Source of the DNA: Ceratodon purpureus
Taxonomy: Eukaryota; Streptophyta; Bryopsida; Pseudoditrichales; Ditrichaceae
Reading direction: 5' to 3'
DNA: 64,000 bases
NCBI GenBank assembly: GCA_014871385.1
Contig: CM026422.1
Span: forward strand, 13,324,081 to 13,388,080
Shown: positions 1 through 64,000 of the stretch, in pieces
Numbering within the stretch: the first letter of the stretch is position 1
How the letters are laid out: each line of letters starts with the position of its first letter
Position numbers and translations under genes: made by a program
The notes under the pieces: model-generated
Databases searched by the model: none
Told to the model about the DNA's origin: nothing
What the model saw: the letters and a program-made list of their open reading frames with translations, nothing else

Positions 1-1847
1 TAAATTCCATGTTGTTGATATTATCATTTGGTGTTTGGTGTTTCACAGTTCATACATTCACTAGTAAGGTAGGAGCACCCATTCATGACAGAATAAGGGA
101 ATTGGTAACAGGGGAGTGCAGAGAGCATGAAGTGAAACCATGAATGTGTTTGCAAATTGGAGACAAAGTGTGGGTCTTGGAATCAGAATTTTTGGACACA
201 TGAGCAATTTTATAATTTTTTTTGAAGTGAAGGTGTTGTAGACACCTAATCATAACTGTAGACTTACCCAAAGGAGGCAGAAGAAACACATGGACAAAAC
301 TTGTCAACGCTCTCATCCCATTGGTTCCATCTCATTGGTTTCTAGTAAAGTTTTTAGTCAACTTGTGGTCCATTTTAGATTCACTCCCCAACCAGTTTAT
401 GGTGAAATTATAGGGGTCAAGAATGGGGCGCTGTCATGAATGGGTGTTCCTACCTTATCAATGATTTTAGAGGTGTATACGGTAGCGGTAGTAATACAAT
501 ACGAAAGGATAAAACTGAGGAGGCCACCTTTTCGATATTCAATCTTAATGCTGCATCAACCGTTCTTGACTCACCTAGGAACAAGAATGTGAAGAGGCAC
601 AATTCAAATTTACTCTTGAAGTTGGTTTTTTGGGCTCACAAAAAATTTCACACCCATTTTGCAACAAGCGAAAAAAACTTCTTTTTCAAGTTTGAATGTT
701 ATGGTCTCACAATCGGTAAGGAATCTGAAGCTAAGATTCGGTACACACATACATGGACAAGTTAGGTACAGGATCTTACTGTTAAATACTTGATTTTACG
801 TTAAAAGTTACTCCGTAAAAAATTTCATCTTGTATTGAAAAAGGGTGATTTTGAGGGCTTCTAGTAGTTTTGGGGCCTTTCCACTTTAGGGGTTAACCCT
901 AGAAGGTCGGAGCCCATGATCGTGGTCTGAACCTCAAAAATTCTTACTGTGAATCTTCCATTTTGCCAGTTTAACTGAGAAAATGTTATTCTATTTAATT
1001 TTTCATAGATGTGATTACATGCATTTCATATGCTCAAAAAATTTCAGATTTTTTGGGGAAGATTTGAAGTTTTGGTGAATTTCCAAAGAATTTTTTGGAA
1101 TAAGGGGACATTTTATTGAAGGAGAGCATGGTGTAATCCATGGTTCCGTGTCATGCTACGATTGGAAATTGAGAAAAAGACCCTATAGGCGTGTAAATTT
1201 AAATTGTCATTGAATCAGTAGATATTAGGAAATATTTGAAATTTTAATTTGGAGTAGAAACTAGACTTGGTAAGCTTTGTTTTATTAGTTGAGCTTAAAT
1301 TGAAAAGAAATCGTTTAGTTGCCTCAAATTGAGACTTAATGAAATTAGGAAGAAGTTACGAAGATGCACTTTGTGGTGATTTGTTTTTTACCATTCTTTT
1401 AAGTTTTGTACCACATGTAATGTTAGAAAATATCTTTAATGATCTCAAAATGAATTTCATGCTCTGTTATAATCATTGATAAACCCAATGACAAAATTTA
1501 TGGATGAAGTCCATCCCTAGAATCAGTTGATTGATGATCTGCTGCAGAGAATCAGTTCTGTCCGTCGGCCACAAAATGGCCGCCTCCACGTTGCACGGTT
1601 AAGGCCATGTAAGTCTCCATGACATTCATCCAACATAGGTCTCCATGGCATGCATCCACAATGTATAAAGGTGCCTTCCGACCTGGCTCTATCTAATGGT
1701 GGAGGAGCGCTTTTAGGTGAGGTAAATGCGGTGGAGTCCCCACCAGCGTTCGTAACTAGGCCCCGATCCTAGCTGGCCGCCCCGGTTGCGACAGATAAGA
1801 ACGGTATTTAGTAGAAAGCATGGATCCACTTTACGGTTTAATAGGAT
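1..1847. other. AT-rich non-coding stretch, no gene recognised
   Basis: No ORF here has recognisable domains; the short ones at 83-316 (minus) and 436-765 (plus) have no motif and look like chance ORFs. Bases 568-905 resemble 31,933-32,262 inside the CACTA element, so part of this stretch is probably old transposon DNA. From about 1560 to 1800 the base composition becomes more GC-rich, with no gene visible. Confidence 0.5.
568..905 (+). repeat. Diverged copy of CACTA-internal sequence
   Basis: Read on the plus strand, this segment aligns by eye in the same order with 31,933-32,262, inside the CACTA element near its left end. Shared landmarks are an 'actcac..aagaat..gaagag' start, a 'gaaaaaaactt.ttttc' run, 'gttatg.tct.aca' and 'gaggaat.tga'-like blocks, and a final 'ttttga.gg'. 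Identity is partial, so this is an old relic or a relative of the same family. Confidence 0.45.
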
Positions 1848-2860
1848 GTGAGGGTTACTTTTAACTTAATGAGAACTGCCACTAAAATCTTCGAAATGGG
1901 ACATCTGAGATGCAGAACACCGGTTTCATCTAAAAGACCTGTCTACAGGACAATACGAAAGAACGGCACTGTAGCCGCGGCCACAAAGCTCGCAGTTTCT
2001 TTCTGCTGTGACTTGAACGGCTGCGCCACCATGCAGACTCCTCGCAAAACCTGTGGAAATGGACACACACAATCGTCGGTCCCAAAACCACATAAACAGA
2101 ACAGACCTACAAACTTAAGCATTCGAGTGGAGTGCCCATATGTGAGTGAGGAGCCATATACCTTTAGCAATGCCGATCGCTCCTTACGTAAGGCTGTAGT
2201 CCTTGCGACCTCGTCTCCTTCATGTTGCACTGTTGTTTCAGAGCACCATATCATTCTCACAAACTTCACTACATCCCCGTCACTAATCGAGGTGCAATAT
2301 GCTGCAGGTTCATACAATGGATACCCAAGTTGACACACCGACTTCTGCTCCAATTCGTACAGCTGCAATGCCCGTTGACGGTACGTTACTTGAACTTCGT
2401 GGACTCAGAATTTCTTAAATCTCTTTCGATTAGCATGTAGTCACTCCCACAAATCGGTCAAGTTTAGCCAGACACAAATCTTGCCCAATGTAGCTCTCTA
2501 TGTCTAGAATACACCCAACATATGGTGAAGGTAGATGAAGTACTGAGAAGGCAAAGGGTTCAAAATGGAAGTTCAAGAAGAAGTACAGTACCTGTCCTTT
2601 ACGACTGCTGCATGCCCTTTGTTTGTTCGATGTCATCAGTAGACTCCATTTACCTTACATTGCACATTTCAGTAGTTCTTTGATTGTTGCATGCTCATTC
2701 CTGGAAAACAGCACCTGCACATCCCACAAAACGTTCTCCGATGCTGCAATAAGTACACATGTTATGTATAGGATGGTAGTAAAGCAAGAATATCAGAAAA
2801 GGTGGGGTTTAGAAGTTTATGTGATAGAGGATTTTTGCGTTGCATTTCTTTGCTTGCAGG
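1848..2860. other. Region upstream of trihelix pseudogene, unrecognised overlapping ORFs
   Basis: Two ORFs overlap on opposite strands (1848-2333 plus, 161 codons; 1943-2368 minus, 141 codons), and short ones follow at 2430-3030. None shows a recognisable domain. A polypyrimidine tract ending in TTGCTTGCAG at about 2851-2860 looks like a splice acceptor leading into the trihelix-like sequence. Earlier exons of that gene could therefore lie here, but I cannot define them. Confidence 0.3.
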
Positions 2861-4041
2861 TTTGTTTCCCTTCAACAGCTCCCCGCAGAATCGACCGAGT
2901 GCACCAAGGCGGCCAACGATCGGTGCAACTCGCCCCCCGCCTCTTGCATCAAACGCAACAGCTAGTCAGTCTAAACGCCCAAGGAAGGATCGCCTGCCGA
3001 ATTGGTTGCCCCAGGAGATATATTTCCTAATCGAAGCCAAACGGAACATGTTCTTGGAGGAAATGGACACGGTGGACGGACGTGACCTCGTGACCGGACA
3101 CAACGAAGTGGCTTCGGGTGTCTCAACATGTCATGCGAAGCGGCTACTCTCCTGTATTGCCGGACGGACCTGCTTGTAAGACAAAGTGGAATCAACTTCT
3201 ACCTGACTATAAACGAATTGCGGACTACTTGTGTCGTACAGGAAGAAATGTACCTGAAAATTGGGATCTCACCTCAGCTGATCGCAAAGCCGAGGGTCTG
3301 CCGCGACAATTTGCTCAAGATATATTCGAGCAAATTCACGATTGGTTCGGTAACCGACCTCAGATCCAGCCCCCCCGTGTACGGGACCTGCTAGCAATGA
3401 ACGATCGGAACTACAGCCGGCCAGAACCAGAGCTCGAGAACTTCGCAGACGAGGCAGACAGTGAGCCCGAGACCGAAGACCCTTTGAACTCTTCTCAAGC
3501 CGAGCCACTGGACACCACAGACGAGTGCCGACCTCCTATGTCTCCTCGACGAAGACCTCCATCAGCAAGGCATACACCTGCCGACACAAACTCAAGTCCC
3601 ATGTCCAGACCAGGCCCGAGTAGGCTGCCATAAGGTGTGTCCCCGCAGGTCATAAGTTCTTCGGACACGTCCCAATTTGCAATCAACAGACGGCCTGGCA
3701 ACACTGGAGTGCGGCGGAAAAGTGTTTCTGGACACACGGTAATCGCTGAAGCAACCAAGTCAACGGGAGCCGTGATGGCTGCGCAGATACAAGATATCGC
3801 CAATGCTAGTCGGGACCTCGAGCGGTCCAAGATAGAGGTTCAGTTGAAGCTTTTCTCTGAGCAGATGGAGTATCAACGCGAAAAAGATAGAAGAATGTAT
3901 GAGAACGTGGCGGTTGCTAATGAAAATGCAAGGCTTGCCATTGTAAAACAAGGTGAGATGGTTAATTGCTTGGCTGAACTCAGCTCAGTGCTTGGACACG
4001 GGTTGAGCAGGGGAAAGTTACAGCATGAGCGTAGAGCGTAG
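2861..4041 (+). pseudogene. Trihelix / Myb-SANT-like DNA-binding protein, broken
   Basis: The conceptual protein is a trihelix (GT-type, Myb/SANT-like) DNA-binding factor. In one frame (about 2861-3105) it has a basic linker, then LPNWLPQEIYFLIEAKR, the first helix of the domain. The rest lies in another frame from about 3106: CKTKWNQLLPDYKRIADYL is the third-helix signature of the family. An acidic, Pro/Ser-rich linker follows. After a TAA at 3631-3633, the same frame continues (3637-4041) with a charged coiled coil containing SEQMEYQREKDRRM, the usual C-terminal part of such factors. One frameshift near 3105 and one in-frame stop therefore break an otherwise recognisable gene. A splice acceptor precedes it at about 2860, so upstream exons may be missing. 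Members of this family act as transcription factors, and Myb/SANT-like proteins also accompany PIF/Harbinger transposases. No transposase is seen nearby. Confidence 0.7.
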
Positions 4042-4384
4042 AGCGTACTTTTTGGTACTTTTTTGTGAATTTCACCGCTCGCTTTTCGAAATTTTTTAGG
4101 AACATAAGGATCCTATTACCACTGATTTTGGTCCAAAAATGTTTATTTTTAGCCAAAAGAATACCCCATTTCCGTGGAATAAGCTCCCACTGGCGAATAA
4201 TTTATTTTACATAGTACGTTAAATTAGGGCTGACGTCATCATTTAATCAGGTTATATTAAGGATTAACTTAACTTCACTTTTATCAAGTTAACAAGGTTT
4301 TTTTTGTCTTCATGTTTAGGGCGTAATTAGGGCTGACGTCATCATTGAATTACAATTACCTCGCTACAATTATTGAAATGGCCA
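4042..4384. other. Intergenic, AT-rich
   Basis: No gene is visible. The text around 4030-4200 (repeated gagcgtagagcg, then 'cctattaccact') resembles the reverse complement of the terminal part of the roughly 600-bp tRNA-headed repeat found at 10.4, 16.3, 17.6 and 24.4 kb. This is probably a diverged end of that family. 'Gggctgacgtcatcat' occurs twice, as in those repeats. Confidence 0.4.
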
Positions 4385-4599
4385 AGTTTATATAGTTCAA
4401 TTTTCATTCGAAGAAGTTGTCTCATCGTGCCCTCGTATAAGATGGACGGAAAGACATTGCGTTTGCATAGCGGAGGTCCGGGTTCGATCCCCATCGGGCT
4501 CGTTTGAGCGTCGCGCTGCGCAGGAGGCTGCTATCCTGGGCTATAAGGGTGTCAGTAAGGGCCCCTACTCACATTGACAAGTCTAGATTAGGTGACACT
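4385..4599 (+). repeat. tRNA-like SINE candidate (family 1)
   Basis: The segment contains a tRNA-like 3' half: GGTCCGGGTTCGATCCCC has the form of an RNA polymerase III B box (GGTTCGANNCC), followed by ATCGGGCTCG. Upstream is a loop-like TTTGCAT that recalls an alanine (TGC) anticodon loop. The same unit recurs in reverse at 10,018-10,232 and 15,948-16,162, each ending near 'acattgacaagt'. No matching 5' acceptor strand (GAGCCCG) is present, so it is not an intact tRNA gene. A tRNA-derived SINE is the simplest reading. Confidence 0.55.
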
Positions 4600-4862
4600 C
4601 ATAAACTACTATGTAGTCGTACTTTAAAAAAAATATGAGTCGGAGATGATTAAATGGAGAGCGACATAAGAGAAAACAAATATACGTACGAAAAATGAAA
4701 TATTGTTCTATTGAATTTGATTTGAAAACTGTTGAGCAGTGGTCATGTAGATGAAAGAAAAATGAATAGAAAATATGGAAATATACTATGGTAGAGCACC
4801 TCATGGAGAAGAGGCGCTAGAAGGAAGTCAAGAAACAAACAATACTATATCTCAATTACATT
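4600..4862. other. Short intergenic segment
   Basis: This AT-rich sequence lies between the SINE-like repeat and the stop codon of the minus-strand methyltransferase-like gene. It may hold that gene's 3' UTR. No other feature is seen. Confidence 0.4.
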
Positions 4863-6144
4863 TCAAGGAGAACCGGTATCGAAACGCTCATCACACTGAT
4901 CAGCCTCAATATCCATGAATCTAAGTACTGTAGAGCGGTAACGCTGACGCCGGCCATCTGAAAGGATTGGAGATGGTGCACGAATGAAATCCTGTGCTAT
5001 ATGCTCGGCATATGAAGGTAACACAAACGAAGTAGGAGGACTGAGGTAGACATTGCCGTTTCGCTGCAATCGATCTGCGAATCCTATTATTCTAAACAAG
5101 AAAAAAATGTCAGTACAAGAATTTAAAAAAAAAAAATACTTAGTTCCAGGGATATTGAAACGCTGGTTTGAGGCGTACCGTAGTATATGCGTCGAGACTT
5201 CTTCTTTGTTGGCGCCGCATCTTCTTCCGAATCAGAGTCAGTAGTAGAATCCTCACGCTCCTCTGGTTCCGGTACCGCTTCGGAGTAAGGCTTCAAAACA
5301 GCCTCGAAGATTTCTTCGTCCGGCTCCAACGCAATGAGATGTCGATTCGAGCGTTGGCATGCAATGACAGAAGCACCTGCAGGTTGGCATCCAAAAATTA
5401 GCAAAGATTTGTTTTATAATTAATATAGATCAACGAACGGTAGAGCTAGAGAACCTGTACTGGGGCTCCAGTCGCAAATGATATCACGCTCGTCTGATAG
5501 ACACTCGACGAAACACTGAATAAAAGATGGGTCCTTCTCACGGGAGCCACGCCAAGGAAGCCCGCTAGGCCGCATAAGCTGCGAATCTGGCGTCGTGAAA
5601 TTTGTCAATTCATCGTGTGCTTCGGGTAGGATGTCGAGCTCCAAAAATTGCAAACGACGAGTGCGGAAATTAGACCCCTTCCGTGCGTAAACCTTGATGT
5701 AGAAGCTACGTGTCTGTAAAACATGTCCAAACAAAACTTTAGTATGAATTCCATTATTAGAGCCAAAAACTCAAGGAAATCAAGGAACGAGAGTACCTCT
5801 TTGACGGTCGGGATGGAAGAAGCCATTGGAATGGGATTTATGCCCCACCAAACGCAAACAAGGGTGAAACCATAGATCTTGCTTCTACTTGCAAGCTTTT
5901 TCTCAACCTCCTGGTCTTTGGGAAGAAAGACTAGAAGAAGTGCATCATCTGTGAAATGACAATCAGCAAAAGCAAAGAGGTGGTCAAAGTAGTCAGTCTC
6001 TCGCTTGTTCCAGAATGGAATAGATTTGGGAGAGATAATTGGGACAACCAAGTTGTCGGGGACGTCGGCAATCAAAAGATCTATCCCGGGATGCTTAGGC
6101 TTCATTCTCATCTTCTCACAAGAGTAAGTACGCCCTACTCCGAT
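4863..6144 (-). CDS. Permuted N4/N6 amino-methyltransferase-like gene, 5' part missing
   Basis: Four minus-strand exons fit with consistent phases: 6144-5797, 5713-5455, 5376-5179 and 5083-4863 (stop), about 341 codons. Each junction has GT donor and AG acceptor sites. Exon 1 carries IDLLIADVPDN, resembling motif IV (DPPY type) of amino-methyltransferases, then a strand-rich stretch ending WWGINPIP. Exons 2-3 join as DWSPSTGASVIA...NRHLIALEPDEEIFEAV, matching in position the motif I block (DPFxGSGTT...GR.FIGIE.D) of beta-class DNA N4/N6-methyltransferases, where motif IV precedes motif I. The expected Pro-Phe and Gly residues are replaced by WSPSTG, so catalysis is uncertain. An acidic stretch and basic KKKSRR (possible nuclear signal) follow, then a 73-residue tail. 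Exon 1 starts right after a splice acceptor (cctttcag), so earlier exons are required. They are not visible; a truncated gypsy element begins about 40-80 bp upstream. Family assignment is by motif order only. Confidence 0.6.
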
Positions 6145-6347
6145 CTGAAAGGGAGAAATAAATTAAACAAATCAATTTCCAAAATCAATTTCCAATTTCC
6201 AATTTCCAAATTTCCAAAATCACAGGGTCTGTATTTGGCTGGACGTGGAGTACGAGGGCTTCGTATCCATGTGGTGACCGTTCTGTGTCTATCCGAGGTT
6301 TGGTCTGATTGACGGTAGGTTGATTTTGGCCTTTATCCACGGGCACA

Positions 6348-6355
6348 ACCACAGT
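6348..6355. repeat. 8-bp target-site duplication (left) of hAT MITE
   Basis: ACCACAGT at 6348-6355 is repeated exactly at 6940-6947, directly flanking the element. An 8-bp duplication is the hallmark of hAT transposition. Confidence 0.85.
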
Positions 6356-6939
6356 CAGGGTTGTCATATCGGGCGGGTTGAGGTGATCGGACGGGCGAAA
6401 CGGGCGGGCGAAATGTCCCGGACGGGCGGGCGTGCCTGCCTCCATGATTTTAGGGTGGTTTGTAAATTCGCGTGGGTAAAACATTTTGGCAGTAAAAATC
6501 CACGTAGGATGTGACGTGTCAGACACCGTGGCATTGGGGCGGGTTCCTCTGGGGCTGGGCGGGTTCCTCTGGGGCTAGGCGGATTCCCCTGGGGGCTGGG
6601 CGGGTTCCCCTGGGGGCTGGGCGGGTTCCCCAAAAAAAAAAAAAAAAAAAAAAAATTTTTTTTTTTTTTTTTTTTTTTGGGAACCCGCCCAGCCTATATG
6701 GCACCCGCCCAGGGGAACCCGCCCAGCCCTAGAGGAACCCGCCCAGCCCCAGAGGAATCCGCCCAGCCCACGTGGCGCTTACGTGGCGGCCACGTGGCGA
6801 CGCTTTCACCTTGCCCTCGCCACGTCGTCAAATTTTTACCCTCTAGTAAAAGTCAACGGCCCTTTGACCATATTGGGCGGGCGAGAGGCTTATCGGACGG
6901 GCGAGGCGGGCAGTCTGCCTGCCCAGTATGACAACCCTG
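6356..6939. mobile_element. hAT-type foldback MITE (584 bp)
   Basis: The ends are inverted repeats beginning CAGGGTTGTCATA (left) and its complement TATGACAACCCTG (right), typical hAT termini, and the 8-bp duplication ACCACAGT flanks them. The interior is itself an imperfect palindrome centred on A24/T23 (6632-6678). Both sides carry repeats of a G-rich unit (GGGCGGGTTCCYCTGGGGCT type) in opposite orientation. There is no transposase, so it depended on an autonomous hAT element. It sits inside the gag-protease reading frame of element C. Confidence 0.85.
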
Positions 6940-8942
6940 ACCACAGTCCTTCCCCGATGTTGTAAGTGGATTCTGTTATTTGCCCAGTCATGGACGGCAT
7001 GCATATCGCGTAACCATGGTCGGCCTAATATGACTAGGTAATTGCTGTTTGCCGGCATTTCAATGACTACAAACGTTGCGGGGCTATATACTCCGTGGGT
7101 CGTGATGCCTACCATGGTTAGAATCCCCACGAGTGTAACGGGGGCATTATTTGCCTTGCGCAGGATGAATTTGGTATCCCGTGGCCGAGGTAATCCCAGG
7201 GCTTGGCGTAGTTGCTCGCTCATGAGATTTACGCCGGACCCCCCATCGACCAACACATTGGTCAGTGTATGTTTTCCCAGTTGCAGGTGTATAACTGCGG
7301 CGTCCACATCTACCGTCGTGGATTTAACTTCGATGAATGTGGGTTGTGGTTGAACTTCGGGCGGGACTTCACGGGGCGTGGGCTGCGAGATATGTTGTCG
7401 TAATTCGGGGCTGAGCTGCAAGAGTCTGGACAAGGTGATCGTTATTTCTGTTTCATCCAGTACTTCCTGCAAAATTCGACCCATGGATTGCTGATGTCCC
7501 ATGGCCAGGGTGGTTATCCCCGGGCTTGTTGTTTGCACAGGCTCGCGCGGTACCCCTTGCTCTTCAGGGAACAACCGCCGTCGTTTCCCAACGTGGTTTG
7601 GGGGGGTTGTGTTCGACTGTGCAGCCTCCGTGGTTACTGTGATTGTGAAAACGTTGGCCTCCGCCCCGTGAACCTCGGTGAGTGTCACGCCGCCCCTGCG
7701 GTTGGTCATGGGAGGTGGGTTAGGGGGTCCGGGGGTAGGGCCTTGGGTGGATCTTCCTTGGGTCCATCTTTGTTTCAATACGGGGCATTGACTCCGTCTG
7801 TGGTCTAGAGCCTCACATTCCCAGCACGCATCAGTGCGTCCTGGCTGGAATGCATCCACGTCTATCTCCTCGGGGTATACTGCCGCCGTGGTGTTTCCCG
7901 GGCGTCGACCGTTTTGTGGCGGGGTTTCATTAGTTGCAAACCAGCACTTACCTTGGTGTGTTTTCCCACATCTCCCGCATATCGGTAGAACGAATCTTGC
8001 GTCCTGCCTTGCCGGGGGTATAGGTAACAACGGGGCTTGAGTTTGTTTTAAGGCAGTCAGCTCCCGACTAATATCATTGGCTGCAGACAGTATTTCCGGT
8101 AGGGTCTTAACTCCACGGATGACAATGCCTTGTTGTATCCACGGAAGTAGTCCCTTTTTGAACCACTCACTCATATATTCCTCTCGGGGTCGTTGGCTGA
8201 GTTTGTCAGCCAACTGTTTAAACCTATCATAAAATTTGTCCACGGATTCGTTTCCGCTCTGGGTGATTGTTCCCAGGGCTCGAAGCACCTCGGAACTGGT
8301 CTTGAGTTTTCGGAACTTCTGTAAAAAACTTCGTTCCATGTCCTCCCAGCTGGCGTGGAGGTGTTCTGCTTCAAAGTCAATGTACCAGTTAATGGGGTTG
8401 CCTTGGAGCGTGGTACCAAAAATGTTTTGTAAATCCGCGGTGGCAGTGATGCCATTTGTTCGTGCGATAACCTTGAACCGTCTGATGTGCCAGTCTGGAT
8501 CACCAAACTCATCGAAAACGGGGTATGGTATCTTGGAGAGCTTGGCCGAGACCTCGGAATTTCCAGGGTTGTGTGATACCGTAGGTACCATCGTGGGTAC
8601 TGCATGTATCGGTATCCCCGGGGTGTGCGATGTAGCTGCAGTGTAGTTCTCCCGCGGTATGGTAGCAGACCTTACTGCTTCTCCTGGTTCCTTCGCGGCT
8701 TGGGGTGTAGAGGCAATTACCTCGGGCTGTCCATTTCTTTGGAGGTTCTGGTACTGAATACTGAGCAATTCTAGCTTGGCATTCGTGGCATCATTCTTGG
8801 CAGCCAGATCTGTCATCAGCTGCTTCATCCATTGTATGAATTCTCTTGTTTCTTCTTCTTGCTGTGCGTTTCCTTCTATGTCCGCGGTTCTGTCCGCGAC
8901 GTTTTCCGCGGCCTTGTCCGCAGCATTCTTTCTTGGGGCCAT
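6843..8942 (-). pseudogene. Gag-protease ORF of gypsy element C, split by MITE
   Basis: The ORF is 699 codons as read, but the last few dozen codons are MITE sequence; the native frame resumes beyond the MITE (about 6347-6220). The N-terminus is charged and coiled-coil-like. It is followed by a retrotransposon gag domain (about residues 140-290, with FDEFGDPDWHIRRFKVIA and WYIDFEAEHL), then a CCHC knuckle (CWECEALDHRRSQC, about 375) preceded by a second Cys/His cluster (CGRCGKTHQGKC). Pepsin-type protease follows with VDGGSGVNLM (about 566), where DGG replaces the usual DTG/DSG, and ILGRPWLRDMHAVHDW. Gag and protease are one frame, unlike elements A and B. With no polymerase and a MITE in the frame it is non-functional. 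Confidence 0.8.
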
Positions 8943-9016
8943 TGTCAGAGAGGGTCGTTTAAGATAAGAGAGTTCTCGTCTTCCTCAGCATTCCATCCCC
9001 AGCATGGTCGCCAAAA

Positions 9017-9791
9017 TGTTAGCCGGGTAATACCATGGAGATGTCCGAGGGACAGTACGAGGGGAAGTGAAAATGAAGCTTTAGTAGAACAGGGGAGTAA
9101 ACCTTGGTCCAAGGCGAAATGGGTCTTTAAAACCCCGGGAGTTGGGATGTGTGGAAGAGCCTGATCATGGGGTTTGACTTAGCCAGTCTGAACTCCAATC
9201 ACCATGAGAGCTGGGCCGTCGTGGCTCGTCAACTCCAGGGTGTTAGCCAGGCAAGTAGGGAAGTTCCCTCTGGCCCAGGGCAGCAAGGCCACCACATTGA
9301 GTTAGGTAACGACTCGAGTTCCTCGATGCTAAGGACAGCCAAGGCAAGGCGTAACCCTGGAGACCTTAACTTCCACGGGCGCGGTGTCTCGAGCTATCCG
9401 TGGATCAGCTCCAAGGAGACGCAGAGTGTTCACAGGACCGCGTGGGTCGGCTAAGAACGAGGGCTAAAGGCGTGAGAGAAAGAGAAGTCCATACAATAGA
9501 CACGATTTCAGCATAGACTAAGGCGCATGCATACAAGACGATACAAGATAGAAGGCAAAATCAGTAGTCCGTGTTTCATAAGTTAGATACAAGCCCAGCG
9601 GCTGAAGAGTCCAGGCCTCGTGAGATTGGACGCTAACTCTGTTTAACATGGAAGTGTCTCACTATGTAATTCTACCTTCTTTTATACTGTAATAAAACCC
9701 TAATTGTGCCCCTGGTGTTCCCTCGGTCGTGACTCCTCGGTCGTGGCTCCTCGGTCGTGGTCCTCGGTCCTCGTTACTGTAGTCAGTAACA
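9017..9791 (-). repeat. LTR of gypsy element C
   Basis: On the plus strand the boundaries read TGTTAGCC...CAGTAACA, a short TGTTA/TAACA inverted end as in LTRs. On the minus strand a TATAAAAG box lies at about 9684-9677. A small tandem repeat (ctcggtcgtg units) occurs at about 9719-9773. The primer-binding-like sequence is immediately downstream (plus 9016-8990). Bases from 9253 onward are duplicated at 15,183-15,721. The second LTR is not in the window, so the boundaries rest on the terminal motifs alone. Confidence 0.55.
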
Positions 9792-10912
9792 CTATTACAA
9801 ACTTCTCGGTTTAGAGCCAACTCTCGGGATTGGCCTTACCCGATTAGTCATGATTGTGATTTTCTTTACGTTTATATATATATGTTCTTTTATATGATAT
9901 GTCAGTATCCGTTTGATACAATTCATATTTCGAATTCTAAAGTCAATCTGTATGTTGGGTGTAAACCACTATCTCGAAAACGACATTTATAAAATGAAAA
10001 CGTCTGCTACTTTTACTAGGTGATAACAAATTCTATACTTGTCAATGTCTATAGGGGCTTTTATTATTACCCTATTAGCTCAGGATAGCTGCCTTGTGCG
10101 CAACGCGATGCTCAAACGAGCCCGATGGGGATCGAACCCGGACCTCCGCTATGCCATCGTAATGTCCAAACCGTCCACATCATCAAATGAAACGATGAGA
10201 CAGTTTCTATTACGGAAAATTGAATTATATAACCTTTTTCCATTTATATTTTTTTCTTTATCATTATTGTTTCACAACATGCGCAGTACTCAATAATTTT
10301 AAATTGAGTTGTTTATGAATTGTAATCATGAGCTACGCCCTCAAGAAGAATTTGTAGAGTAAAGTACACGCGGCAAAAGTGACGAATCCTAGAAGTCAAC
10401 ATTGCATGTAATCTCATAAGGTGGATGGGAAGACAATTTGTTTGCATAGCGAAGGTGCGGGTTCGACCCTCGTCGGGCTCGTGTGAGCAGCGCGTTACAT
10501 AAGAGGCAGCTATCCGAGGATGTAGTATGGATCTCTAGGGTTCTTCGCTATCGTTGAATTTTTGTTGTATCTTCATGATGACGTCAGCCCTAATTTATCC
10601 CTAAACCCTATACCCAAAAACAATTTTGAGCATTACCCTAAACATATGTTCAATTTAACCTTTAAATAGTTCTTTATCCAACTAAACCGTTCATCAAAAT
10701 GATGATATTAGCCCTAATTTCAATATATTCACATAAAATCTTGAAGATAATGCAAATCACCTAAACCTGCGAGGTGGGACCCACATTTAAAGAAGACACC
10801 AAACCACGGAATTAGGGTCCCTAAACCCTAAAAATAGACCGTTATAAATAGTACAGTATAAAATTGAGTGGTAATAGGGTACCTTATTTTGTAAAAAAAA
10901 TGTTATAAAATA
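9253..10912. repeat. 1.66-kb direct repeat, copy 1
   Basis: The segment is nearly identical to 15,183-16,842 at a constant offset of 5,930. It contains most of the element C LTR, the LTR flank, a minus-strand family-1 SINE candidate and most of a plus-strand family-2 repeat. At its 3' end it overlaps the left arm of the helicase inverted repeat. The few differences visible are single substitutions. Confidence 0.9.
10018..10232 (-). repeat. tRNA-like SINE candidate (family 1)
   Basis: Read on the minus strand it carries the same B-box-like core as 4385-4599 (GGTCCGGGTTCGATCCCC, then ATCGGGCTCG) and ends in 'gacattgacaagtatag'. It lies inside the 1.66-kb direct repeat. The 85-codon ORF across it (10,039-10,296) is a by-product of the repeat. 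Confidence 0.55.
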
Positions 10913-10968
10913 GTCAAAATTGTCCCCTCACCGCTCACCGCTCTACGCTCACGCCTCTACGTTCCCCA
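10360..10968 (+). repeat. About 600-bp tRNA-headed repeat (family 2)
   Basis: The 5' head has a B-box-like GGTGCGGGTTCGACCC followed by TCGTCGGGCTCG. The body contains CCCTAAACCC-type stretches and 'gatgacgtcagccctaattt'. The 3' end is a run of short related words (accgctcaccgctctacgct). Further copies lie at 16,290-16,905, 17,590-18,218 and, reversed, 24,368-24,974. No terminal inverted repeat or poly(A) tail is evident; a SINE or SINE-derived composite is likely. The inverted-repeat boundary falls inside this copy (about 10,646). Confidence 0.6.
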
Positions 10969-10976
10969 TAAATTAA

Positions 10977-11639
10977 GTACTGGACAGCGTGTGAGTCTAG
11001 AATTAAGCAGCGATTGGGATGACGAAGGGAACAAAGTCTTAGTCCAGGGACTTGGTGTATTTTGGAGAAGAGACTACAGTGACCGAGGAGAGACTACGGT
11101 GAAACAGACGTCCGCAGGGTCAACTTGGAAATATTGGTCAAGCTACAATTGAGGTGGCCTTGACGCACGTATTAACGAATACGAGAGCCTAGATTGTTGA
11201 GGTCGGCCCTGTGACGTCTCTTGGTCAGCAGAGATGAATGCTAAGTAAATGAATGGAACAGTGAAAGGGGAGAAGGCAAATTGCGACTAAGGAAGCAGCC
11301 ACAAAACAAGGCACTAAGTAACGTCAAGAAGAAGACACAGTCACAAGCAATGAGACAGCGTGGGAGTTTAGGTTTGAGAGATGCAAACAAGCACCCAATG
11401 TACTTAGAGCTTAGCGATAGAGAGAAAGAGAGCCTGTCGGCCTTGGTTTCAGTGTTGATGCTAAGGTAGCCATTACAATGCTTTGGGAACTGAGTCCTAA
11501 AAACACTAACGGTCTGTACTCAAAATGAAAGGCTAATCTCTCTGATTTTTCTACTTCCTTATATACCAAGTCGGCCGATAACCTTGCAGCGCCTTGGCCT
11601 CCGAAAGTTGCTCTGAGGTCGTCCCTGGCAACTGTAATC
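10977..11639. other. Sequence 3' of the helicase gene, promoter- or LTR-like
   Basis: This sequence is identical (inverted) to about 23,697-24,359. Read away from the helicase (minus strand) it has a TATATAAG box and short charged ORFs but no domain. It starts TGTTACC immediately after the last helicase codons, like an LTR end, but no matching far end or second copy in the same orientation is seen. It could be helicase 3' UTR, an intron, or a solo LTR. Confidence 0.3.
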
Positions 11640-13868
<2,229 letters not shown>

Positions 13869-14000
13869 CTAAATCGCCAGAACAGCAAAAATTCGTTCTC
13901 AACCACACGCCTCTCTCAACAAGGCTCAACCTTCCAAACATAGACAAGATATCTCCACCAAAACCTTCTCTCCTCCAAGCCTTAAATATAGTCTATCTAA

Positions 14001-14304
14001 AATCTTTTACTTTCTAGTTCCAAAATAAATCTAGTCCATAGATCTTGAAATCTTTTACTTTCTATTTCCAAAATAAATCTAGTCCATAGATCTTGAAATC
14101 TTTTACTTTCTATTTCCAAAATAAATCTAGTCCATAGATCTTGAAATCTATTACTTTCTGTTTCCAAAATAAATCTAGTCCATAGATCTTGAAATCTTTT
14201 ACTTTCTATTTCCAAAATAAATCTAGTCCATAGATCTTGAAATCTTTTACTCTCTGTTTCCAAAATAAATCTAGTCCATAGATCTTGAAATCTTTTACTT
14301 TCTA
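14001..14304. repeat. 48-bp minisatellite, about 6 units
   Basis: Tandem 48-bp units (core ccaaaataaatctagtccat) lie just 5' of the left helicase gene. On the minus strand the unit is a multiple of three and stays open (16-residue repeat KRFQDLWTRFILEIES), but this is surely fortuitous. The mirror copy at 21,080-21,335 has one unit fewer. Confidence 0.9.
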
Positions 14305-15172
14305 AAAATAGTCACTAGTTTGCCATTGCTCATGATAATTTTCCTCTCAGAAGATTGTCTCTAATATGATTGCCTATTGGTACTTCTTGTTAGTGAGACG
14401 ATGATTTGTGATCATGTGCAGTGAAGTAGCAAGCACTGTTATATTATACATCTAAGGTAAAATACCCTATGAGCATCAAACTAAACTCTAAGCAAAAATC
14501 AAGGCTGAGGAGAATATTCTAAATAATTTTTAGAGGTAGACAAGAAAGTGAAAACACAATATTGCAGTTAACAATGAATTAGATATGAATTTGCAAAGGT
14601 GATGGAGCCCTCCTTCCTAAAGCATCACTAGACTACTTCCATGAACACTAGAAAAAATCTTATGTCCACCATATTCACATCCTATGAAAACCAAATCCTA
14701 GCTCAATCATCCCTCCACAATAGTGTCCGGGAAGTTTTTAACCCTTTAACGCATTGGCATCAAGAATCTGGACGCCATATGAGTTTGAGGAGCGTGATTT
14801 CTGTGGTACCGGATGTTTTTTATCCATTTTTTTATTTTTTAATTCTTGTGCTAATCGAATACCATTTGTACCGTATGGATCTTCAAAATAAGATCTTGTG
14901 ATTTTATGAATATCCATAGAATTGGTTTATGTCAAGTTTCATTATGAGTTCAAAAAGTGAGATCTTAAATATGATTTTCCAAAATAAGTAGAATTAAATA
15001 ATGGAAATTATACCATCACATAGTGCATGTTTTTCCAAATTCGTACCAAATTTTTTCAATAAAAAATTGTTAATTTGGAAATTTTAATTGAATTTCAAAA
15101 GAAAAGCTTGCAAAACTAATTTAAAATTATTGATGACTTTTTTGATAAATCCGACCGCACAAATGTGATCTC
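14305..15172. other. Inner part of left arm, no gene
   Basis: This AT-rich sequence is mirrored at 20,212-21,079. The 86-codon ORF at 14,641-14,901 recurs reversed at 20,483-20,743 but has no recognisable motif. It may be upstream regulatory DNA of the helicase gene. Confidence 0.5.
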
Positions 15173-15182
15173 TGATCACAGT

Positions 15183-16842
15183 AAGTAGGGAAGTTCCCTC
15201 TGGCCCAGGGCAGCAAGGCCGCCACGTTGAGTTAGGTAACAACTCGAGTTCCTCGATGCTAAGGACAGCCAAGGCGAGGCATAACCCTGGAGACCTTAAC
15301 TTCCACGGGCGCGGTGTCTCGAGCTATCCGTGGATCAGCTCCAAGGAGACGCAGAGTGTTCACAGGACCGCGTGGGTCGGCTAAGAACGAGGGCTAAAGG
15401 CGTGAGAGAAAGAGAAGTCCATACAATAGACACGATTTCAGCATAGACTAAGGCGCATGCATACAAGACGATACAAGATAGAAGGCAAAATCAGTAGTCC
15501 GTGTTTCATAAGTTAGATACAAGCCCAGCGGCTGAAGAGTCCAGGCCTCGTGAGATTGGACGCTAACTCTGTTTAACATGGAAGTGTCTCACTATGTAAT
15601 TCTACCTTCTTTTATACTGTAATAAAACCCTAATTGTGCCCCTGGTGTTCCCTCGGTCGTGACTCCTCGGTCGTGGCTCCTCGGTCGTGGTCCTCGGTCC
15701 TCGTTACTGTAGTCAGTAACACTATTACAAACTTCTCGGTTTAGAGCCAACTCTCGGGATTGGCCTTACCCGATTAGTCATGATTGTGATTTTCTTTACG
15801 TTTATATATATATGTTCTTTTATATGATATGTCAGTATCCGTTTGATACAATTCATATTTCGAATTCTAAAGTCAATCTGTATGTTGGGTGTAAACCACT
15901 ATCTCGAAAACGACATTTATAAAATGAAAACGTCTGCTACTTTTACTAGGTGATAACAAATTCTATACTTGTCAATGTCTATAGGGGCTTTTATTATTAC
16001 CCTATTAGCTCAGGATAGCTGCCTTGTGCGCAACGCGATGCTCAAACGAGCCCGATGGGGATCGAACCCGGACCTCCGCTATGCCATCGTAATGTCCAAA
16101 CCGTCCACATCATCAAATGAAACGATGAGACAGTTTCTATTACGGAAAATTGAATTATATAACCTTTTTCCATTTATATTTTTTTCTTTATCATTATTGT
16201 TTCACAACATGCGCAGTACTCAATAATTTTAAATTGAGTTGTTTATGAATTGTAATCATGAGCTACGCCCTCAAGAAGAATTTGTAGAGTAAAGTACACG
16301 CGGCAAAAGTGACGAATCCTAGAAGTCAACATTGCATGTAATCTCATAAGGTGGATGGGAAGACAATTTGTTTGCATAGCGAAGGTGCGGGTTCGACCCT
16401 CGTCGGGCTCGTGTGAGCAGCGCGTTACATAAGAGGCAGCTATCCGAGGATGTAGTATGGATCTCTAGGGTTCTTCGCTATCGTTGAATTTTTGTTGTAT
16501 CTTCATGATGACGTCAGCCCTAATTTATCCCTAAACCCTATACCCAAAAACAATTTTGAGCATTACCCTAAACATATGTTCAATTTAACCTTTAAATAGT
16601 TCTTTATCCAACTAAACCGTTCATCAAAATGATGATATTAGCCCTAATTTCAATATATTCACATAAAATCTTGAAGATAATGCAAATCACCTAAACTTGC
16701 GAGGTGGGACCCACATTTAAAGAAGACACCAAACCACGGAATTAGGGTCCCTAAACCCTAAAAATAGACCGTTATAAATAGTACAGTATAAAATTGAGTG
16801 GTAATAGGGTACCTTATTTTGTAAAAAAAATGTTATAAAATA
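15183..16842. repeat. 1.66-kb direct repeat, copy 2
   Basis: Second copy of 9253-10,912 (offset 5,930), starting inside the element C LTR and joined directly to the inner end of the left arm (10 bp apart). After 16,842 the match weakens but continues as a more diverged family-2 end to about 16,905. Confidence 0.9.
15948..16162 (-). repeat. tRNA-like SINE candidate (family 1), duplicated copy
   Basis: Copy of 10,018-10,232 carried by the direct repeat; same B-box-like core on the minus strand. Confidence 0.55.
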
Positions 16843-16905
16843 TTCAAAATTGTACCTTCACCGTTCTACGCTCTATGCTCACCGCTCACGCCTCTACGTT
16901 CTCCC
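16290..16905 (+). repeat. About 600-bp tRNA-headed repeat (family 2)
   Basis: Same head and body as 10,360-10,968. The last 60 bp differ (accgttctacgctctatgctcaccgctcacg), so the terminal word run is variable between copies. Confidence 0.6.
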
Positions 16906-16999
16906 TTTGAACCAATGGTCGTTTTTTTTAAGTGTTAGTCTCTATTGACTGCATGTTTAACATATTCTCTGAATGAATTAAACAAAGGTCTAGCTTGAA

Positions 17000-17560
17000 A
17001 TGGCTTCTACTGATGCTCAATATTATTTTGTTGGTGTATACAGTGGCTGGGAGGTCAGTGACCCCAAAAGAATTCAAGAAAGTGCTCTAGTCGCACCCCA
17101 CTGCAAAATTTATGCGTCAAGTCTACCTCAGCCTTTGCACTAATTTTCCTGCTCTAGACTACAGTTTGATTTTTCATTGCATTAATATGATCTCGGTTGT
17201 AAGAACCGATTTCCTATTTGCTCATGCACGTTGCATTCGGCCATGAAATTCAATACTGATGTCATGTGTTGTGGGTTGTTTCAGAGAGAACTGGACTTAA
17301 TGTTTCGGATGTTTGATACCGATAGAGATGGTGTGCTCGAGGTATTCGTGTTGTTTCCTACTTTTCTCTCAATATTTTTACAGTTAGTTTCAGTCGTTGA
17401 GTCAAAATTAAGTGATGATTACGTGTTTCATAATAGAGGTTGAATGCACGAGTTCTTGCTAATCATTGAATTTTATTGTTTGCCTTCAAGATGCTGAATA
17501 CAAGGAGAAGAAGATGAAGATTAAAAAGGATGTCAAAAAACCAGATGAGGACCCTAAGCC
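17000..17560 (+). pseudogene. EF-hand gene fragment (exon remnants)
   Basis: A 57-bp piece at 17,285-17,341 is a perfect small exon: acceptor ttgtttcag, 19 codons in phase ending FDTDRDGVLE, then donor gtattc. DTDRDGVLE is an EF-hand calcium loop (Asp at loop positions 1, 3 and 5, Gly 6). A 47-codon ORF at 17,000 and a lysine-rich possible exon at about 17,490-17,560 (KEKKMKIKKDVKKPDEDPKP) flank it, but phases do not join simply. It is probably a captured fragment of a calcium-binding protein gene in the spacer between the helicase arms. The family cannot be told from one loop. Confidence 0.5.
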
Positions 17561-17589
17561 AGGGTTGTCAAATCGGTCGCCCTGGGAGG

Positions 17590-18218
17590 AAAAGTGCACG
17601 CGGCGAAAGTGAAGTGCACGCGGCGAAAGTGAAGAATTCAAGAAGTCAACACTGCATGTAATCTCATGAGGTGGATGGGAAGACACTTTGTTTGCATAGC
17701 GAAGGTGCGGGTTCGACCCTCGTCGGGCTCGTGTGAGCAGCGAGTTACATAAGAGGTAGCTATCCGAGTATATAGTATGGATCTCTAAAATTCTTTGCTT
17801 TCGTTGAATTTTTGTTGTATTTTCATGATAACGTCAGCCCTAATTTATCCCTTAACCCTAAACCCAAAAAGAATTTTTAGAATACCCTAAAACATATATT
17901 GAATTTAACCTTTAAATAGTCCTGTATCCAATTCGCACGTTCATCAAAATGATGACATCAGCCCTAATTTCAATATATTCACATAAAATCTTCAAGAAAA
18001 TGCAAATGAAATATTCCTGCGAGGTGGGACCCACATTTAAAGAAGACCCCAAACCACGGAATTAGGGTCCCTAAACCCTAAAAATAGACAAATATAAATA
18101 GTACAGTATAAAATTGAGTGGTAATAGGGTACCTTATTTTGTAAAGAAAATGTTATAAAATAGTCAAAATTGTCCCCTCACCGCTCACCGCTCTACGCTC
18201 ACGCCTCTACGTTCCCCA
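17590..18218 (+). repeat. About 600-bp tRNA-headed repeat (family 2)
   Basis: Full-looking copy. The head word 'agtgcacgcggcgaaagtga' is present twice in tandem at the start, then the B-box-like GGTGCGGGTTCGACCC, body and terminal run. In its middle ('catatattgaatttaacc') it resembles the outer half of the copy at 24,368-24,974. Confidence 0.6.
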
Positions 18219-20211
18219 TACATTAAGTAACGGGTAGAGTAAAACGGTCATTAAAGTTTTGCAAGTGGCTGCATAAGAAGGCTGGATTTAGGATGGGCTT
18301 TCCTTCAAGGACACAGTCTTCGACCAGCCAAAGAAGGTCTGAACTGATTTATTTGAAATGCACACTGATCTCATTAACTAGATCTTGATGCCTCAACTTT
18401 TGTGGATAGGGATTTGTATGGTTTGATGTGTTGTTCTTGTGACAGTCTCTCGAATCATTCTGTCGCACATCTCCACTCTTCTGGATCCACTGGCATCTGG
18501 CAGGGCTGAATCATTTCAGTGCTGAGCGAGTATTTCTACGAGGATAGTTTATAATCAAGAATCCACCTCTGAAGAACTGCCCAAATGTGGCATTTTTTGT
18601 CGCCAGGCTTTCAATTTGGATGCCATACAAGGATTTGATGGCTTTGCCTTGAGTCCTCGAGAGTTGATACTCACAAGTCTCCAGGTCAATGAATGGAAAT
18701 CTACTCATTCTGCCAGCCCCATTGAAAAGAACACTTGTTTTTAGGGACGCGACTTTGCAGTGCTTGCGGGTGTTCCTAGACTTGATAAGAAGTGAATGAG
18801 TTCGCAAAAGTGCCAGAGGTAAGTTATGTCCTTTTTGTCTTTTTGACAATCTCCGATTTCACTATCTACATTCAAGATCACCTTATCATGATCATGGCAA
18901 GAAAATAATTTTCTAGGTAACACTCGAGCCTGAATACACTCCCAACGGTCACAATGACTGTCAAGGTTTGGAGAGCGGAAGCGCATATCTCATAAGCATG
19001 AAACGAGTTTTGGAACACGGTAGAGTAATTTTTTTGTGTTGTAAAGCGAGATAGTGACCCAACGTGTTTGATTGAAACATGTGCTCCAATCAAATGAGTG
19101 AATGATTATGGCATTAAAGTCTATTACAATAGTAAAATGAGAGATAAGGATGGTGAAATAGCAAAATTATCATGAAAGTACCCATGGATTTGCGGAGCTC
19201 TATTGTTTGGAGAGCACTAAGGTTGATTGTCCTAAAACCAATCTACTAAATAATATTAATTTAGAACCAGAACACAATCCATAAGTTTGGGAGCACATAA
19301 GTTGGCACTTGCATCGTGATAGGAAAATTAAATGGTAACTTCTGCTCCTTTGCAAATCAACTAAGTAAGTTAAGGTGTAACCTCCTACCATCGCTCTATG
19401 ACCGCAGGTCTATTTTTTTCCCCCATGAACACCATAATTAGAGAAAATCACCACCAATTTCGACTTGAATGAGAAAAATTTGGAAATGCTAGTTATAGAA
19501 GGTGTGATGGGTGTTTATGGAAGGAAGTAGCTTGGGATGCTCTCCCACAAGTGTTGTGGTGGATTTAGATTTTATATTGGTGGATATAGGATGTAAATGC
19601 TAGTGATTGTTTCTTAAAGAGCCATGTGTCAGAATTGCCAAAACAACCCTACCTAGTTACAGGCCTAATAACAACCAATCTAAAGATATTTAGGTAAATC
19701 CAACCGTAGGATCTCAAATTTATTTAAAAATACTAATTGCATGCCAAATTTCAACCATTGATTCTACTTCATTTATGAGATCTTAATAATCAAAGTGTAT
19801 TGAAATTTATCTTAGCTACTGAAACTTTTTTAGGTGTATTATGAGGCGCTTATGGAGGACTATATTGACGATTTTTAGGTGTTAGTAGACCAATGTTCAG
19901 GAAGATCCAACAGTTAGTGTAAAATTAGGGAAATGAAATTGTTAAATTACCGATTTGATTATGGAAGTTTAGGCTATTTTTCCTGTTCAAAAACTAAAAA
20001 TTATCTGACTATCACATGAATATCACCCAAGTATCACCTAGGTATCATATGGAAATTACCAAATAATTTTATGAAAGAGAAGATAATAGCTAGATGATCT
20101 TAACCCTTTGACGTCCCAATCCATCACTGATTTCAAAAATGTGTTATAAAATGTTTGATGATTTACAAAAATGGAGTGTATATACAAATAATAGTTGTAA
20201 ATCTCGATGTG
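18219..20211. other. Spacer between helicase arms, no gene recognised
   Basis: The sequence becomes AT-rich toward the right arm. ORFs at 18,511-19,391 (all minus, 60-112 codons) overlap and have no recognisable motif. No repeat of the families described is seen. Confidence 0.45.
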
Positions 20212-21079
20212 GAGATCACATTTGTGCGGTCGGATTTATCAAAAAAGTCATCAATAATTTTAAATTAGTTTTGCAAGCTTTTCTTTTGAAATTCAATTAA
20301 AATTTCCAAATTAACAATTTTTTATTGAAAAAATTTGGTACGAATTTGGAAAAACATGCACTATGTGATGGTATAATTTCCATTATTTAATTCTACTTAT
20401 TTTGGAAAATCATATTTAAGATCTCACTTTTTGAACTCATAATGAAACTTGACATAAACCAATTCTATGGATATTCATAAAATCACAAGATCTTATTTTG
20501 AAGATCCATACGGTACAAATGGTATTCGATTAGCACAAGAATTAAAAAATAAAAAAATGGATAAAAAACATCCGGTACCACAGAAATCACGCTCCTCAAA
20601 CTCATATGGCGTCCAGATTCTTGATGCCAATGCGTTAAAGGGTTAAAAACTTCCCGGACACTATTGTGGAGGGATGATTGAGCTAGGATTTGGTTTTCAT
20701 AGGATGTGAATATGGTGGACATAAGATTTTTTCTAGTGTTCATGGAAGTAGTCTAGTGATGCTTTAGGAAGGAGGGCTCCATCACCTTTGCAAATTCATA
20801 TCTAATTCATTGTTAACTGCAATATTGTGTTTTCACTTTCTTGTCTACCTCTAAAAATTATTTAGAATATTCTCCTCAGCCTTGATTTTTGCTTAGAGTT
20901 TAGTTTGATGCTCATAGGGTATTTTACCTTAGATGTATAATATAACAGTGCTTGCTACTTCACTGCACATGATCACAAATCATCGTCTCACTAACAAGAA
21001 GTACCAATAGGCAATCATATTAGAGACAATCTTCTGAGAGGAAAATTATCATGAGCAATGGCAAACTAGTGACTATTTT

Positions 21080-21335
21080 TAGAAAGTAAAAGATTTCAAG
21101 ATCTATGGACTAGATTTATTTTGGAAACAGAGAGTAAAAGATTTCAAGATCTATGGACTAGATTTATTATGGAAATAGAAAGTAAAAGATTTCAAGATCT
21201 ATGGACTAGATTTATTTTGGAAATAGAAAGTAAAAGATTTCAAGATCTATGGATTAGATTTATTTTGGAAATAGAAAGTAAAAGATTTCAAGATCTATGG
21301 ACTAGATTTATTTTGGAACTAGAAAGTAAAAGATT
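21080..21335. repeat. 48-bp minisatellite, about 5 units
   Basis: Mirror of 14,001-14,304 with one unit less, again just 5' of the helicase gene. Units are not all the same; some carry TTATTATGG or GGATTAG variants. Confidence 0.9.
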
Positions 21336-21467
21336 TTAGATAGACTATATTTAAGGCTTGGAGGAGAGAAGGTTTTGGTGGAGATATCTTGTCTATGTTT
21401 GGAAGGTTGAGCCTTGTTGAGAGAGGCGTGTGGTTGAGAACGAATTTTTGCTGTTCTGGCGATTTAG

Positions 21468-23696
<2,229 letters not shown>

Positions 23697-24367
23697 GATT
23701 ACAGTTGCCAGGGACGACCTCAGAGCAACTTTCGGAGGCCAAGGCGCTGCAAGGTTATCGGCCGACTTGGTATATAAGGAAGTAGAAAAATCAGAGAGAT
23801 TAGCCTTTCATTTTGAGTACAGACCGTTAGTGTTTTTAGGACTCAGTTCCCAAAGCATTGTAATGGCTACCTTAGCATCAACACTGAAACCAAGGCCGAC
23901 AGGCTCTCTTTCTCTCTATCGCTAAGCTCTAAGTACATTGGGTGCTTGTTTGCATCTCTCAAACCTAAACTCCCACGCTGTCTCATTGCTTGTGACTGTG
24001 TCTTCTTCTTGACGTTACTTAGTGCCTTGTTTTGTGGCTGCTTCCTTAGTCGCAATTTGCCTTCTCCCCTTTCACTGTTCCATTCATTTACTTAGCATTC
24101 ATCTCTGCTGACCAAGAGACGTCACAGGGCCGACCTCAACAATCTAGGCTCTCGTATTCGTTAATACGTGCGTCAAGGCCACCTCAATTGTAGCTTGACC
24201 AATATTTCCAAGTTGACCCTGCGGACGTCTGTTTCACCGTAGTCTCTCCTCGGTCACTGTAGTCTCTTCTCCAAAATACACCAAGTCCCTGGACTAAGAC
24301 TTTGTTCCCTTCGTCATCCCAATCGCTGCTTAATTCTAGACTCACACGCTGTCCAGTACTTAATTTA
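23697..24367. other. Sequence 3' of the right helicase gene
   Basis: Mirror of 10,969-11,639. It has a TATATAAG at about 23,769 on the plus strand and an 80-codon ORF (23,683-23,925) with no known domain. UTR, intron or solo-LTR origin cannot be separated. Confidence 0.3.
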
Positions 24368-24974
24368 TGGGGAACGTAGAGGCGTGAGCGTAGAGCGGTG
24401 AGCGGTGAGGGGACAATTTTGACTATTTTATAACATTTTCTTTACAAAATAAGGTACCCTATTACCACTCAATTTTATACTGTACTATTTATAACGGTCT
24501 ATTTTTAGGGTTTAGGGACCCTAATTCCGTGGTTTGGTGTCTTCTTTAAATGTGGGTCCCACCTCGCAGGTTTAGGTGATTTGCATTATCTTCAAGATTT
24601 TATGTGAATATATTGAAATTAGGGCTAATATCATCATTTTGATGAACGGTTTAGTTGGATAAAGAACTATTTAAAGGTTAAATTCAATATATGTTTTAGG
24701 GTATTCTAAAAATTCTTTTTGGGTTTAGGGTTAAGGGATAAATTAGGGCTGACGTTATCATGAAAATACAACAAAAATTCAACGAAAGCAAAGAATTTTA
24801 GAGATCCATACTATATACTCGGATAGCTACCTCTTATGTAACTCGCTGCTCACACGAGCCCGACGAGGGTCGAACCCGCACCTTCACTATGCAAACAAAG
24901 TGTCTTCCCATCCACCTCATGAGATTACATGCAGTGTTGACTTCTTGAATTCTTCACTTTCGCGGAGTGCACTT
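24368..24974 (-). repeat. About 600-bp tRNA-headed repeat (family 2), chimeric
   Basis: Reversed copy closing the right arm. Positions 24,368-24,690 match the copy at 10,360-10,968, and 24,690-24,974 match the copy at 17,590-18,218 better (for example 'ataacgtcagccctaatttatccctt' order and 'catatattgaattt'). A recombination or conversion junction inside it is likely. Confidence 0.65.
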
Positions 24975-26520
24975 CTCATAGCACAATATAAACCTGAACG
25001 ACTAAAGTAATTAGGGTCTGTATAGCCTAAGAGCAACGTTTCTTTTGCAAAACTCATATTAGTAATTGAAGGTGACCTGTATATTTAAGTCTTAGCCTTA
25101 AAATCATGCAATAAATATATTGTAGATGTTGTAGATCAGATATGGAGTCTTGAGGCCACATAAATTGCAAGATTGTAATATATTTACACTCAAAATAGTT
25201 TATCAGATTTCATCATTTTCACTTTAGAGTGAAATTACCAATATCAAACCTATGATATTCAAAACATTTTGGCTCAAATGATTGCCTTGGAGTGATCAAA
25301 ATTTCCTCAATTTACCAATGAAAAAGAGTTTAAAACTAGACCTCTTATATATGATGAAGGAGATATGGCTCCTTAAGGTCCACGTGTTTTTTCGGTTTTT
25401 CCAAGGTAGGTACATCATTGCAAATCTTGTATCAAAGTTATTCTAATAATAAATCTTCATGATCTTTATGATGTTGATTGCATGTGACAAAAAACTCATA
25501 TTGAAATAAGAGATTCTCAACCCTAGGGAGGCTGTCAAAGTTGAAAGTTGTGAAACGATTCTCTTATTTGTTTCTCATACCTTACTACACTTGTTGATAC
25601 ATTTGGAATATAATTTATTTTTTTTGTGGTTCTTTTGGACTTGAGTTTTTTCACATGTGTAAAAAACATAAAGATGTTCCTACTCCAAAAATTACATTTG
25701 AAAAAAAAAAATCTTCAATCCTCGGGAGGGTGTCAAAGTTGGCAGCTGTGAAACATTTCTTATAGCTACCCCTTGTTAATAAATCTTGAATATCTTTTTT
25801 GTATCAATCGTCTAGCTTCAAAATTTGGTACACATGTTTTCAACATAAAAATGATTTTGTGTCTAAAATTTCATGTTTAAATAACAATTTTCTAGCGCTC
25901 TAGAGGGTGTCAAAGTTGGCAGTATGGGCACTATCTCTAGAATTGCCTAAGGTGCGAATTTTGGTGTCACCCCACTTTACTAAAATGCATCATGCCTTTA
26001 AAACATCTTGGATTGAATTAAGCTTTTTACCACAAGAATTAGACTTGCATTGGAATTGAGCCAAAGAATGAACGCTAAAATTGGATCATGGAAAAAGCAC
26101 ATAGACCTCCTCAAGGACGATGCGTTTTTTTAGTTTTTTAAACGTAGATACACCATTAGAATTTAGCACCAAAATTATTCCAATCAAATAACTTCTACCT
26201 AAATTTCTTTTGAACTTCAACCTTAAATCACACTTTTGTGATGGAAAAATATTTCATGAAAGACTGATTCTTGATTTAGAAAGTAGGCTTGGATTAGCAA
26301 AACATACCCCATGTTTAAAAAAGCGCAAACTTTTAAAACCAGCACAAGCATGCCAAAACTTTAGAACATCTTAGATCGAGATAAGGCTATTACTAGATAA
26401 AAATAGACTTTATTTCAAATCCAGTGCAAAAAAAAAATTGATGAAGAAAATATGACTCTTCAAAGTTTTGGGTTGTAATTCAATATGACTAAAATTGATA
26501 TTCTTGTAGAATTCTTCAAG
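24975..26520. other. AT-rich region with diverged internal repeats, no gene
   Basis: A phrase 'gggagggtgtcaaagttg' recurs at about 25,524, 25,723 and 25,902 with 'gtgaaac' shared by two of them. A block at about 25,365-25,470 (ending near 'attattcta..aa') reappears in diverged form at about 26,090-26,200. No ORF of note. It looks like decayed tandem or transposon sequence. Confidence 0.45.
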
Positions 26521-26527
26521 AATGCTT

Positions 26528-27102
26528 GGGTACTGTCGTTAACGGCAGTACCCATGGTGTCGTGGAAAGTGATCCAAGTATAAGATCAAACTCAACTGCC
26601 GATGTTGTCAGAAGTAATTCAGGTGCAAAAATTACCATAAAATAGAACATCAAAATGACAATCTATAACAACTGCCATTAACGGCAGTAGACCAATAGTA
26701 AAACTAATAATGCTGAAATAACCTACGCGATGATACTGCCGTTAACGGCAGTACCCTTGGTGACTTTGGTTTTGTTCCAGAAAGAGCCGCCAAAAACAAC
26801 TGCCAAAAACAACTATGGTTAAGCGAGTGTTGCATGTACGCATGATTTTGTACTGCCGTTAACGGCAGTACCATTGGGATTATAAAAGGAAATAAAAAAT
26901 GGCATACAATTCAACTGCCGTTCACGGCAGTCTCTAAAATGAGGATAAATGTGTCTCGAAATTGTAGATGCTATAATTGCCGTTAACGGCAGTACCTTTG
27001 TGTGTTCTAAAAGTATACTCTAACTACGGTCAGGGTCAATTTCTTTTCACCATAGAAATAAAAAACAAACATAAGTAGGAGTACTGCCGTTAACGGCAGT
27101 AC
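26528..27102. repeat. Cluster of seven near-perfect 22-bp palindromes
   Basis: The sequence GTA + CTGCCGTTAACGGCAG + TAC or a close variant is centred at 26,540, 26,680, 26,743, 26,860, 26,922, 26,984 and 27,091. Copies centred at 26,743, 26,860 and 27,091 keep the palindrome exactly over at least 20 bp; others have one or two changes. Several are followed by CCCWTGG or CCTTTG. Half-sites (aactgcc) occur between them. Spacers of 62-139 bp are unrelated to each other. Two more copies lie at 28,784 and 28,893. The centre CCGTTAACGG is a pair of Myb-type TAACGG words back to back. Function unknown. Confidence 0.85.
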
Positions 27103-28208
27103 CCTTCAAGTATACAAATTTACGCTTGTGAAGCGGCAGGGTTCCAACTTCCGGAGAAGATGCCCGTTTCCCCAAGATGCCTGCTCTCTGCTGCCCCCCT
27201 CCCCCTGCAATTATGAATTCACTACCCGTCCCTATTTTGATATCAAGCTTTGATAAACCTCAACTGTGAACAATCTCTAAACTTTTCAGGACTGCCAACA
27301 ACTAGAAAGTTGGAAGTAAATGAAGGCATTACCTCAATCGAGCAGTCAAGAAAACATCTGATCAGGTTAAACTATGAATAGTTCTCTGACGAGGTCAGGA
27401 ATATCCACCCGACCACCGCTGACAACAATGACCATTTTAGTGTATCTGCATGGAAGAAAACAGTCTCGACACGATGTCCTACACCATAGATTAAAAGCCG
27501 AGGGTAACAAAACGCACAAGTAAGACTAAGTGCACATCAATATGTTCTCACTTTGCTTTTTTATAGAACATGCTCTAAACCTTGAAACACATTCTGAATG
27601 CCAGAACTCAATACCAAACAAAATCTTGGACTGCCATCTAAATAGAGCAGCTCAGTGACTAGCAAACATATTCTAGTATTGTAGTTGGTTGTATTCCTCA
27701 ATCAATGCAAAGCCCCATTAGGCTCAAACCCCATGTCCTTTCCAAATCTAAAAAGATCCAATACTCTCACCAGCTCTCACGAAATGGTCTAAAGTGAAGG
27801 AAGCTAAGTACACAAGTCTTGACAGAAGCCAACCCTAACGCCCCCGCCTACTCTGGCATGGAACCTCTCCAAAATACACTAATGCAGTCTCAACATAATC
27901 CGAAGTGGAAAACGCCTTTGCTCTGATGTATCTAAAGTAAGAACATAGAATTTAAAACGCAACCGAATCCCTTAAGAAGCTTGAACCCAAAAGTCTCATT
28001 CAAAACCTAGAAAATCCACGGCGATAAAATTGCTCACTTTCAACGAAGTTCTCTTTCCCCAAAGCCGAAGTGCATACATGCTATTGCGTCACCAGGTTGC
28101 ATGGAGTAAAGTACATGATTGCAGAGCATGCAAATAAAAAAATAATCTAGCTGCTCCCCTCCACGCACCCTAAATCGACATAGTTCAAGGTGCACACCTC
28201 GTCCTGAC
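27103..28208. other. Non-coding stretch between palindrome cluster and RT remnant
   Basis: No ORF with a motif on either strand. There is a C-rich run at about 27,194-27,208. Nothing else recognised. Confidence 0.45.
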
Positions 28209-28820
28209 CTAGAATGAGGATGAGTTGGGAATCATAACACTGGAGAGTACTAAGCCATGCTCAGCCCAGGTCGCATCAAAAGCCATCAAGGCACTCTCGA
28301 CTTTTTTCGGAGTTTTAGCTTTGGCTATCCTCCGTTTCGTTCTACTCCATTCAATCTTTCCGTAATCTACCAGGGAGTCCCAGATGTAGGATCGGATTCG
28401 TTGATTTGACCAAGTAATGTTCTCAAAAACTACGTCATTTCTGGTGATCCAGCAGCCCCACAGTACTATTCCTCGGATGAAGCCCCAGAGAACCACGCTG
28501 CCCATGCACCTAAGTCTGAGCTTCCGCCCAAACACACACTGTTCCAGCAAATACTTGATAGGAGGACCGAGATTTCTAGAACCTTTAGCGTGCTAGTGCA
28601 TGACTTGGAAGGCGAATTTCCAAAGTCTCATGGCCTCTGGACACAAGTAGAACCTATGTGAGTAATTTTCTACAGCTGGAGGGTCACAAAGTGGGCAATC
28701 TGGGCTGGCCATCCGGTTATACCTATTCCTCCAGGTGTTAGCACGAAGACGATGATGGTACCTCAAAAAAAAGCCTTCAATTTGTACTGCCGTTAACGGC
28801 AGTACAATGATAGACACCAA
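28209..28820 (-). pseudogene. LINE-type reverse-transcriptase zinc-binding (zf-RVT) remnant
   Basis: The minus frame holds a typical zf-RVT region: FFLRYHHRLRANTWRNR, then CPLCDPP...ENYSHRFYLCPEAMRLWKFAF, the Cys/His pattern found after the reverse transcriptase of plant non-LTR elements and related genes. A TAG at about 28,595-28,593 interrupts the frame, which continues to 28,209 with the usual Trp-rich follow-on (CWITRNDVVFENITW). The reverse transcriptase and endonuclease that should precede it are missing. One of the 22-bp palindromes (28,784-28,805) lies at the upstream break. It is a decayed fragment. Confidence 0.7.
28784..28805. repeat. Isolated copy of the 22-bp palindrome
   Basis: A perfect copy of the palindrome found in the 26.5-27.1 kb cluster, 1.7 kb away, at the upstream edge of the zf-RVT remnant. 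A degenerate copy (ggctgttaatggcagta) follows at about 28,894-28,910. Confidence 0.9.
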
Positions 28821-28932
28821 AAAGAGACAAACCCTAAACCAAAGTGCACGGATCTAAAAGAGTATTGTGCGATAGAAATGCCCAAATCTGGACGGCTGTT
28901 AATGGCAGTAGTATTTCAAAAATTGGCCTTAC

Positions 28933-29824
28933 CTTCAGATGGCTCTGGCTGTGGCTCCTTGTCTGCGTCATCTACTTCCTGCTCTTCGTTGTCGCTAGGA
29001 TCCCCTCCCTCTGGGCGTTCCTCGTCCCCCATGTTATCGTCTTCATTGCCGCAGTCGGTATTCCTCATGTGAGTTACTTCTTCCCCTGATTGCTCCGGTG
29101 CATCAATGAGCGGCTTCATTCTCTAAAACAATCACCATACGAAATAAACAAACCATCTACAGGTACATTCAGAAATTCAGTTCCAGAGAATACCACATCC
29201 CCGCATCAAGAAGTGCTTACCGAAATCGAGACGCTTCAAACACACAGCAAGTAACCTAGAGATGAAGTCCACCCCAAACCCTAAAATGAGCGCAAGGAAT
29301 ACTAGCCGTGCCCAAACTAGCCCTGTGGTAAGAGAAGTAGCACCCAAGGCAGTCTCAGCGAGGCCTCTCATCATTTGGTGTACGTATAATATGGATAAGG
29401 CAATTTGACAATCCCGAGCCGCTAAATAATGCTTTACTTGTCGTGTCAATGTTTGCTGATGAAACTACTAGTGGTAACCTACCATGGTGAAATTAATTAG
29501 GCTTATTTAAAAGAAAACCTTTGTAAATGACAACAAATAATGTAACATACCTTATTCCCTGCGCTAGCACTTGTATTAGATCCCACAACCTGAGTGTTTT
29601 GATGCTTGAGACGTCTTTTGTAATGCAAAAAAACTATCTTCTTCAACGCCCCCCAATGGTGTATCATTGACTGTCTTCTCAAAGTCTAATGTTCTGGTTA
29701 TGCCATCCTTTTGAAATCGTTCACTCTCTCTCCTAGCTCTCACCATTTTACTACGTTTAAGGGCCTTAGCGCTACTAAAATGCGTCGACCCTTTCTTTCG
29801 CCATTTCTTAGTTAGAGCCAGCAT
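28933..29824 (-). CDS. Unrecognised spliced gene fragments
   Basis: Three minus-strand blocks look like exons. Block 1 (29,824 to about 29,553) starts MLALTKKWRKKG, is very basic and ends near a donor AATAAG|GTATGT after an apparent frameshift. Block 2 (about 29,454-29,221) is bounded by catcag and TTTCG|GTAAGC and holds a hydrophobic middle (TGLVWARLVFLALILGFGVDF). Block 3 (29,122-28,933), bounded by gttttag and GAAG|GTAAGG, is strongly acidic. Phases of blocks 2 and 3 do not join without a stop, so either an exon is missed or the gene is broken. No family recognised. Confidence 0.35.
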
Positions 29825-30122
29825 AGCACACTCAAAACATCAAGAGCTCCACAAACACACTAGGTTACACACATAACAGCAAATGCACAAATTCCCTAGA
29901 GTGTATCGGTGTCATTCCAAATTATTTTCAAAATCTGAATCATGGTTCAACTTCTACTCGTTAAATATTTGCATAATATTAGGCATAGCCGTCTTTGAAA
30001 TAAATTCTAGTTAGATCTGGTACTGGAAATGTCATTTTTAGTTGAAAATAGAGAAGCCTTTAATATTTCGGCTTAGCACGATTGAATAACTTGCAAATTC
30101 AATTTACGACTCTGAAGAGTCA
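29825..30122. other. Short intergenic region
   Basis: AT-rich, nothing recognised. Confidence 0.4.
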
Positions 30123-30990
30123 TTGCTGCAGAGGACAAGTATCGTTCATCCCTGTGTTTATGATAGGGTCTATATAATATCTCATTGGAATTCTTGTCAT
30201 ACAGACAGAGTGTTAGGCATGACCGTGCTCAGAGCTCATGGTGTTGGTATTCCACTTACTGTACGTGTAGATGAGGATGGGTTGGCAACTGTGACGGCGC
30301 AACGCCTCAGCCTCAGGTTTCATTTCAGAGAGGAAACTGTTAGTACAGAGGAAGAGATTTATGATGGTGAGACAAATGAGATTACACATACGCTGGATCA
30401 GGTTTCTGAAAAAGATGACGACGATAACAGGTTCTGGAACCTTTATCCTAGTAGATACAGAGTTTATGGTCTCACAGAGTCCTAGATGCAGGCGTCTACT
30501 GAGATTCTTACTCCTCGTCGTTCATCTACTTGTACTATTCAGACTCCTTTGCCTCGTGATGTGAAGGTCAAGATAGAGCCTGGCTAAGATACTCCTCATG
30601 TAACGCCAATCATCTCCCTCTCCTCGGACGAGGAGACTAGTCCTCGGAAATGATCACCTGATGTTTAGAAACAGTCTGTAGAATATAAACACGCCAACTA
30701 CACTTCCAGTCAAATGTGCCAGTAACTCCCAGACATCAAAGAAGGAGACTGTTAGTGTAGTCCCGTTGATTAGGAAACTTGCGGAGAGACCAGGGAGGAA
30801 AAACATTCTTAAAAGAATAGATTACTCCCTAGTGAGACACGAGAAGGTAGAGTATTTGCCTGCAGTGTTCAATGGTCCTGTGATTTTTGAGCTTCCCCCA
30901 GTTGGTGAAGGCACTGCCAGGTTGCAAGCGAAGGCAATGCAAGGAACGGACAAGCGTTACGATGGCCATCTCCGTGAAGTAGTGCAAGCA
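30123..30990 (+). pseudogene. Unrecognised gene remnant cut by CACTA end
   Basis: The ORF at 30,123-30,485 (120 codons, acidic end) continues in the same frame past a TAG with DVKVKIEPG, a SUMO-attachment-like VKIEP word, and then ISLSSDEE, a SUMO-interaction-like word, with more stops. A later ORF (30,766-30,990) is basic and Arg/Lys-rich and stays open up to the first base of the CACTA terminus. The whole looks like a decayed gene into which the transposon inserted. I do not recognise the family, and the short SUMO-like words could be chance. Confidence 0.35.
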
Positions 30991-31330
30991 CACTACTAGG
31001 AAAACAGTCAAAATATGACTAGGGCCATATGACTAGATGTGACTATGTAGTCATCCGTAGTCATATGGTTGACTAAAATGAGTCATAGTCATATGGCATA
31101 GTCATATATGCATGGCCCCTCGATGGGAACTCTGTAGGGAACACATAGTTCTGAATTTTTTTTCCATGGGCAAGAAAATGACTATAATAGTCATAGTGTG
31201 ACAGTGGTTTCGGGCAGCGATATGACTAAATTAAATGGTATCGTGACTTATGACTATCATAGTCGTATTCAGATTATGGTATTGGACACCGATATGACTA
31301 GTTGTGTGACTGGTTTAGTAACATAGAATT
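30991..31330. repeat. CACTA terminal and subterminal repeats
   Basis: After the CACTA end, the words ATGACTA, TAGTCATA and close variants occur in both orientations about every 10-20 bp to about 31,130 and again to 31,310. In En/Spm-type elements such arrays bind the element's accessory protein. The same word also recurs in the introns at about 33,710-34,080 and 35,140-35,280. Confidence 0.75.
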
Positions 31331-32807
31331 GTAGAGAGGTTTCATTTTGGGGCCTATATGATTTAAATTGAAATGCATGCATGTTATGTTGTTTATGTTT
31401 GAGTTTAGTTTTATTTAGTTAGTTTTTAATATTTTAATTTTTTTTTTGCATCCACGGCTTTACTGTACCCTTTCATCTTGAAAGTATATCGTGGATAAAA
31501 GGATTTAACGGATGTTATACTTATTTTTATTTTCATACAATTACGTATTCACGCTTCAAAATTCGTCATACCGTACCTCAAGAGATATTCACTGTCAAAG
31601 TTTGAAAACACTATTTGAGAACTGTCCAAAACTGCCCGAAACCACTGTATATGCTTATTTATTATCAAAATCAGCCCAAAATCAAGTAGATCGCAGTAAC
31701 TTCAAAAATTCACCAAAACTTGAGATTTTAATCTTTTTCAAGTTTTGTTTTTTGTACATGTAAATAAGGTTCTAAGGTATGATCTCATCATTTGGATTCC
31801 CATTCCAATAATATTACACATGCCTTTCTTATTGTCAAAGACTAGCCTTTGTATATGAATTTGAGCATACCTCTATGTTAAAAACCAATGATTTCTATAG
31901 GTAATGGGTAAAAATTCTGTAAAACATATTGTCAACTCACATAAGAATAAGAATTTGAAGAGCCTCACGTCAAAATTACTCTAAAAAATGGTTATTTTAG
32001 CCCTCAAAACATTGCTTTCCCTTTTCTCAAGAACTGAAAAAAACTTGTTTTCGAACTTTAAACGTTATGATCTTACAAACAGTGAGGAATTTGAGTTCAA
32101 GATTTGACATACTTTCTCATCTTGTACAAGTTATGTACTAGTTCGTACGGTTACATACTTCTAAATACTTCAGAAAATGAAAAATCTCACCTTCTATTGA
32201 CAGAGGGCAGTTTTGATGGTAAAACATGCAAACAATGTCATTCTCCTTTAGGGGTGAAGAGTTTTAAACTTCTTGTTGAGGTTTTATTCGTTTTTGCCTT
32301 TCTGAAATTCCTTTCGTTTTTGCCACTGATTTATTAATTACAAATATGACTACCACGCTTTCTGACCATATTCAATACTTCCACATTCGTGATTGTCCAC
32401 ATCTCTGTATTTCTTAGCACCTGTTTATATCAATTTGCTTGTGCTCACTTCACGTCTGCAATGGAATATTCCAAGTAGTACGTTCACGTGTGTTTCTGAA
32501 CTCAATCGGGAGTGTCATTCGACATATTTTGCAAGCGTTGTGTTAGGAACTCGAGACTTCTAATAGAGTAAGCAAGTTGCGACTGCGTACGCAACAATAT
32601 ATGAAATACCCGTGCGCAAGTAGCACTTTGTTGCATGGGAATTAGTAGTGGGCTTTATTTACAGACATAGACGTTTGAACGGGTTAGTCGTATTAGTTGT
32701 GCAAGCAGAGTCAGTGACTACGGATAGTCCTGCATGTACAATCAGTGACTACGGATAGTCCTCAAGAAGATCGGCTGCGGCACACATAGTAGCACATCCT
32801 GTTGCTA
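31331..32807. other. CACTA internal non-coding DNA
   Basis: AT-rich with no gene. The part at 31,933-32,262 resembles 568-905. At 32,711-32,765 a short tandem duplication (cagtgactacggatagtcct twice) is present. Confidence 0.5.
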
Positions 32808-33533
32808 TCATACATCCTCTTCGGAATCAACCAAATTTTGGTTTTCTTCTTCGGCGGTCACTCTCCTACCAGAACTGAAATCCGGAGTTTGTACTTGTGA
32901 CTCCATGACTGTGTATTCGGGGCGGAGGCCTACATGCTCCTCGTCCCTACCTAACCGCAAACTCTCCAATTCAGGTATTCCGGCAGCAACTGACTCGACT
33001 CTTGTGGCACGCGGTTGTCGTGGTAACACAACCTTCCATCCAGTGCTCTCCGCCTCGTCCACAAAAAAAACTTGTTGTACCTGAAGGGGGAAAGCGAAGG
33101 AGTCCGCTGAATATGGAATCAACCTATCAAATCTGAACAATGTGAATCCATACTCGTCACATTTCATAGTAGCACTAGCTCCCCTCTTGTTTGCTTGTGC
33201 CCACGTACAATATAACACCACCACTTCAAATTGGCCGTAGTCCACACTAAGAATTTCGTCCACCCACCCCACATACTCCAGATTTGTTGTCTTAAAATTC
33301 CGGTCACTGGAGCTTGCGCGACAAGATTGGAGAAATGTAGCCGCCACTGCACTATCACATGTGGCCATATCAGCTTCTGCTCCACGGACTCGGATATGAT
33401 TGCCATACGCGTACATCGCCTTATATCCCTTTGCCGCTTGTCTAGGGGGCAACAAGAGTGCCTGAATATCCACAGAGACATCTGTCCCCATCGCAATGTC
33501 GGCAGATACGGCCTCCCGAAACCACTGATACAA
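32808..33533 (-). pseudogene. CACTA transposase C-terminal domain (DUF4216-like)
   Basis: This 241-codon block has the features of the DUF4216 region that follows TNP2 in plant CACTA elements: GYKAMYAYGNHIRVR, YVGWVDEILSVDYGQFEVVVLYC, then FPLQVQQVFFVDEAESTGWKVVL and an acidic tail ending at the stop. It lies downstream of the TNP2 core after an apparent intron (about 33,540-34,100) with many ATGACTA-type words. The block is itself open, but the transposase it belongs to is broken upstream. Confidence 0.75.
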
Positions 33534-34100
33534 GGTTTTGTGGCGTATGTCGCTGGGGTAATCTATGCGTTTTCTCCTCCTCTCTCGTCGGTATTGTTTT
33601 CAGGCCGTCTCACGTTGACTCATTTCATGCGCGTAACGTTTGGAGTGTACACAACACATCGATTTTATTATTTCACAAACCTATTAGTACTCCTGGTTGT
33701 TGATTAAAAAATTGTGACTAAACTTAGTCACAACTTCCATACAGGTGACTGTGGTTTGTCCTTGTTTCCAGAGCATTCACTATACTTCGTATTTAAATCT
33801 AGAAGTGTGACTATTCTTAGTGGACAGTACTTGACAAATGACAGCACATTGTCCGTGCTCCCACATCTATGAATACACTTCGTCGTTATCACAAAAGTTA
33901 TGACTGTACTTAGTGGATATTTTTCATATAAGAGTATAGTATTTGTTATGTTTGTCAAATTTACTTTTCTCTGTCTTTATTACCAGACTGATGACTATAC
34001 ACAGTCGTACTCTTAAAAGACATATGACTACATTTAGTCGTTTGTAGAGCTCAAATGACTATATTCAGCCTCTGTAAACATTTAATCTTCTTCTGCAAAG

Positions 34101-36145
34101 CTAAATATGCTTACTGATTTGTCTATCTTCAGTGTTTGTTTCAGTGCGTTCGGAGAAAATGTTAAGTGCATACTGTCTGTACTCCTGAAGCATTTCAGCG
34201 TTGTTAAGCACAAAGTCATGGATCCAATGCTGTAGTTCGGAAGAGAGTACGCGTTTTCTTCCCTTCCCTTCCAACAATTCATCAATCATACGGGGCTCCT
34301 CTTTATCGTCCTATACACGGCGTGTTGTCATGCTGCAATTCTGCATGTACTCCGTACAGAATCCGAGCGTCTCCTCCATGATGTAGCCTCGTGCCATCGA
34401 CCCCTCAGGTTTTGCTCGTTGCCGTACGTAGCTCTTTAAGGTTTTTAGATATCGTTCCACAGGGTACATCCACCGTGTGTGCACCGGACCACAAATCTCT
34501 AACTGTTGAACTAGGTGAATTGGAAGATGTGACATGACATCAAAGAATGATGGTGGAAATACCTTCTCCATCATGCACATGGTGACAGCTGTTTCGTCCA
34601 GCAAGTCTTGCATTGTTGACGGATCCACAGACTTTGCACAGATACGAACGAATACCCTGCTCATCCGAATTATCGCTGCCCGAACTTCCTTTGTTAGCAA
34701 TGTTCGCAGACATAAAGGGAGGACCTGCTGCATCATTATGTGGTAGTCATGTGACTTAAGCCCACGAAGGTCTCCGTTAGCGGTTATCCTCTTCGACAAT
34801 TGCCCCACGTAATGGCTAGGAGTCTTAAGGTGGCGGATAGTGTTGATGAATTTGGCCTTCTCCACCTTCGTCAAGACGTACGGAGCAATTGGTAGTATTA
34901 TTGTGTCACTTCCAACGTGTTGAGGGTGGAGTTCAGGGCGTATGTTTGCCTCCTTCAGATCTAGACGGACTTTGAATGTGTCCTTCAACCCCCATATTGT
35001 CTTCATTATGTTCTCGCACATATTCTTTTCGCAGTGCATTGGATCCAGTACATGTCGGATCAGAAGACACTGCGAAAGGTACACACTACATGTCAGAACA
35101 CGTATGAACCGAAAGATTGCTACATGAAAACGTAGTCCTCGATGCATTTCTCATGACTAAAAGTAGTCGTGCATGCAGTTAGCATGACTAAAGAAGTCAT
35201 TGCATCATGAGTCATCCTTAAACTGTTGCAGACACCTGAGTAGGCACATACATTTTACGACTACGTTTAGTCATGTGGTGAGTGCAAAAATTGAAACGTA
35301 CTTCAGACAAACGAAACTCGGTTCTCACTTACAATAAGGTATGCGAGAGGATAAGGGTGTTCATGTCATGGGTTACACTGACCTGCCAATAGGGAAGACT
35401 GTATAGAGCTGATAGCCTCTTCACTCCAGTTTGGTGCACGGGATCATTCTCGCCACCTTCTCTATGTTTGTAGCGGATTTCAGCCACCTCTCCCGAGCTT
35501 TAGCATGGCGCACAATCTCTCGTCCACTTAAAGACGCTGGAGGTGCTCTAAAATCCTCCGTTCCATCGAATGCTCTTCGGAGTCGTCGATACGGGTGATT
35601 CCTCTGTAAGTATCTCCGATGTCCCAGGTACACATTTTTTCCCAATGACGCTGATCGACGAGTACTGAAATTCGGCCCACATTCGAGACAGCCTTTGTAC
35701 CCCTTTGTCACTTGTCCAGACATAAGACCGTACGCAGGGTAATCGTGGATGGACCACATCAATATCGCCTTGAGAATGAAATCCTTGTTTTCACTGTCCA
35801 CGGAGACATCGACAGCACTAACACCCTTCCAAAGTTCTTGCAGCTCTTCGAGAAGGGGGGCTAGGTACACATCTATATTCGATGATGTCACGCTCTCTTT
35901 TCCTGGGATGACAGCAAGAAGTATGAGAAAGTTCAGTAAAACTATACACATGTACATTGTGGCTATGACTAATTTTAGTCATGTGCTTGCACGGTATAAC
36001 TAGCATGAGAAGTTAAAGTTAAATTGTAGTCATACCTACAGTGGACATCACTGCATTTAGTCCTTCAAGTAGAATGAGAAAGTATTTACCTGGAATGAGG
36101 AGAACTAGCATTAGAAAGAAACGTTTCGTGATTAGCTAAGGAGGT
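34101..36145 (-). pseudogene. TNP2-type CACTA transposase, main part, broken
   Basis: Minus-strand exons read in order. First, 36,145 to about 36,088 ends LIPG at a donor. Then about 35,909-35,400 (NIDVYLAPLLEELQELW, SIHDYPAYGLMSGQVTKGYKGC, YLGHRRYLQRNHPYR) ends LYSLPYWQ at a donor. Then about 35,072-34,101 (HVLDPMHCEKNMCENI, followed by a DUF4218-like region with LPIHLVQQLEICGPVHTRWMYP). All are hallmarks of TNP2. Breaks: an in-frame TAG where the family has Trp after YNLPP, a frameshift near 35,450, and a TAG at 34,311-34,313. Gypsy element A also splits the gene at 36,145/62,416. It cannot make active transposase. Confidence 0.85.
36141..36145. repeat. 5-bp target-site duplication of element A (left)
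   Basis: GAGGT here and at 62,411-62,415, immediately outside the LTR ends. Confidence 0.9.
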
Positions 36146-36525
36146 TGTGGAAAGTGATTTCCACGGTTGACACACCGGAATACTAATTCCGGTAGGAAAA
36201 TGATAAAAAAATTAAAAATTTTATGTTAGAAATACGGAAGTACTAAGCCTATAAGTAAAACAACCGGTTAAGCCGGTCGGCTGAATAAATAAGTGACCGG
36301 AAGGCCAGCCGGGTGAGATCCGGTCGTCTACGGTGGAGGAGAGACGGGTACAGTCCATATGACAGAGCCCTGACCCGGCAGACTTAAGGATAACCACCAA
36401 AAGGTACAACGCACACGGGGATAATGGCTGCAACCATTAATACGCCGCCGGTCGCGACCGTCCAATGATGAGGGGCTACGACCGTCCGTCATGATGAGCT
36501 ACGAACGGGTGGGCGCGAGGGCAGG

Positions 36526-36533
36526 TATAAAAG
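36526..36533 (+). promoter_or_regulatory. TATA box of element A LTR
   Basis: TATAAAAG lies about 380 bp into the LTR and about 200 bp before the ATG of the LTR ORF. It implies transcription starting near 36,560, so U3 is short and the ORF lies in R or U5. Confidence 0.75.
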
Positions 36534-36734
36534 GAGGAAGGACCGCCATGCTCTTCCTTTCTCTTTGTCATTTTGTGGCACGACGGGTCCTTGCGCTCTA
36601 AGGCGGTGGGCGCAGTTAGGGTTAGACGGTAGGAGAGAGACGGTGAGACGGAAGTGTTTCCGTTAGGCGAGAGATTGTGGTGAAGATCGTGCGTGCAGGT
36701 GTTACCGGAGTGACGGAGAGGAGGACTTAGCAGA

Positions 36735-38603
36735 ATGGGTAGGAAAGGGAAGGAACCGGCGGCGGAAGGGCAGTCGTTCAGGGTACAACGGGTAATGCCG
36801 TTGATACCGGCCGGAGAGAAGGAGAAGGAGCTCCTCCGGACCGCCTTAGAGTCTATGGGTTGTGAGGTCCTACTGGACAAGGCATGGGGTTGGAAGCTTG
36901 CCCTTCCGGCCCAGGAGATCCTCGTCAAGAATCCTGAGAATCGAGGAACCATCCGGGGAGAGCCGGATAAGTGGTCGGCACAACTCTGGAGGGAGACGTA
37001 TGGTTTCAAGAACTCCGGCGGCGAGGTCTCGACGCCGGAGCCCCGGGACTTCATACATCAGTATCTCAAGGGGACCGGAGACCCGAGAGAAGGATGGGGG
37101 CTGGATGACATTGCGGATCCGGAGGCCCGGAGAGTAGTAGGGTTTATGAACCCTATTTTCCATCCGGAAAAGCCCAAACGGATCACCAACAAGTGGGCGT
37201 CCGTTTTCATTGGGGCCATGATCGGTGAATTCACGGTGGACTGGGGGGTCATGATGAAGACGATAGTCGACCGACAGGTGGCCAATCTCCGGAAGACCAA
37301 GAAGCAGGCCACCTGCCTTCCGTCTTTCCTCATTCACCTCTACCGTACTAAGGGACTGTTGACTGCTGAAGAGGTCCGGGAGTACGATATGCTCTTAAGC
37401 TATCAGCAGTTCGCTGAGCCGGAAGAAGTGTCCGACCAGGACGACGAGGATGATGTTATTGAGGTCTCCCCCACGCCGGCTAAGAGACCCCGTCCTAGCC
37501 CGGAAAAGGGACAGCCATCCGGATCACCTCGGACTCCCGCACCGGCCAAGCGAACCCTGAACACGGAGATCCAACAGCCCACCGGACCACCGGAGCACAC
37601 CGGAGATCCGTACCAGGACTTAGTTAACCTATCGGAGCAGGCAACGACATATGCCCGGTTCTTACAGTCGACTAGGAAGGCGGAGGGCCGGTTGGCTAGG
37701 GAGGTAATGATCCTTACGGGTTCGGACCGGTTGGAGGATTGCCTGAGCATTCTTCGCAAGCAGCGGGACTTGGCCGGTCTCCAGGAGAAGCACATGGACC
37801 GGCTGGCGAAGTACCGGGAGACGAATCGGAAGCTTGAAGAGGAGGTGCGTGATGCCCGGAAGGATTTCAATGACGCCCGTGACCGGGCAGTCGAGGCCAT
37901 CCGGTCGGTCGCCGAGATCAAGGCCACTTTAGCTCTTCCGGTAGATGTGGCCAATCAGTGCGCCGTTTACCAAGCTTTCCTGACCCGTCAACCGGATCCG
38001 ACTACGAAGAATATTATAAAGTTCATGCACGACCGGACGCAGGTGATGAGGGACACATGGATGATGATGAAGAACCTGGTGGAAATCCTCGGTTACGCAG
38101 AGGCCGGTCCGTCATCAGGGCCACCGGCAAATCAAGAGGATCCCAGACCACCGTCCCCAACCAGGGAACCGGCACCGGTGCCACCTCCAGCCTCTCCGAT
38201 ACGGTCGGCCATCCGGCCCGCCCAACAGGAGATAGGACACCCGCTGGAGGATCCTATTCCGGACACCTTGAGCAGTCTGCACACTCTACCCAACTTGGAT
38301 GGAGTCGAGACTGTTAACCCCGGAAACATTCCCTTGGAACCGGACCAGAGACCCCCACCGTTAGATTTTATACCGGTACAGGGATCTCCGGAAACGCTCC
38401 AGGTGGATCTCAGCGCAGTTCCGGTGGCGGCAAGATCTCCATCCCCGGCAGCTCAAGCAGAACGATCCCGGAAGTCCAGTGAACCGTCAGCATCTGCGGC
38501 TCCGGAAGAAGACCCCCCGTTGAAGAAACTGAAGCGGGTACAGAAGAAGGAACGGTTGGACGGAACCCGGCACAGTCCCCGGCTCGATAAGCACAAGGAG
38601 TAG
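36735..38603 (+). CDS. LTR-encoded protein of element A (622 aa), function unknown
   Basis: An uninterrupted ORF wholly inside the 5' LTR, upstream of the primer-binding site. The layout is a folded-looking N-terminal domain (about 1-225; TIRGEPDKWSAQLW, ETYGF, RRVVGFMNPIFHPEKPKRIT, LPSFLIHLYRTKGLLTAEE), an acidic stretch with DQDDEDD (about 235-250), and a Pro/basic linker. A coiled-coil-like charged segment (about 315-400) follows, then a Pro/Ser-rich part and a basic C-terminus (PLKKLKRVQKKE) that could be a nuclear signal. The N-terminal domain is homologous to the LTR ORF of element B, in the same order of blocks. I recognise no gag, pol, env or host domain. From the TATA box it would be the first ORF on the genomic RNA. 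Possible roles are RNA/DNA binding, particle function or silencing suppression; none is shown by the sequence. Confidence 0.85.
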   Translation: MGRKGKEPAAEGQSFRVQRVMPLIPAGEKEKELLRTALESMGCEVLLDKAWGWKLALPAQEILVKNPENRGTIRGEPDKWSAQLWRETYGFKNSGGEVSTPEPRDFIHQYLKGTGDPREGWGLDDIADPEARRVVGFMNPIFHPEKPKRITNKWASVFIGAMIGEFTVDWGVMMKTIVDRQVANLRKTKKQATCLPSFLIHLYRTKGLLTAEEVREYDMLLSYQQFAEPEEVSDQDDEDDVIEVSPTPAKRPRPSPEKGQPSGSPRTPAPAKRTLNTEIQQPTGPPEHTGDPYQDLVNLSEQATTYARFLQSTRKAEGRLAREVMILTGSDRLEDCLSILRKQRDLAGLQEKHMDRLAKYRETNRKLEEEVRDARKDFNDARDRAVEAIRSVAEIKATLALPVDVANQCAVYQAFLTRQPDPTTKNIIKFMHDRTQVMRDTWMMMKNLVEILGYAEAGPSSGPPANQEDPRPPSPTREPAPVPPPASPIRSAIRPAQQEIGHPLEDPIPDTLSSLHTLPNLDGVETVNPGNIPLEPDQRPPPLDFIPVQGSPETLQVDLSAVPVAARSPSPAAQAERSRKSSEPSASAAPEEDPPLKKLKRVQKKERLDGTRHSPRLDKHKE

Positions 38604-39669
38604 GGTTTAGGATAAGGACCGGATAAAATGGCAGCGACTAACGATGGGGCTCCAGTGCACCCGGCTGCCAATCCGGATAGATAACGGCAGTAACTAGGAA
38701 TAGAAGGCGGCCACCGGTCCGGGATTCCCGGATCCAAGATCCGGAATTTCTGGATCTCGGTGGGCCACTTGGTCGCTTTAGGAACCGATAGGTTTTAGTA
38801 TTTAAGATAGACGTTTTTCCAAGGCCGGGGCCTTGTTTTTGTACGCCGTTTTGTTGTTGCAATTGAGAATATACTTTTGGATTTGTTGTGTCAACCGGCT
38901 GCTGACGGGTCCGTTGCCGTATGGTTTGTGGTTCTATTGTCTTCAGTAGTGTTCCGGAGGAGTGTTGAACAGTAGGAAGGTCAGGAGAGCGCCCGGAGAG
39001 ACTGGGGAGGTGTCGAGCGTCGAGTGTTGACGGTTTCCAGTCCCGGAAGGAGCCCGTAGGGAAGGAGAGACGTATTGCAGCAGGGCTGGTAGTCTCAAGG
39101 ACACGGAGAGCCGTGTGTACACCGGGATCCGGAAACGGACCGGTCGCTTCCTGTAGATGGGATAAAAGCCGGATGTCCTACTGCGAACCAATCCGGAAGG
39201 GAGATAGTATAGTAGAATACTGTGCAGTCGTAAGGTGATGTCATTGTAGTAGGATTTCCGTATCCGTAACCGGCACTGAGTAGTTATCCGGACCGGTCCC
39301 TAGCCGTACGGAAGGATTATTACTCCACTTCTCGGGTGGTAGATAGGAACAGTGGGGTGTCCAGCCACTTTAAGTTACGGGACGGTGGAAAATCCAGCCA
39401 CTTTAAAGGATAGACGGATCAGTGGGAACCGGCCACTAGTCTAAAAAGCCGGAAAATAGGAACGAGGCAAAAACTACCGGATTCGTCCAACCGTCTGTAA
39501 GACGGAGTACGGTCGGACACTGGTGGTGATTTCCGTTAAAGTCTAAAAGAAAGAAAACTATAGGTCTTCGTGGGAACGAACACGGAGTGGTTTACTTTGG
39601 AGGGTAGTTAGTGTGAATTAAGTGCCTTCCGGAGGAATACGTATACCACGTCGTGCTACATGTGATTTT

Positions 39670-39689
39670 TGGCGCCGCTGCCGGGGATC
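39670..39689 (+). other. Primer-binding site of element A
   Basis: TGGCGCCGCTGCCGGGGATC starts 9 bp after the LTR. It is complementary to a tRNA 3' end ...CCCCGGCAGCGGCGCCA, one base different from the tRNA-Asp end known for plant Athila/Tat elements, as I recall it. Confidence 0.85.
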
Positions 39690-39754
39690 TATATGATTTT
39701 CTTTCTCCGGATTTCTACGGTTGTCACTAACCCAAGTCAGGTTGTAGAAAACGC

Positions 39755-41320
39755 ATGAATCCGAATTCTGAGCCGGAAGGAGTACGGAGGTCTAGTAGAA
39801 AGAAGAAGGGTGATCAGGAGACGGAAGCCAGACCATTCGTCACTACTAGAGCAGAATCCATTGAAGACGCAGATCAAGAGATAGCCGGGACTTCCGGATC
39901 CGGAGGTCAGGGTGGGACAGTACCACCCGGGCCGGTGACCGGAGGACCGGTAGCGGGTCTTCCTATGGCCCGGACGTTCTCCAGACTGAAGTATCGGAAG
40001 TTCAGGGGCGATGGCCGGGAGGACGTGGACGAATGGCTAAGCGAGTTCAACGCCACGGCTGCTGCCAACCAAGAGGACGAAGCAATCAAGTTACGGTTGT
40101 TCCAGGGATTACTCAAGAAGGAGGCACTCCAGTGGTACCAAGAGGAACCGGACAACGTGCGAAGGAGTTGGGGTTTGCTATCCGATGCCTTCCGGAGGGC
40201 CTTCCGGGAGGTAGGAGGAGAAGCCCGCACATTGGGAAAACTTAGTAAAATCCGGATGGAGCCGGAGGAGTCGGTCCGCCGGTACGGACAGAGGGTTAGG
40301 AGTTTAATTCATAAACTAAGTCCCGGAATTGCAAACAGTATCCAGGTAGAATGGTACGTCGCTGGGTTACCCGACCGGATGGGGTTCCAAGTAAGGCAGA
40401 CCCGGCCACAGACTTTACCGGAGGCCATGGAGGCCGCCCAGAACTATGAAAACTCCAAGCAGTCCATACGACATTACCGTAAGGCAGGGAAGACCTCCAG
40501 ACGTCTCCGAAAGGTCCGGAGGAGCCGGGATTCTAGTTTAGAATCCAGTGGATCCAGCTCCGAAGATAGCTCGGAAACCGGAAGCAGCAGCAGTGAGGAG
40601 GACCGCTCACGACAGAAGGCGTCAGGTAGCAAGGGCTACCGGAAGGACAAAGAACGGACGATAGTCCGAGTAAAGGAGGAATACCCATCGGAGAAACGGA
40701 TGATCAAAGATCTGGTGAACAGCATTGAAGAACTCAAAGTCCAGATGGCGGAAGAGAAGAAAGCACGGAAAGCGCTGCCCACCGTCCGGAACAATGTGTG
40801 GTGCACCAACTGCGGAAAGCCGGGACATTACAACCGGGAATGCCCACACGGAGCGCCCAAGAGAGTGCAGTTTGTGGATGAAGAGGGGTCAGTATTCTTT
40901 GCGGAACCTGCTTATGAAGAGGAGGAAGTGGAGATGCTACCGGTTTACCAGGTAAACCCGGCCTATGGCCGTGGACGGATGATGCAGCCGGTTATCAGAC
41001 CGCGACCCGGAATGGGCTATCCATCCGGTGGACATCCGGCCCCGCCGGCACGACCACCCGTCTCGGTGGAACGGCAGTTTGGATGCTGTTATATTTGTGG
41101 AGAAGCCGGTCATTATGCTAACAATTGTCCACACCGAGGAGGTCAAGGCGCACCGTTGGAACTTCCGTGTCAAAACTGTGGTCAGTACGGCCATAAGTCA
41201 CCCCAATGCCAACAACCGGTTAGACCTAGGGCTATCTATAAGCAAGTGGAAGAACCTCCCCGGGAGCGTACCGGGCTCAACTACGGTCACAAAGACGGGG
41301 TAGAGAATCCGCCAAATTGA
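39755..41320 (+). CDS. gag: Gag of element A
   Basis: 521 codons. The basic, Ser-rich N-terminus (RRSSRKKKG) is followed by a retrotransposon gag domain (about 70-230; YRKFRGDGREDVDEWLSEF, LQWYQEEPDN, VEWYVAGLPDRMGFQ). Next is a Ser/Glu-rich segment (about 250-300), then three CCHC zinc knuckles: CTNCGKPGHYNREC, CYICGEAGHYANNC and CQNCGQYGHKSPQC, the last about 50 residues before the end. It forms the particle and binds genomic RNA. It ends in AAT-TGA-CGG, and pol continues in the same frame, so Gag-Pol can arise by stop readthrough. It shares domain order with element B gag. Confidence 0.93.
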   Translation: MNPNSEPEGVRRSSRKKKGDQETEARPFVTTRAESIEDADQEIAGTSGSGGQGGTVPPGPVTGGPVAGLPMARTFSRLKYRKFRGDGREDVDEWLSEFNATAAANQEDEAIKLRLFQGLLKKEALQWYQEEPDNVRRSWGLLSDAFRRAFREVGGEARTLGKLSKIRMEPEESVRRYGQRVRSLIHKLSPGIANSIQVEWYVAGLPDRMGFQVRQTRPQTLPEAMEAAQNYENSKQSIRHYRKAGKTSRRLRKVRRSRDSSLESSGSSSEDSSETGSSSSEEDRSRQKASGSKGYRKDKERTIVRVKEEYPSEKRMIKDLVNSIEELKVQMAEEKKARKALPTVRNNVWCTNCGKPGHYNRECPHGAPKRVQFVDEEGSVFFAEPAYEEEEVEMLPVYQVNPAYGRGRMMQPVIRPRPGMGYPSGGHPAPPARPPVSVERQFGCCYICGEAGHYANNCPHRGGQGAPLELPCQNCGQYGHKSPQCQQPVRPRAIYKQVEEPPRERTGLNYGHKDGVENPPN

Positions 41321-41326
41321 CGGTTA
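41318..41326 (+). promoter_or_regulatory. Probable UGA readthrough site between gag and pol (element A)
   Basis: TGA-CGG-TTA follows the last gag codon and the frame stays open into pol. UGA-CGG is a recognised leaky context in plant RNA viruses such as furo- and tobraviruses. Element B has TGA-CGG-TTC at the equivalent place. Confidence 0.65.
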
Positions 41327-43306
41327 CCGGTGGAACCACGAGGAGAGACCGGCGTGGGTATCCATCAGGTCAGTTCGCGTAGTTCCACCCGGAGACAGGA
41401 TTCAGAAAAGAAGAAGAGGAAATCTGGTGTTCGGACCAGGTCACAGAGGAAAGAGAGTAGCCGACCGGAATCTTCAGAAACTTCCGGGGAATCAGAGAAG
41501 GAGGTGCCCCCGGAGACGGTCCCGGTTGAAAAAGGGGTCAAGACCCTACCAACTATGCCGGATATTGGACCGGAGGTAATTGCTGGGTTGCCTCAAGTAC
41601 AGGAGGGCCGGAAGGTGACATTCAGCGAGATTCCGGAAATTATCCAACCGGAGGTCCGGGCGAAAGCCGACAGGTACGACATCCTCCAGGATATTCAGGC
41701 CCAGCCGGCCAATGTCACCATAGGACAACTGTTACATGATAATCCTAATTATCAGAAGCAGGTTAAGTCCGGCTTAATCCGGACCCGTAAACGGAAGATT
41801 AAGCTGCCTTCCGTCGCAGTTAATTTTGCCGAGATGGAGGATTTCGGGGCTCCGGAAATAGCTGTGGAGATCGACGGATGCCTTATCCAGAAGGTACCGG
41901 TAGATGGAGGATCCGGAGTAAATCTACTACTGGAGAGTACGGCCAACGATTTAGGGTACACTGTCTTTGAGCCTACCAATCAGACTCTACGGATGGCAGA
42001 CCAGTCTCGAGTAGTACCAGTGGGAAAACTGTCGGCAGTACCGACAAAGATTTCCGGACTCACTTACCCGCTCAACTATTTGGTTATCCGGGTGGAGGAA
42101 GGAAATCCGTTTCCACTGTTACTCGGACGGCCGTGGCTATATCTAGCCGGAGTCAAGGTAAATTGGGCGAAGAAGGCTTTTACTTTCGGGGATCCGGCTG
42201 TTTTGCTATCGTGGAAACCGGAGCTCCATCTGGGGGAAACAAGTGAGACGGATGGTTACACTTCCGATTGGACAAGTTCAGAAAACTCGGATTCCCTGCA
42301 GTCATATCATGTACAAGAATTCCGGGAGGTATCAGAAGAGGATCTGGGATTCCGTAACCCGGTACCTGAACAGAAGCCGGATGGAACCGAAGTACCGAAC
42401 CGACCACCGGAAGGCAGGAAGGACGATGACCGGGCCCTAGGAGAAGCAAGCGTTCCGTTGACCTCCGAATGGATTAAAGGACAGTTCGCAGATGGGATAA
42501 TCAAAACAGGGACATCCGGGTCAAGGACCAGTGACTTACCCTGGTCAGCCCTTCCGGGGTCCGTAGAAACGGATGCTAGCGAACCGGTCAAGAATGTGGT
42601 AGCACCGGAAGATTATGAAGCAGTGAAGACGGAAACCGGTAGGACTTTCTACTTGGGAAAAGGACTGACGGACCGGGAGCGGGCACAGTATTTGGAACTG
42701 CTTACGGAATATGATGACGTCTTCGCCTGGCTTCCATCGGATCTGGTGGGTATACCGCCGGAATTGGGCGAACATCACATCGACCTAATGGAGGGAGCGG
42801 TTCCGGTTCGCCAAAGGCAGTACCGGCTCAACCCAAAGTACTCCATGATGGTGAAGGAGGAACTAGATAAACTGCTGGAAGCCGGTTTTATTTATCCAGT
42901 GAATAACTCCGAGTGGGTATCACCGATTGTAGTAGTACCAAAGAAAACGGGTCCGGATGGTAAAGTCAAAATCCGGGTATGTCAGGATTTCCGGAAGCTG
43001 AATGCAGCCACGAAGAAGGATCATTTCCCTTTACCCTTCATCGACATGGTACTCGATCACGTGGCCGGTCAGGAATGCTTCAGTTTTCTAGATGGGTTTT
43101 CCGGATACAATCAGGTGTCCATCCGGAAGGAGGACCAACTGAAAACTACTTTTACCACCGATTGGGGTACCTACGCTTTCAACCGGATGCCTTTCGGATT
43201 GTGCAATGCTCCCGGAACGTTTCAACGGTTGATGATGGACATATTTCAGGATTTCTTAAAACATTTCCTGGAAGTTTTCATTGACGACTTTGCGGTGTTC
43301 AGCCGG
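41321..43306 (+). pseudogene. pol: Pol of element A, 5' part (protease and reverse transcriptase), split
   Basis: Same frame as gag after the UGA. Basic leader (RSSTRRQDSEKKKRK), then aspartic protease with VPVDGGSGVNLL (about 190) and LLLGRPWLYLAGVKVNW, an acidic linker, then reverse transcriptase: WVSPIVVVPKKTG, KIRVCQDFRKLNAATKKDHFPLP, DGFSGYNQVS, FNRMPFGLCNAPGTFQRLM, and the catalytic FIDDFAVFSR. The frame is cut at 43,306 by element B; a short artificial extension runs into its LTR to 43,342. The remaining RT, RNase H and integrase follow at 56,677-58,884. Without the insertion the pol would be about 1,400 codons, similar to element B. Confidence 0.93.
43302..43306. repeat. 5-bp target-site duplication of element B (left)
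   Basis: GCCGG here and at 56,672-56,676, directly flanking the element B LTR ends. Confidence 0.9.
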
Positions 43307-46300
43307 TGTCGGAACACGGAAACGCAACTAACATCCGGATAGTGCTCTAATTGAGCGTAAACTTCCGTACTGTCACTAGGTTCCGAGTATCGTCCAGGGA
43401 TTCAATAGTGTTTCACCAAGTAGTTACTTCTAATCGTTCCGAGCCTTGCCACTGCTCGGATAGTGTCTTCGGAACGTAACTCCCGAACTATCTCCTTCTC
43501 TATTCTTCTCTCATTAGGTGTTTCGTCCACAAACCCCAACGTCTCGGATCAGTTACCGTCTCACAACTGTCCTAGAGTACTCTGGCCAGCAGGTCACGCA
43601 AACGATCCTCTCCGATCCGTGGGACTACAACGACAAACCAATCCGGATCTGGGAGAACCAGGATCCGATTATCCCTAGGCGACCCGTACCACGTTCCGAC
43701 TCCCCCTCTCACTATGCACGGAACCTCTTCAGAAGTTCAGGGAGCCCGACCAAGTAGTTCTTGATCCGCTTCGACCCTAGCGACGGCTATTCCGTATGAG
43801 GTTGATTTGGGGACGGAACAGTGAGGCTTCACTCCTACGACAATCCGCTAAATCTTTCCGCTCAATCCCATTTCCTTTCCGATTCGGGTCTCGTCGCAAC
43901 TCCCATCACCTTCCTATCCGAGCTACAGCGGAACTCTCATATCCTTCCCGGATCATTCACACTTAGCGGGAAATCACGCACAGTACTTACAAAACACAAA
44001 TACTTTACTGATAAGGAATATAGGGGGAAAACATGCAAAACGAAGACCCGGACCGCATCGCCTGCCCGGTTTAAGTAAGCAGGGGCTTCACAAAAGCGGC
44101 GGCGCCGGCAGTTCAACCAAAACCCTAATCCCTAACTACCTACCTAGAATTCTACTTTACGACTAGGACGGATCTCCCGATCCGGAATCTACTCCTATAA
44201 ATCCGGAAAGTTACGACAAGTGGCAGTGAGAGGAATCTATCACTTCTTTGTCTTCTTGTGGCTCTCCTGCTCGCGATCCTTCGACCTGGTCACCCGCGGC
44301 TCTGATCCGCCCGCCCCTGCTGCTCGTGCCGCCTTGCGCCTAGCACTCCGTTCCGCCTTTGACTCCCTCTCCTGAGCCTCCAAAGACAACCGGGTAACGA
44401 TCCGGGGCTTGGGAGAATTGGGCGATTTCGGAATCATATGTGCGGGGGGAGTTCCGGACGTCGGAGTCTGAGTTTCAGTTCCGGTGGTCCTGACCGGAGA
44501 GCTCCCATGCGTCTCTGAGTCGGACTCGGAAATCGTAATCGGCTCCTTCCTTTTCCGCAACCTCCGGAACTCTCCGACAGTGTTCTGAGGGGAACCTGCT
44601 GCTGGCGTTCCGGTGGGAGTAGGCGTCACCGTTCCGGTCTTGGCTGTGGGTGAAGGGGTCAATCCCCCCTCCTGAGTTACTCGGGTCCGTCCGGGTGGTG
44701 AAATAGGTCGTCCCCATTCCGGTCCCGCTACCTCCCCTCGGTAATTCGCAATGATCACTTCATCTCCGAGTCGTGGAAGAACATCCGGCGGCACGGTCCG
44801 AGTCACCTGTTCCGAAACCGTCCTCTCCTCGATCCGCCTCTCGGTGACTGTCGTTCCGGTCACCTCCACCTGTCCGGTGGGGATCGCGCAGCTCTGCTGG
44901 ACTGTACTGGTTCCGGGTGACACCGCCTGTGCTTGGACTTCCCGGATCGCCTCCGCAATCGTCCGATTGGTCATGGCGGCTTCTTCGGCCGTCATCTGTT
45001 CTGCTGCTTGGAGGTTACTCCCTATCGGGGTTCGGAACCCCACTCCGCGTGATTCTCCTACCACGGCACGAGAGGGCGATCCGGGGAGCGGAAGACCTCG
45101 GCCAGTGACTACGAGACTGGGACTTCCGGTGCTTGGATTGAGCAGCTGCCGGACCTTCTTCAGGATCATGTTCATCGAATGCTCGCATTTGGAGAGGATC
45201 TTGATGATCTTCTGCTTGTCCTCGAAATCAGCCGGCTGCACCACGTTCTCATCAAACAGCCGGGCCTTGTTGATTACCGCTCCCGAACTTCCCACCAACT
45301 TCCGAAGCTCCCCCAAAGTCTCCTCCTGCTCGGCGTGGAACTTTCGGATCTCGTCACTCTTTGCCGCCAGCTCCTTCGTCAACTCCTGTAACTGAAGCTC
45401 CAGCCGCTTCTTCTCACTCCGGAGAGTTGGGGCATCCTTCAACAACTCCACTTCTCGGATCACCTCTTCCGGTAAGCACCCTCCCAGCGCTGTACAGACC
45501 CTCCGGAACAGGGTTTCGATCCGATCATAAGAAGCTTGAGCCCGGTGAGTCTCCTCCCGAATCCCCCGAAACAGGTCCACCGGAAATCCCCGATCGGAAC
45601 TGACCTCTCTCCGTTCCGGATCTCCCCGGGCCGTAGACGGCTCCGCATGTCGTGACGCAGGCTGCTCCGATCGCGATCTGGACTGAGCCCTAGCAGCGCC
45701 AGGGTTCGGAACTTCCCTCGTATCGTCCTCATCCTCCGAGTCCGTTGTATCAGAGGGCTCACCTCGCGGATCGGGTTCCATTCCGGGCGGGATCTCCGAG
45801 AAGTTGAGGCAGTTCTTCGCGTGCGTATACGTCTCGTCCTCCTTATCGGTCAGCAAGTCATTCGCATGGTAAAGGTGAAAGAGGTAAGGGGAGAGTGGGG
45901 TCGGCTTCTTTCCGATCGTCGGAACCATCTTCTGCACCACTTCCGCCATGAGTGCAGCCCAATTCACCGGACGTTCTCCCGTATACGCTCCGAGGATGGT
46001 ATTCCCGACCGTAATGGTAACTTGTGCCGGTTTCTGCGGATACAGGATCGGAACGAGGAAGGCTAAGACCTGCCTCTGCCTCCTATCCTTGCAGGCGTCT
46101 ATCTCGTATCCATTGTTCCTATGGATCTTCCCGTGGAACCTATCCTGCACGTACTGATCCGTCCGGGTCGCCCAAAGGAGTCCCTTCTGTTCGAAACCGT
46201 AAGCTTCCGCCCACTGTTCCGCATTCCACAGCGTGGGCTTGCCTCGGATCGTTTTATCCCACCGGTTGTCCGGACCTTCCAGGACCTCCCTCACCATCAC

Positions 46301-46960
46301 CTCACTCTTTAGTAACCACGGCCGTGCCAGCAATCCCTCACACCTCATCCGAGTGAGGTCGGTGATCAGTTCCTCCATATCCGATTCCTTCACTGGAGTT
46401 CCGGGGCTAAGGACGCAACACTGTACGCGCGCCATCTCTACTCCTCACTTCTCTCCCTCTACGATCCGACAGCAAGAAACCCGGCAATCCAACTGCCGGT
46501 GAATCGGAAAAGACAAGGACACCTCACCGCTCTTTCACTCTCTACTCCCAGTTCGCAAAAAGGAACTCCAAACCCTAACACCCTCGCTTATATACCCCAG
46601 GCATAATAAACGCTGTGGCGGCCCGTAATTGCAGCCGCCAACGTACCGGGGTAAACGCCTATCCGAGTCATGATGACTTCCGCGTCGCTTCGGATCCTTG
46701 ACGCGGTTACAGTAACGGTCAGTACTCGGATCGTCCACCCGTTCCGTATCTTATCTTCCGAGTTTCCGGAATCCAGGTTCCGGGAACACTTCCTACGTTA
46801 ACTGTTTTAACGTTTCTGGAGTATCCGATTTGCGTTAACTACTAATGCTGCTAGTGTCTGGCCAGTTTTTACCTAGTTAACCAAAAAAAATGAAAAATAA
46901 ATGGAATACTTACGCCGGCTGGGGCTCTTCCGGTTTATTCTGAGTTTCTCGGATCCCACA
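43307..46960 (-). repeat. 3' LTR of element B, contains a 731-codon ORF
   Basis: Appears identical to 53,018-56,671. It carries the same ORF (44,240-46,435) and a TATATAAG box at about 46,594-46,587 on the minus strand. Short ORFs on its plus strand are shadows. Confidence 0.95.
44240..46435 (-). CDS. LTR-encoded protein of element B (731 aa), 3' LTR copy
   Basis: Same protein as 53,951-56,146; see that entry for layout. This copy lies downstream of pol on the genomic RNA only if transcripts run through the 3' LTR. It would also be expressed from the 3' LTR's own TATA box (about 150 nt upstream of its ATG), in which case transcription would continue leftward into element A's antisense strand. 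Confidence 0.85.
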   Translation of the reverse strand: MARVQCCVLSPGTPVKESDMEELITDLTRMRCEGLLARPWLLKSEVMVREVLEGPDNRWDKTIRGKPTLWNAEQWAEAYGFEQKGLLWATRTDQYVQDRFHGKIHRNNGYEIDACKDRRQRQVLAFLVPILYPQKPAQVTITVGNTILGAYTGERPVNWAALMAEVVQKMVPTIGKKPTPLSPYLFHLYHANDLLTDKEDETYTHAKNCLNFSEIPPGMEPDPRGEPSDTTDSEDEDDTREVPNPGAARAQSRSRSEQPASRHAEPSTARGDPERREVSSDRGFPVDLFRGIREETHRAQASYDRIETLFRRVCTALGGCLPEEVIREVELLKDAPTLRSEKKRLELQLQELTKELAAKSDEIRKFHAEQEETLGELRKLVGSSGAVINKARLFDENVVQPADFEDKQKIIKILSKCEHSMNMILKKVRQLLNPSTGSPSLVVTGRGLPLPGSPSRAVVGESRGVGFRTPIGSNLQAAEQMTAEEAAMTNRTIAEAIREVQAQAVSPGTSTVQQSCAIPTGQVEVTGTTVTERRIEERTVSEQVTRTVPPDVLPRLGDEVIIANYRGEVAGPEWGRPISPPGRTRVTQEGGLTPSPTAKTGTVTPTPTGTPAAGSPQNTVGEFRRLRKRKEPITISESDSETHGSSPVRTTGTETQTPTSGTPPAHMIPKSPNSPKPRIVTRLSLEAQERESKAERSARRKAARAAGAGGSEPRVTRSKDREQESHKKTKK

Positions 46961-46996
46961 TTACCCCATTTTCAAATGTGAGAGTCCCCGCGAACA

Positions 46997-49900
46997 CTAA
47001 TCTTCTTCCTCCCCTTCCGGGCTTTCGCTTCCTTCGGTGTCTGTGAACTCCTCAGGGTTGTAATTCTTCACTCGGGATCCGTTCACCCGGGTTTCGAAGC
47101 TATTTCCCTGGAGGTCCGCCAGTTGTAACGATCCGTTCTCAAAGATCCGCGTAACCCGGTAAGGTCCCATCCATCTCGTATGTAACTTTCCCGGAAACTT
47201 TTGGTGCCGATTATCGTATAAGAGCACCAAGCCTCCTTCTATCACCTTATTGTCCTTAGGAATTCTTTTGTCGTAGATCTCCTTACGTTTTGCCTGGACA
47301 TCTACAGCCTGCTGTAGGGCGCCTCTCCTGACTTCTTCCAGATCCTGTAATGCCACGATCCGGTACCCCGGATCCTCGACTCTCGTCCCGTGACGGGCAG
47401 CCATAACCCGTAAGGTTTCTACCTCCAGTTCCACTCCGTGAACTGCGGATTGTCCAAAGACTAGGAAGAACGGACTCTTACCCATGGTTTTCTTCTCACT
47501 GGTATTGTAGGCGTGTACAGCTGAAGGGAGCTTCCGATCCCAATCCGTCTTATGAGCCGAGACCATCTTGTTCAGAATCTTTCCGACGATGCCATTGGCT
47601 CGCTCCGTCAACCCATTCGCTTTCGGATTATAAGGGGTCGTCTTCCGGTGTTTGATGAGATACCGTTCCGTGATATTGATGATGACATCGTTCAGGAAAT
47701 GTTTTCCCCGGTCACTCACCAGTTCTAACGGATGTCCAAATCTCATCATTATTTCTTCAAAGAGAAATGTGGCTGCGGCTGCGGCGTCATTCTTCACCGT
47801 TGCCCTTGCCTCTACCCATCTGGTCGCATAATCCGTAGCCAGGATAATGTATCTCCTCTTCCGGGCTGTGACCGGATTGATCGGTCCGATAAAGTCTATC
47901 CCCCATTTTTCAAACGGAGCCAAGGGAATAATGGGAGTGAGGGGCCAGTGGTTTCGGAACGAAGGTGCCCCGGTTCTTTGACACTGGTCACACTGCCCTA
48001 CGAATTCCTTCACGTCTCGGGAGAGGTAAGGCCACCAATATCCGGCTGATCGGATTCGCTTGATGGTTGTCTCCGAGGCGAAATGGCCGCCCGAGGGTCC
48101 GGCGTGTAAGGCCCTCATGACCTGCCTTCTTTCGGATTCCTCGAGGCACCTCCGTAATACATCATCCGGTCCCATCCGGAAAAGTACTCCTCGGATCAGT
48201 GTGAAAGGGGCTACTGTATTCTGAAATACCATCTTCTCCTCCCGCGTAAATCCCTCCGGGTACCTCCGTTGTGTTAAATACTGGATAATCTCTGAATAAT
48301 CGGAGTTCTCCGTTCCGGAAATGTGAAATACCTCCGCCTCTTCCGGAAACTCATCCGGGAACGTGGCGGTGATGTCCGAGACTGCTTCCGGGCCTCGCAT
48401 CCTTGACAGGTAGTCCGCGTTGGCATTGGCCTTACCCGGTTTCACTACCACCTCGTAGTTGAATTCCTGGAGCAGCAAGATCCACCGTGCAATACGCCCT
48501 GAGAGATCCGGTTTGTTCACCAAATACTTCAGGGAGTCATGATCCGTATGGAACACGATCTTGTATCCGAGAAGGTAGTGTCGGAACTTCTTGCAGGCGT
48601 ATACTACCGCCAAGGCTTCCCGTTCAGTGGTAGTATATTTCCGTTCCGCAAGGCTCATCTGCCTGCTAGCATAATAGATCGGATGCTCCTTCCGATCCTC
48701 CCCTTGCTGCCACAGAATCGCCCCTAGGCACCACCCGGAAGCGTCGATTGTCACATGGAATTCCTTCGACCAATCCGGTGCTGATAGGATCGGAGCGGTG
48801 GTCAGGGCCTTCTTCAATTCCTCGAACGCTTGCTGTCTCCGTTCCGTCCACAAAAACTCTTCTTCCTTCTTCAACAGTTCCGTTAATGGGGCTGCCAATT
48901 TGGCATACGCAATAATAAACCTCCTGTAGTATCCGACGCATCCTAGGAATCCCCGGACCTCTCGGACGTTGGTGGGAGACACTAGAATAAGGATAGCTCG
49001 TACCTTATCCGAATCGACTTCCAACCCGTTCCGACTTACGATGTGCCCGAGAAGAATTCCGGAAATCATCCCCATAAAACATTTTCCGGGGTGTAATTTC
49101 AGTCCGGTTTCCCTGCACCTCTGGAAGGTCCTTCGGAGGTACTCGAGATGTTCCTTCCACTTACTGAACACCGCGAAGTCATCGATGAAGACTTCTAGAA
49201 AATGCCTCAAGAAATCTCGGAAAATATCCACCATCAGCCTTTGGAATGTTCCGGGAGCGTTACACAGTCCGAAGGGCATTCTGTTGAAGGCGAACGTCCC
49301 CCATTCCGTGGTGAAGGTCGTCTTCAGCTGATCTTCTTCCCGGATCGATACCTGGTTGTAACCGGAAAATCCATCAAGAAAGCTGTAGCACTCCTGCCCT
49401 GCCACGTGGTCGAGGATAATGTCCGTAAAAGGTAACGGAAAGTAATCCTTCTTTGTGGCCGCATTCAGTTTCCGGAAATCTTGACAAACTCGGATCTTGA
49501 CTTTCCCATCCGAGCCAACTTTCTTCGGAACGACGACTATGGGTGATACCCACTCGGAGTTATTCACCGGATAAATGAATCCAGCCTTCAGGAGGCTATC
49601 GATCTCCTCCTTCACCATCAGAGAATACTTCGGGTTGAGCCTGTACTGACGTTGTCTGACCGGAACGGATCCGTCAACCAAGTCAATGTGATGCTGGCCT
49701 AGTTCCGGAGGTATTCCCTTGAGGTCGGATGGTGACCAAGCGAATACGTCTAAATATTCCTTTAGTAAATCCACATACTCCTTTCTCTGCTCCTTGCTCA
49801 TGCTTCGCCCTAGCAGAAATGTCTTTCCGGGGGCTACTTCCACCTTCTCATAGTCGGACGGTTTCACAACGTTCTTGACTCGCTCCGATTCCTGTTCCTC

Positions 49901-51148
49901 TCCCTGATCCGTCCATGCGCTCCACACCCGGACAGGGGTGTCCGGATCGAGACCCATGGCGGGCAGGTTTCCCTCCTCGACCTGTTGTCGGAACCATTCG
50001 GCTGAGAGTGGAACACTTCCTTCTCCGAGAGAGCGATCCTCCGGTACCGGGAATTTCACGTGCTCCGATGATGGTTGGGGTTGCTCACTGATCGGATTAT
50101 GAAATCGGAAGTCATCCTCGGTAACTTCCGAGAACTGATTCACGAAATAACTAAATACTTCGTCATCCTCCTCTTCCGGGTCGGACCAATCAGAAGTATA
50201 CCCATCCGAGCCACTGGTTTCCCCTAGATATCCATCCATCTTCCACGGAATCCGCTGATTGGTTTTTCCGAGTACGAACTCCTTGGCTCCCCAATCAACG
50301 AGGACTCGTGCCATGTATAGCCAGGGTCTTCCCAACAACATCGGAAAGGGACGGCCCGTACTAACTCGGATTATCACGTAATTCAAGAGGTATGTTACCT
50401 CTCCGATCGTGGTCGGAACCTGGGACAACCTTCCCACGGGTTTAACTCTAGATTGATCCGCCATTCGTAACACCTGATCGGTGGATTCGAACGAGGTGTA
50501 TCCGAGTTCAAAGGCCGTATCTTCCAGCATCAGGTTCACACCGGATCCTCCATCTACCGGAACTTTCGGTATAGCACATCCTTCTATTAGCACCGTCAGT
50601 TCCGGGGCTCCGTGATCCTCAACCTGTAAGAAGTTAGTAGCTACAGACGGAAGCTTCACCCCTCGGCGCCTCCGCTTCGTCCATGCCTCTCGGATTACCT
50701 TCTGGTAATTCACATTGTCATGGAGCAACTGTCCAATCGTGACATTTGCCTTGAGGGATTTGATGTCCCCCAGAATGTCATACTCGTCCACTCTGGGATC
50801 GGAAGGAATAACCACCGGAACGTCATCAAACCGGACCGAAGGCTTGGTGATCTTCCGGGCAAGGGGATCCGTGAGTTCTTTCCGAACTTCCTCACTGATA
50901 TCTTCCGGGAGGTTCCCTCCTTCCACCCCATTTTCCGCTCTTGGACGGTCATTTTCTTCTGGTAAAGCTCTGGTTACCGTAGAGGGTTCGGATCCTGAAT
51001 CCGAATCCACTCTCCTGGATCTTACCCTCCTCCTGGTCTTCCGGGATTTCGGAAGCTCCGGTTCCTGGGCACGCTCTCTAGCGGAACTACGGGTTGATAC
51101 TCTGTGTACTGGTACTTCCGCGCCCTCCTGTAGTTCCGTCACGAACCG
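46997..51148 (-). CDS. pol: Pol of element B (protease, RT, RNase H, integrase)
   Basis: About 1,380 codons in one frame, following gag after UGA. A basic leader (RSSARERAQ) is followed by aspartic protease VPVDGGSGVNLM (about 195-205) with LLGRPWLYMARVLVDW. Reverse transcriptase spans about 500-720 (WVSPIVVVPKKVG, FRKLNAATKKDYFPLP, FIDDFAVFSKW). RNase H is at about 790-920 (FHVTIDASGWCLGAILW, HTDHDSLKYLVN). Integrase has an HHCC finger (HAGPSGGHFAS...CDQCQ) and a D-D-E core (WGIDFIGPIN, DYATRWVEAR, LVSDRGKHFL, YNPKANGLTERANG), then a GPYRV module. No chromodomain. All catalytic blocks are present, so the enzyme is probably active. Confidence 0.95.
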   Translation of the reverse strand, partial: RFVTELQEGAEVPVHRVSTRSSARERAQEPELPKSRKTRRRVRSRRVDSDSGSEPSTVTRALPEENDRPRAENGVEGGNLPEDISEEVRKELTDPLARKITKPSVRFDDVPVVIPSDPRVDEYDILGDIKSLKANVTIGQLLHDNVNYQKVIREAWTKRRRRGVKLPSVATNFLQVEDHGAPELTVLIEGCAIPKVPVDGGSGVNLMLEDTAFELGYTSFESTDQVLRMADQSRVKPVGRLSQVPTTIGEVTYLLNYVIIRVSTGRPFPMLLGRPWLYMARVLVDWGAKEFVLGKTNQRIPWKMDGYLGETSGSDGYTSDWSDPEEEDDEVFSYFVNQFSEVTEDDFRFHNPISEQPQPSSEHVKFPVPEDRSLGEGSVPLSAEWFRQQVEEGNLPAMGLDPDTPVRVWSAWTDQGEEQESERVKNVVKPSDYEKVEVAPGKTFLLGRSMSKEQRKEYVDLLKEYLDVFAWSPSDLKGIPPELGQHHIDLVDGSVPVRQRQYRLNPKYSLMVKEEIDSLLKAGFIYPVNNSEWVSPIVVVPKKVGSDGKVKIRVCQDFRKLNAATKKDYFPLPFTDIILDHVAGQECYSFLDGFSGYNQVSIREEDQLKTTFTTEWGTFAFNRMPFGLCNAPGTFQRLMVDIFRDFLRHFLEVFIDDFAVFSKWKEHLEYLRRTFQRCRETGLKLHPGKCFMGMISGILLGHIVSRNGLEVDSDKVRAILILVSPTNVREVRGFLGCVGYYRRFIIAYAKLAAPLTELLKKEEEFLWTERRQQAFEELKKALTTAPILSAPDWSKEFHVTIDASGWCLGAILWQQGEDRKEHPIYYASRQMSLAERKYTTTEREALAVVYACKKFRHYLLGYKIVFHTDHDSLKYLVNKPDLSGRIARWILLLQEFNYEVVVKPGKANANADYLSRMRGPEAVSDITATFPDEFPEEAEVFHISGTENSDYSEIIQYLTQRRYPEGFTREEKMVFQNTVAPFTLIRGVLFRMGPDDVLRRCLEESERRQVMRALHAGPSGGHFASETTIKRIRSAGYWWPYLSRDVKEFVGQCDQCQRTGAPSFRNHWPLTPIIPLAPFEKWGIDFIGPINPVTARKRRYIILATDYATRWVEARATVKNDAAAAATFLFEEIMMRFGHPLELVSDRGKHFLNDVIINITERYLIKHRKTTPYNPKANGLTERANGIVGKILNKMVSAHKTDWDRKLPSAVHAYNTSEKKTMGKSPFFLVFGQSAVHGVELEVETLRVMAARHGTRVEDPGYRIVALQDLEEVRRGALQQAVDVQAKRKEIYDKRIPKDNKVIEGGLVLLYDNRHQKFPGKLHTRWMGPYRVTRIFENGSLQLADLQGNSFETRVNGSRVKNYNPEEFTDTEGSESPEGEEED

Positions 51149-51151
51149 TCA
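51143..51151 (-). promoter_or_regulatory. Probable UGA readthrough site between gag and pol (element B)
   Basis: TGA-CGG-TTC on the minus strand separates gag and pol, which share a frame. Same arrangement and same hexanucleotide TGACGG as element A. Confidence 0.65.
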
Positions 51152-52978
51152 TTTGTCCGGATTCTCTATCCCACCCGAGTGACCGTAGTTTAGCCCAGTC
51201 ATCTCTCTCGGAGGAACCTCCACCTGTTTGAAAGTCGGGCGGGGTTGTGCCGGTTTGGCACAATGAGGAGCCGTATGACCGTACTCTCCGCAATTTTGGC
51301 ACGGAAGGATCCGCGGTGCTCCCTGCCCTTGTCGCTCAAACGGACAGTTAGGTGCGTAATGATCCGGGCTTCCACAGTTAAAGCAGTACCCGTGGGTCGG
51401 CTTCGGGTACATCGGCCTACCCGGAACGTTCTGGGGGATCCGGTATCCGGCGGGAGGACGGGCTATCTGGATCGGAGCCTTGCCTCGTCCGTAAGTGGTC
51501 TGAACCTGATACACAGGTTGGTACTCCTCCATCTGAAATTCCTCCTCTTCCGGATAGGCAAAGTAGACCTCTTCTTCCGGATGGACGTAGTGAATTCGTT
51601 TCTGGCGGGGTTCAGTACACTCCGGAGGATAATGTCCTTGCTTCCCGCAGTTAGCACACCACACATTAGCTCTGCTGGTTGGAATCATCTTACGAGGTTT
51701 CCGATTCTCGGAAAGGTGGACGTTGAGTTCGGCAATCGATTCTCGGATCTCCTTCATCTCCTTCATGACCTTCCGAGAATCGTCATCCTCCACCTTCACC
51801 TTGATCAACTCTCGGTTCCGTCTTGGCCGGGTGTCTCTACTGGAGCCGCCTCGGCGTTTCGAGGCTCCCCTGGAGTCCTCTTCCGACTGATCGGAACTGG
51901 ATGAAGTGGAATCGCTCTTACTGGTAGAGTCGGAATCTTCCGAAGAGGACTCGTGCCTCCGCCGGCGCTCTCTCTCCTTCCGGATCTTCTTACCCCGCTT
52001 CTCGGTATGCTTCAGAGACTTCCGTAGAGATTGGGCCGAGTTCTCATAGTTCTGAGCCGCTTCCACGGCTTCCTGAAGTGTGGCGGGACGGGTTTGTCGG
52101 ATCTGAAACCCCATCTCCTCTGGAAATCCGGCGACAAACCATTCCACTTGTACACTCGGAGCTATGGCCGTAGTGAGTTTCTGTATGAGCGCCTTTACTC
52201 TCTGACTGTACTTTCGTACTGACTCGGAAGATCTCATCGTCATACGACTCAGCTTTCCGAGTGCGCGAGCCTCTCCTCCGGCCTCACGGAACGTACGTCG
52301 GAACAAGGTCACGAAACTGGTCCAGTCGTTACGTGTGCGTTCCGGAACGTCTTGGTACCACTGTAGAGCTTCTCCCTTCAGAAGACCTTGGAATATCCTT
52401 CTCTTCGCGTCCGGATCTTCCTGATTGGCCAGAGCAATGGATTCGAACTCACAGAGCCATTCGTCCACGTCTTGACTTCCGTCTCCTTTGAATCGGTTGT
52501 ACTTCAGTCGGGTAGAGGGTGCCATCGGATTGTCTTCCTCGTCTTCTTCCTCTTCCTCGGTCTCCTCTTCTACTCCGGCGTCGGCTCCGACTTCGTCAGC
52601 TACGACCTCTTCTTCTTCCGGATCTGGAGCTGTACCTGCTCCGGCTGTGGAGGTTCCGGCCAACGACACCACGATTACGTCTCCTTCTCGTTCTACAGCA
52701 GTCTGGATCCGGGGAAGTAGATTCGTTCCCGGTAGATCGTGTACCAAAACTCTTCCCCTCTTCTGTAGCAACCGAGTGGATCTTCTTCCCCCTAACTCTT
52801 CCGGTTGCGCCCCAACCATGGAAGAGATTGGGAATTCTTCTTCCGATTCCTCGGAAGGCAGGATCTGCACGTAAGACTTCCGCCTACCGCATATCCACCT
52901 AAATGAAGCCTTCACGGTCTGACTCCACTTTTCTTCAAATCTGCGCTCACGTATCTCCCGAGTATCCACCTGGATCAC
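51149..52978 (-). CDS. gag: Gag of element B
   Basis: The open frame starts at a GTG; the likely start is the ATG at 52,819 (MVGAQPEELGGRRS), leaving about 555 codons. Acidic N-terminal part, gag domain (YNRFKGDGSQDVDEWLCEF, ALQWYQDVPER, VEWFVAGFPEEMGFQ), Ser/Asp and basic linker, then three CCHC knuckles: CANCGKQGHYPPEC, CFNCGSPDHYAPNC and CQNCGEYGHTAPHC. It ends AAA-TGA-CGG with pol in the same frame. Block for block it is homologous to element A gag. Confidence 0.93.
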   Translation of the reverse strand: MIQVDTREIRERRFEEKWSQTVKASFRWICGRRKSYVQILPSEESEEEFPISSMVGAQPEELGGRRSTRLLQKRGRVLVHDLPGTNLLPRIQTAVEREGDVIVVSLAGTSTAGAGTAPDPEEEEVVADEVGADAGVEEETEEEEEDEEDNPMAPSTRLKYNRFKGDGSQDVDEWLCEFESIALANQEDPDAKRRIFQGLLKGEALQWYQDVPERTRNDWTSFVTLFRRTFREAGGEARALGKLSRMTMRSSESVRKYSQRVKALIQKLTTAIAPSVQVEWFVAGFPEEMGFQIRQTRPATLQEAVEAAQNYENSAQSLRKSLKHTEKRGKKIRKERERRRRHESSSEDSDSTSKSDSTSSSSDQSEEDSRGASKRRGGSSRDTRPRRNRELIKVKVEDDDSRKVMKEMKEIRESIAELNVHLSENRKPRKMIPTSRANVWCANCGKQGHYPPECTEPRQKRIHYVHPEEEVYFAYPEEEEFQMEEYQPVYQVQTTYGRGKAPIQIARPPAGYRIPQNVPGRPMYPKPTHGYCFNCGSPDHYAPNCPFERQGQGAPRILPCQNCGEYGHTAPHCAKPAQPRPTFKQVEVPPREMTGLNYGHSGGIENPDK

Positions 52979-52989
52979 AGCTTATCGAA

Positions 52990-53007
52990 TCCCCGGCAGC
53001 GGCGCCA
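52990..53007 (-). other. Primer-binding site of element B
   Basis: TGGCGCCGCTGCCGGGGA on the minus strand, 10 bp inside the 5' LTR; identical over 18 nt to that of element A, so both use the same tRNA primer. Confidence 0.88.
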
Positions 53008-53950
53008 GATTTTTACGTGTCGGAACACGGAAACGCAACTAACATCCGGATAGTGCTCTAATTGAGCGTAAACTTCCGTACTGTCACTAGGTTCCGAGTA
53101 TCGTCCAGGGATTCAATAGTGTTTCACCAAGTAGTTACTTCTAATCGTTCCGAGCCTTGCCACTGCTCGGATAGTGTCTTCGGAACGTAACTCCCGAACT
53201 ATCTCCTTCTCTATTCTTCTCTCATTAGGTGTTTCGTCCACAAACCCCAACGTCTCGGATCAGTTACCGTCTCACAACTGTCCTAGAGTACTCTGGCCAG
53301 CAGGTCACGCAAACGATCCTCTCCGATCCGTGGGACTACAACGACAAACCAATCCGGATCTGGGAGAACCAGGATCCGATTATCCCTAGGCGACCCGTAC
53401 CACGTTCCGACTCCCCCTCTCACTATGCACGGAACCTCTTCAGAAGTTCAGGGAGCCCGACCAAGTAGTTCTTGATCCGCTTCGACCCTAGCGACGGCTA
53501 TTCCGTATGAGGTTGATTTGGGGACGGAACAGTGAGGCTTCACTCCTACGACAATCCGCTAAATCTTTCCGCTCAATCCCATTTCCTTTCCGATTCGGGT
53601 CTCGTCGCAACTCCCATCACCTTCCTATCCGAGCTACAGCGGAACTCTCATATCCTTCCCGGATCATTCACACTTAGCGGGAAATCACGCACAGTACTTA
53701 CAAAACACAAATACTTTACTGATAAGGAATATAGGGGGAAAACATGCAAAACGAAGACCCGGACCGCATCGCCTGCCCGGTTTAAGTAAGCAGGGGCTTC
53801 ACAAAAGCGGCGGCGCCGGCAGTTCAACCAAAACCCTAATCCCTAACTACCTACCTAGAATTCTACTTTACGACTAGGACGGATCTCCCGATCCGGAATC
53901 TACTCCTATAAATCCGGAAAGTTACGACAAGTGGCAGTGAGAGGAATCTA

Positions 53951-56146
53951 TCACTTCTTTGTCTTCTTGTGGCTCTCCTGCTCGCGATCCTTCGACCTGG
54001 TCACCCGCGGCTCTGATCCGCCCGCCCCTGCTGCTCGTGCCGCCTTGCGCCTAGCACTCCGTTCCGCCTTTGACTCCCTCTCCTGAGCCTCCAAAGACAA
54101 CCGGGTAACGATCCGGGGCTTGGGAGAATTGGGCGATTTCGGAATCATATGTGCGGGGGGAGTTCCGGACGTCGGAGTCTGAGTTTCAGTTCCGGTGGTC
54201 CTGACCGGAGAGCTCCCATGCGTCTCTGAGTCGGACTCGGAAATCGTAATCGGCTCCTTCCTTTTCCGCAACCTCCGGAACTCTCCGACAGTGTTCTGAG
54301 GGGAACCTGCTGCTGGCGTTCCGGTGGGAGTAGGCGTCACCGTTCCGGTCTTGGCTGTGGGTGAAGGGGTCAATCCCCCCTCCTGAGTTACTCGGGTCCG
54401 TCCGGGTGGTGAAATAGGTCGTCCCCATTCCGGTCCCGCTACCTCCCCTCGGTAATTCGCAATGATCACTTCATCTCCGAGTCGTGGAAGAACATCCGGC
54501 GGCACGGTCCGAGTCACCTGTTCCGAAACCGTCCTCTCCTCGATCCGCCTCTCGGTGACTGTCGTTCCGGTCACCTCCACCTGTCCGGTGGGGATCGCGC
54601 AGCTCTGCTGGACTGTACTGGTTCCGGGTGACACCGCCTGTGCTTGGACTTCCCGGATCGCCTCCGCAATCGTCCGATTGGTCATGGCGGCTTCTTCGGC
54701 CGTCATCTGTTCTGCTGCTTGGAGGTTACTCCCTATCGGGGTTCGGAACCCCACTCCGCGTGATTCTCCTACCACGGCACGAGAGGGCGATCCGGGGAGC
54801 GGAAGACCTCGGCCAGTGACTACGAGACTGGGACTTCCGGTGCTTGGATTGAGCAGCTGCCGGACCTTCTTCAGGATCATGTTCATCGAATGCTCGCATT
54901 TGGAGAGGATCTTGATGATCTTCTGCTTGTCCTCGAAATCAGCCGGCTGCACCACGTTCTCATCAAACAGCCGGGCCTTGTTGATTACCGCTCCCGAACT
55001 TCCCACCAACTTCCGAAGCTCCCCCAAAGTCTCCTCCTGCTCGGCGTGGAACTTTCGGATCTCGTCACTCTTTGCCGCCAGCTCCTTCGTCAACTCCTGT
55101 AACTGAAGCTCCAGCCGCTTCTTCTCACTCCGGAGAGTTGGGGCATCCTTCAACAACTCCACTTCTCGGATCACCTCTTCCGGTAAGCACCCTCCCAGCG
55201 CTGTACAGACCCTCCGGAACAGGGTTTCGATCCGATCATAAGAAGCTTGAGCCCGGTGAGTCTCCTCCCGAATCCCCCGAAACAGGTCCACCGGAAATCC
55301 CCGATCGGAACTGACCTCTCTCCGTTCCGGATCTCCCCGGGCCGTAGACGGCTCCGCATGTCGTGACGCAGGCTGCTCCGATCGCGATCTGGACTGAGCC
55401 CTAGCAGCGCCAGGGTTCGGAACTTCCCTCGTATCGTCCTCATCCTCCGAGTCCGTTGTATCAGAGGGCTCACCTCGCGGATCGGGTTCCATTCCGGGCG
55501 GGATCTCCGAGAAGTTGAGGCAGTTCTTCGCGTGCGTATACGTCTCGTCCTCCTTATCGGTCAGCAAGTCATTCGCATGGTAAAGGTGAAAGAGGTAAGG
55601 GGAGAGTGGGGTCGGCTTCTTTCCGATCGTCGGAACCATCTTCTGCACCACTTCCGCCATGAGTGCAGCCCAATTCACCGGACGTTCTCCCGTATACGCT
55701 CCGAGGATGGTATTCCCGACCGTAATGGTAACTTGTGCCGGTTTCTGCGGATACAGGATCGGAACGAGGAAGGCTAAGACCTGCCTCTGCCTCCTATCCT
55801 TGCAGGCGTCTATCTCGTATCCATTGTTCCTATGGATCTTCCCGTGGAACCTATCCTGCACGTACTGATCCGTCCGGGTCGCCCAAAGGAGTCCCTTCTG
55901 TTCGAAACCGTAAGCTTCCGCCCACTGTTCCGCATTCCACAGCGTGGGCTTGCCTCGGATCGTTTTATCCCACCGGTTGTCCGGACCTTCCAGGACCTCC
56001 CTCACCATCACCTCACTCTTTAGTAACCACGGCCGTGCCAGCAATCCCTCACACCTCATCCGAGTGAGGTCGGTGATCAGTTCCTCCATATCCGATTCCT
56101 TCACTGGAGTTCCGGGGCTAAGGACGCAACACTGTACGCGCGCCAT
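53951..56146 (-). CDS. LTR-encoded protein of element B (731 aa), 5' LTR copy, function unknown
   Basis: Starts about 150 nt after the TATA box. The N-terminal domain (about 1-215) contains TIRGKPTLWNAEQW, EAYGF, RQRQVLAFLVPILYPQKPAQVT, RPVNWAALMAEVVQKMVP and LSPYLFHLYHANDLLTDKE. These blocks line up with the element A LTR protein. An acidic run (DSEDEDD, about 230) follows, then a long heptad-like coiled coil (about 300-400; EKKRLELQLQELTKELAAK), a Thr/Pro/Gly-rich part, and a basic C-terminus (SARRKAARAAG, SHKKTKK). No known domain recognised. The high similarity of layout across two diverged elements and the open 731-codon frame argue for selection on the protein. It would precede gag on the RNA, so gag needs reinitiation, an internal start or splicing. 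Confidence 0.87.
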   Translation of the reverse strand: MARVQCCVLSPGTPVKESDMEELITDLTRMRCEGLLARPWLLKSEVMVREVLEGPDNRWDKTIRGKPTLWNAEQWAEAYGFEQKGLLWATRTDQYVQDRFHGKIHRNNGYEIDACKDRRQRQVLAFLVPILYPQKPAQVTITVGNTILGAYTGERPVNWAALMAEVVQKMVPTIGKKPTPLSPYLFHLYHANDLLTDKEDETYTHAKNCLNFSEIPPGMEPDPRGEPSDTTDSEDEDDTREVPNPGAARAQSRSRSEQPASRHAEPSTARGDPERREVSSDRGFPVDLFRGIREETHRAQASYDRIETLFRRVCTALGGCLPEEVIREVELLKDAPTLRSEKKRLELQLQELTKELAAKSDEIRKFHAEQEETLGELRKLVGSSGAVINKARLFDENVVQPADFEDKQKIIKILSKCEHSMNMILKKVRQLLNPSTGSPSLVVTGRGLPLPGSPSRAVVGESRGVGFRTPIGSNLQAAEQMTAEEAAMTNRTIAEAIREVQAQAVSPGTSTVQQSCAIPTGQVEVTGTTVTERRIEERTVSEQVTRTVPPDVLPRLGDEVIIANYRGEVAGPEWGRPISPPGRTRVTQEGGLTPSPTAKTGTVTPTPTGTPAAGSPQNTVGEFRRLRKRKEPITISESDSETHGSSPVRTTGTETQTPTSGTPPAHMIPKSPNSPKPRIVTRLSLEAQERESKAERSARRKAARAAGAGGSEPRVTRSKDREQESHKKTKK

Positions 56147-56297
56147 CTCTACTCCTCACTTCTCTCCCTCTACGATCCGACAGCAAGAAACCCGGCAATC
56201 CAACTGCCGGTGAATCGGAAAAGACAAGGACACCTCACCGCTCTTTCACTCTCTACTCCCAGTTCGCAAAAAGGAACTCCAAACCCTAACACCCTCG

Positions 56298-56305
56298 CTT
56301 ATATA
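56298..56305 (-). promoter_or_regulatory. TATA box of element B LTR
   Basis: TATATAAG on the minus strand, about 150 nt upstream of the LTR ORF ATG (56,146) and about 365 bp inside the LTR. Confidence 0.7.
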
Positions 56306-56676
56306 CCCCAGGCATAATAAACGCTGTGGCGGCCCGTAATTGCAGCCGCCAACGTACCGGGGTAAACGCCTATCCGAGTCATGATGACTTCCGCGTCGCT
56401 TCGGATCCTTGACGCGGTTACAGTAACGGTCAGTACTCGGATCGTCCACCCGTTCCGTATCTTATCTTCCGAGTTTCCGGAATCCAGGTTCCGGGAACAC
56501 TTCCTACGTTAACTGTTTTAACGTTTCTGGAGTATCCGATTTGCGTTAACTACTAATGCTGCTAGTGTCTGGCCAGTTTTTACCTAGTTAACCAAAAAAA
56601 ATGAAAAATAAATGGAATACTTACGCCGGCTGGGGCTCTTCCGGTTTATTCTGAGTTTCTCGGATCCCACAGCCGG

Positions 56677-58884
56677 TGGGTAGAACATCTGGACTATCTC
56701 CGGAAAACGTTCCAGCGATGCCGGGAGACTAAACTCAAGCTCCATCCGGGCAAGTGTTTTTTCGGTATGTTAGCCGGACTATTGCTCGGACACATAGTCA
56801 GCCGGAAGGGAATAGCAGTGGATGTAGCAAAAGTAATAGTCATGTTGGCCCTTCTTGCCCCCACCAACCTCCGGGAACTCAGAGGATTTCTGGGGTGTGT
56901 GGGATACTACCGGAGGTTCATTGAGAATTATGCCCGGTTGGCAATGCCACTAACGGAGCTGCTCAAGAAGGAAGAAGAGTACCTCTGGACGGAAATCCGT
57001 CAACAGGCTTTTGAAGAACTGAAGAGACGGTTGGTCACAGCCCCTATACTAGCCCCACCGGATTGGTCGAAATCTTTTCATGTCACTTTGGATGCATCCG
57101 GTTGGTGTGTGGGAGCTATCCTATGGCAATTGGATGACGAGGGCCGGGAGCGACCCATCTATTATGCCAGCCGGCAGATGAATCCGGCCGAGAAGAATTA
57201 CACGACAACCGAACGGGAGGCTCTAGCCGTCATTTATGCGTGCAAGAAATTTCGCCATTACCTGTTGGGGTACAAAGTCATCTTCCATACGGATCACGAC
57301 TCGCTGAAGTATCTAGTCAACAAACCGGATCTGTCCGGAAGGTTGGCCCGGTGGATATTACTTCTTCAGGAGTTCAACTACGAAGTTATTGTCAAATCCG
57401 GGAAGTCTAACCTCAATGCAGATTATTTGTCGCGACAACGGGGGAAGGAGAGCAAGGAGGAGATATCTTCAGAGTTTCCGGATGAATTCCCGGAAGAATA
57501 CCCGGTTGGTACCAGTATACAGGATATACCGGACCCCCGCGACCTGCCGGTCGTAGGAGGTACGTCTTCCGTCTACCGAATTCAGGAGGACGAAGGGGAG
57601 GACCAGGATCTTCAGCGGATTAAGAACTATCTCCAGACTCAGAGGTATCCGGAAGGACTGAGTAGGGAGGAGAAGAGTGTGTTTCAGCACCGGGTGGCAC
57701 CGTACTTCCTCGTCGGAGAATTGCTTTTCAAACTAGGGGCGGATGAAAAACTCCGACGCTGCCTAGAACCCATCTATCGCCGGAAGGTCATCCGGGCTTT
57801 GCATGATGGACCGGCCGGAGGACACTATGCATCCGTCATCACCGTACAGAAGATCCGCGAGGCCGGATACTGGTGGCCACACCTTCACCGGGATGTTCAT
57901 CAATTTATAAAAGAATGCGATCCCTGCCAACGGATAGGAGCTCCGGCCGTACGGCATCACTGGCCGTTAACTCCCATTGTTCCACTAGCACCGTTTGAAA
58001 AATGGGGAGTGGATTTTATTGGACCAATTCAACCGGTAGGCACTCAGAGGCACCGGTACATCATTTTGGCGACGGACTACGCCACGAAGTGGGTAGAAGC
58101 CAGAGCCACCCGGAAGAATGATGCCGAGACATCCGCCCGGTTCATATTCGAAAGGATAATGATGCGATTTGGCCATCCGTTGGAGATAGTGAGCGACCGG
58201 GGAACACATTTCCTGAACGAAGTGGTGGCCGGTCTGACCAACCAGTACGAGGTCAAACACCGGAAGACCACACCGTACAATCCTAAGGCGAACGGATTGA
58301 CGGAACGTGCCAACGGAATAATCTGTAAGATTCTGACCAAGGTGGTGACCTCACATAAGACGGACTGGGACCGGAAACTGACATCGGCGGTCTACGCGTA
58401 CAACACGGCACACAAGAGTACAACCGGACGGACTCCGTATTATCTGGTATACGGACAGGAGGTACTTCAGTCCATCGAGACGGAAGTAGAGACGTTGAGG
58501 GTACTCGCAGCCAACCACGGAGATAAAACGGATGCACTCGACGACCGTCTACAGGTCATCGACCGGATGGAGGAAGACCGGATGGAGGCATTGGAACGGA
58601 CAAAGGAGGTCCAAGCCAAAAGGAAGGAAGTGTATGACAAGCGAATCACAACGGATAAAGGAATCGAAGAAGGAGGATTGGTTCTAGTCTATGACAGCCG
58701 GTACAAGAATTTCCCGGGTAAGTTACATACTCGCTGGATGGGACCGTTCCGGGTTGATAAGATTTATTCCAATGGGTCATTACAACTTTCAGACCTAGAA
58801 GGATATCCAATGGATACTAGGGTGAATGGATCCCGGGTCAAACTGTACAGACCGGATGACATTCGCGAGGACGCTCACGGGTGA
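56677..58884 (+). pseudogene. pol: Pol of element A, 3' part (RT end, RNase H, integrase)
   Basis: Continues the interrupted frame directly after the GCCGG duplication; removing element B and one duplication restores the frame. It contains the RT end (FLGCVGYYRRFIENYARL), RNase H (FHVTLDASGWCVGAILW, HTDHDSLKYLVN), an integrase HHCC finger (HDGPAGGHYAS...CDPCQ), core (WGVDFIGPIQ, DYATKWVEAR, IVSDRGTHFL, YNPKANGLTERANG) and GPFRV module. Stop at 58,882-58,884, then AAAAGGGG purine tract and the 3' LTR. No chromodomain. It has no own start and is inactive while split. Confidence 0.93.
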
Positions 58885-58895
58885 AAAAGGGGTAA

Positions 58896-61800
58896 TGTGG
58901 AAAGTGATTTCCACGGTTGACACACCGGAATACTAATTCCGGTAGGAAAATGATAAAAAAATTAAAAATTTTATGTTAGAAATACGGAAGTACTAAGCCT
59001 ATAAGTAAAACAACCGGTTAAGCCGGTCGGCTGAATAAATAAGTGACCGGAAGGCCAGCCGGGTGAGATCCGGTCGTCTGCGGTGGAGGAGAGACGGGTA
59101 CAGTACATATGACAGAGCCCTGACCCGGCAGACTTAAGGATAACCACCAAAAGGTACAACGCACACGGGGATAATGGCTGCAACCATTAATACGCCGCCG
59201 GTCGCGACCGTCCAATGATGAGGGGCTACGACCGTCCGTCATGATGAGCTACGAACGGGTGGGCGCGAGGGCAGGTATAAAAGGAGGAAGGACCGCCATG
59301 CTCTTCCTTTCTCTTTGTCATTTTGTGGCACGACGGGTCCTTGCGCTCTAAGGCGGTGGGCGCAGTTAGGGTTAGACGGTAGGAGAGAGACGGTGAGACG
59401 GAAGTGTTTCCGTTAGGCGAGAGATTGTGGTGAAGATCGTGCGTGCAGGTGTTACCGGAGTGACGGAGAGGAGGACTTAGCAGAATGGGTAGGAAAGGGA
59501 AGGAACCGGCGGCGGAAGGGCAGTCGTTCAGGGTACAACGGGTAATGCCGTTGATACCGGCCGGAGAGAAGGAGAAGGAGCTCCTCCGGACCGCCTTAGA
59601 GTCTATGGGTTGTGAGGTCCTACTGGACAAGGCATGGGGTTGGAAGCTTGCCCTTCCGGCCCAGGAGATCCTCGTCAAGAATCCTGAGAATCGAGGAACC
59701 ATCCGGGGAGAGCCGGATAAGTGGTCGGCACAACTCTGGAGGGAGACGTATGGTTTCAAGAACTCCGGCGGCGAGGTCTCGACGCCGGAGCCCCGGGACT
59801 TCATACATCAGTATCTCAAGGGGACCGGAGACCCGAGAGAAGGATGGGGGCTGGATGACATTGCGGATCCGGAGGCCCGGAGAGTAGTAGGGTTTATGAA
59901 CCCTATTTTCCATCCGGAAAAGCCCAAACGGATCACCAACAAGTGGGCGTCCGTTTTCATTGGGGCCATGATCGGTGAATTCACGGTGGACTAGGGGGTC
60001 ATGATGAAGACGATAGTCGACCGACAGGTGGCCAATCTCCGGAAGACCAAGAAGCAGGCCACCTGCCTTCCGTCTTTCCTCATTCACCTCTACCGTACTA
60101 AGGGACTGTTGACTGCTGAAGAGGTCCGGGAGTACGATATGCTCTTAAGCTATCAGCAGTTCGCTGAGCCAGAAGAAGTGTCCGACCAGGACGACGAGGA
60201 TGATGTTATTGAGGTCTCCCCCACGCCGGCTAAGAGACCCCGTCCTAGCCCGGAAAAGGGACAGCCATCCGGATCACCTCGGACTCCCGCACCGGCCAAG
60301 CGAACCCTGAACACGGAGATCCAACAGCCCACCGGACCACCGGAGCACACCGGAGATCCGTACCAGGACTTAGTTAACCTATCGGAGCAGGCAACGACAT
60401 ATGCCCGGTTCTTACAGTCGACTAGGAAGGCGGAGGGCCGGTTGGCTAGGGAGGTAATGATCCTTACGGGTTCGGACCGGTTGGAGGATTGCCTGAGCAT
60501 TCTTCGCAAGCAGCGGGACTTGGCCGGTCTCCAGGAGAAGCACATGGACCGGCTGGCGAAGTACCGGGAGACGAATCGGAAGCTTGAAGAGGAGGTGCGT
60601 GATGCCCGGAAGGATTTCAATGACGCCCGTGACCGGGCAGTCGAGGCCATCCGGTCGGTCGCCGAGATCAAGGCCACTTTAGCTCTTCCGGTAGATGTGG
60701 CCAATCAGTGCGCCGTTTACCAAGCTTTCCTGACCCGTCAACCGGATCCGACTACGAAGAATATTATAAAGTTCATGCACGACCGGACGCAGGTGATGAG
60801 GGACACATGGATGATGATGAAGAACCTGGTGGAAATCCTCGGTTACGCAGAGGCCGGTCCGTCATCAGGGCCACCGGCAAATCAAGAGGATCCCAGACCA
60901 CCGTCCCCAACCAGGGAACCGGCACCGGTGCCACCTCCAGCCTCTCCGATACGGTCGGCCATCCGGCCCGCCCAACAGGAGATAGGACACCCGCTGGAGG
61001 ATCCTATTCCGGACACCTTGAGCAGTCTGCACACTCTACCCAACTTGGATGGAGTCGAGACTGTTAACCCCGGAAACATTCCCTTGGAACCGGACCAGAG
61101 ACCCCCACCGTTAGATTTTATACCGGTACAGGGATCTCCGGAAACGCTCCAGGTGGATCTCAGCGCAGTTCCGGTGGCGGCAAGATCTCCATCCCCGGCA
61201 GCTCAAGCAGAACGATCCCGGAAGTCCAGTGAACCGTCAGCATCTGCGGCTCCGGAAGAAGACCCCCCGTTGAAGAAACTGAAGCGGGTACAGAAGAAGG
61301 AACGGTTGGACGGAACCCGGCACAGTCCCCGGCTCGATAAGCACAAGGAGTAGGGTTTAGGATAAGGACCGGATAAAATGGCAGCGACTAACGATGGGGC
61401 TCCAGTGCACCCGGCTGCCAATCCGGATAGATAACGGCAGTAACTAGGAATAGAAGGCGGCCACCGGTCCGGGATTCCCGGATCCAAGATCCGGAATTTC
61501 TGGATCTCGGTGGGCCACTTGGTCGCTTTAGGAACCGATAGGTTTTAGTATTTAAGATAGACGTTTTTCCAAGGCCGGGGCCTTGTTTTTGTACGCCGTT
61601 TTGTTGTTGCAATTGAGAATATACTTTTGGATTTGTTGTGTCAACCGGCTGCTGACGGGTCCGTTGCCGTATGGTTTGTGGTTCTATTGTCTTCAGTAGT
61701 GTTCCGGAGGAGTGTTGAACAGTAGGAAGGTCAGGAGAGCGCCCGGAGAGACTGGGGAGGTGTCGAGCGTCGAGTGTTGACGGTTTCCAGTCCCGGAAGG

Positions 61801-62410
61801 AGCCCGTAGGGAAGGAGAGACGTATTGCAGCAGGGCTGGTAGTCTCAAGGACACGGAGAGCCGTGTGTACACCGGGATCCGGAAACGGACCGGTCGCTTC
61901 CTGTAGATGGGATAAAAGCCGGATGTCCTACTGCGAACCAATCCGGAAGGGAGATAGTATAGTAGAATACTGTGCAGTCGTAAGGTGATGTCATTGTAGT
62001 AGGATTTCCGTATCCGTAACCGGCACTGAGTAGTTATCCGGACCGGTCCCTAGCCGTACGGAAGGATTATTACTCCACTTCTCGGGTGGTAGATAGGAAC
62101 AGTGGGGTGTCCAGCCACTTTAAGTTACGGGACGGTGGAAAATCCAGCCACTTTAAAGGATAGACGGATCAGTGGGAACCGGCCACTAGTCTAAAAAGCC
62201 GGAAAATAGGAACGAGGCAAAAACTACCGGATTCGTCCAACCGTCTGTAAGACGGAGTACGGTCGGACACTGGTGGTGATTTCCGTTAAAGTCTAAAAGA
62301 AAGAAAACTATAGGTCTTCGTGGGAACGAACACGGAGTGGTTTACTTTGGAGGGTAGTTAGTGTGAATTAAGTGCCTTCCGGAGGAATACGTATACCACG
62401 TCGTGCTACA
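58896..62410 (+). repeat. 3' LTR of element A
   Basis: Matches 36,146-39,660 at offset 22,750 with about four substitutions. Followed by the GAGGT duplication at 62,411-62,415. Confidence 0.95.
59485..61353 (+). pseudogene. LTR-encoded protein of element A, 3' LTR copy, nonsense mutation
   Basis: Copy of the 622-codon ORF. A TGG to TAG change (59,992-59,994, codon 170) cuts it inside the N-terminal domain; the frame downstream stays open (60,001-61,353). One other visible change (60,171) is silent. The 5' LTR copy is intact. Confidence 0.9.
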
Positions 62411-62415
62411 GAGGT

Positions 62416-62640
62416 AGGTTGTAATTCAATAATATCACTGGCCATGTAGAGTGGCTAAGTGATTGGTTTGAAAAAGGGTTCACTCCATCTGTGGCCAGAC
62501 CTAATCGTATATTCATGTCCTCAGCCGCGAATTCCGGATACAAAGCGTTGATGTGTTTCCAAGCTTTAGAGTCTGGTACCATTAGAACCAGTTTCGGGTC
62601 TTGGGAGGGCCCTTTGAATTTGATCTACTGTGGAAGCAAG
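62416..62640 (-). pseudogene. TNP2 transposase fragment, N-terminal side of the split
   Basis: The minus strand reads PDSKAWKHIN, YPEFAAEDMNIRLGLATDG, VNPFSNQSLSHSTWPV and NYNLPP, the TNP2 block carrying the first catalytic Asp (ATDG). It continues in frame, after removal of element A and one GAGGT, into 36,145 downward. Upstream (beyond about 62,640) the frame decays and no further TNP2 block is recognised. It was not found as an ORF because of its short length. Confidence 0.85.
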
Positions 62641-63269
62641 GACATTGCCCGGGTCGAATTGGGGTACAGTGGGAGGTGGCACTAATGGTGCCAAGATGGA
62701 CTGCTACATCAGAAATATGGGGCTGCGGCCAATCACCAAGTCCGCTGTGCAGTATACGTGGAAGTGAGCTGAGATGCTCGGTACATTGTGTACCGGCTTG
62801 GGAAGTCTAAAGAATCCTATTTAGAAGAGTGGTGGGAGTATAGAAATGTTTTTGAGTGTCCCTGGTTATGTCACGGCACTTGGTACCTAGTACCAACGTT
62901 CCATTTGTTTAATCAGAGACTAGAATTCTAAATGTTGTTCAACCCGGCCACGGCAGATGACATGTTATTGCAAGGTATATAAAACCTTCAAAAATTTGGC
63001 CACGGTGGATGGGGCGCGGGGACGAGGGCGACACCGCAGCATAATAAACGGCGGGAAGGTTGACTTCGTGGCATCGTAGAACAAAGTGACGTTGGGGGGC
63101 GGTTACAGTTGGGGAGTTGTGGATGCGGCAGCATGGACGTTATGTGCAAGTAAGCCGGTGTTGGTTCACTGCTTTTTCGGGGGTGAGTTTTTGAGAAGCA
63201 ACCTGATTCCGCGTTTAGAGTGAATGATATCCAGTGTTGTGACACATCATTGATAGAACAGTTAGTAAG
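62641..63269. other. Region between CACTA remnant and the last gene
   Basis: It probably includes decayed CACTA sequence and the promoter/leader of the gene at 63,270. The minus-strand ORF 62,988-63,431 overlaps that gene and is judged a shadow. No right-hand CACTA terminus (CCTAGTAGTG) is present. Confidence 0.4.
62976..62984 (+). promoter_or_regulatory. TATA-box candidate
   Basis: TATATAAAA about 285 bp upstream of the ATG at 63,270, in the orientation of that ORF. Confidence 0.45.
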
Positions 63270-64000
63270 ATGTTGCGCCAACGTAAGCCAAGGCCCGAAG
63301 TTATTGCAGTGGTCGTTTACAATGACCAGGATGTTGAGGGGAGGTGGATACCTATGCGGCTGGAGATGGATTCGTGGGTGACTCTTCGAGCCGCAACCAG
63401 AGGCCATTGGGGAAGGGATGCTCGGGCACATGGCGAGGACTCTGCCGCGGGTGCGTGGAAGGCACAGATTAAACAGTTTCGTTGGAGCACTCAGAATGCT
63501 AGCAGTACCCGCACACCTAAGCTGGAAGCAGTCTTAGTTAGGCATGCTTACCTTCGTCGGCAAATCCACTTAGATCCCGAGGTTGCACACAATGAGCCGC
63601 GTTGTGCTAACTATTTGTATGCATCGTTTTGGGAAGACTGGGTACATCCCTCTTCGATACTGGACATTATTCTAGTGGTGCATCACGAAGTAGGGGAGGC
63701 TACTAGAAACCACTGGGCACATCGGGATTTGATGGAGAATGGCACCTTTTATTTGAGAGCGGTGTACGTGCCACCAGCAGGAATTGAACTCTATGGACAT
63801 CTGGAGCCAATCCCGTTGCCAACCTTCGATGACCCTGCTTGGCCAGTACCCGACATGCTAACCTCGGAGGCATTCCGTTCTAGACTGACTAATGATTTTG
63901 CTGCCGCAATGAAACCCACCACTGGAAGCAAGGCGGCTCATATCCAGTGGTTCTTGCCCATGCATGTTATGGTCGACCTCTTTGCAACAGCAGGAGAGAA
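63270..64000 (+). CDS. Unrecognised gene, N-terminal 243 codons, open at window edge
   Basis: An ATG at 63,270, preceded by an in-frame TGA (about 63,240), opens a frame that runs to the end of the window without a stop. The start is basic (MLRQRKPRPEVIAVVVYND). It is rich in Trp, His and Arg, with a block ILDIILVVHHEVGEATRNHW and later YVPPAGIELYGHLEPIPLP. No signal peptide or known domain is recognised. It could be a host gene or an accessory gene of the CACTA or another element in opposite orientation; neighbours do not decide. Composition and length argue that it is a real coding region. Confidence 0.55.
   Translation, partial: MLRQRKPRPEVIAVVVYNDQDVEGRWIPMRLEMDSWVTLRAATRGHWGRDARAHGEDSAAGAWKAQIKQFRWSTQNASSTRTPKLEAVLVRHAYLRRQIHLDPEVAHNEPRCANYLYASFWEDWVHPSSILDIILVVHHEVGEATRNHWAHRDLMENGTFYLRAVYVPPAGIELYGHLEPIPLPTFDDPAWPVPDMLTSEAFRSRLTNDFAAAMKPTTGSKAAHIQWFLPMHVMVDLFATAGE

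Follow-up and report, generated by a model that had tools for sequence, protein, structure and literature searches.

The window analysed here, a 64,000-nucleotide stretch of the Ceratodon purpureus genome, contains two nested Ty3/gypsy retrotransposons, element A (36146-62410, + strand) and element B (43307-56671, − strand), the latter lying inside the pol gene of A. Their parts are as follows, the primer-binding sites (PBS) and purine tracts being located by sequence.

36146..39660, + strand: 5' LTR of A, 3515 bp, from self-BLAST; TG..CA ends, target-site duplication (TSD) GAGGT
39670..39688, + strand: primer-binding site of A
39755..41320, + strand: gag of A, ending in UGA then CGG
41321..43306, + strand: first part of pol of A, in frame with gag and broken by B; reverse transcriptase (RT) by Pfam, protease by eye
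56677..58884, + strand: second part of pol of A, with RNase H and integrase; first ATG at 56767
58883..58895, + strand: purine tract of A
58896..62410, + strand: 3' LTR of A, from self-BLAST
53018..56671, − strand: 5' LTR of B, 3654 bp; TSD GCCGG
52989..53007, − strand: primer-binding site of B
51149..52978, − strand: gag of B, ending in UGA then CGG; probable ATG at codon 54, by comparison with A
46997..51148, − strand: pol of B, in frame with gag
46961..46973, − strand: purine tract of B
43307..46960, − strand: 3' LTR of B

By self-BLAST, the LTR pair of A showed 4 mismatches over 3515 bp, and the LTRs of B (43306-46960 and 53017-56671, 3655 bp) were 100% identical; one shared base was trimmed from the latter, moving the LTR starts to 43307 and 53018 and giving LTRs of 3654 bp with the TSD GCCGG. 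Both elements have TG...CA ends and 5-bp target duplications (GAGGT for A and GCCGG for B), the same PBS, TGGCGCCGCTGCCGGGGAT, 9-10 nt internal to the 5' LTR, and a purine tract (PPT) preceding the 3' LTR. Gag, RT, RNase H and integrase were detected by Pfam in A and B; no protease model was among the Pfam hits for either element, and a protease motif could be discerned by eye only. The RT-RH-INT order, together with the LTRs, PBS, PPT and 5-bp TSD, identifies both as Ty3/gypsy elements, with 51% identity between their gag proteins and 59-65% between their pol proteins. A PBS of the tRNA-Asp type would fit an Athila-like (OTA) placement. A chromodomain, the mark of plant chromoviruses, was absent from both pol C-termini in a Pfam scan at E ≤ 1. 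No second RNase H family was found in a Pfam scan of either pol, although a very divergent copy could escape such a scan; in the accessible text of one survey, a second, archaeal-type RNase H sets the Tat elements apart (PMC6317226).

At the gag/pol junction (41318-41400, + strand, and 51151-51069, − strand), a single frame is split by UGA CGG UU in both elements. This is a stop-readthrough context known from plant RNA viruses. A stem-loop following the gag stop codon was strong in A (z −4.15, with 0 of 200 shuffles as good) and not significant in B (z −1.04, 32 of 200).

In addition to gag and pol, each element carries one long ORF within its LTRs, flanked by candidate transcription signals.

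36735..38603, + strand: LTR ORF A, 622 aa, inside the 5' LTR of A
59485-61353, + strand: copy of LTR ORF A in the 3' LTR, with one in-frame stop at codon 170
53951..56146, − strand: LTR ORF B, 5' LTR copy, 731 aa
44240..46435, − strand: LTR ORF B, 3' LTR copy, 731 aa, identical to the 5' copy
36526..36534, + strand: TATA box of the A LTR, TATAAAAGG, at LTR offset 381
56297..56305, − strand: TATA box of the B LTR, TATATAAGC, at LTR offset 367
38833..38892, + strand: most T-rich 60 nt of the A LTR, at offset 2688, 230 nt after the ORF stop
53696..53755, − strand: most T-rich 60 nt of the B LTR, at offset 2917, 196 nt after the ORF stop

The LTR limits, TSDs, PBS and PPT agree in placing these ORFs of 622 and 731 codons wholly inside the LTRs of A and B, as the original prediction had claimed. 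Its further claim, that the ORF is copied at both ends of the element, holds in full for B; the 3' copy of A is present but interrupted. The ORF lengths cannot be attributed to chance, because the longest M-to-stop ORF in 1000 first-order Markov simulations per LTR was at most 350 codons for A and 388 for B. With codon usage trained on gag and pol of the two elements, the correct frame scored best in all 13 hundred-codon blocks (6/6 in A and 7/7 in B, the last 22 and 31 codons, respectively, falling outside the scored blocks), and LTR sequence past the ORF scored negative in every frame.

The ORF start codon lies at LTR offset 590 in A and 526 in B. Spacing between the TATA box and the ATG was 208-211 nt in 37 of 38 ORF-A loci (30 distinct places), the remaining locus being without the start motif, and in the same 37 no ATG occurred between TATA+30 and the start codon; B's leader likewise contains none. 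Transcription of A would be expected to start ~30 nt past the TATA box, and the T-rich stretches probably mark the poly(A) region of each LTR, in which case R would span the ORF. None of the listed poly(A)-signal variants was found between TATA and ATG in either LTR, save A's TATA motif itself, which is weak evidence because plant signals are loose. TATA box, ORF and T-rich stretch follow in the same order at similar offsets in both LTRs, although the LTR DNA of A and B could not be aligned (best blastn E 0.13). An antisense ORF of 214 codons (44751-45395 and 54462-55106, + strand) overlaps LTR ORF B in both LTRs.

The two LTR ORF proteins are related over their N-terminal parts. BLASTP gave 33% identity over 217 columns (E = 5e-31), and the N-terminal ~215 residues scored 281 against a best of 58 among 500 shuffles. 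Direct comparison of the coiled-coil parts gave a score of 36, reached by 130 of 500 shuffles, and of the tails 56, reached by 69 of 500. With the low-complexity filter off, tblastn of A against B2, a further lineage described below, extended across the coiled coil (A 20-445, 27%, E 4e-32), and with the filter on it covered A 20-226 only. Of the common protein layout originally proposed, the N-terminal domain thus stands by homology and the coiled coil appears homologous less firmly, through the intermediate B2 alone; for the acidic run, Pro-rich part and basic tail, the likeness between A and B is one of composition only.

The 362-Mb assembly (151 contigs) was searched with both ORFs. ORF A as DNA gave 40 scored matches of 563 candidates (99-100% identical), its N-terminal domain gave 1399 candidates, of which the best 150 were scored (91-100% identical), and ORF B gave 1473, of which again the best 150 were scored (97-100% identical). 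Because only the best-scoring matches were taken, these copy counts are lower bounds and are biased to intact copies. Among the 150 scored ORF-A matches, 48 of 68 consecutive same-contig gaps below 40 kb were 9.37-9.38 kb, which is the LTR-to-LTR distance of A without B; for the 150 scored ORF-B matches, 54 of 60 such gaps were 9.66-9.89 kb. The N-terminal match was stop-free in 140 of 150 (ORF A) and 147 of 150 (ORF B) of these best-scoring, and so intact-biased, matches. When 22 ORF-A copies were taken with no open-frame filter (20 of the 40 listed places plus the window's two), 15 had no premature stop and 7 had one. A 110.5-Mb contig, ~30% of the assembly and possibly a sex chromosome, contains 32 of the 150 scored A copies and 52 of the 150 scored B copies.

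More distant relatives were sought with degenerate codon patterns for the motif W.A..W.E.YG, from which the codons used by A and B were excluded. These gave 8 and 36 places (two shared) and none with reversed-pattern controls; many of the 36 are near-A variants, and two of the first eight are probably chance matches, having in-frame stops within the motif by eye. Among the fetched loci, A2 (L077/L078) is 77% identical to A over A 1-210; B2 (L085) is 71% identical to B over B 1-730 and open for 618 codons; Dp (L087) is 63% and 54% identical to A in two pieces, and D (L086) 42% and 39%, also in two pieces; E (L088) is 39% identical to B and 27% to A; and F (L089) is 35% identical to B and 33% to A. 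Every fetched copy of A2, D, Dp, E and F is broken. When six N-terminal sequences were aligned, the columns without variation were W, A, W, E, Y, G, F and one more G, of which only F and the last G are independent, since the search pattern demanded the first six. The protein family is thus larger than first proposed, comprising eight fetched lineages (A, A2, B, B2, D, Dp, E and F) within a single genome.

Several of these loci appear to be LTRs in their own right. From first to last base, B's LTR aligns with the B2 locus, and A's LTR with Dp and D. No PBS (within 4 mismatches), gag or pol was found in the flanks of B2, Dp and D (~1.35-1.45 kb before and 1.65-2 kb after), so that all three look like solo LTRs. 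The 5-bp flanks are identical at B2 (AGACA) and Dp (GTACA), and match at 2 of 5 positions at D. In the B2 solo LTR the motif used detects no TATAWA box, and the ORF is cut short at codon 618, so this copy may be dead. At the A2 locus L078, an integrase end is followed by the LTR start and then the ORF. E lies near part of a B-type LTR, and F is surrounded by LTR-like repeats ~3.1 kb apart (L089, L094, L099). LTR residence of a long ORF is thus shown for four lineages or more (A, B, B2 and Dp): many A and B copies have it in each of their two LTRs, and solo LTRs contain it too. The same is very probable for A2 and D and possible for E and F. Further LTR-located homologues, whose absence would have spoken against the original prediction, exist within the host genome, two of them in solo LTRs with perfect 5-bp TSDs. 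An alternative is that the LTR limits were called wrongly and the ORF belongs to the internal region, where the accessible part of a review puts the extra ORFs of plant elements (PMC7264820). We regard this as refuted, given that direct repeats of 3.5 kb bound the elements and are accompanied by TSD, PBS and PPT, that matches occur in pairs at fixed spacing, and that solo LTRs with perfect TSDs contain the ORF.

For analysis of selection, variation within family A was considered alongside divergence between subfamilies. The variants counted among the 22 ORF-A copies are 68 synonymous, 54 nonsynonymous and 6 that introduce stops, and pN/pS is 0.249. Among 19 stop-free copies (14 diverged copies, four stop-free copies and the window's 5' copy; largest dS 0.117), median pairwise dN/dS was 0.36, taken across the 109 pairs (out of 171) whose dS exceeded 0.05. 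The 14 diverged copies were picked from stop-free matches with open frames of at least 628, so that this dN/dS covers open copies only and the fact that all 14 are open is no evidence in itself. Fixing omega at 1 cost ~40 lnL units (−4437.2 versus −4397.3) at the best of six kappa values, and the exact cost may be somewhat smaller because the best kappa was the largest tried. By region, dN/dS in ORF A was 0.34 for the N-terminal domain, 0.32 for residues 231-290, 0.25 for the coiled coil and 0.65 for the tail.

Direct comparison of A with B gave a likelihood-ratio value of 54.0 versus 47.3, the latter being the largest of 40 codon-shuffled controls, a narrow margin. Third codon positions between A and B look saturated, which makes direct A-B dN/dS uninformative, and unsaturated subfamily pairs were therefore used. 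A versus A2 gave dN/dS of 0.30 and 0.37 at dS of 0.38 and 0.42, and B versus B2 gave 0.27 over 617 codons at dS of 0.64 (N-terminal domain 0.24, residues 217-284 0.31, coiled coil 0.12 and tail 0.51). Purifying selection on the LTR ORF protein is therefore seen in all three comparisons (within family A, A with A2, and B with B2), and dN/dS, named in the original prediction as one check, lies well below 1, at about 0.25-0.37 for dS of 0.05-0.64. As regional dN/dS is low in the N-terminal domain and coiled coil, these parts are constrained as protein, and the tail (0.51-0.65) is loosely constrained.

These values also bear on a passenger hypothesis, in which the ORF would be a captured, selfish gene of no function that stays open only through fast amplification of a few recent source copies. 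Amplification does appear recent, because the 300 scored A and B matches are 91-100% identical to the query (best matches only), and both the weak constraint on the tail and the premature stops in 7 of 22 unfiltered ORF-A copies would suit a passenger. Against these stand dN/dS of 0.27-0.37 between subfamilies at dS of 0.38-0.64, and an N-terminal domain that is still recognisable between A and B despite the saturated-looking third positions, and we consider a passenger very unlikely.

Searches of Pfam, NCBIfam and PDB sequences gave no significant relative of the LTR ORF proteins, the best Pfam match (E 0.012) being below its cut-off; sub-threshold hits in the three libraries were mostly of coiled-coil type and fell mostly within the coiled coil. 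The domains of known plant eORF families, PF10536, PF04195 and PF03078, were absent from the Pfam hits of full ORFs A and B and of the N-terminal domains of A, B, A2 and B2. The domain may resemble PF20167, a putative plant transposon domain; the A and B domains gave no hit to it at a limit of E = 10, HMMER filters dropping most matches above about 0.1. Relatives were likewise absent from IMG/VR (queried with ORF A, ORF B, an N-terminal alignment of two sequences, and pol both from B alone and as an alignment) and from prokaryote genome contigs scanned with pol. AlphaFold models of the N-terminal domain from two sequences were weak (pLDDT 54 and 49), and a Foldseek search with one of them, which gave no match at E ≤ 0.001, was discarded. 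A domain derived from a domesticated or duplicated gag was rejected, hhalign against the elements' own gag giving probabilities of 0.1% and 0.2%. The protein family proposed as unrecognised is accordingly one that is selected, LTR-located and has no significant match in the family libraries searched.

We favour, with a probability of roughly 60%, a reading in which the LTR contains a self-contained gene whose product would be an accessory regulator with a coiled coil. Transcription would start just past the LTR TATA box and polyadenylation would occur in the T-rich stretch ~200 nt past the stop codon, yielding a short monocistronic mRNA; either LTR of an element could be its source, and perhaps a solo LTR as well. 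Read-through of the poly(A) site in the 5' LTR would produce genomic RNA with the ORF at both ends, and the amount of accessory protein relative to genomic RNA would then depend on poly(A) choice in that LTR. More tentatively, the protein may oligomerise through its coiled coil and serve as an accessory regulator, its N-terminal domain being conserved and its basic tail evolving fast. It would most likely work in trans, on expression of the element itself or on the fate of its RNA, and not as part of the structural or enzymatic core. None of the functions suggested earlier (RNA binding, silencing evasion or particle function) is specifically indicated by the results here. In a bolder version, possible but at odds well short of even, the LTR would be a mobile gene with promoter, ORF and terminator all in the repeat, solo LTRs would serve as trans helpers for full-length relatives, and the poly(A) decision would switch between accessory mRNA and genomic RNA; each insertion would then bring two copies, and every solo LTR produced by recombination would keep a source of the protein, a helper outlasting the deletion of its element.

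Translation of gag behind an upstream ORF of 620-730 codons is left unaccounted for by the LTR-gene model and counts against it; splicing around the LTR ORF, splicing into a fusion and reinitiation are candidate routes. In the first, a donor in the leader would be joined to an acceptor before gag, giving alternative mRNAs from one promoter. CGGTGAG occurs between TATA and ATG in both leaders (GTGAG at LTR offsets 498 in A and 434 in B), but GTRAG sites are frequent in both LTRs (A has 5, B has 11), so the two matches may be chance; such splicing seems rather unlikely, and is compatible with the main reading, altering only how gag is made. In the second, the LTR ORF protein would form the N-terminal part of a spliced, matrix-like Gag fusion, in which an intron running from the ORF to an acceptor between PBS and gag would bring the two frames together; this would also solve the translation of gag. 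B's gag frame does stay open over the 53 codons that precede its probable ATG, and A has, by eye, a branch-point-like CACTAAC and a CAG acceptor-like site at 39725-39740, between the PBS and the gag ATG. Each LTR ORF nevertheless ends in its own stop codon, and there is no profile similarity between LTR protein and gag (hhalign 0.1% and 0.2%, as above), though a fusion partner need not resemble gag; we judge the fusion unlikely.

Outside plants, the superantigen of MMTV is encoded by an animal retrovirus gene inside the LTR and copied at both ends. The sag gene lies in U3 and its product is a membrane superantigen, whereas the ORF described here lies downstream of the LTR TATA box, presumably in R, and no relation is implied. 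Foamy virus transactivator genes extend into the LTR and offer, as an analogy only, what may be the nearest functional parallel to the favoured regulator role.

Among plant Ty3/gypsy elements, extra ORFs (eORF/aORF) include those of Ogre with a plant mobile domain, Retand with Transposase_28 and Athila with ORF-1, in the accessible parts of a survey and a review (PMC6317226, PMC7264820). The LTR ORF resembles these, as far as those parts describe them, in being a non-gag-pol protein that occurs in many copies of a Ty3/gypsy lineage and evolves faster than pol. The consulted text of the review places extra ORFs in the internal region (PMC7264820), and that of the survey classifies eORFs solely as lying 5' or 3' of the polyprotein (PMC6317226), so that LTR ORFs could sit unnamed within its eORF counts. 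Unlike the eORFs and aORFs in these texts (PMC7264820, PMC6317226), the ORF here lies wholly inside the LTR, which gives two per element and a presence in solo LTRs, and the named domains are unmatched. The rice elements Retrosat2, RIRE3 and RIRE8 have an ORF0 upstream of the gag-pol ORF, and Retrosat2 an R region of 2023 bp, in the part of the report at hand (PMC3485330). By that description, the only basis of comparison, the rice elements are like A and B in that their LTRs are roughly 3 kb or longer, R is long and an extra ORF that evolves fast precedes gag, and differ in that ORF0 is not stated there to be LTR-located. An ORF inside a plant LTR is not described in the accessible portions of PMC6317226, PMC11963269, PMC3485330 and PMC7264820, and no plant element with an LTR ORF was apparent from titles and the openings of abstracts, a scope in which subscription literature is mostly absent and an earlier report is possible.

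LTRs are normally treated as non-coding control DNA, from which a selected protein gene is a departure, and pipelines looking only between LTRs would miss such a gene. A selected LTR gene would mean that solo LTRs can be protein-coding, and the effect of a copy on its relatives would be independent of gag-pol. The LTR-ORF system is both abundant and recent in this one genome.

Elsewhere in the window, a gag-protease ORF of a more distant gypsy element (6843-8942, − strand) is ~25-35% like the gag and protease region of A and B, and two ORFs resembling CACTA-type transposon proteins, by eye only, lie at 32808-35147 (− strand). A 4.8-kb inverted duplication (10362-15172 and 20212-24974) is 98.2% identical between its arms. 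Each arm contains an ORF of 732 codons, DEAH-helicase-like by eye, and short tandem repeats with a period of ~96 bp lie inside the duplication at 14000-14304 and 21080-21336.
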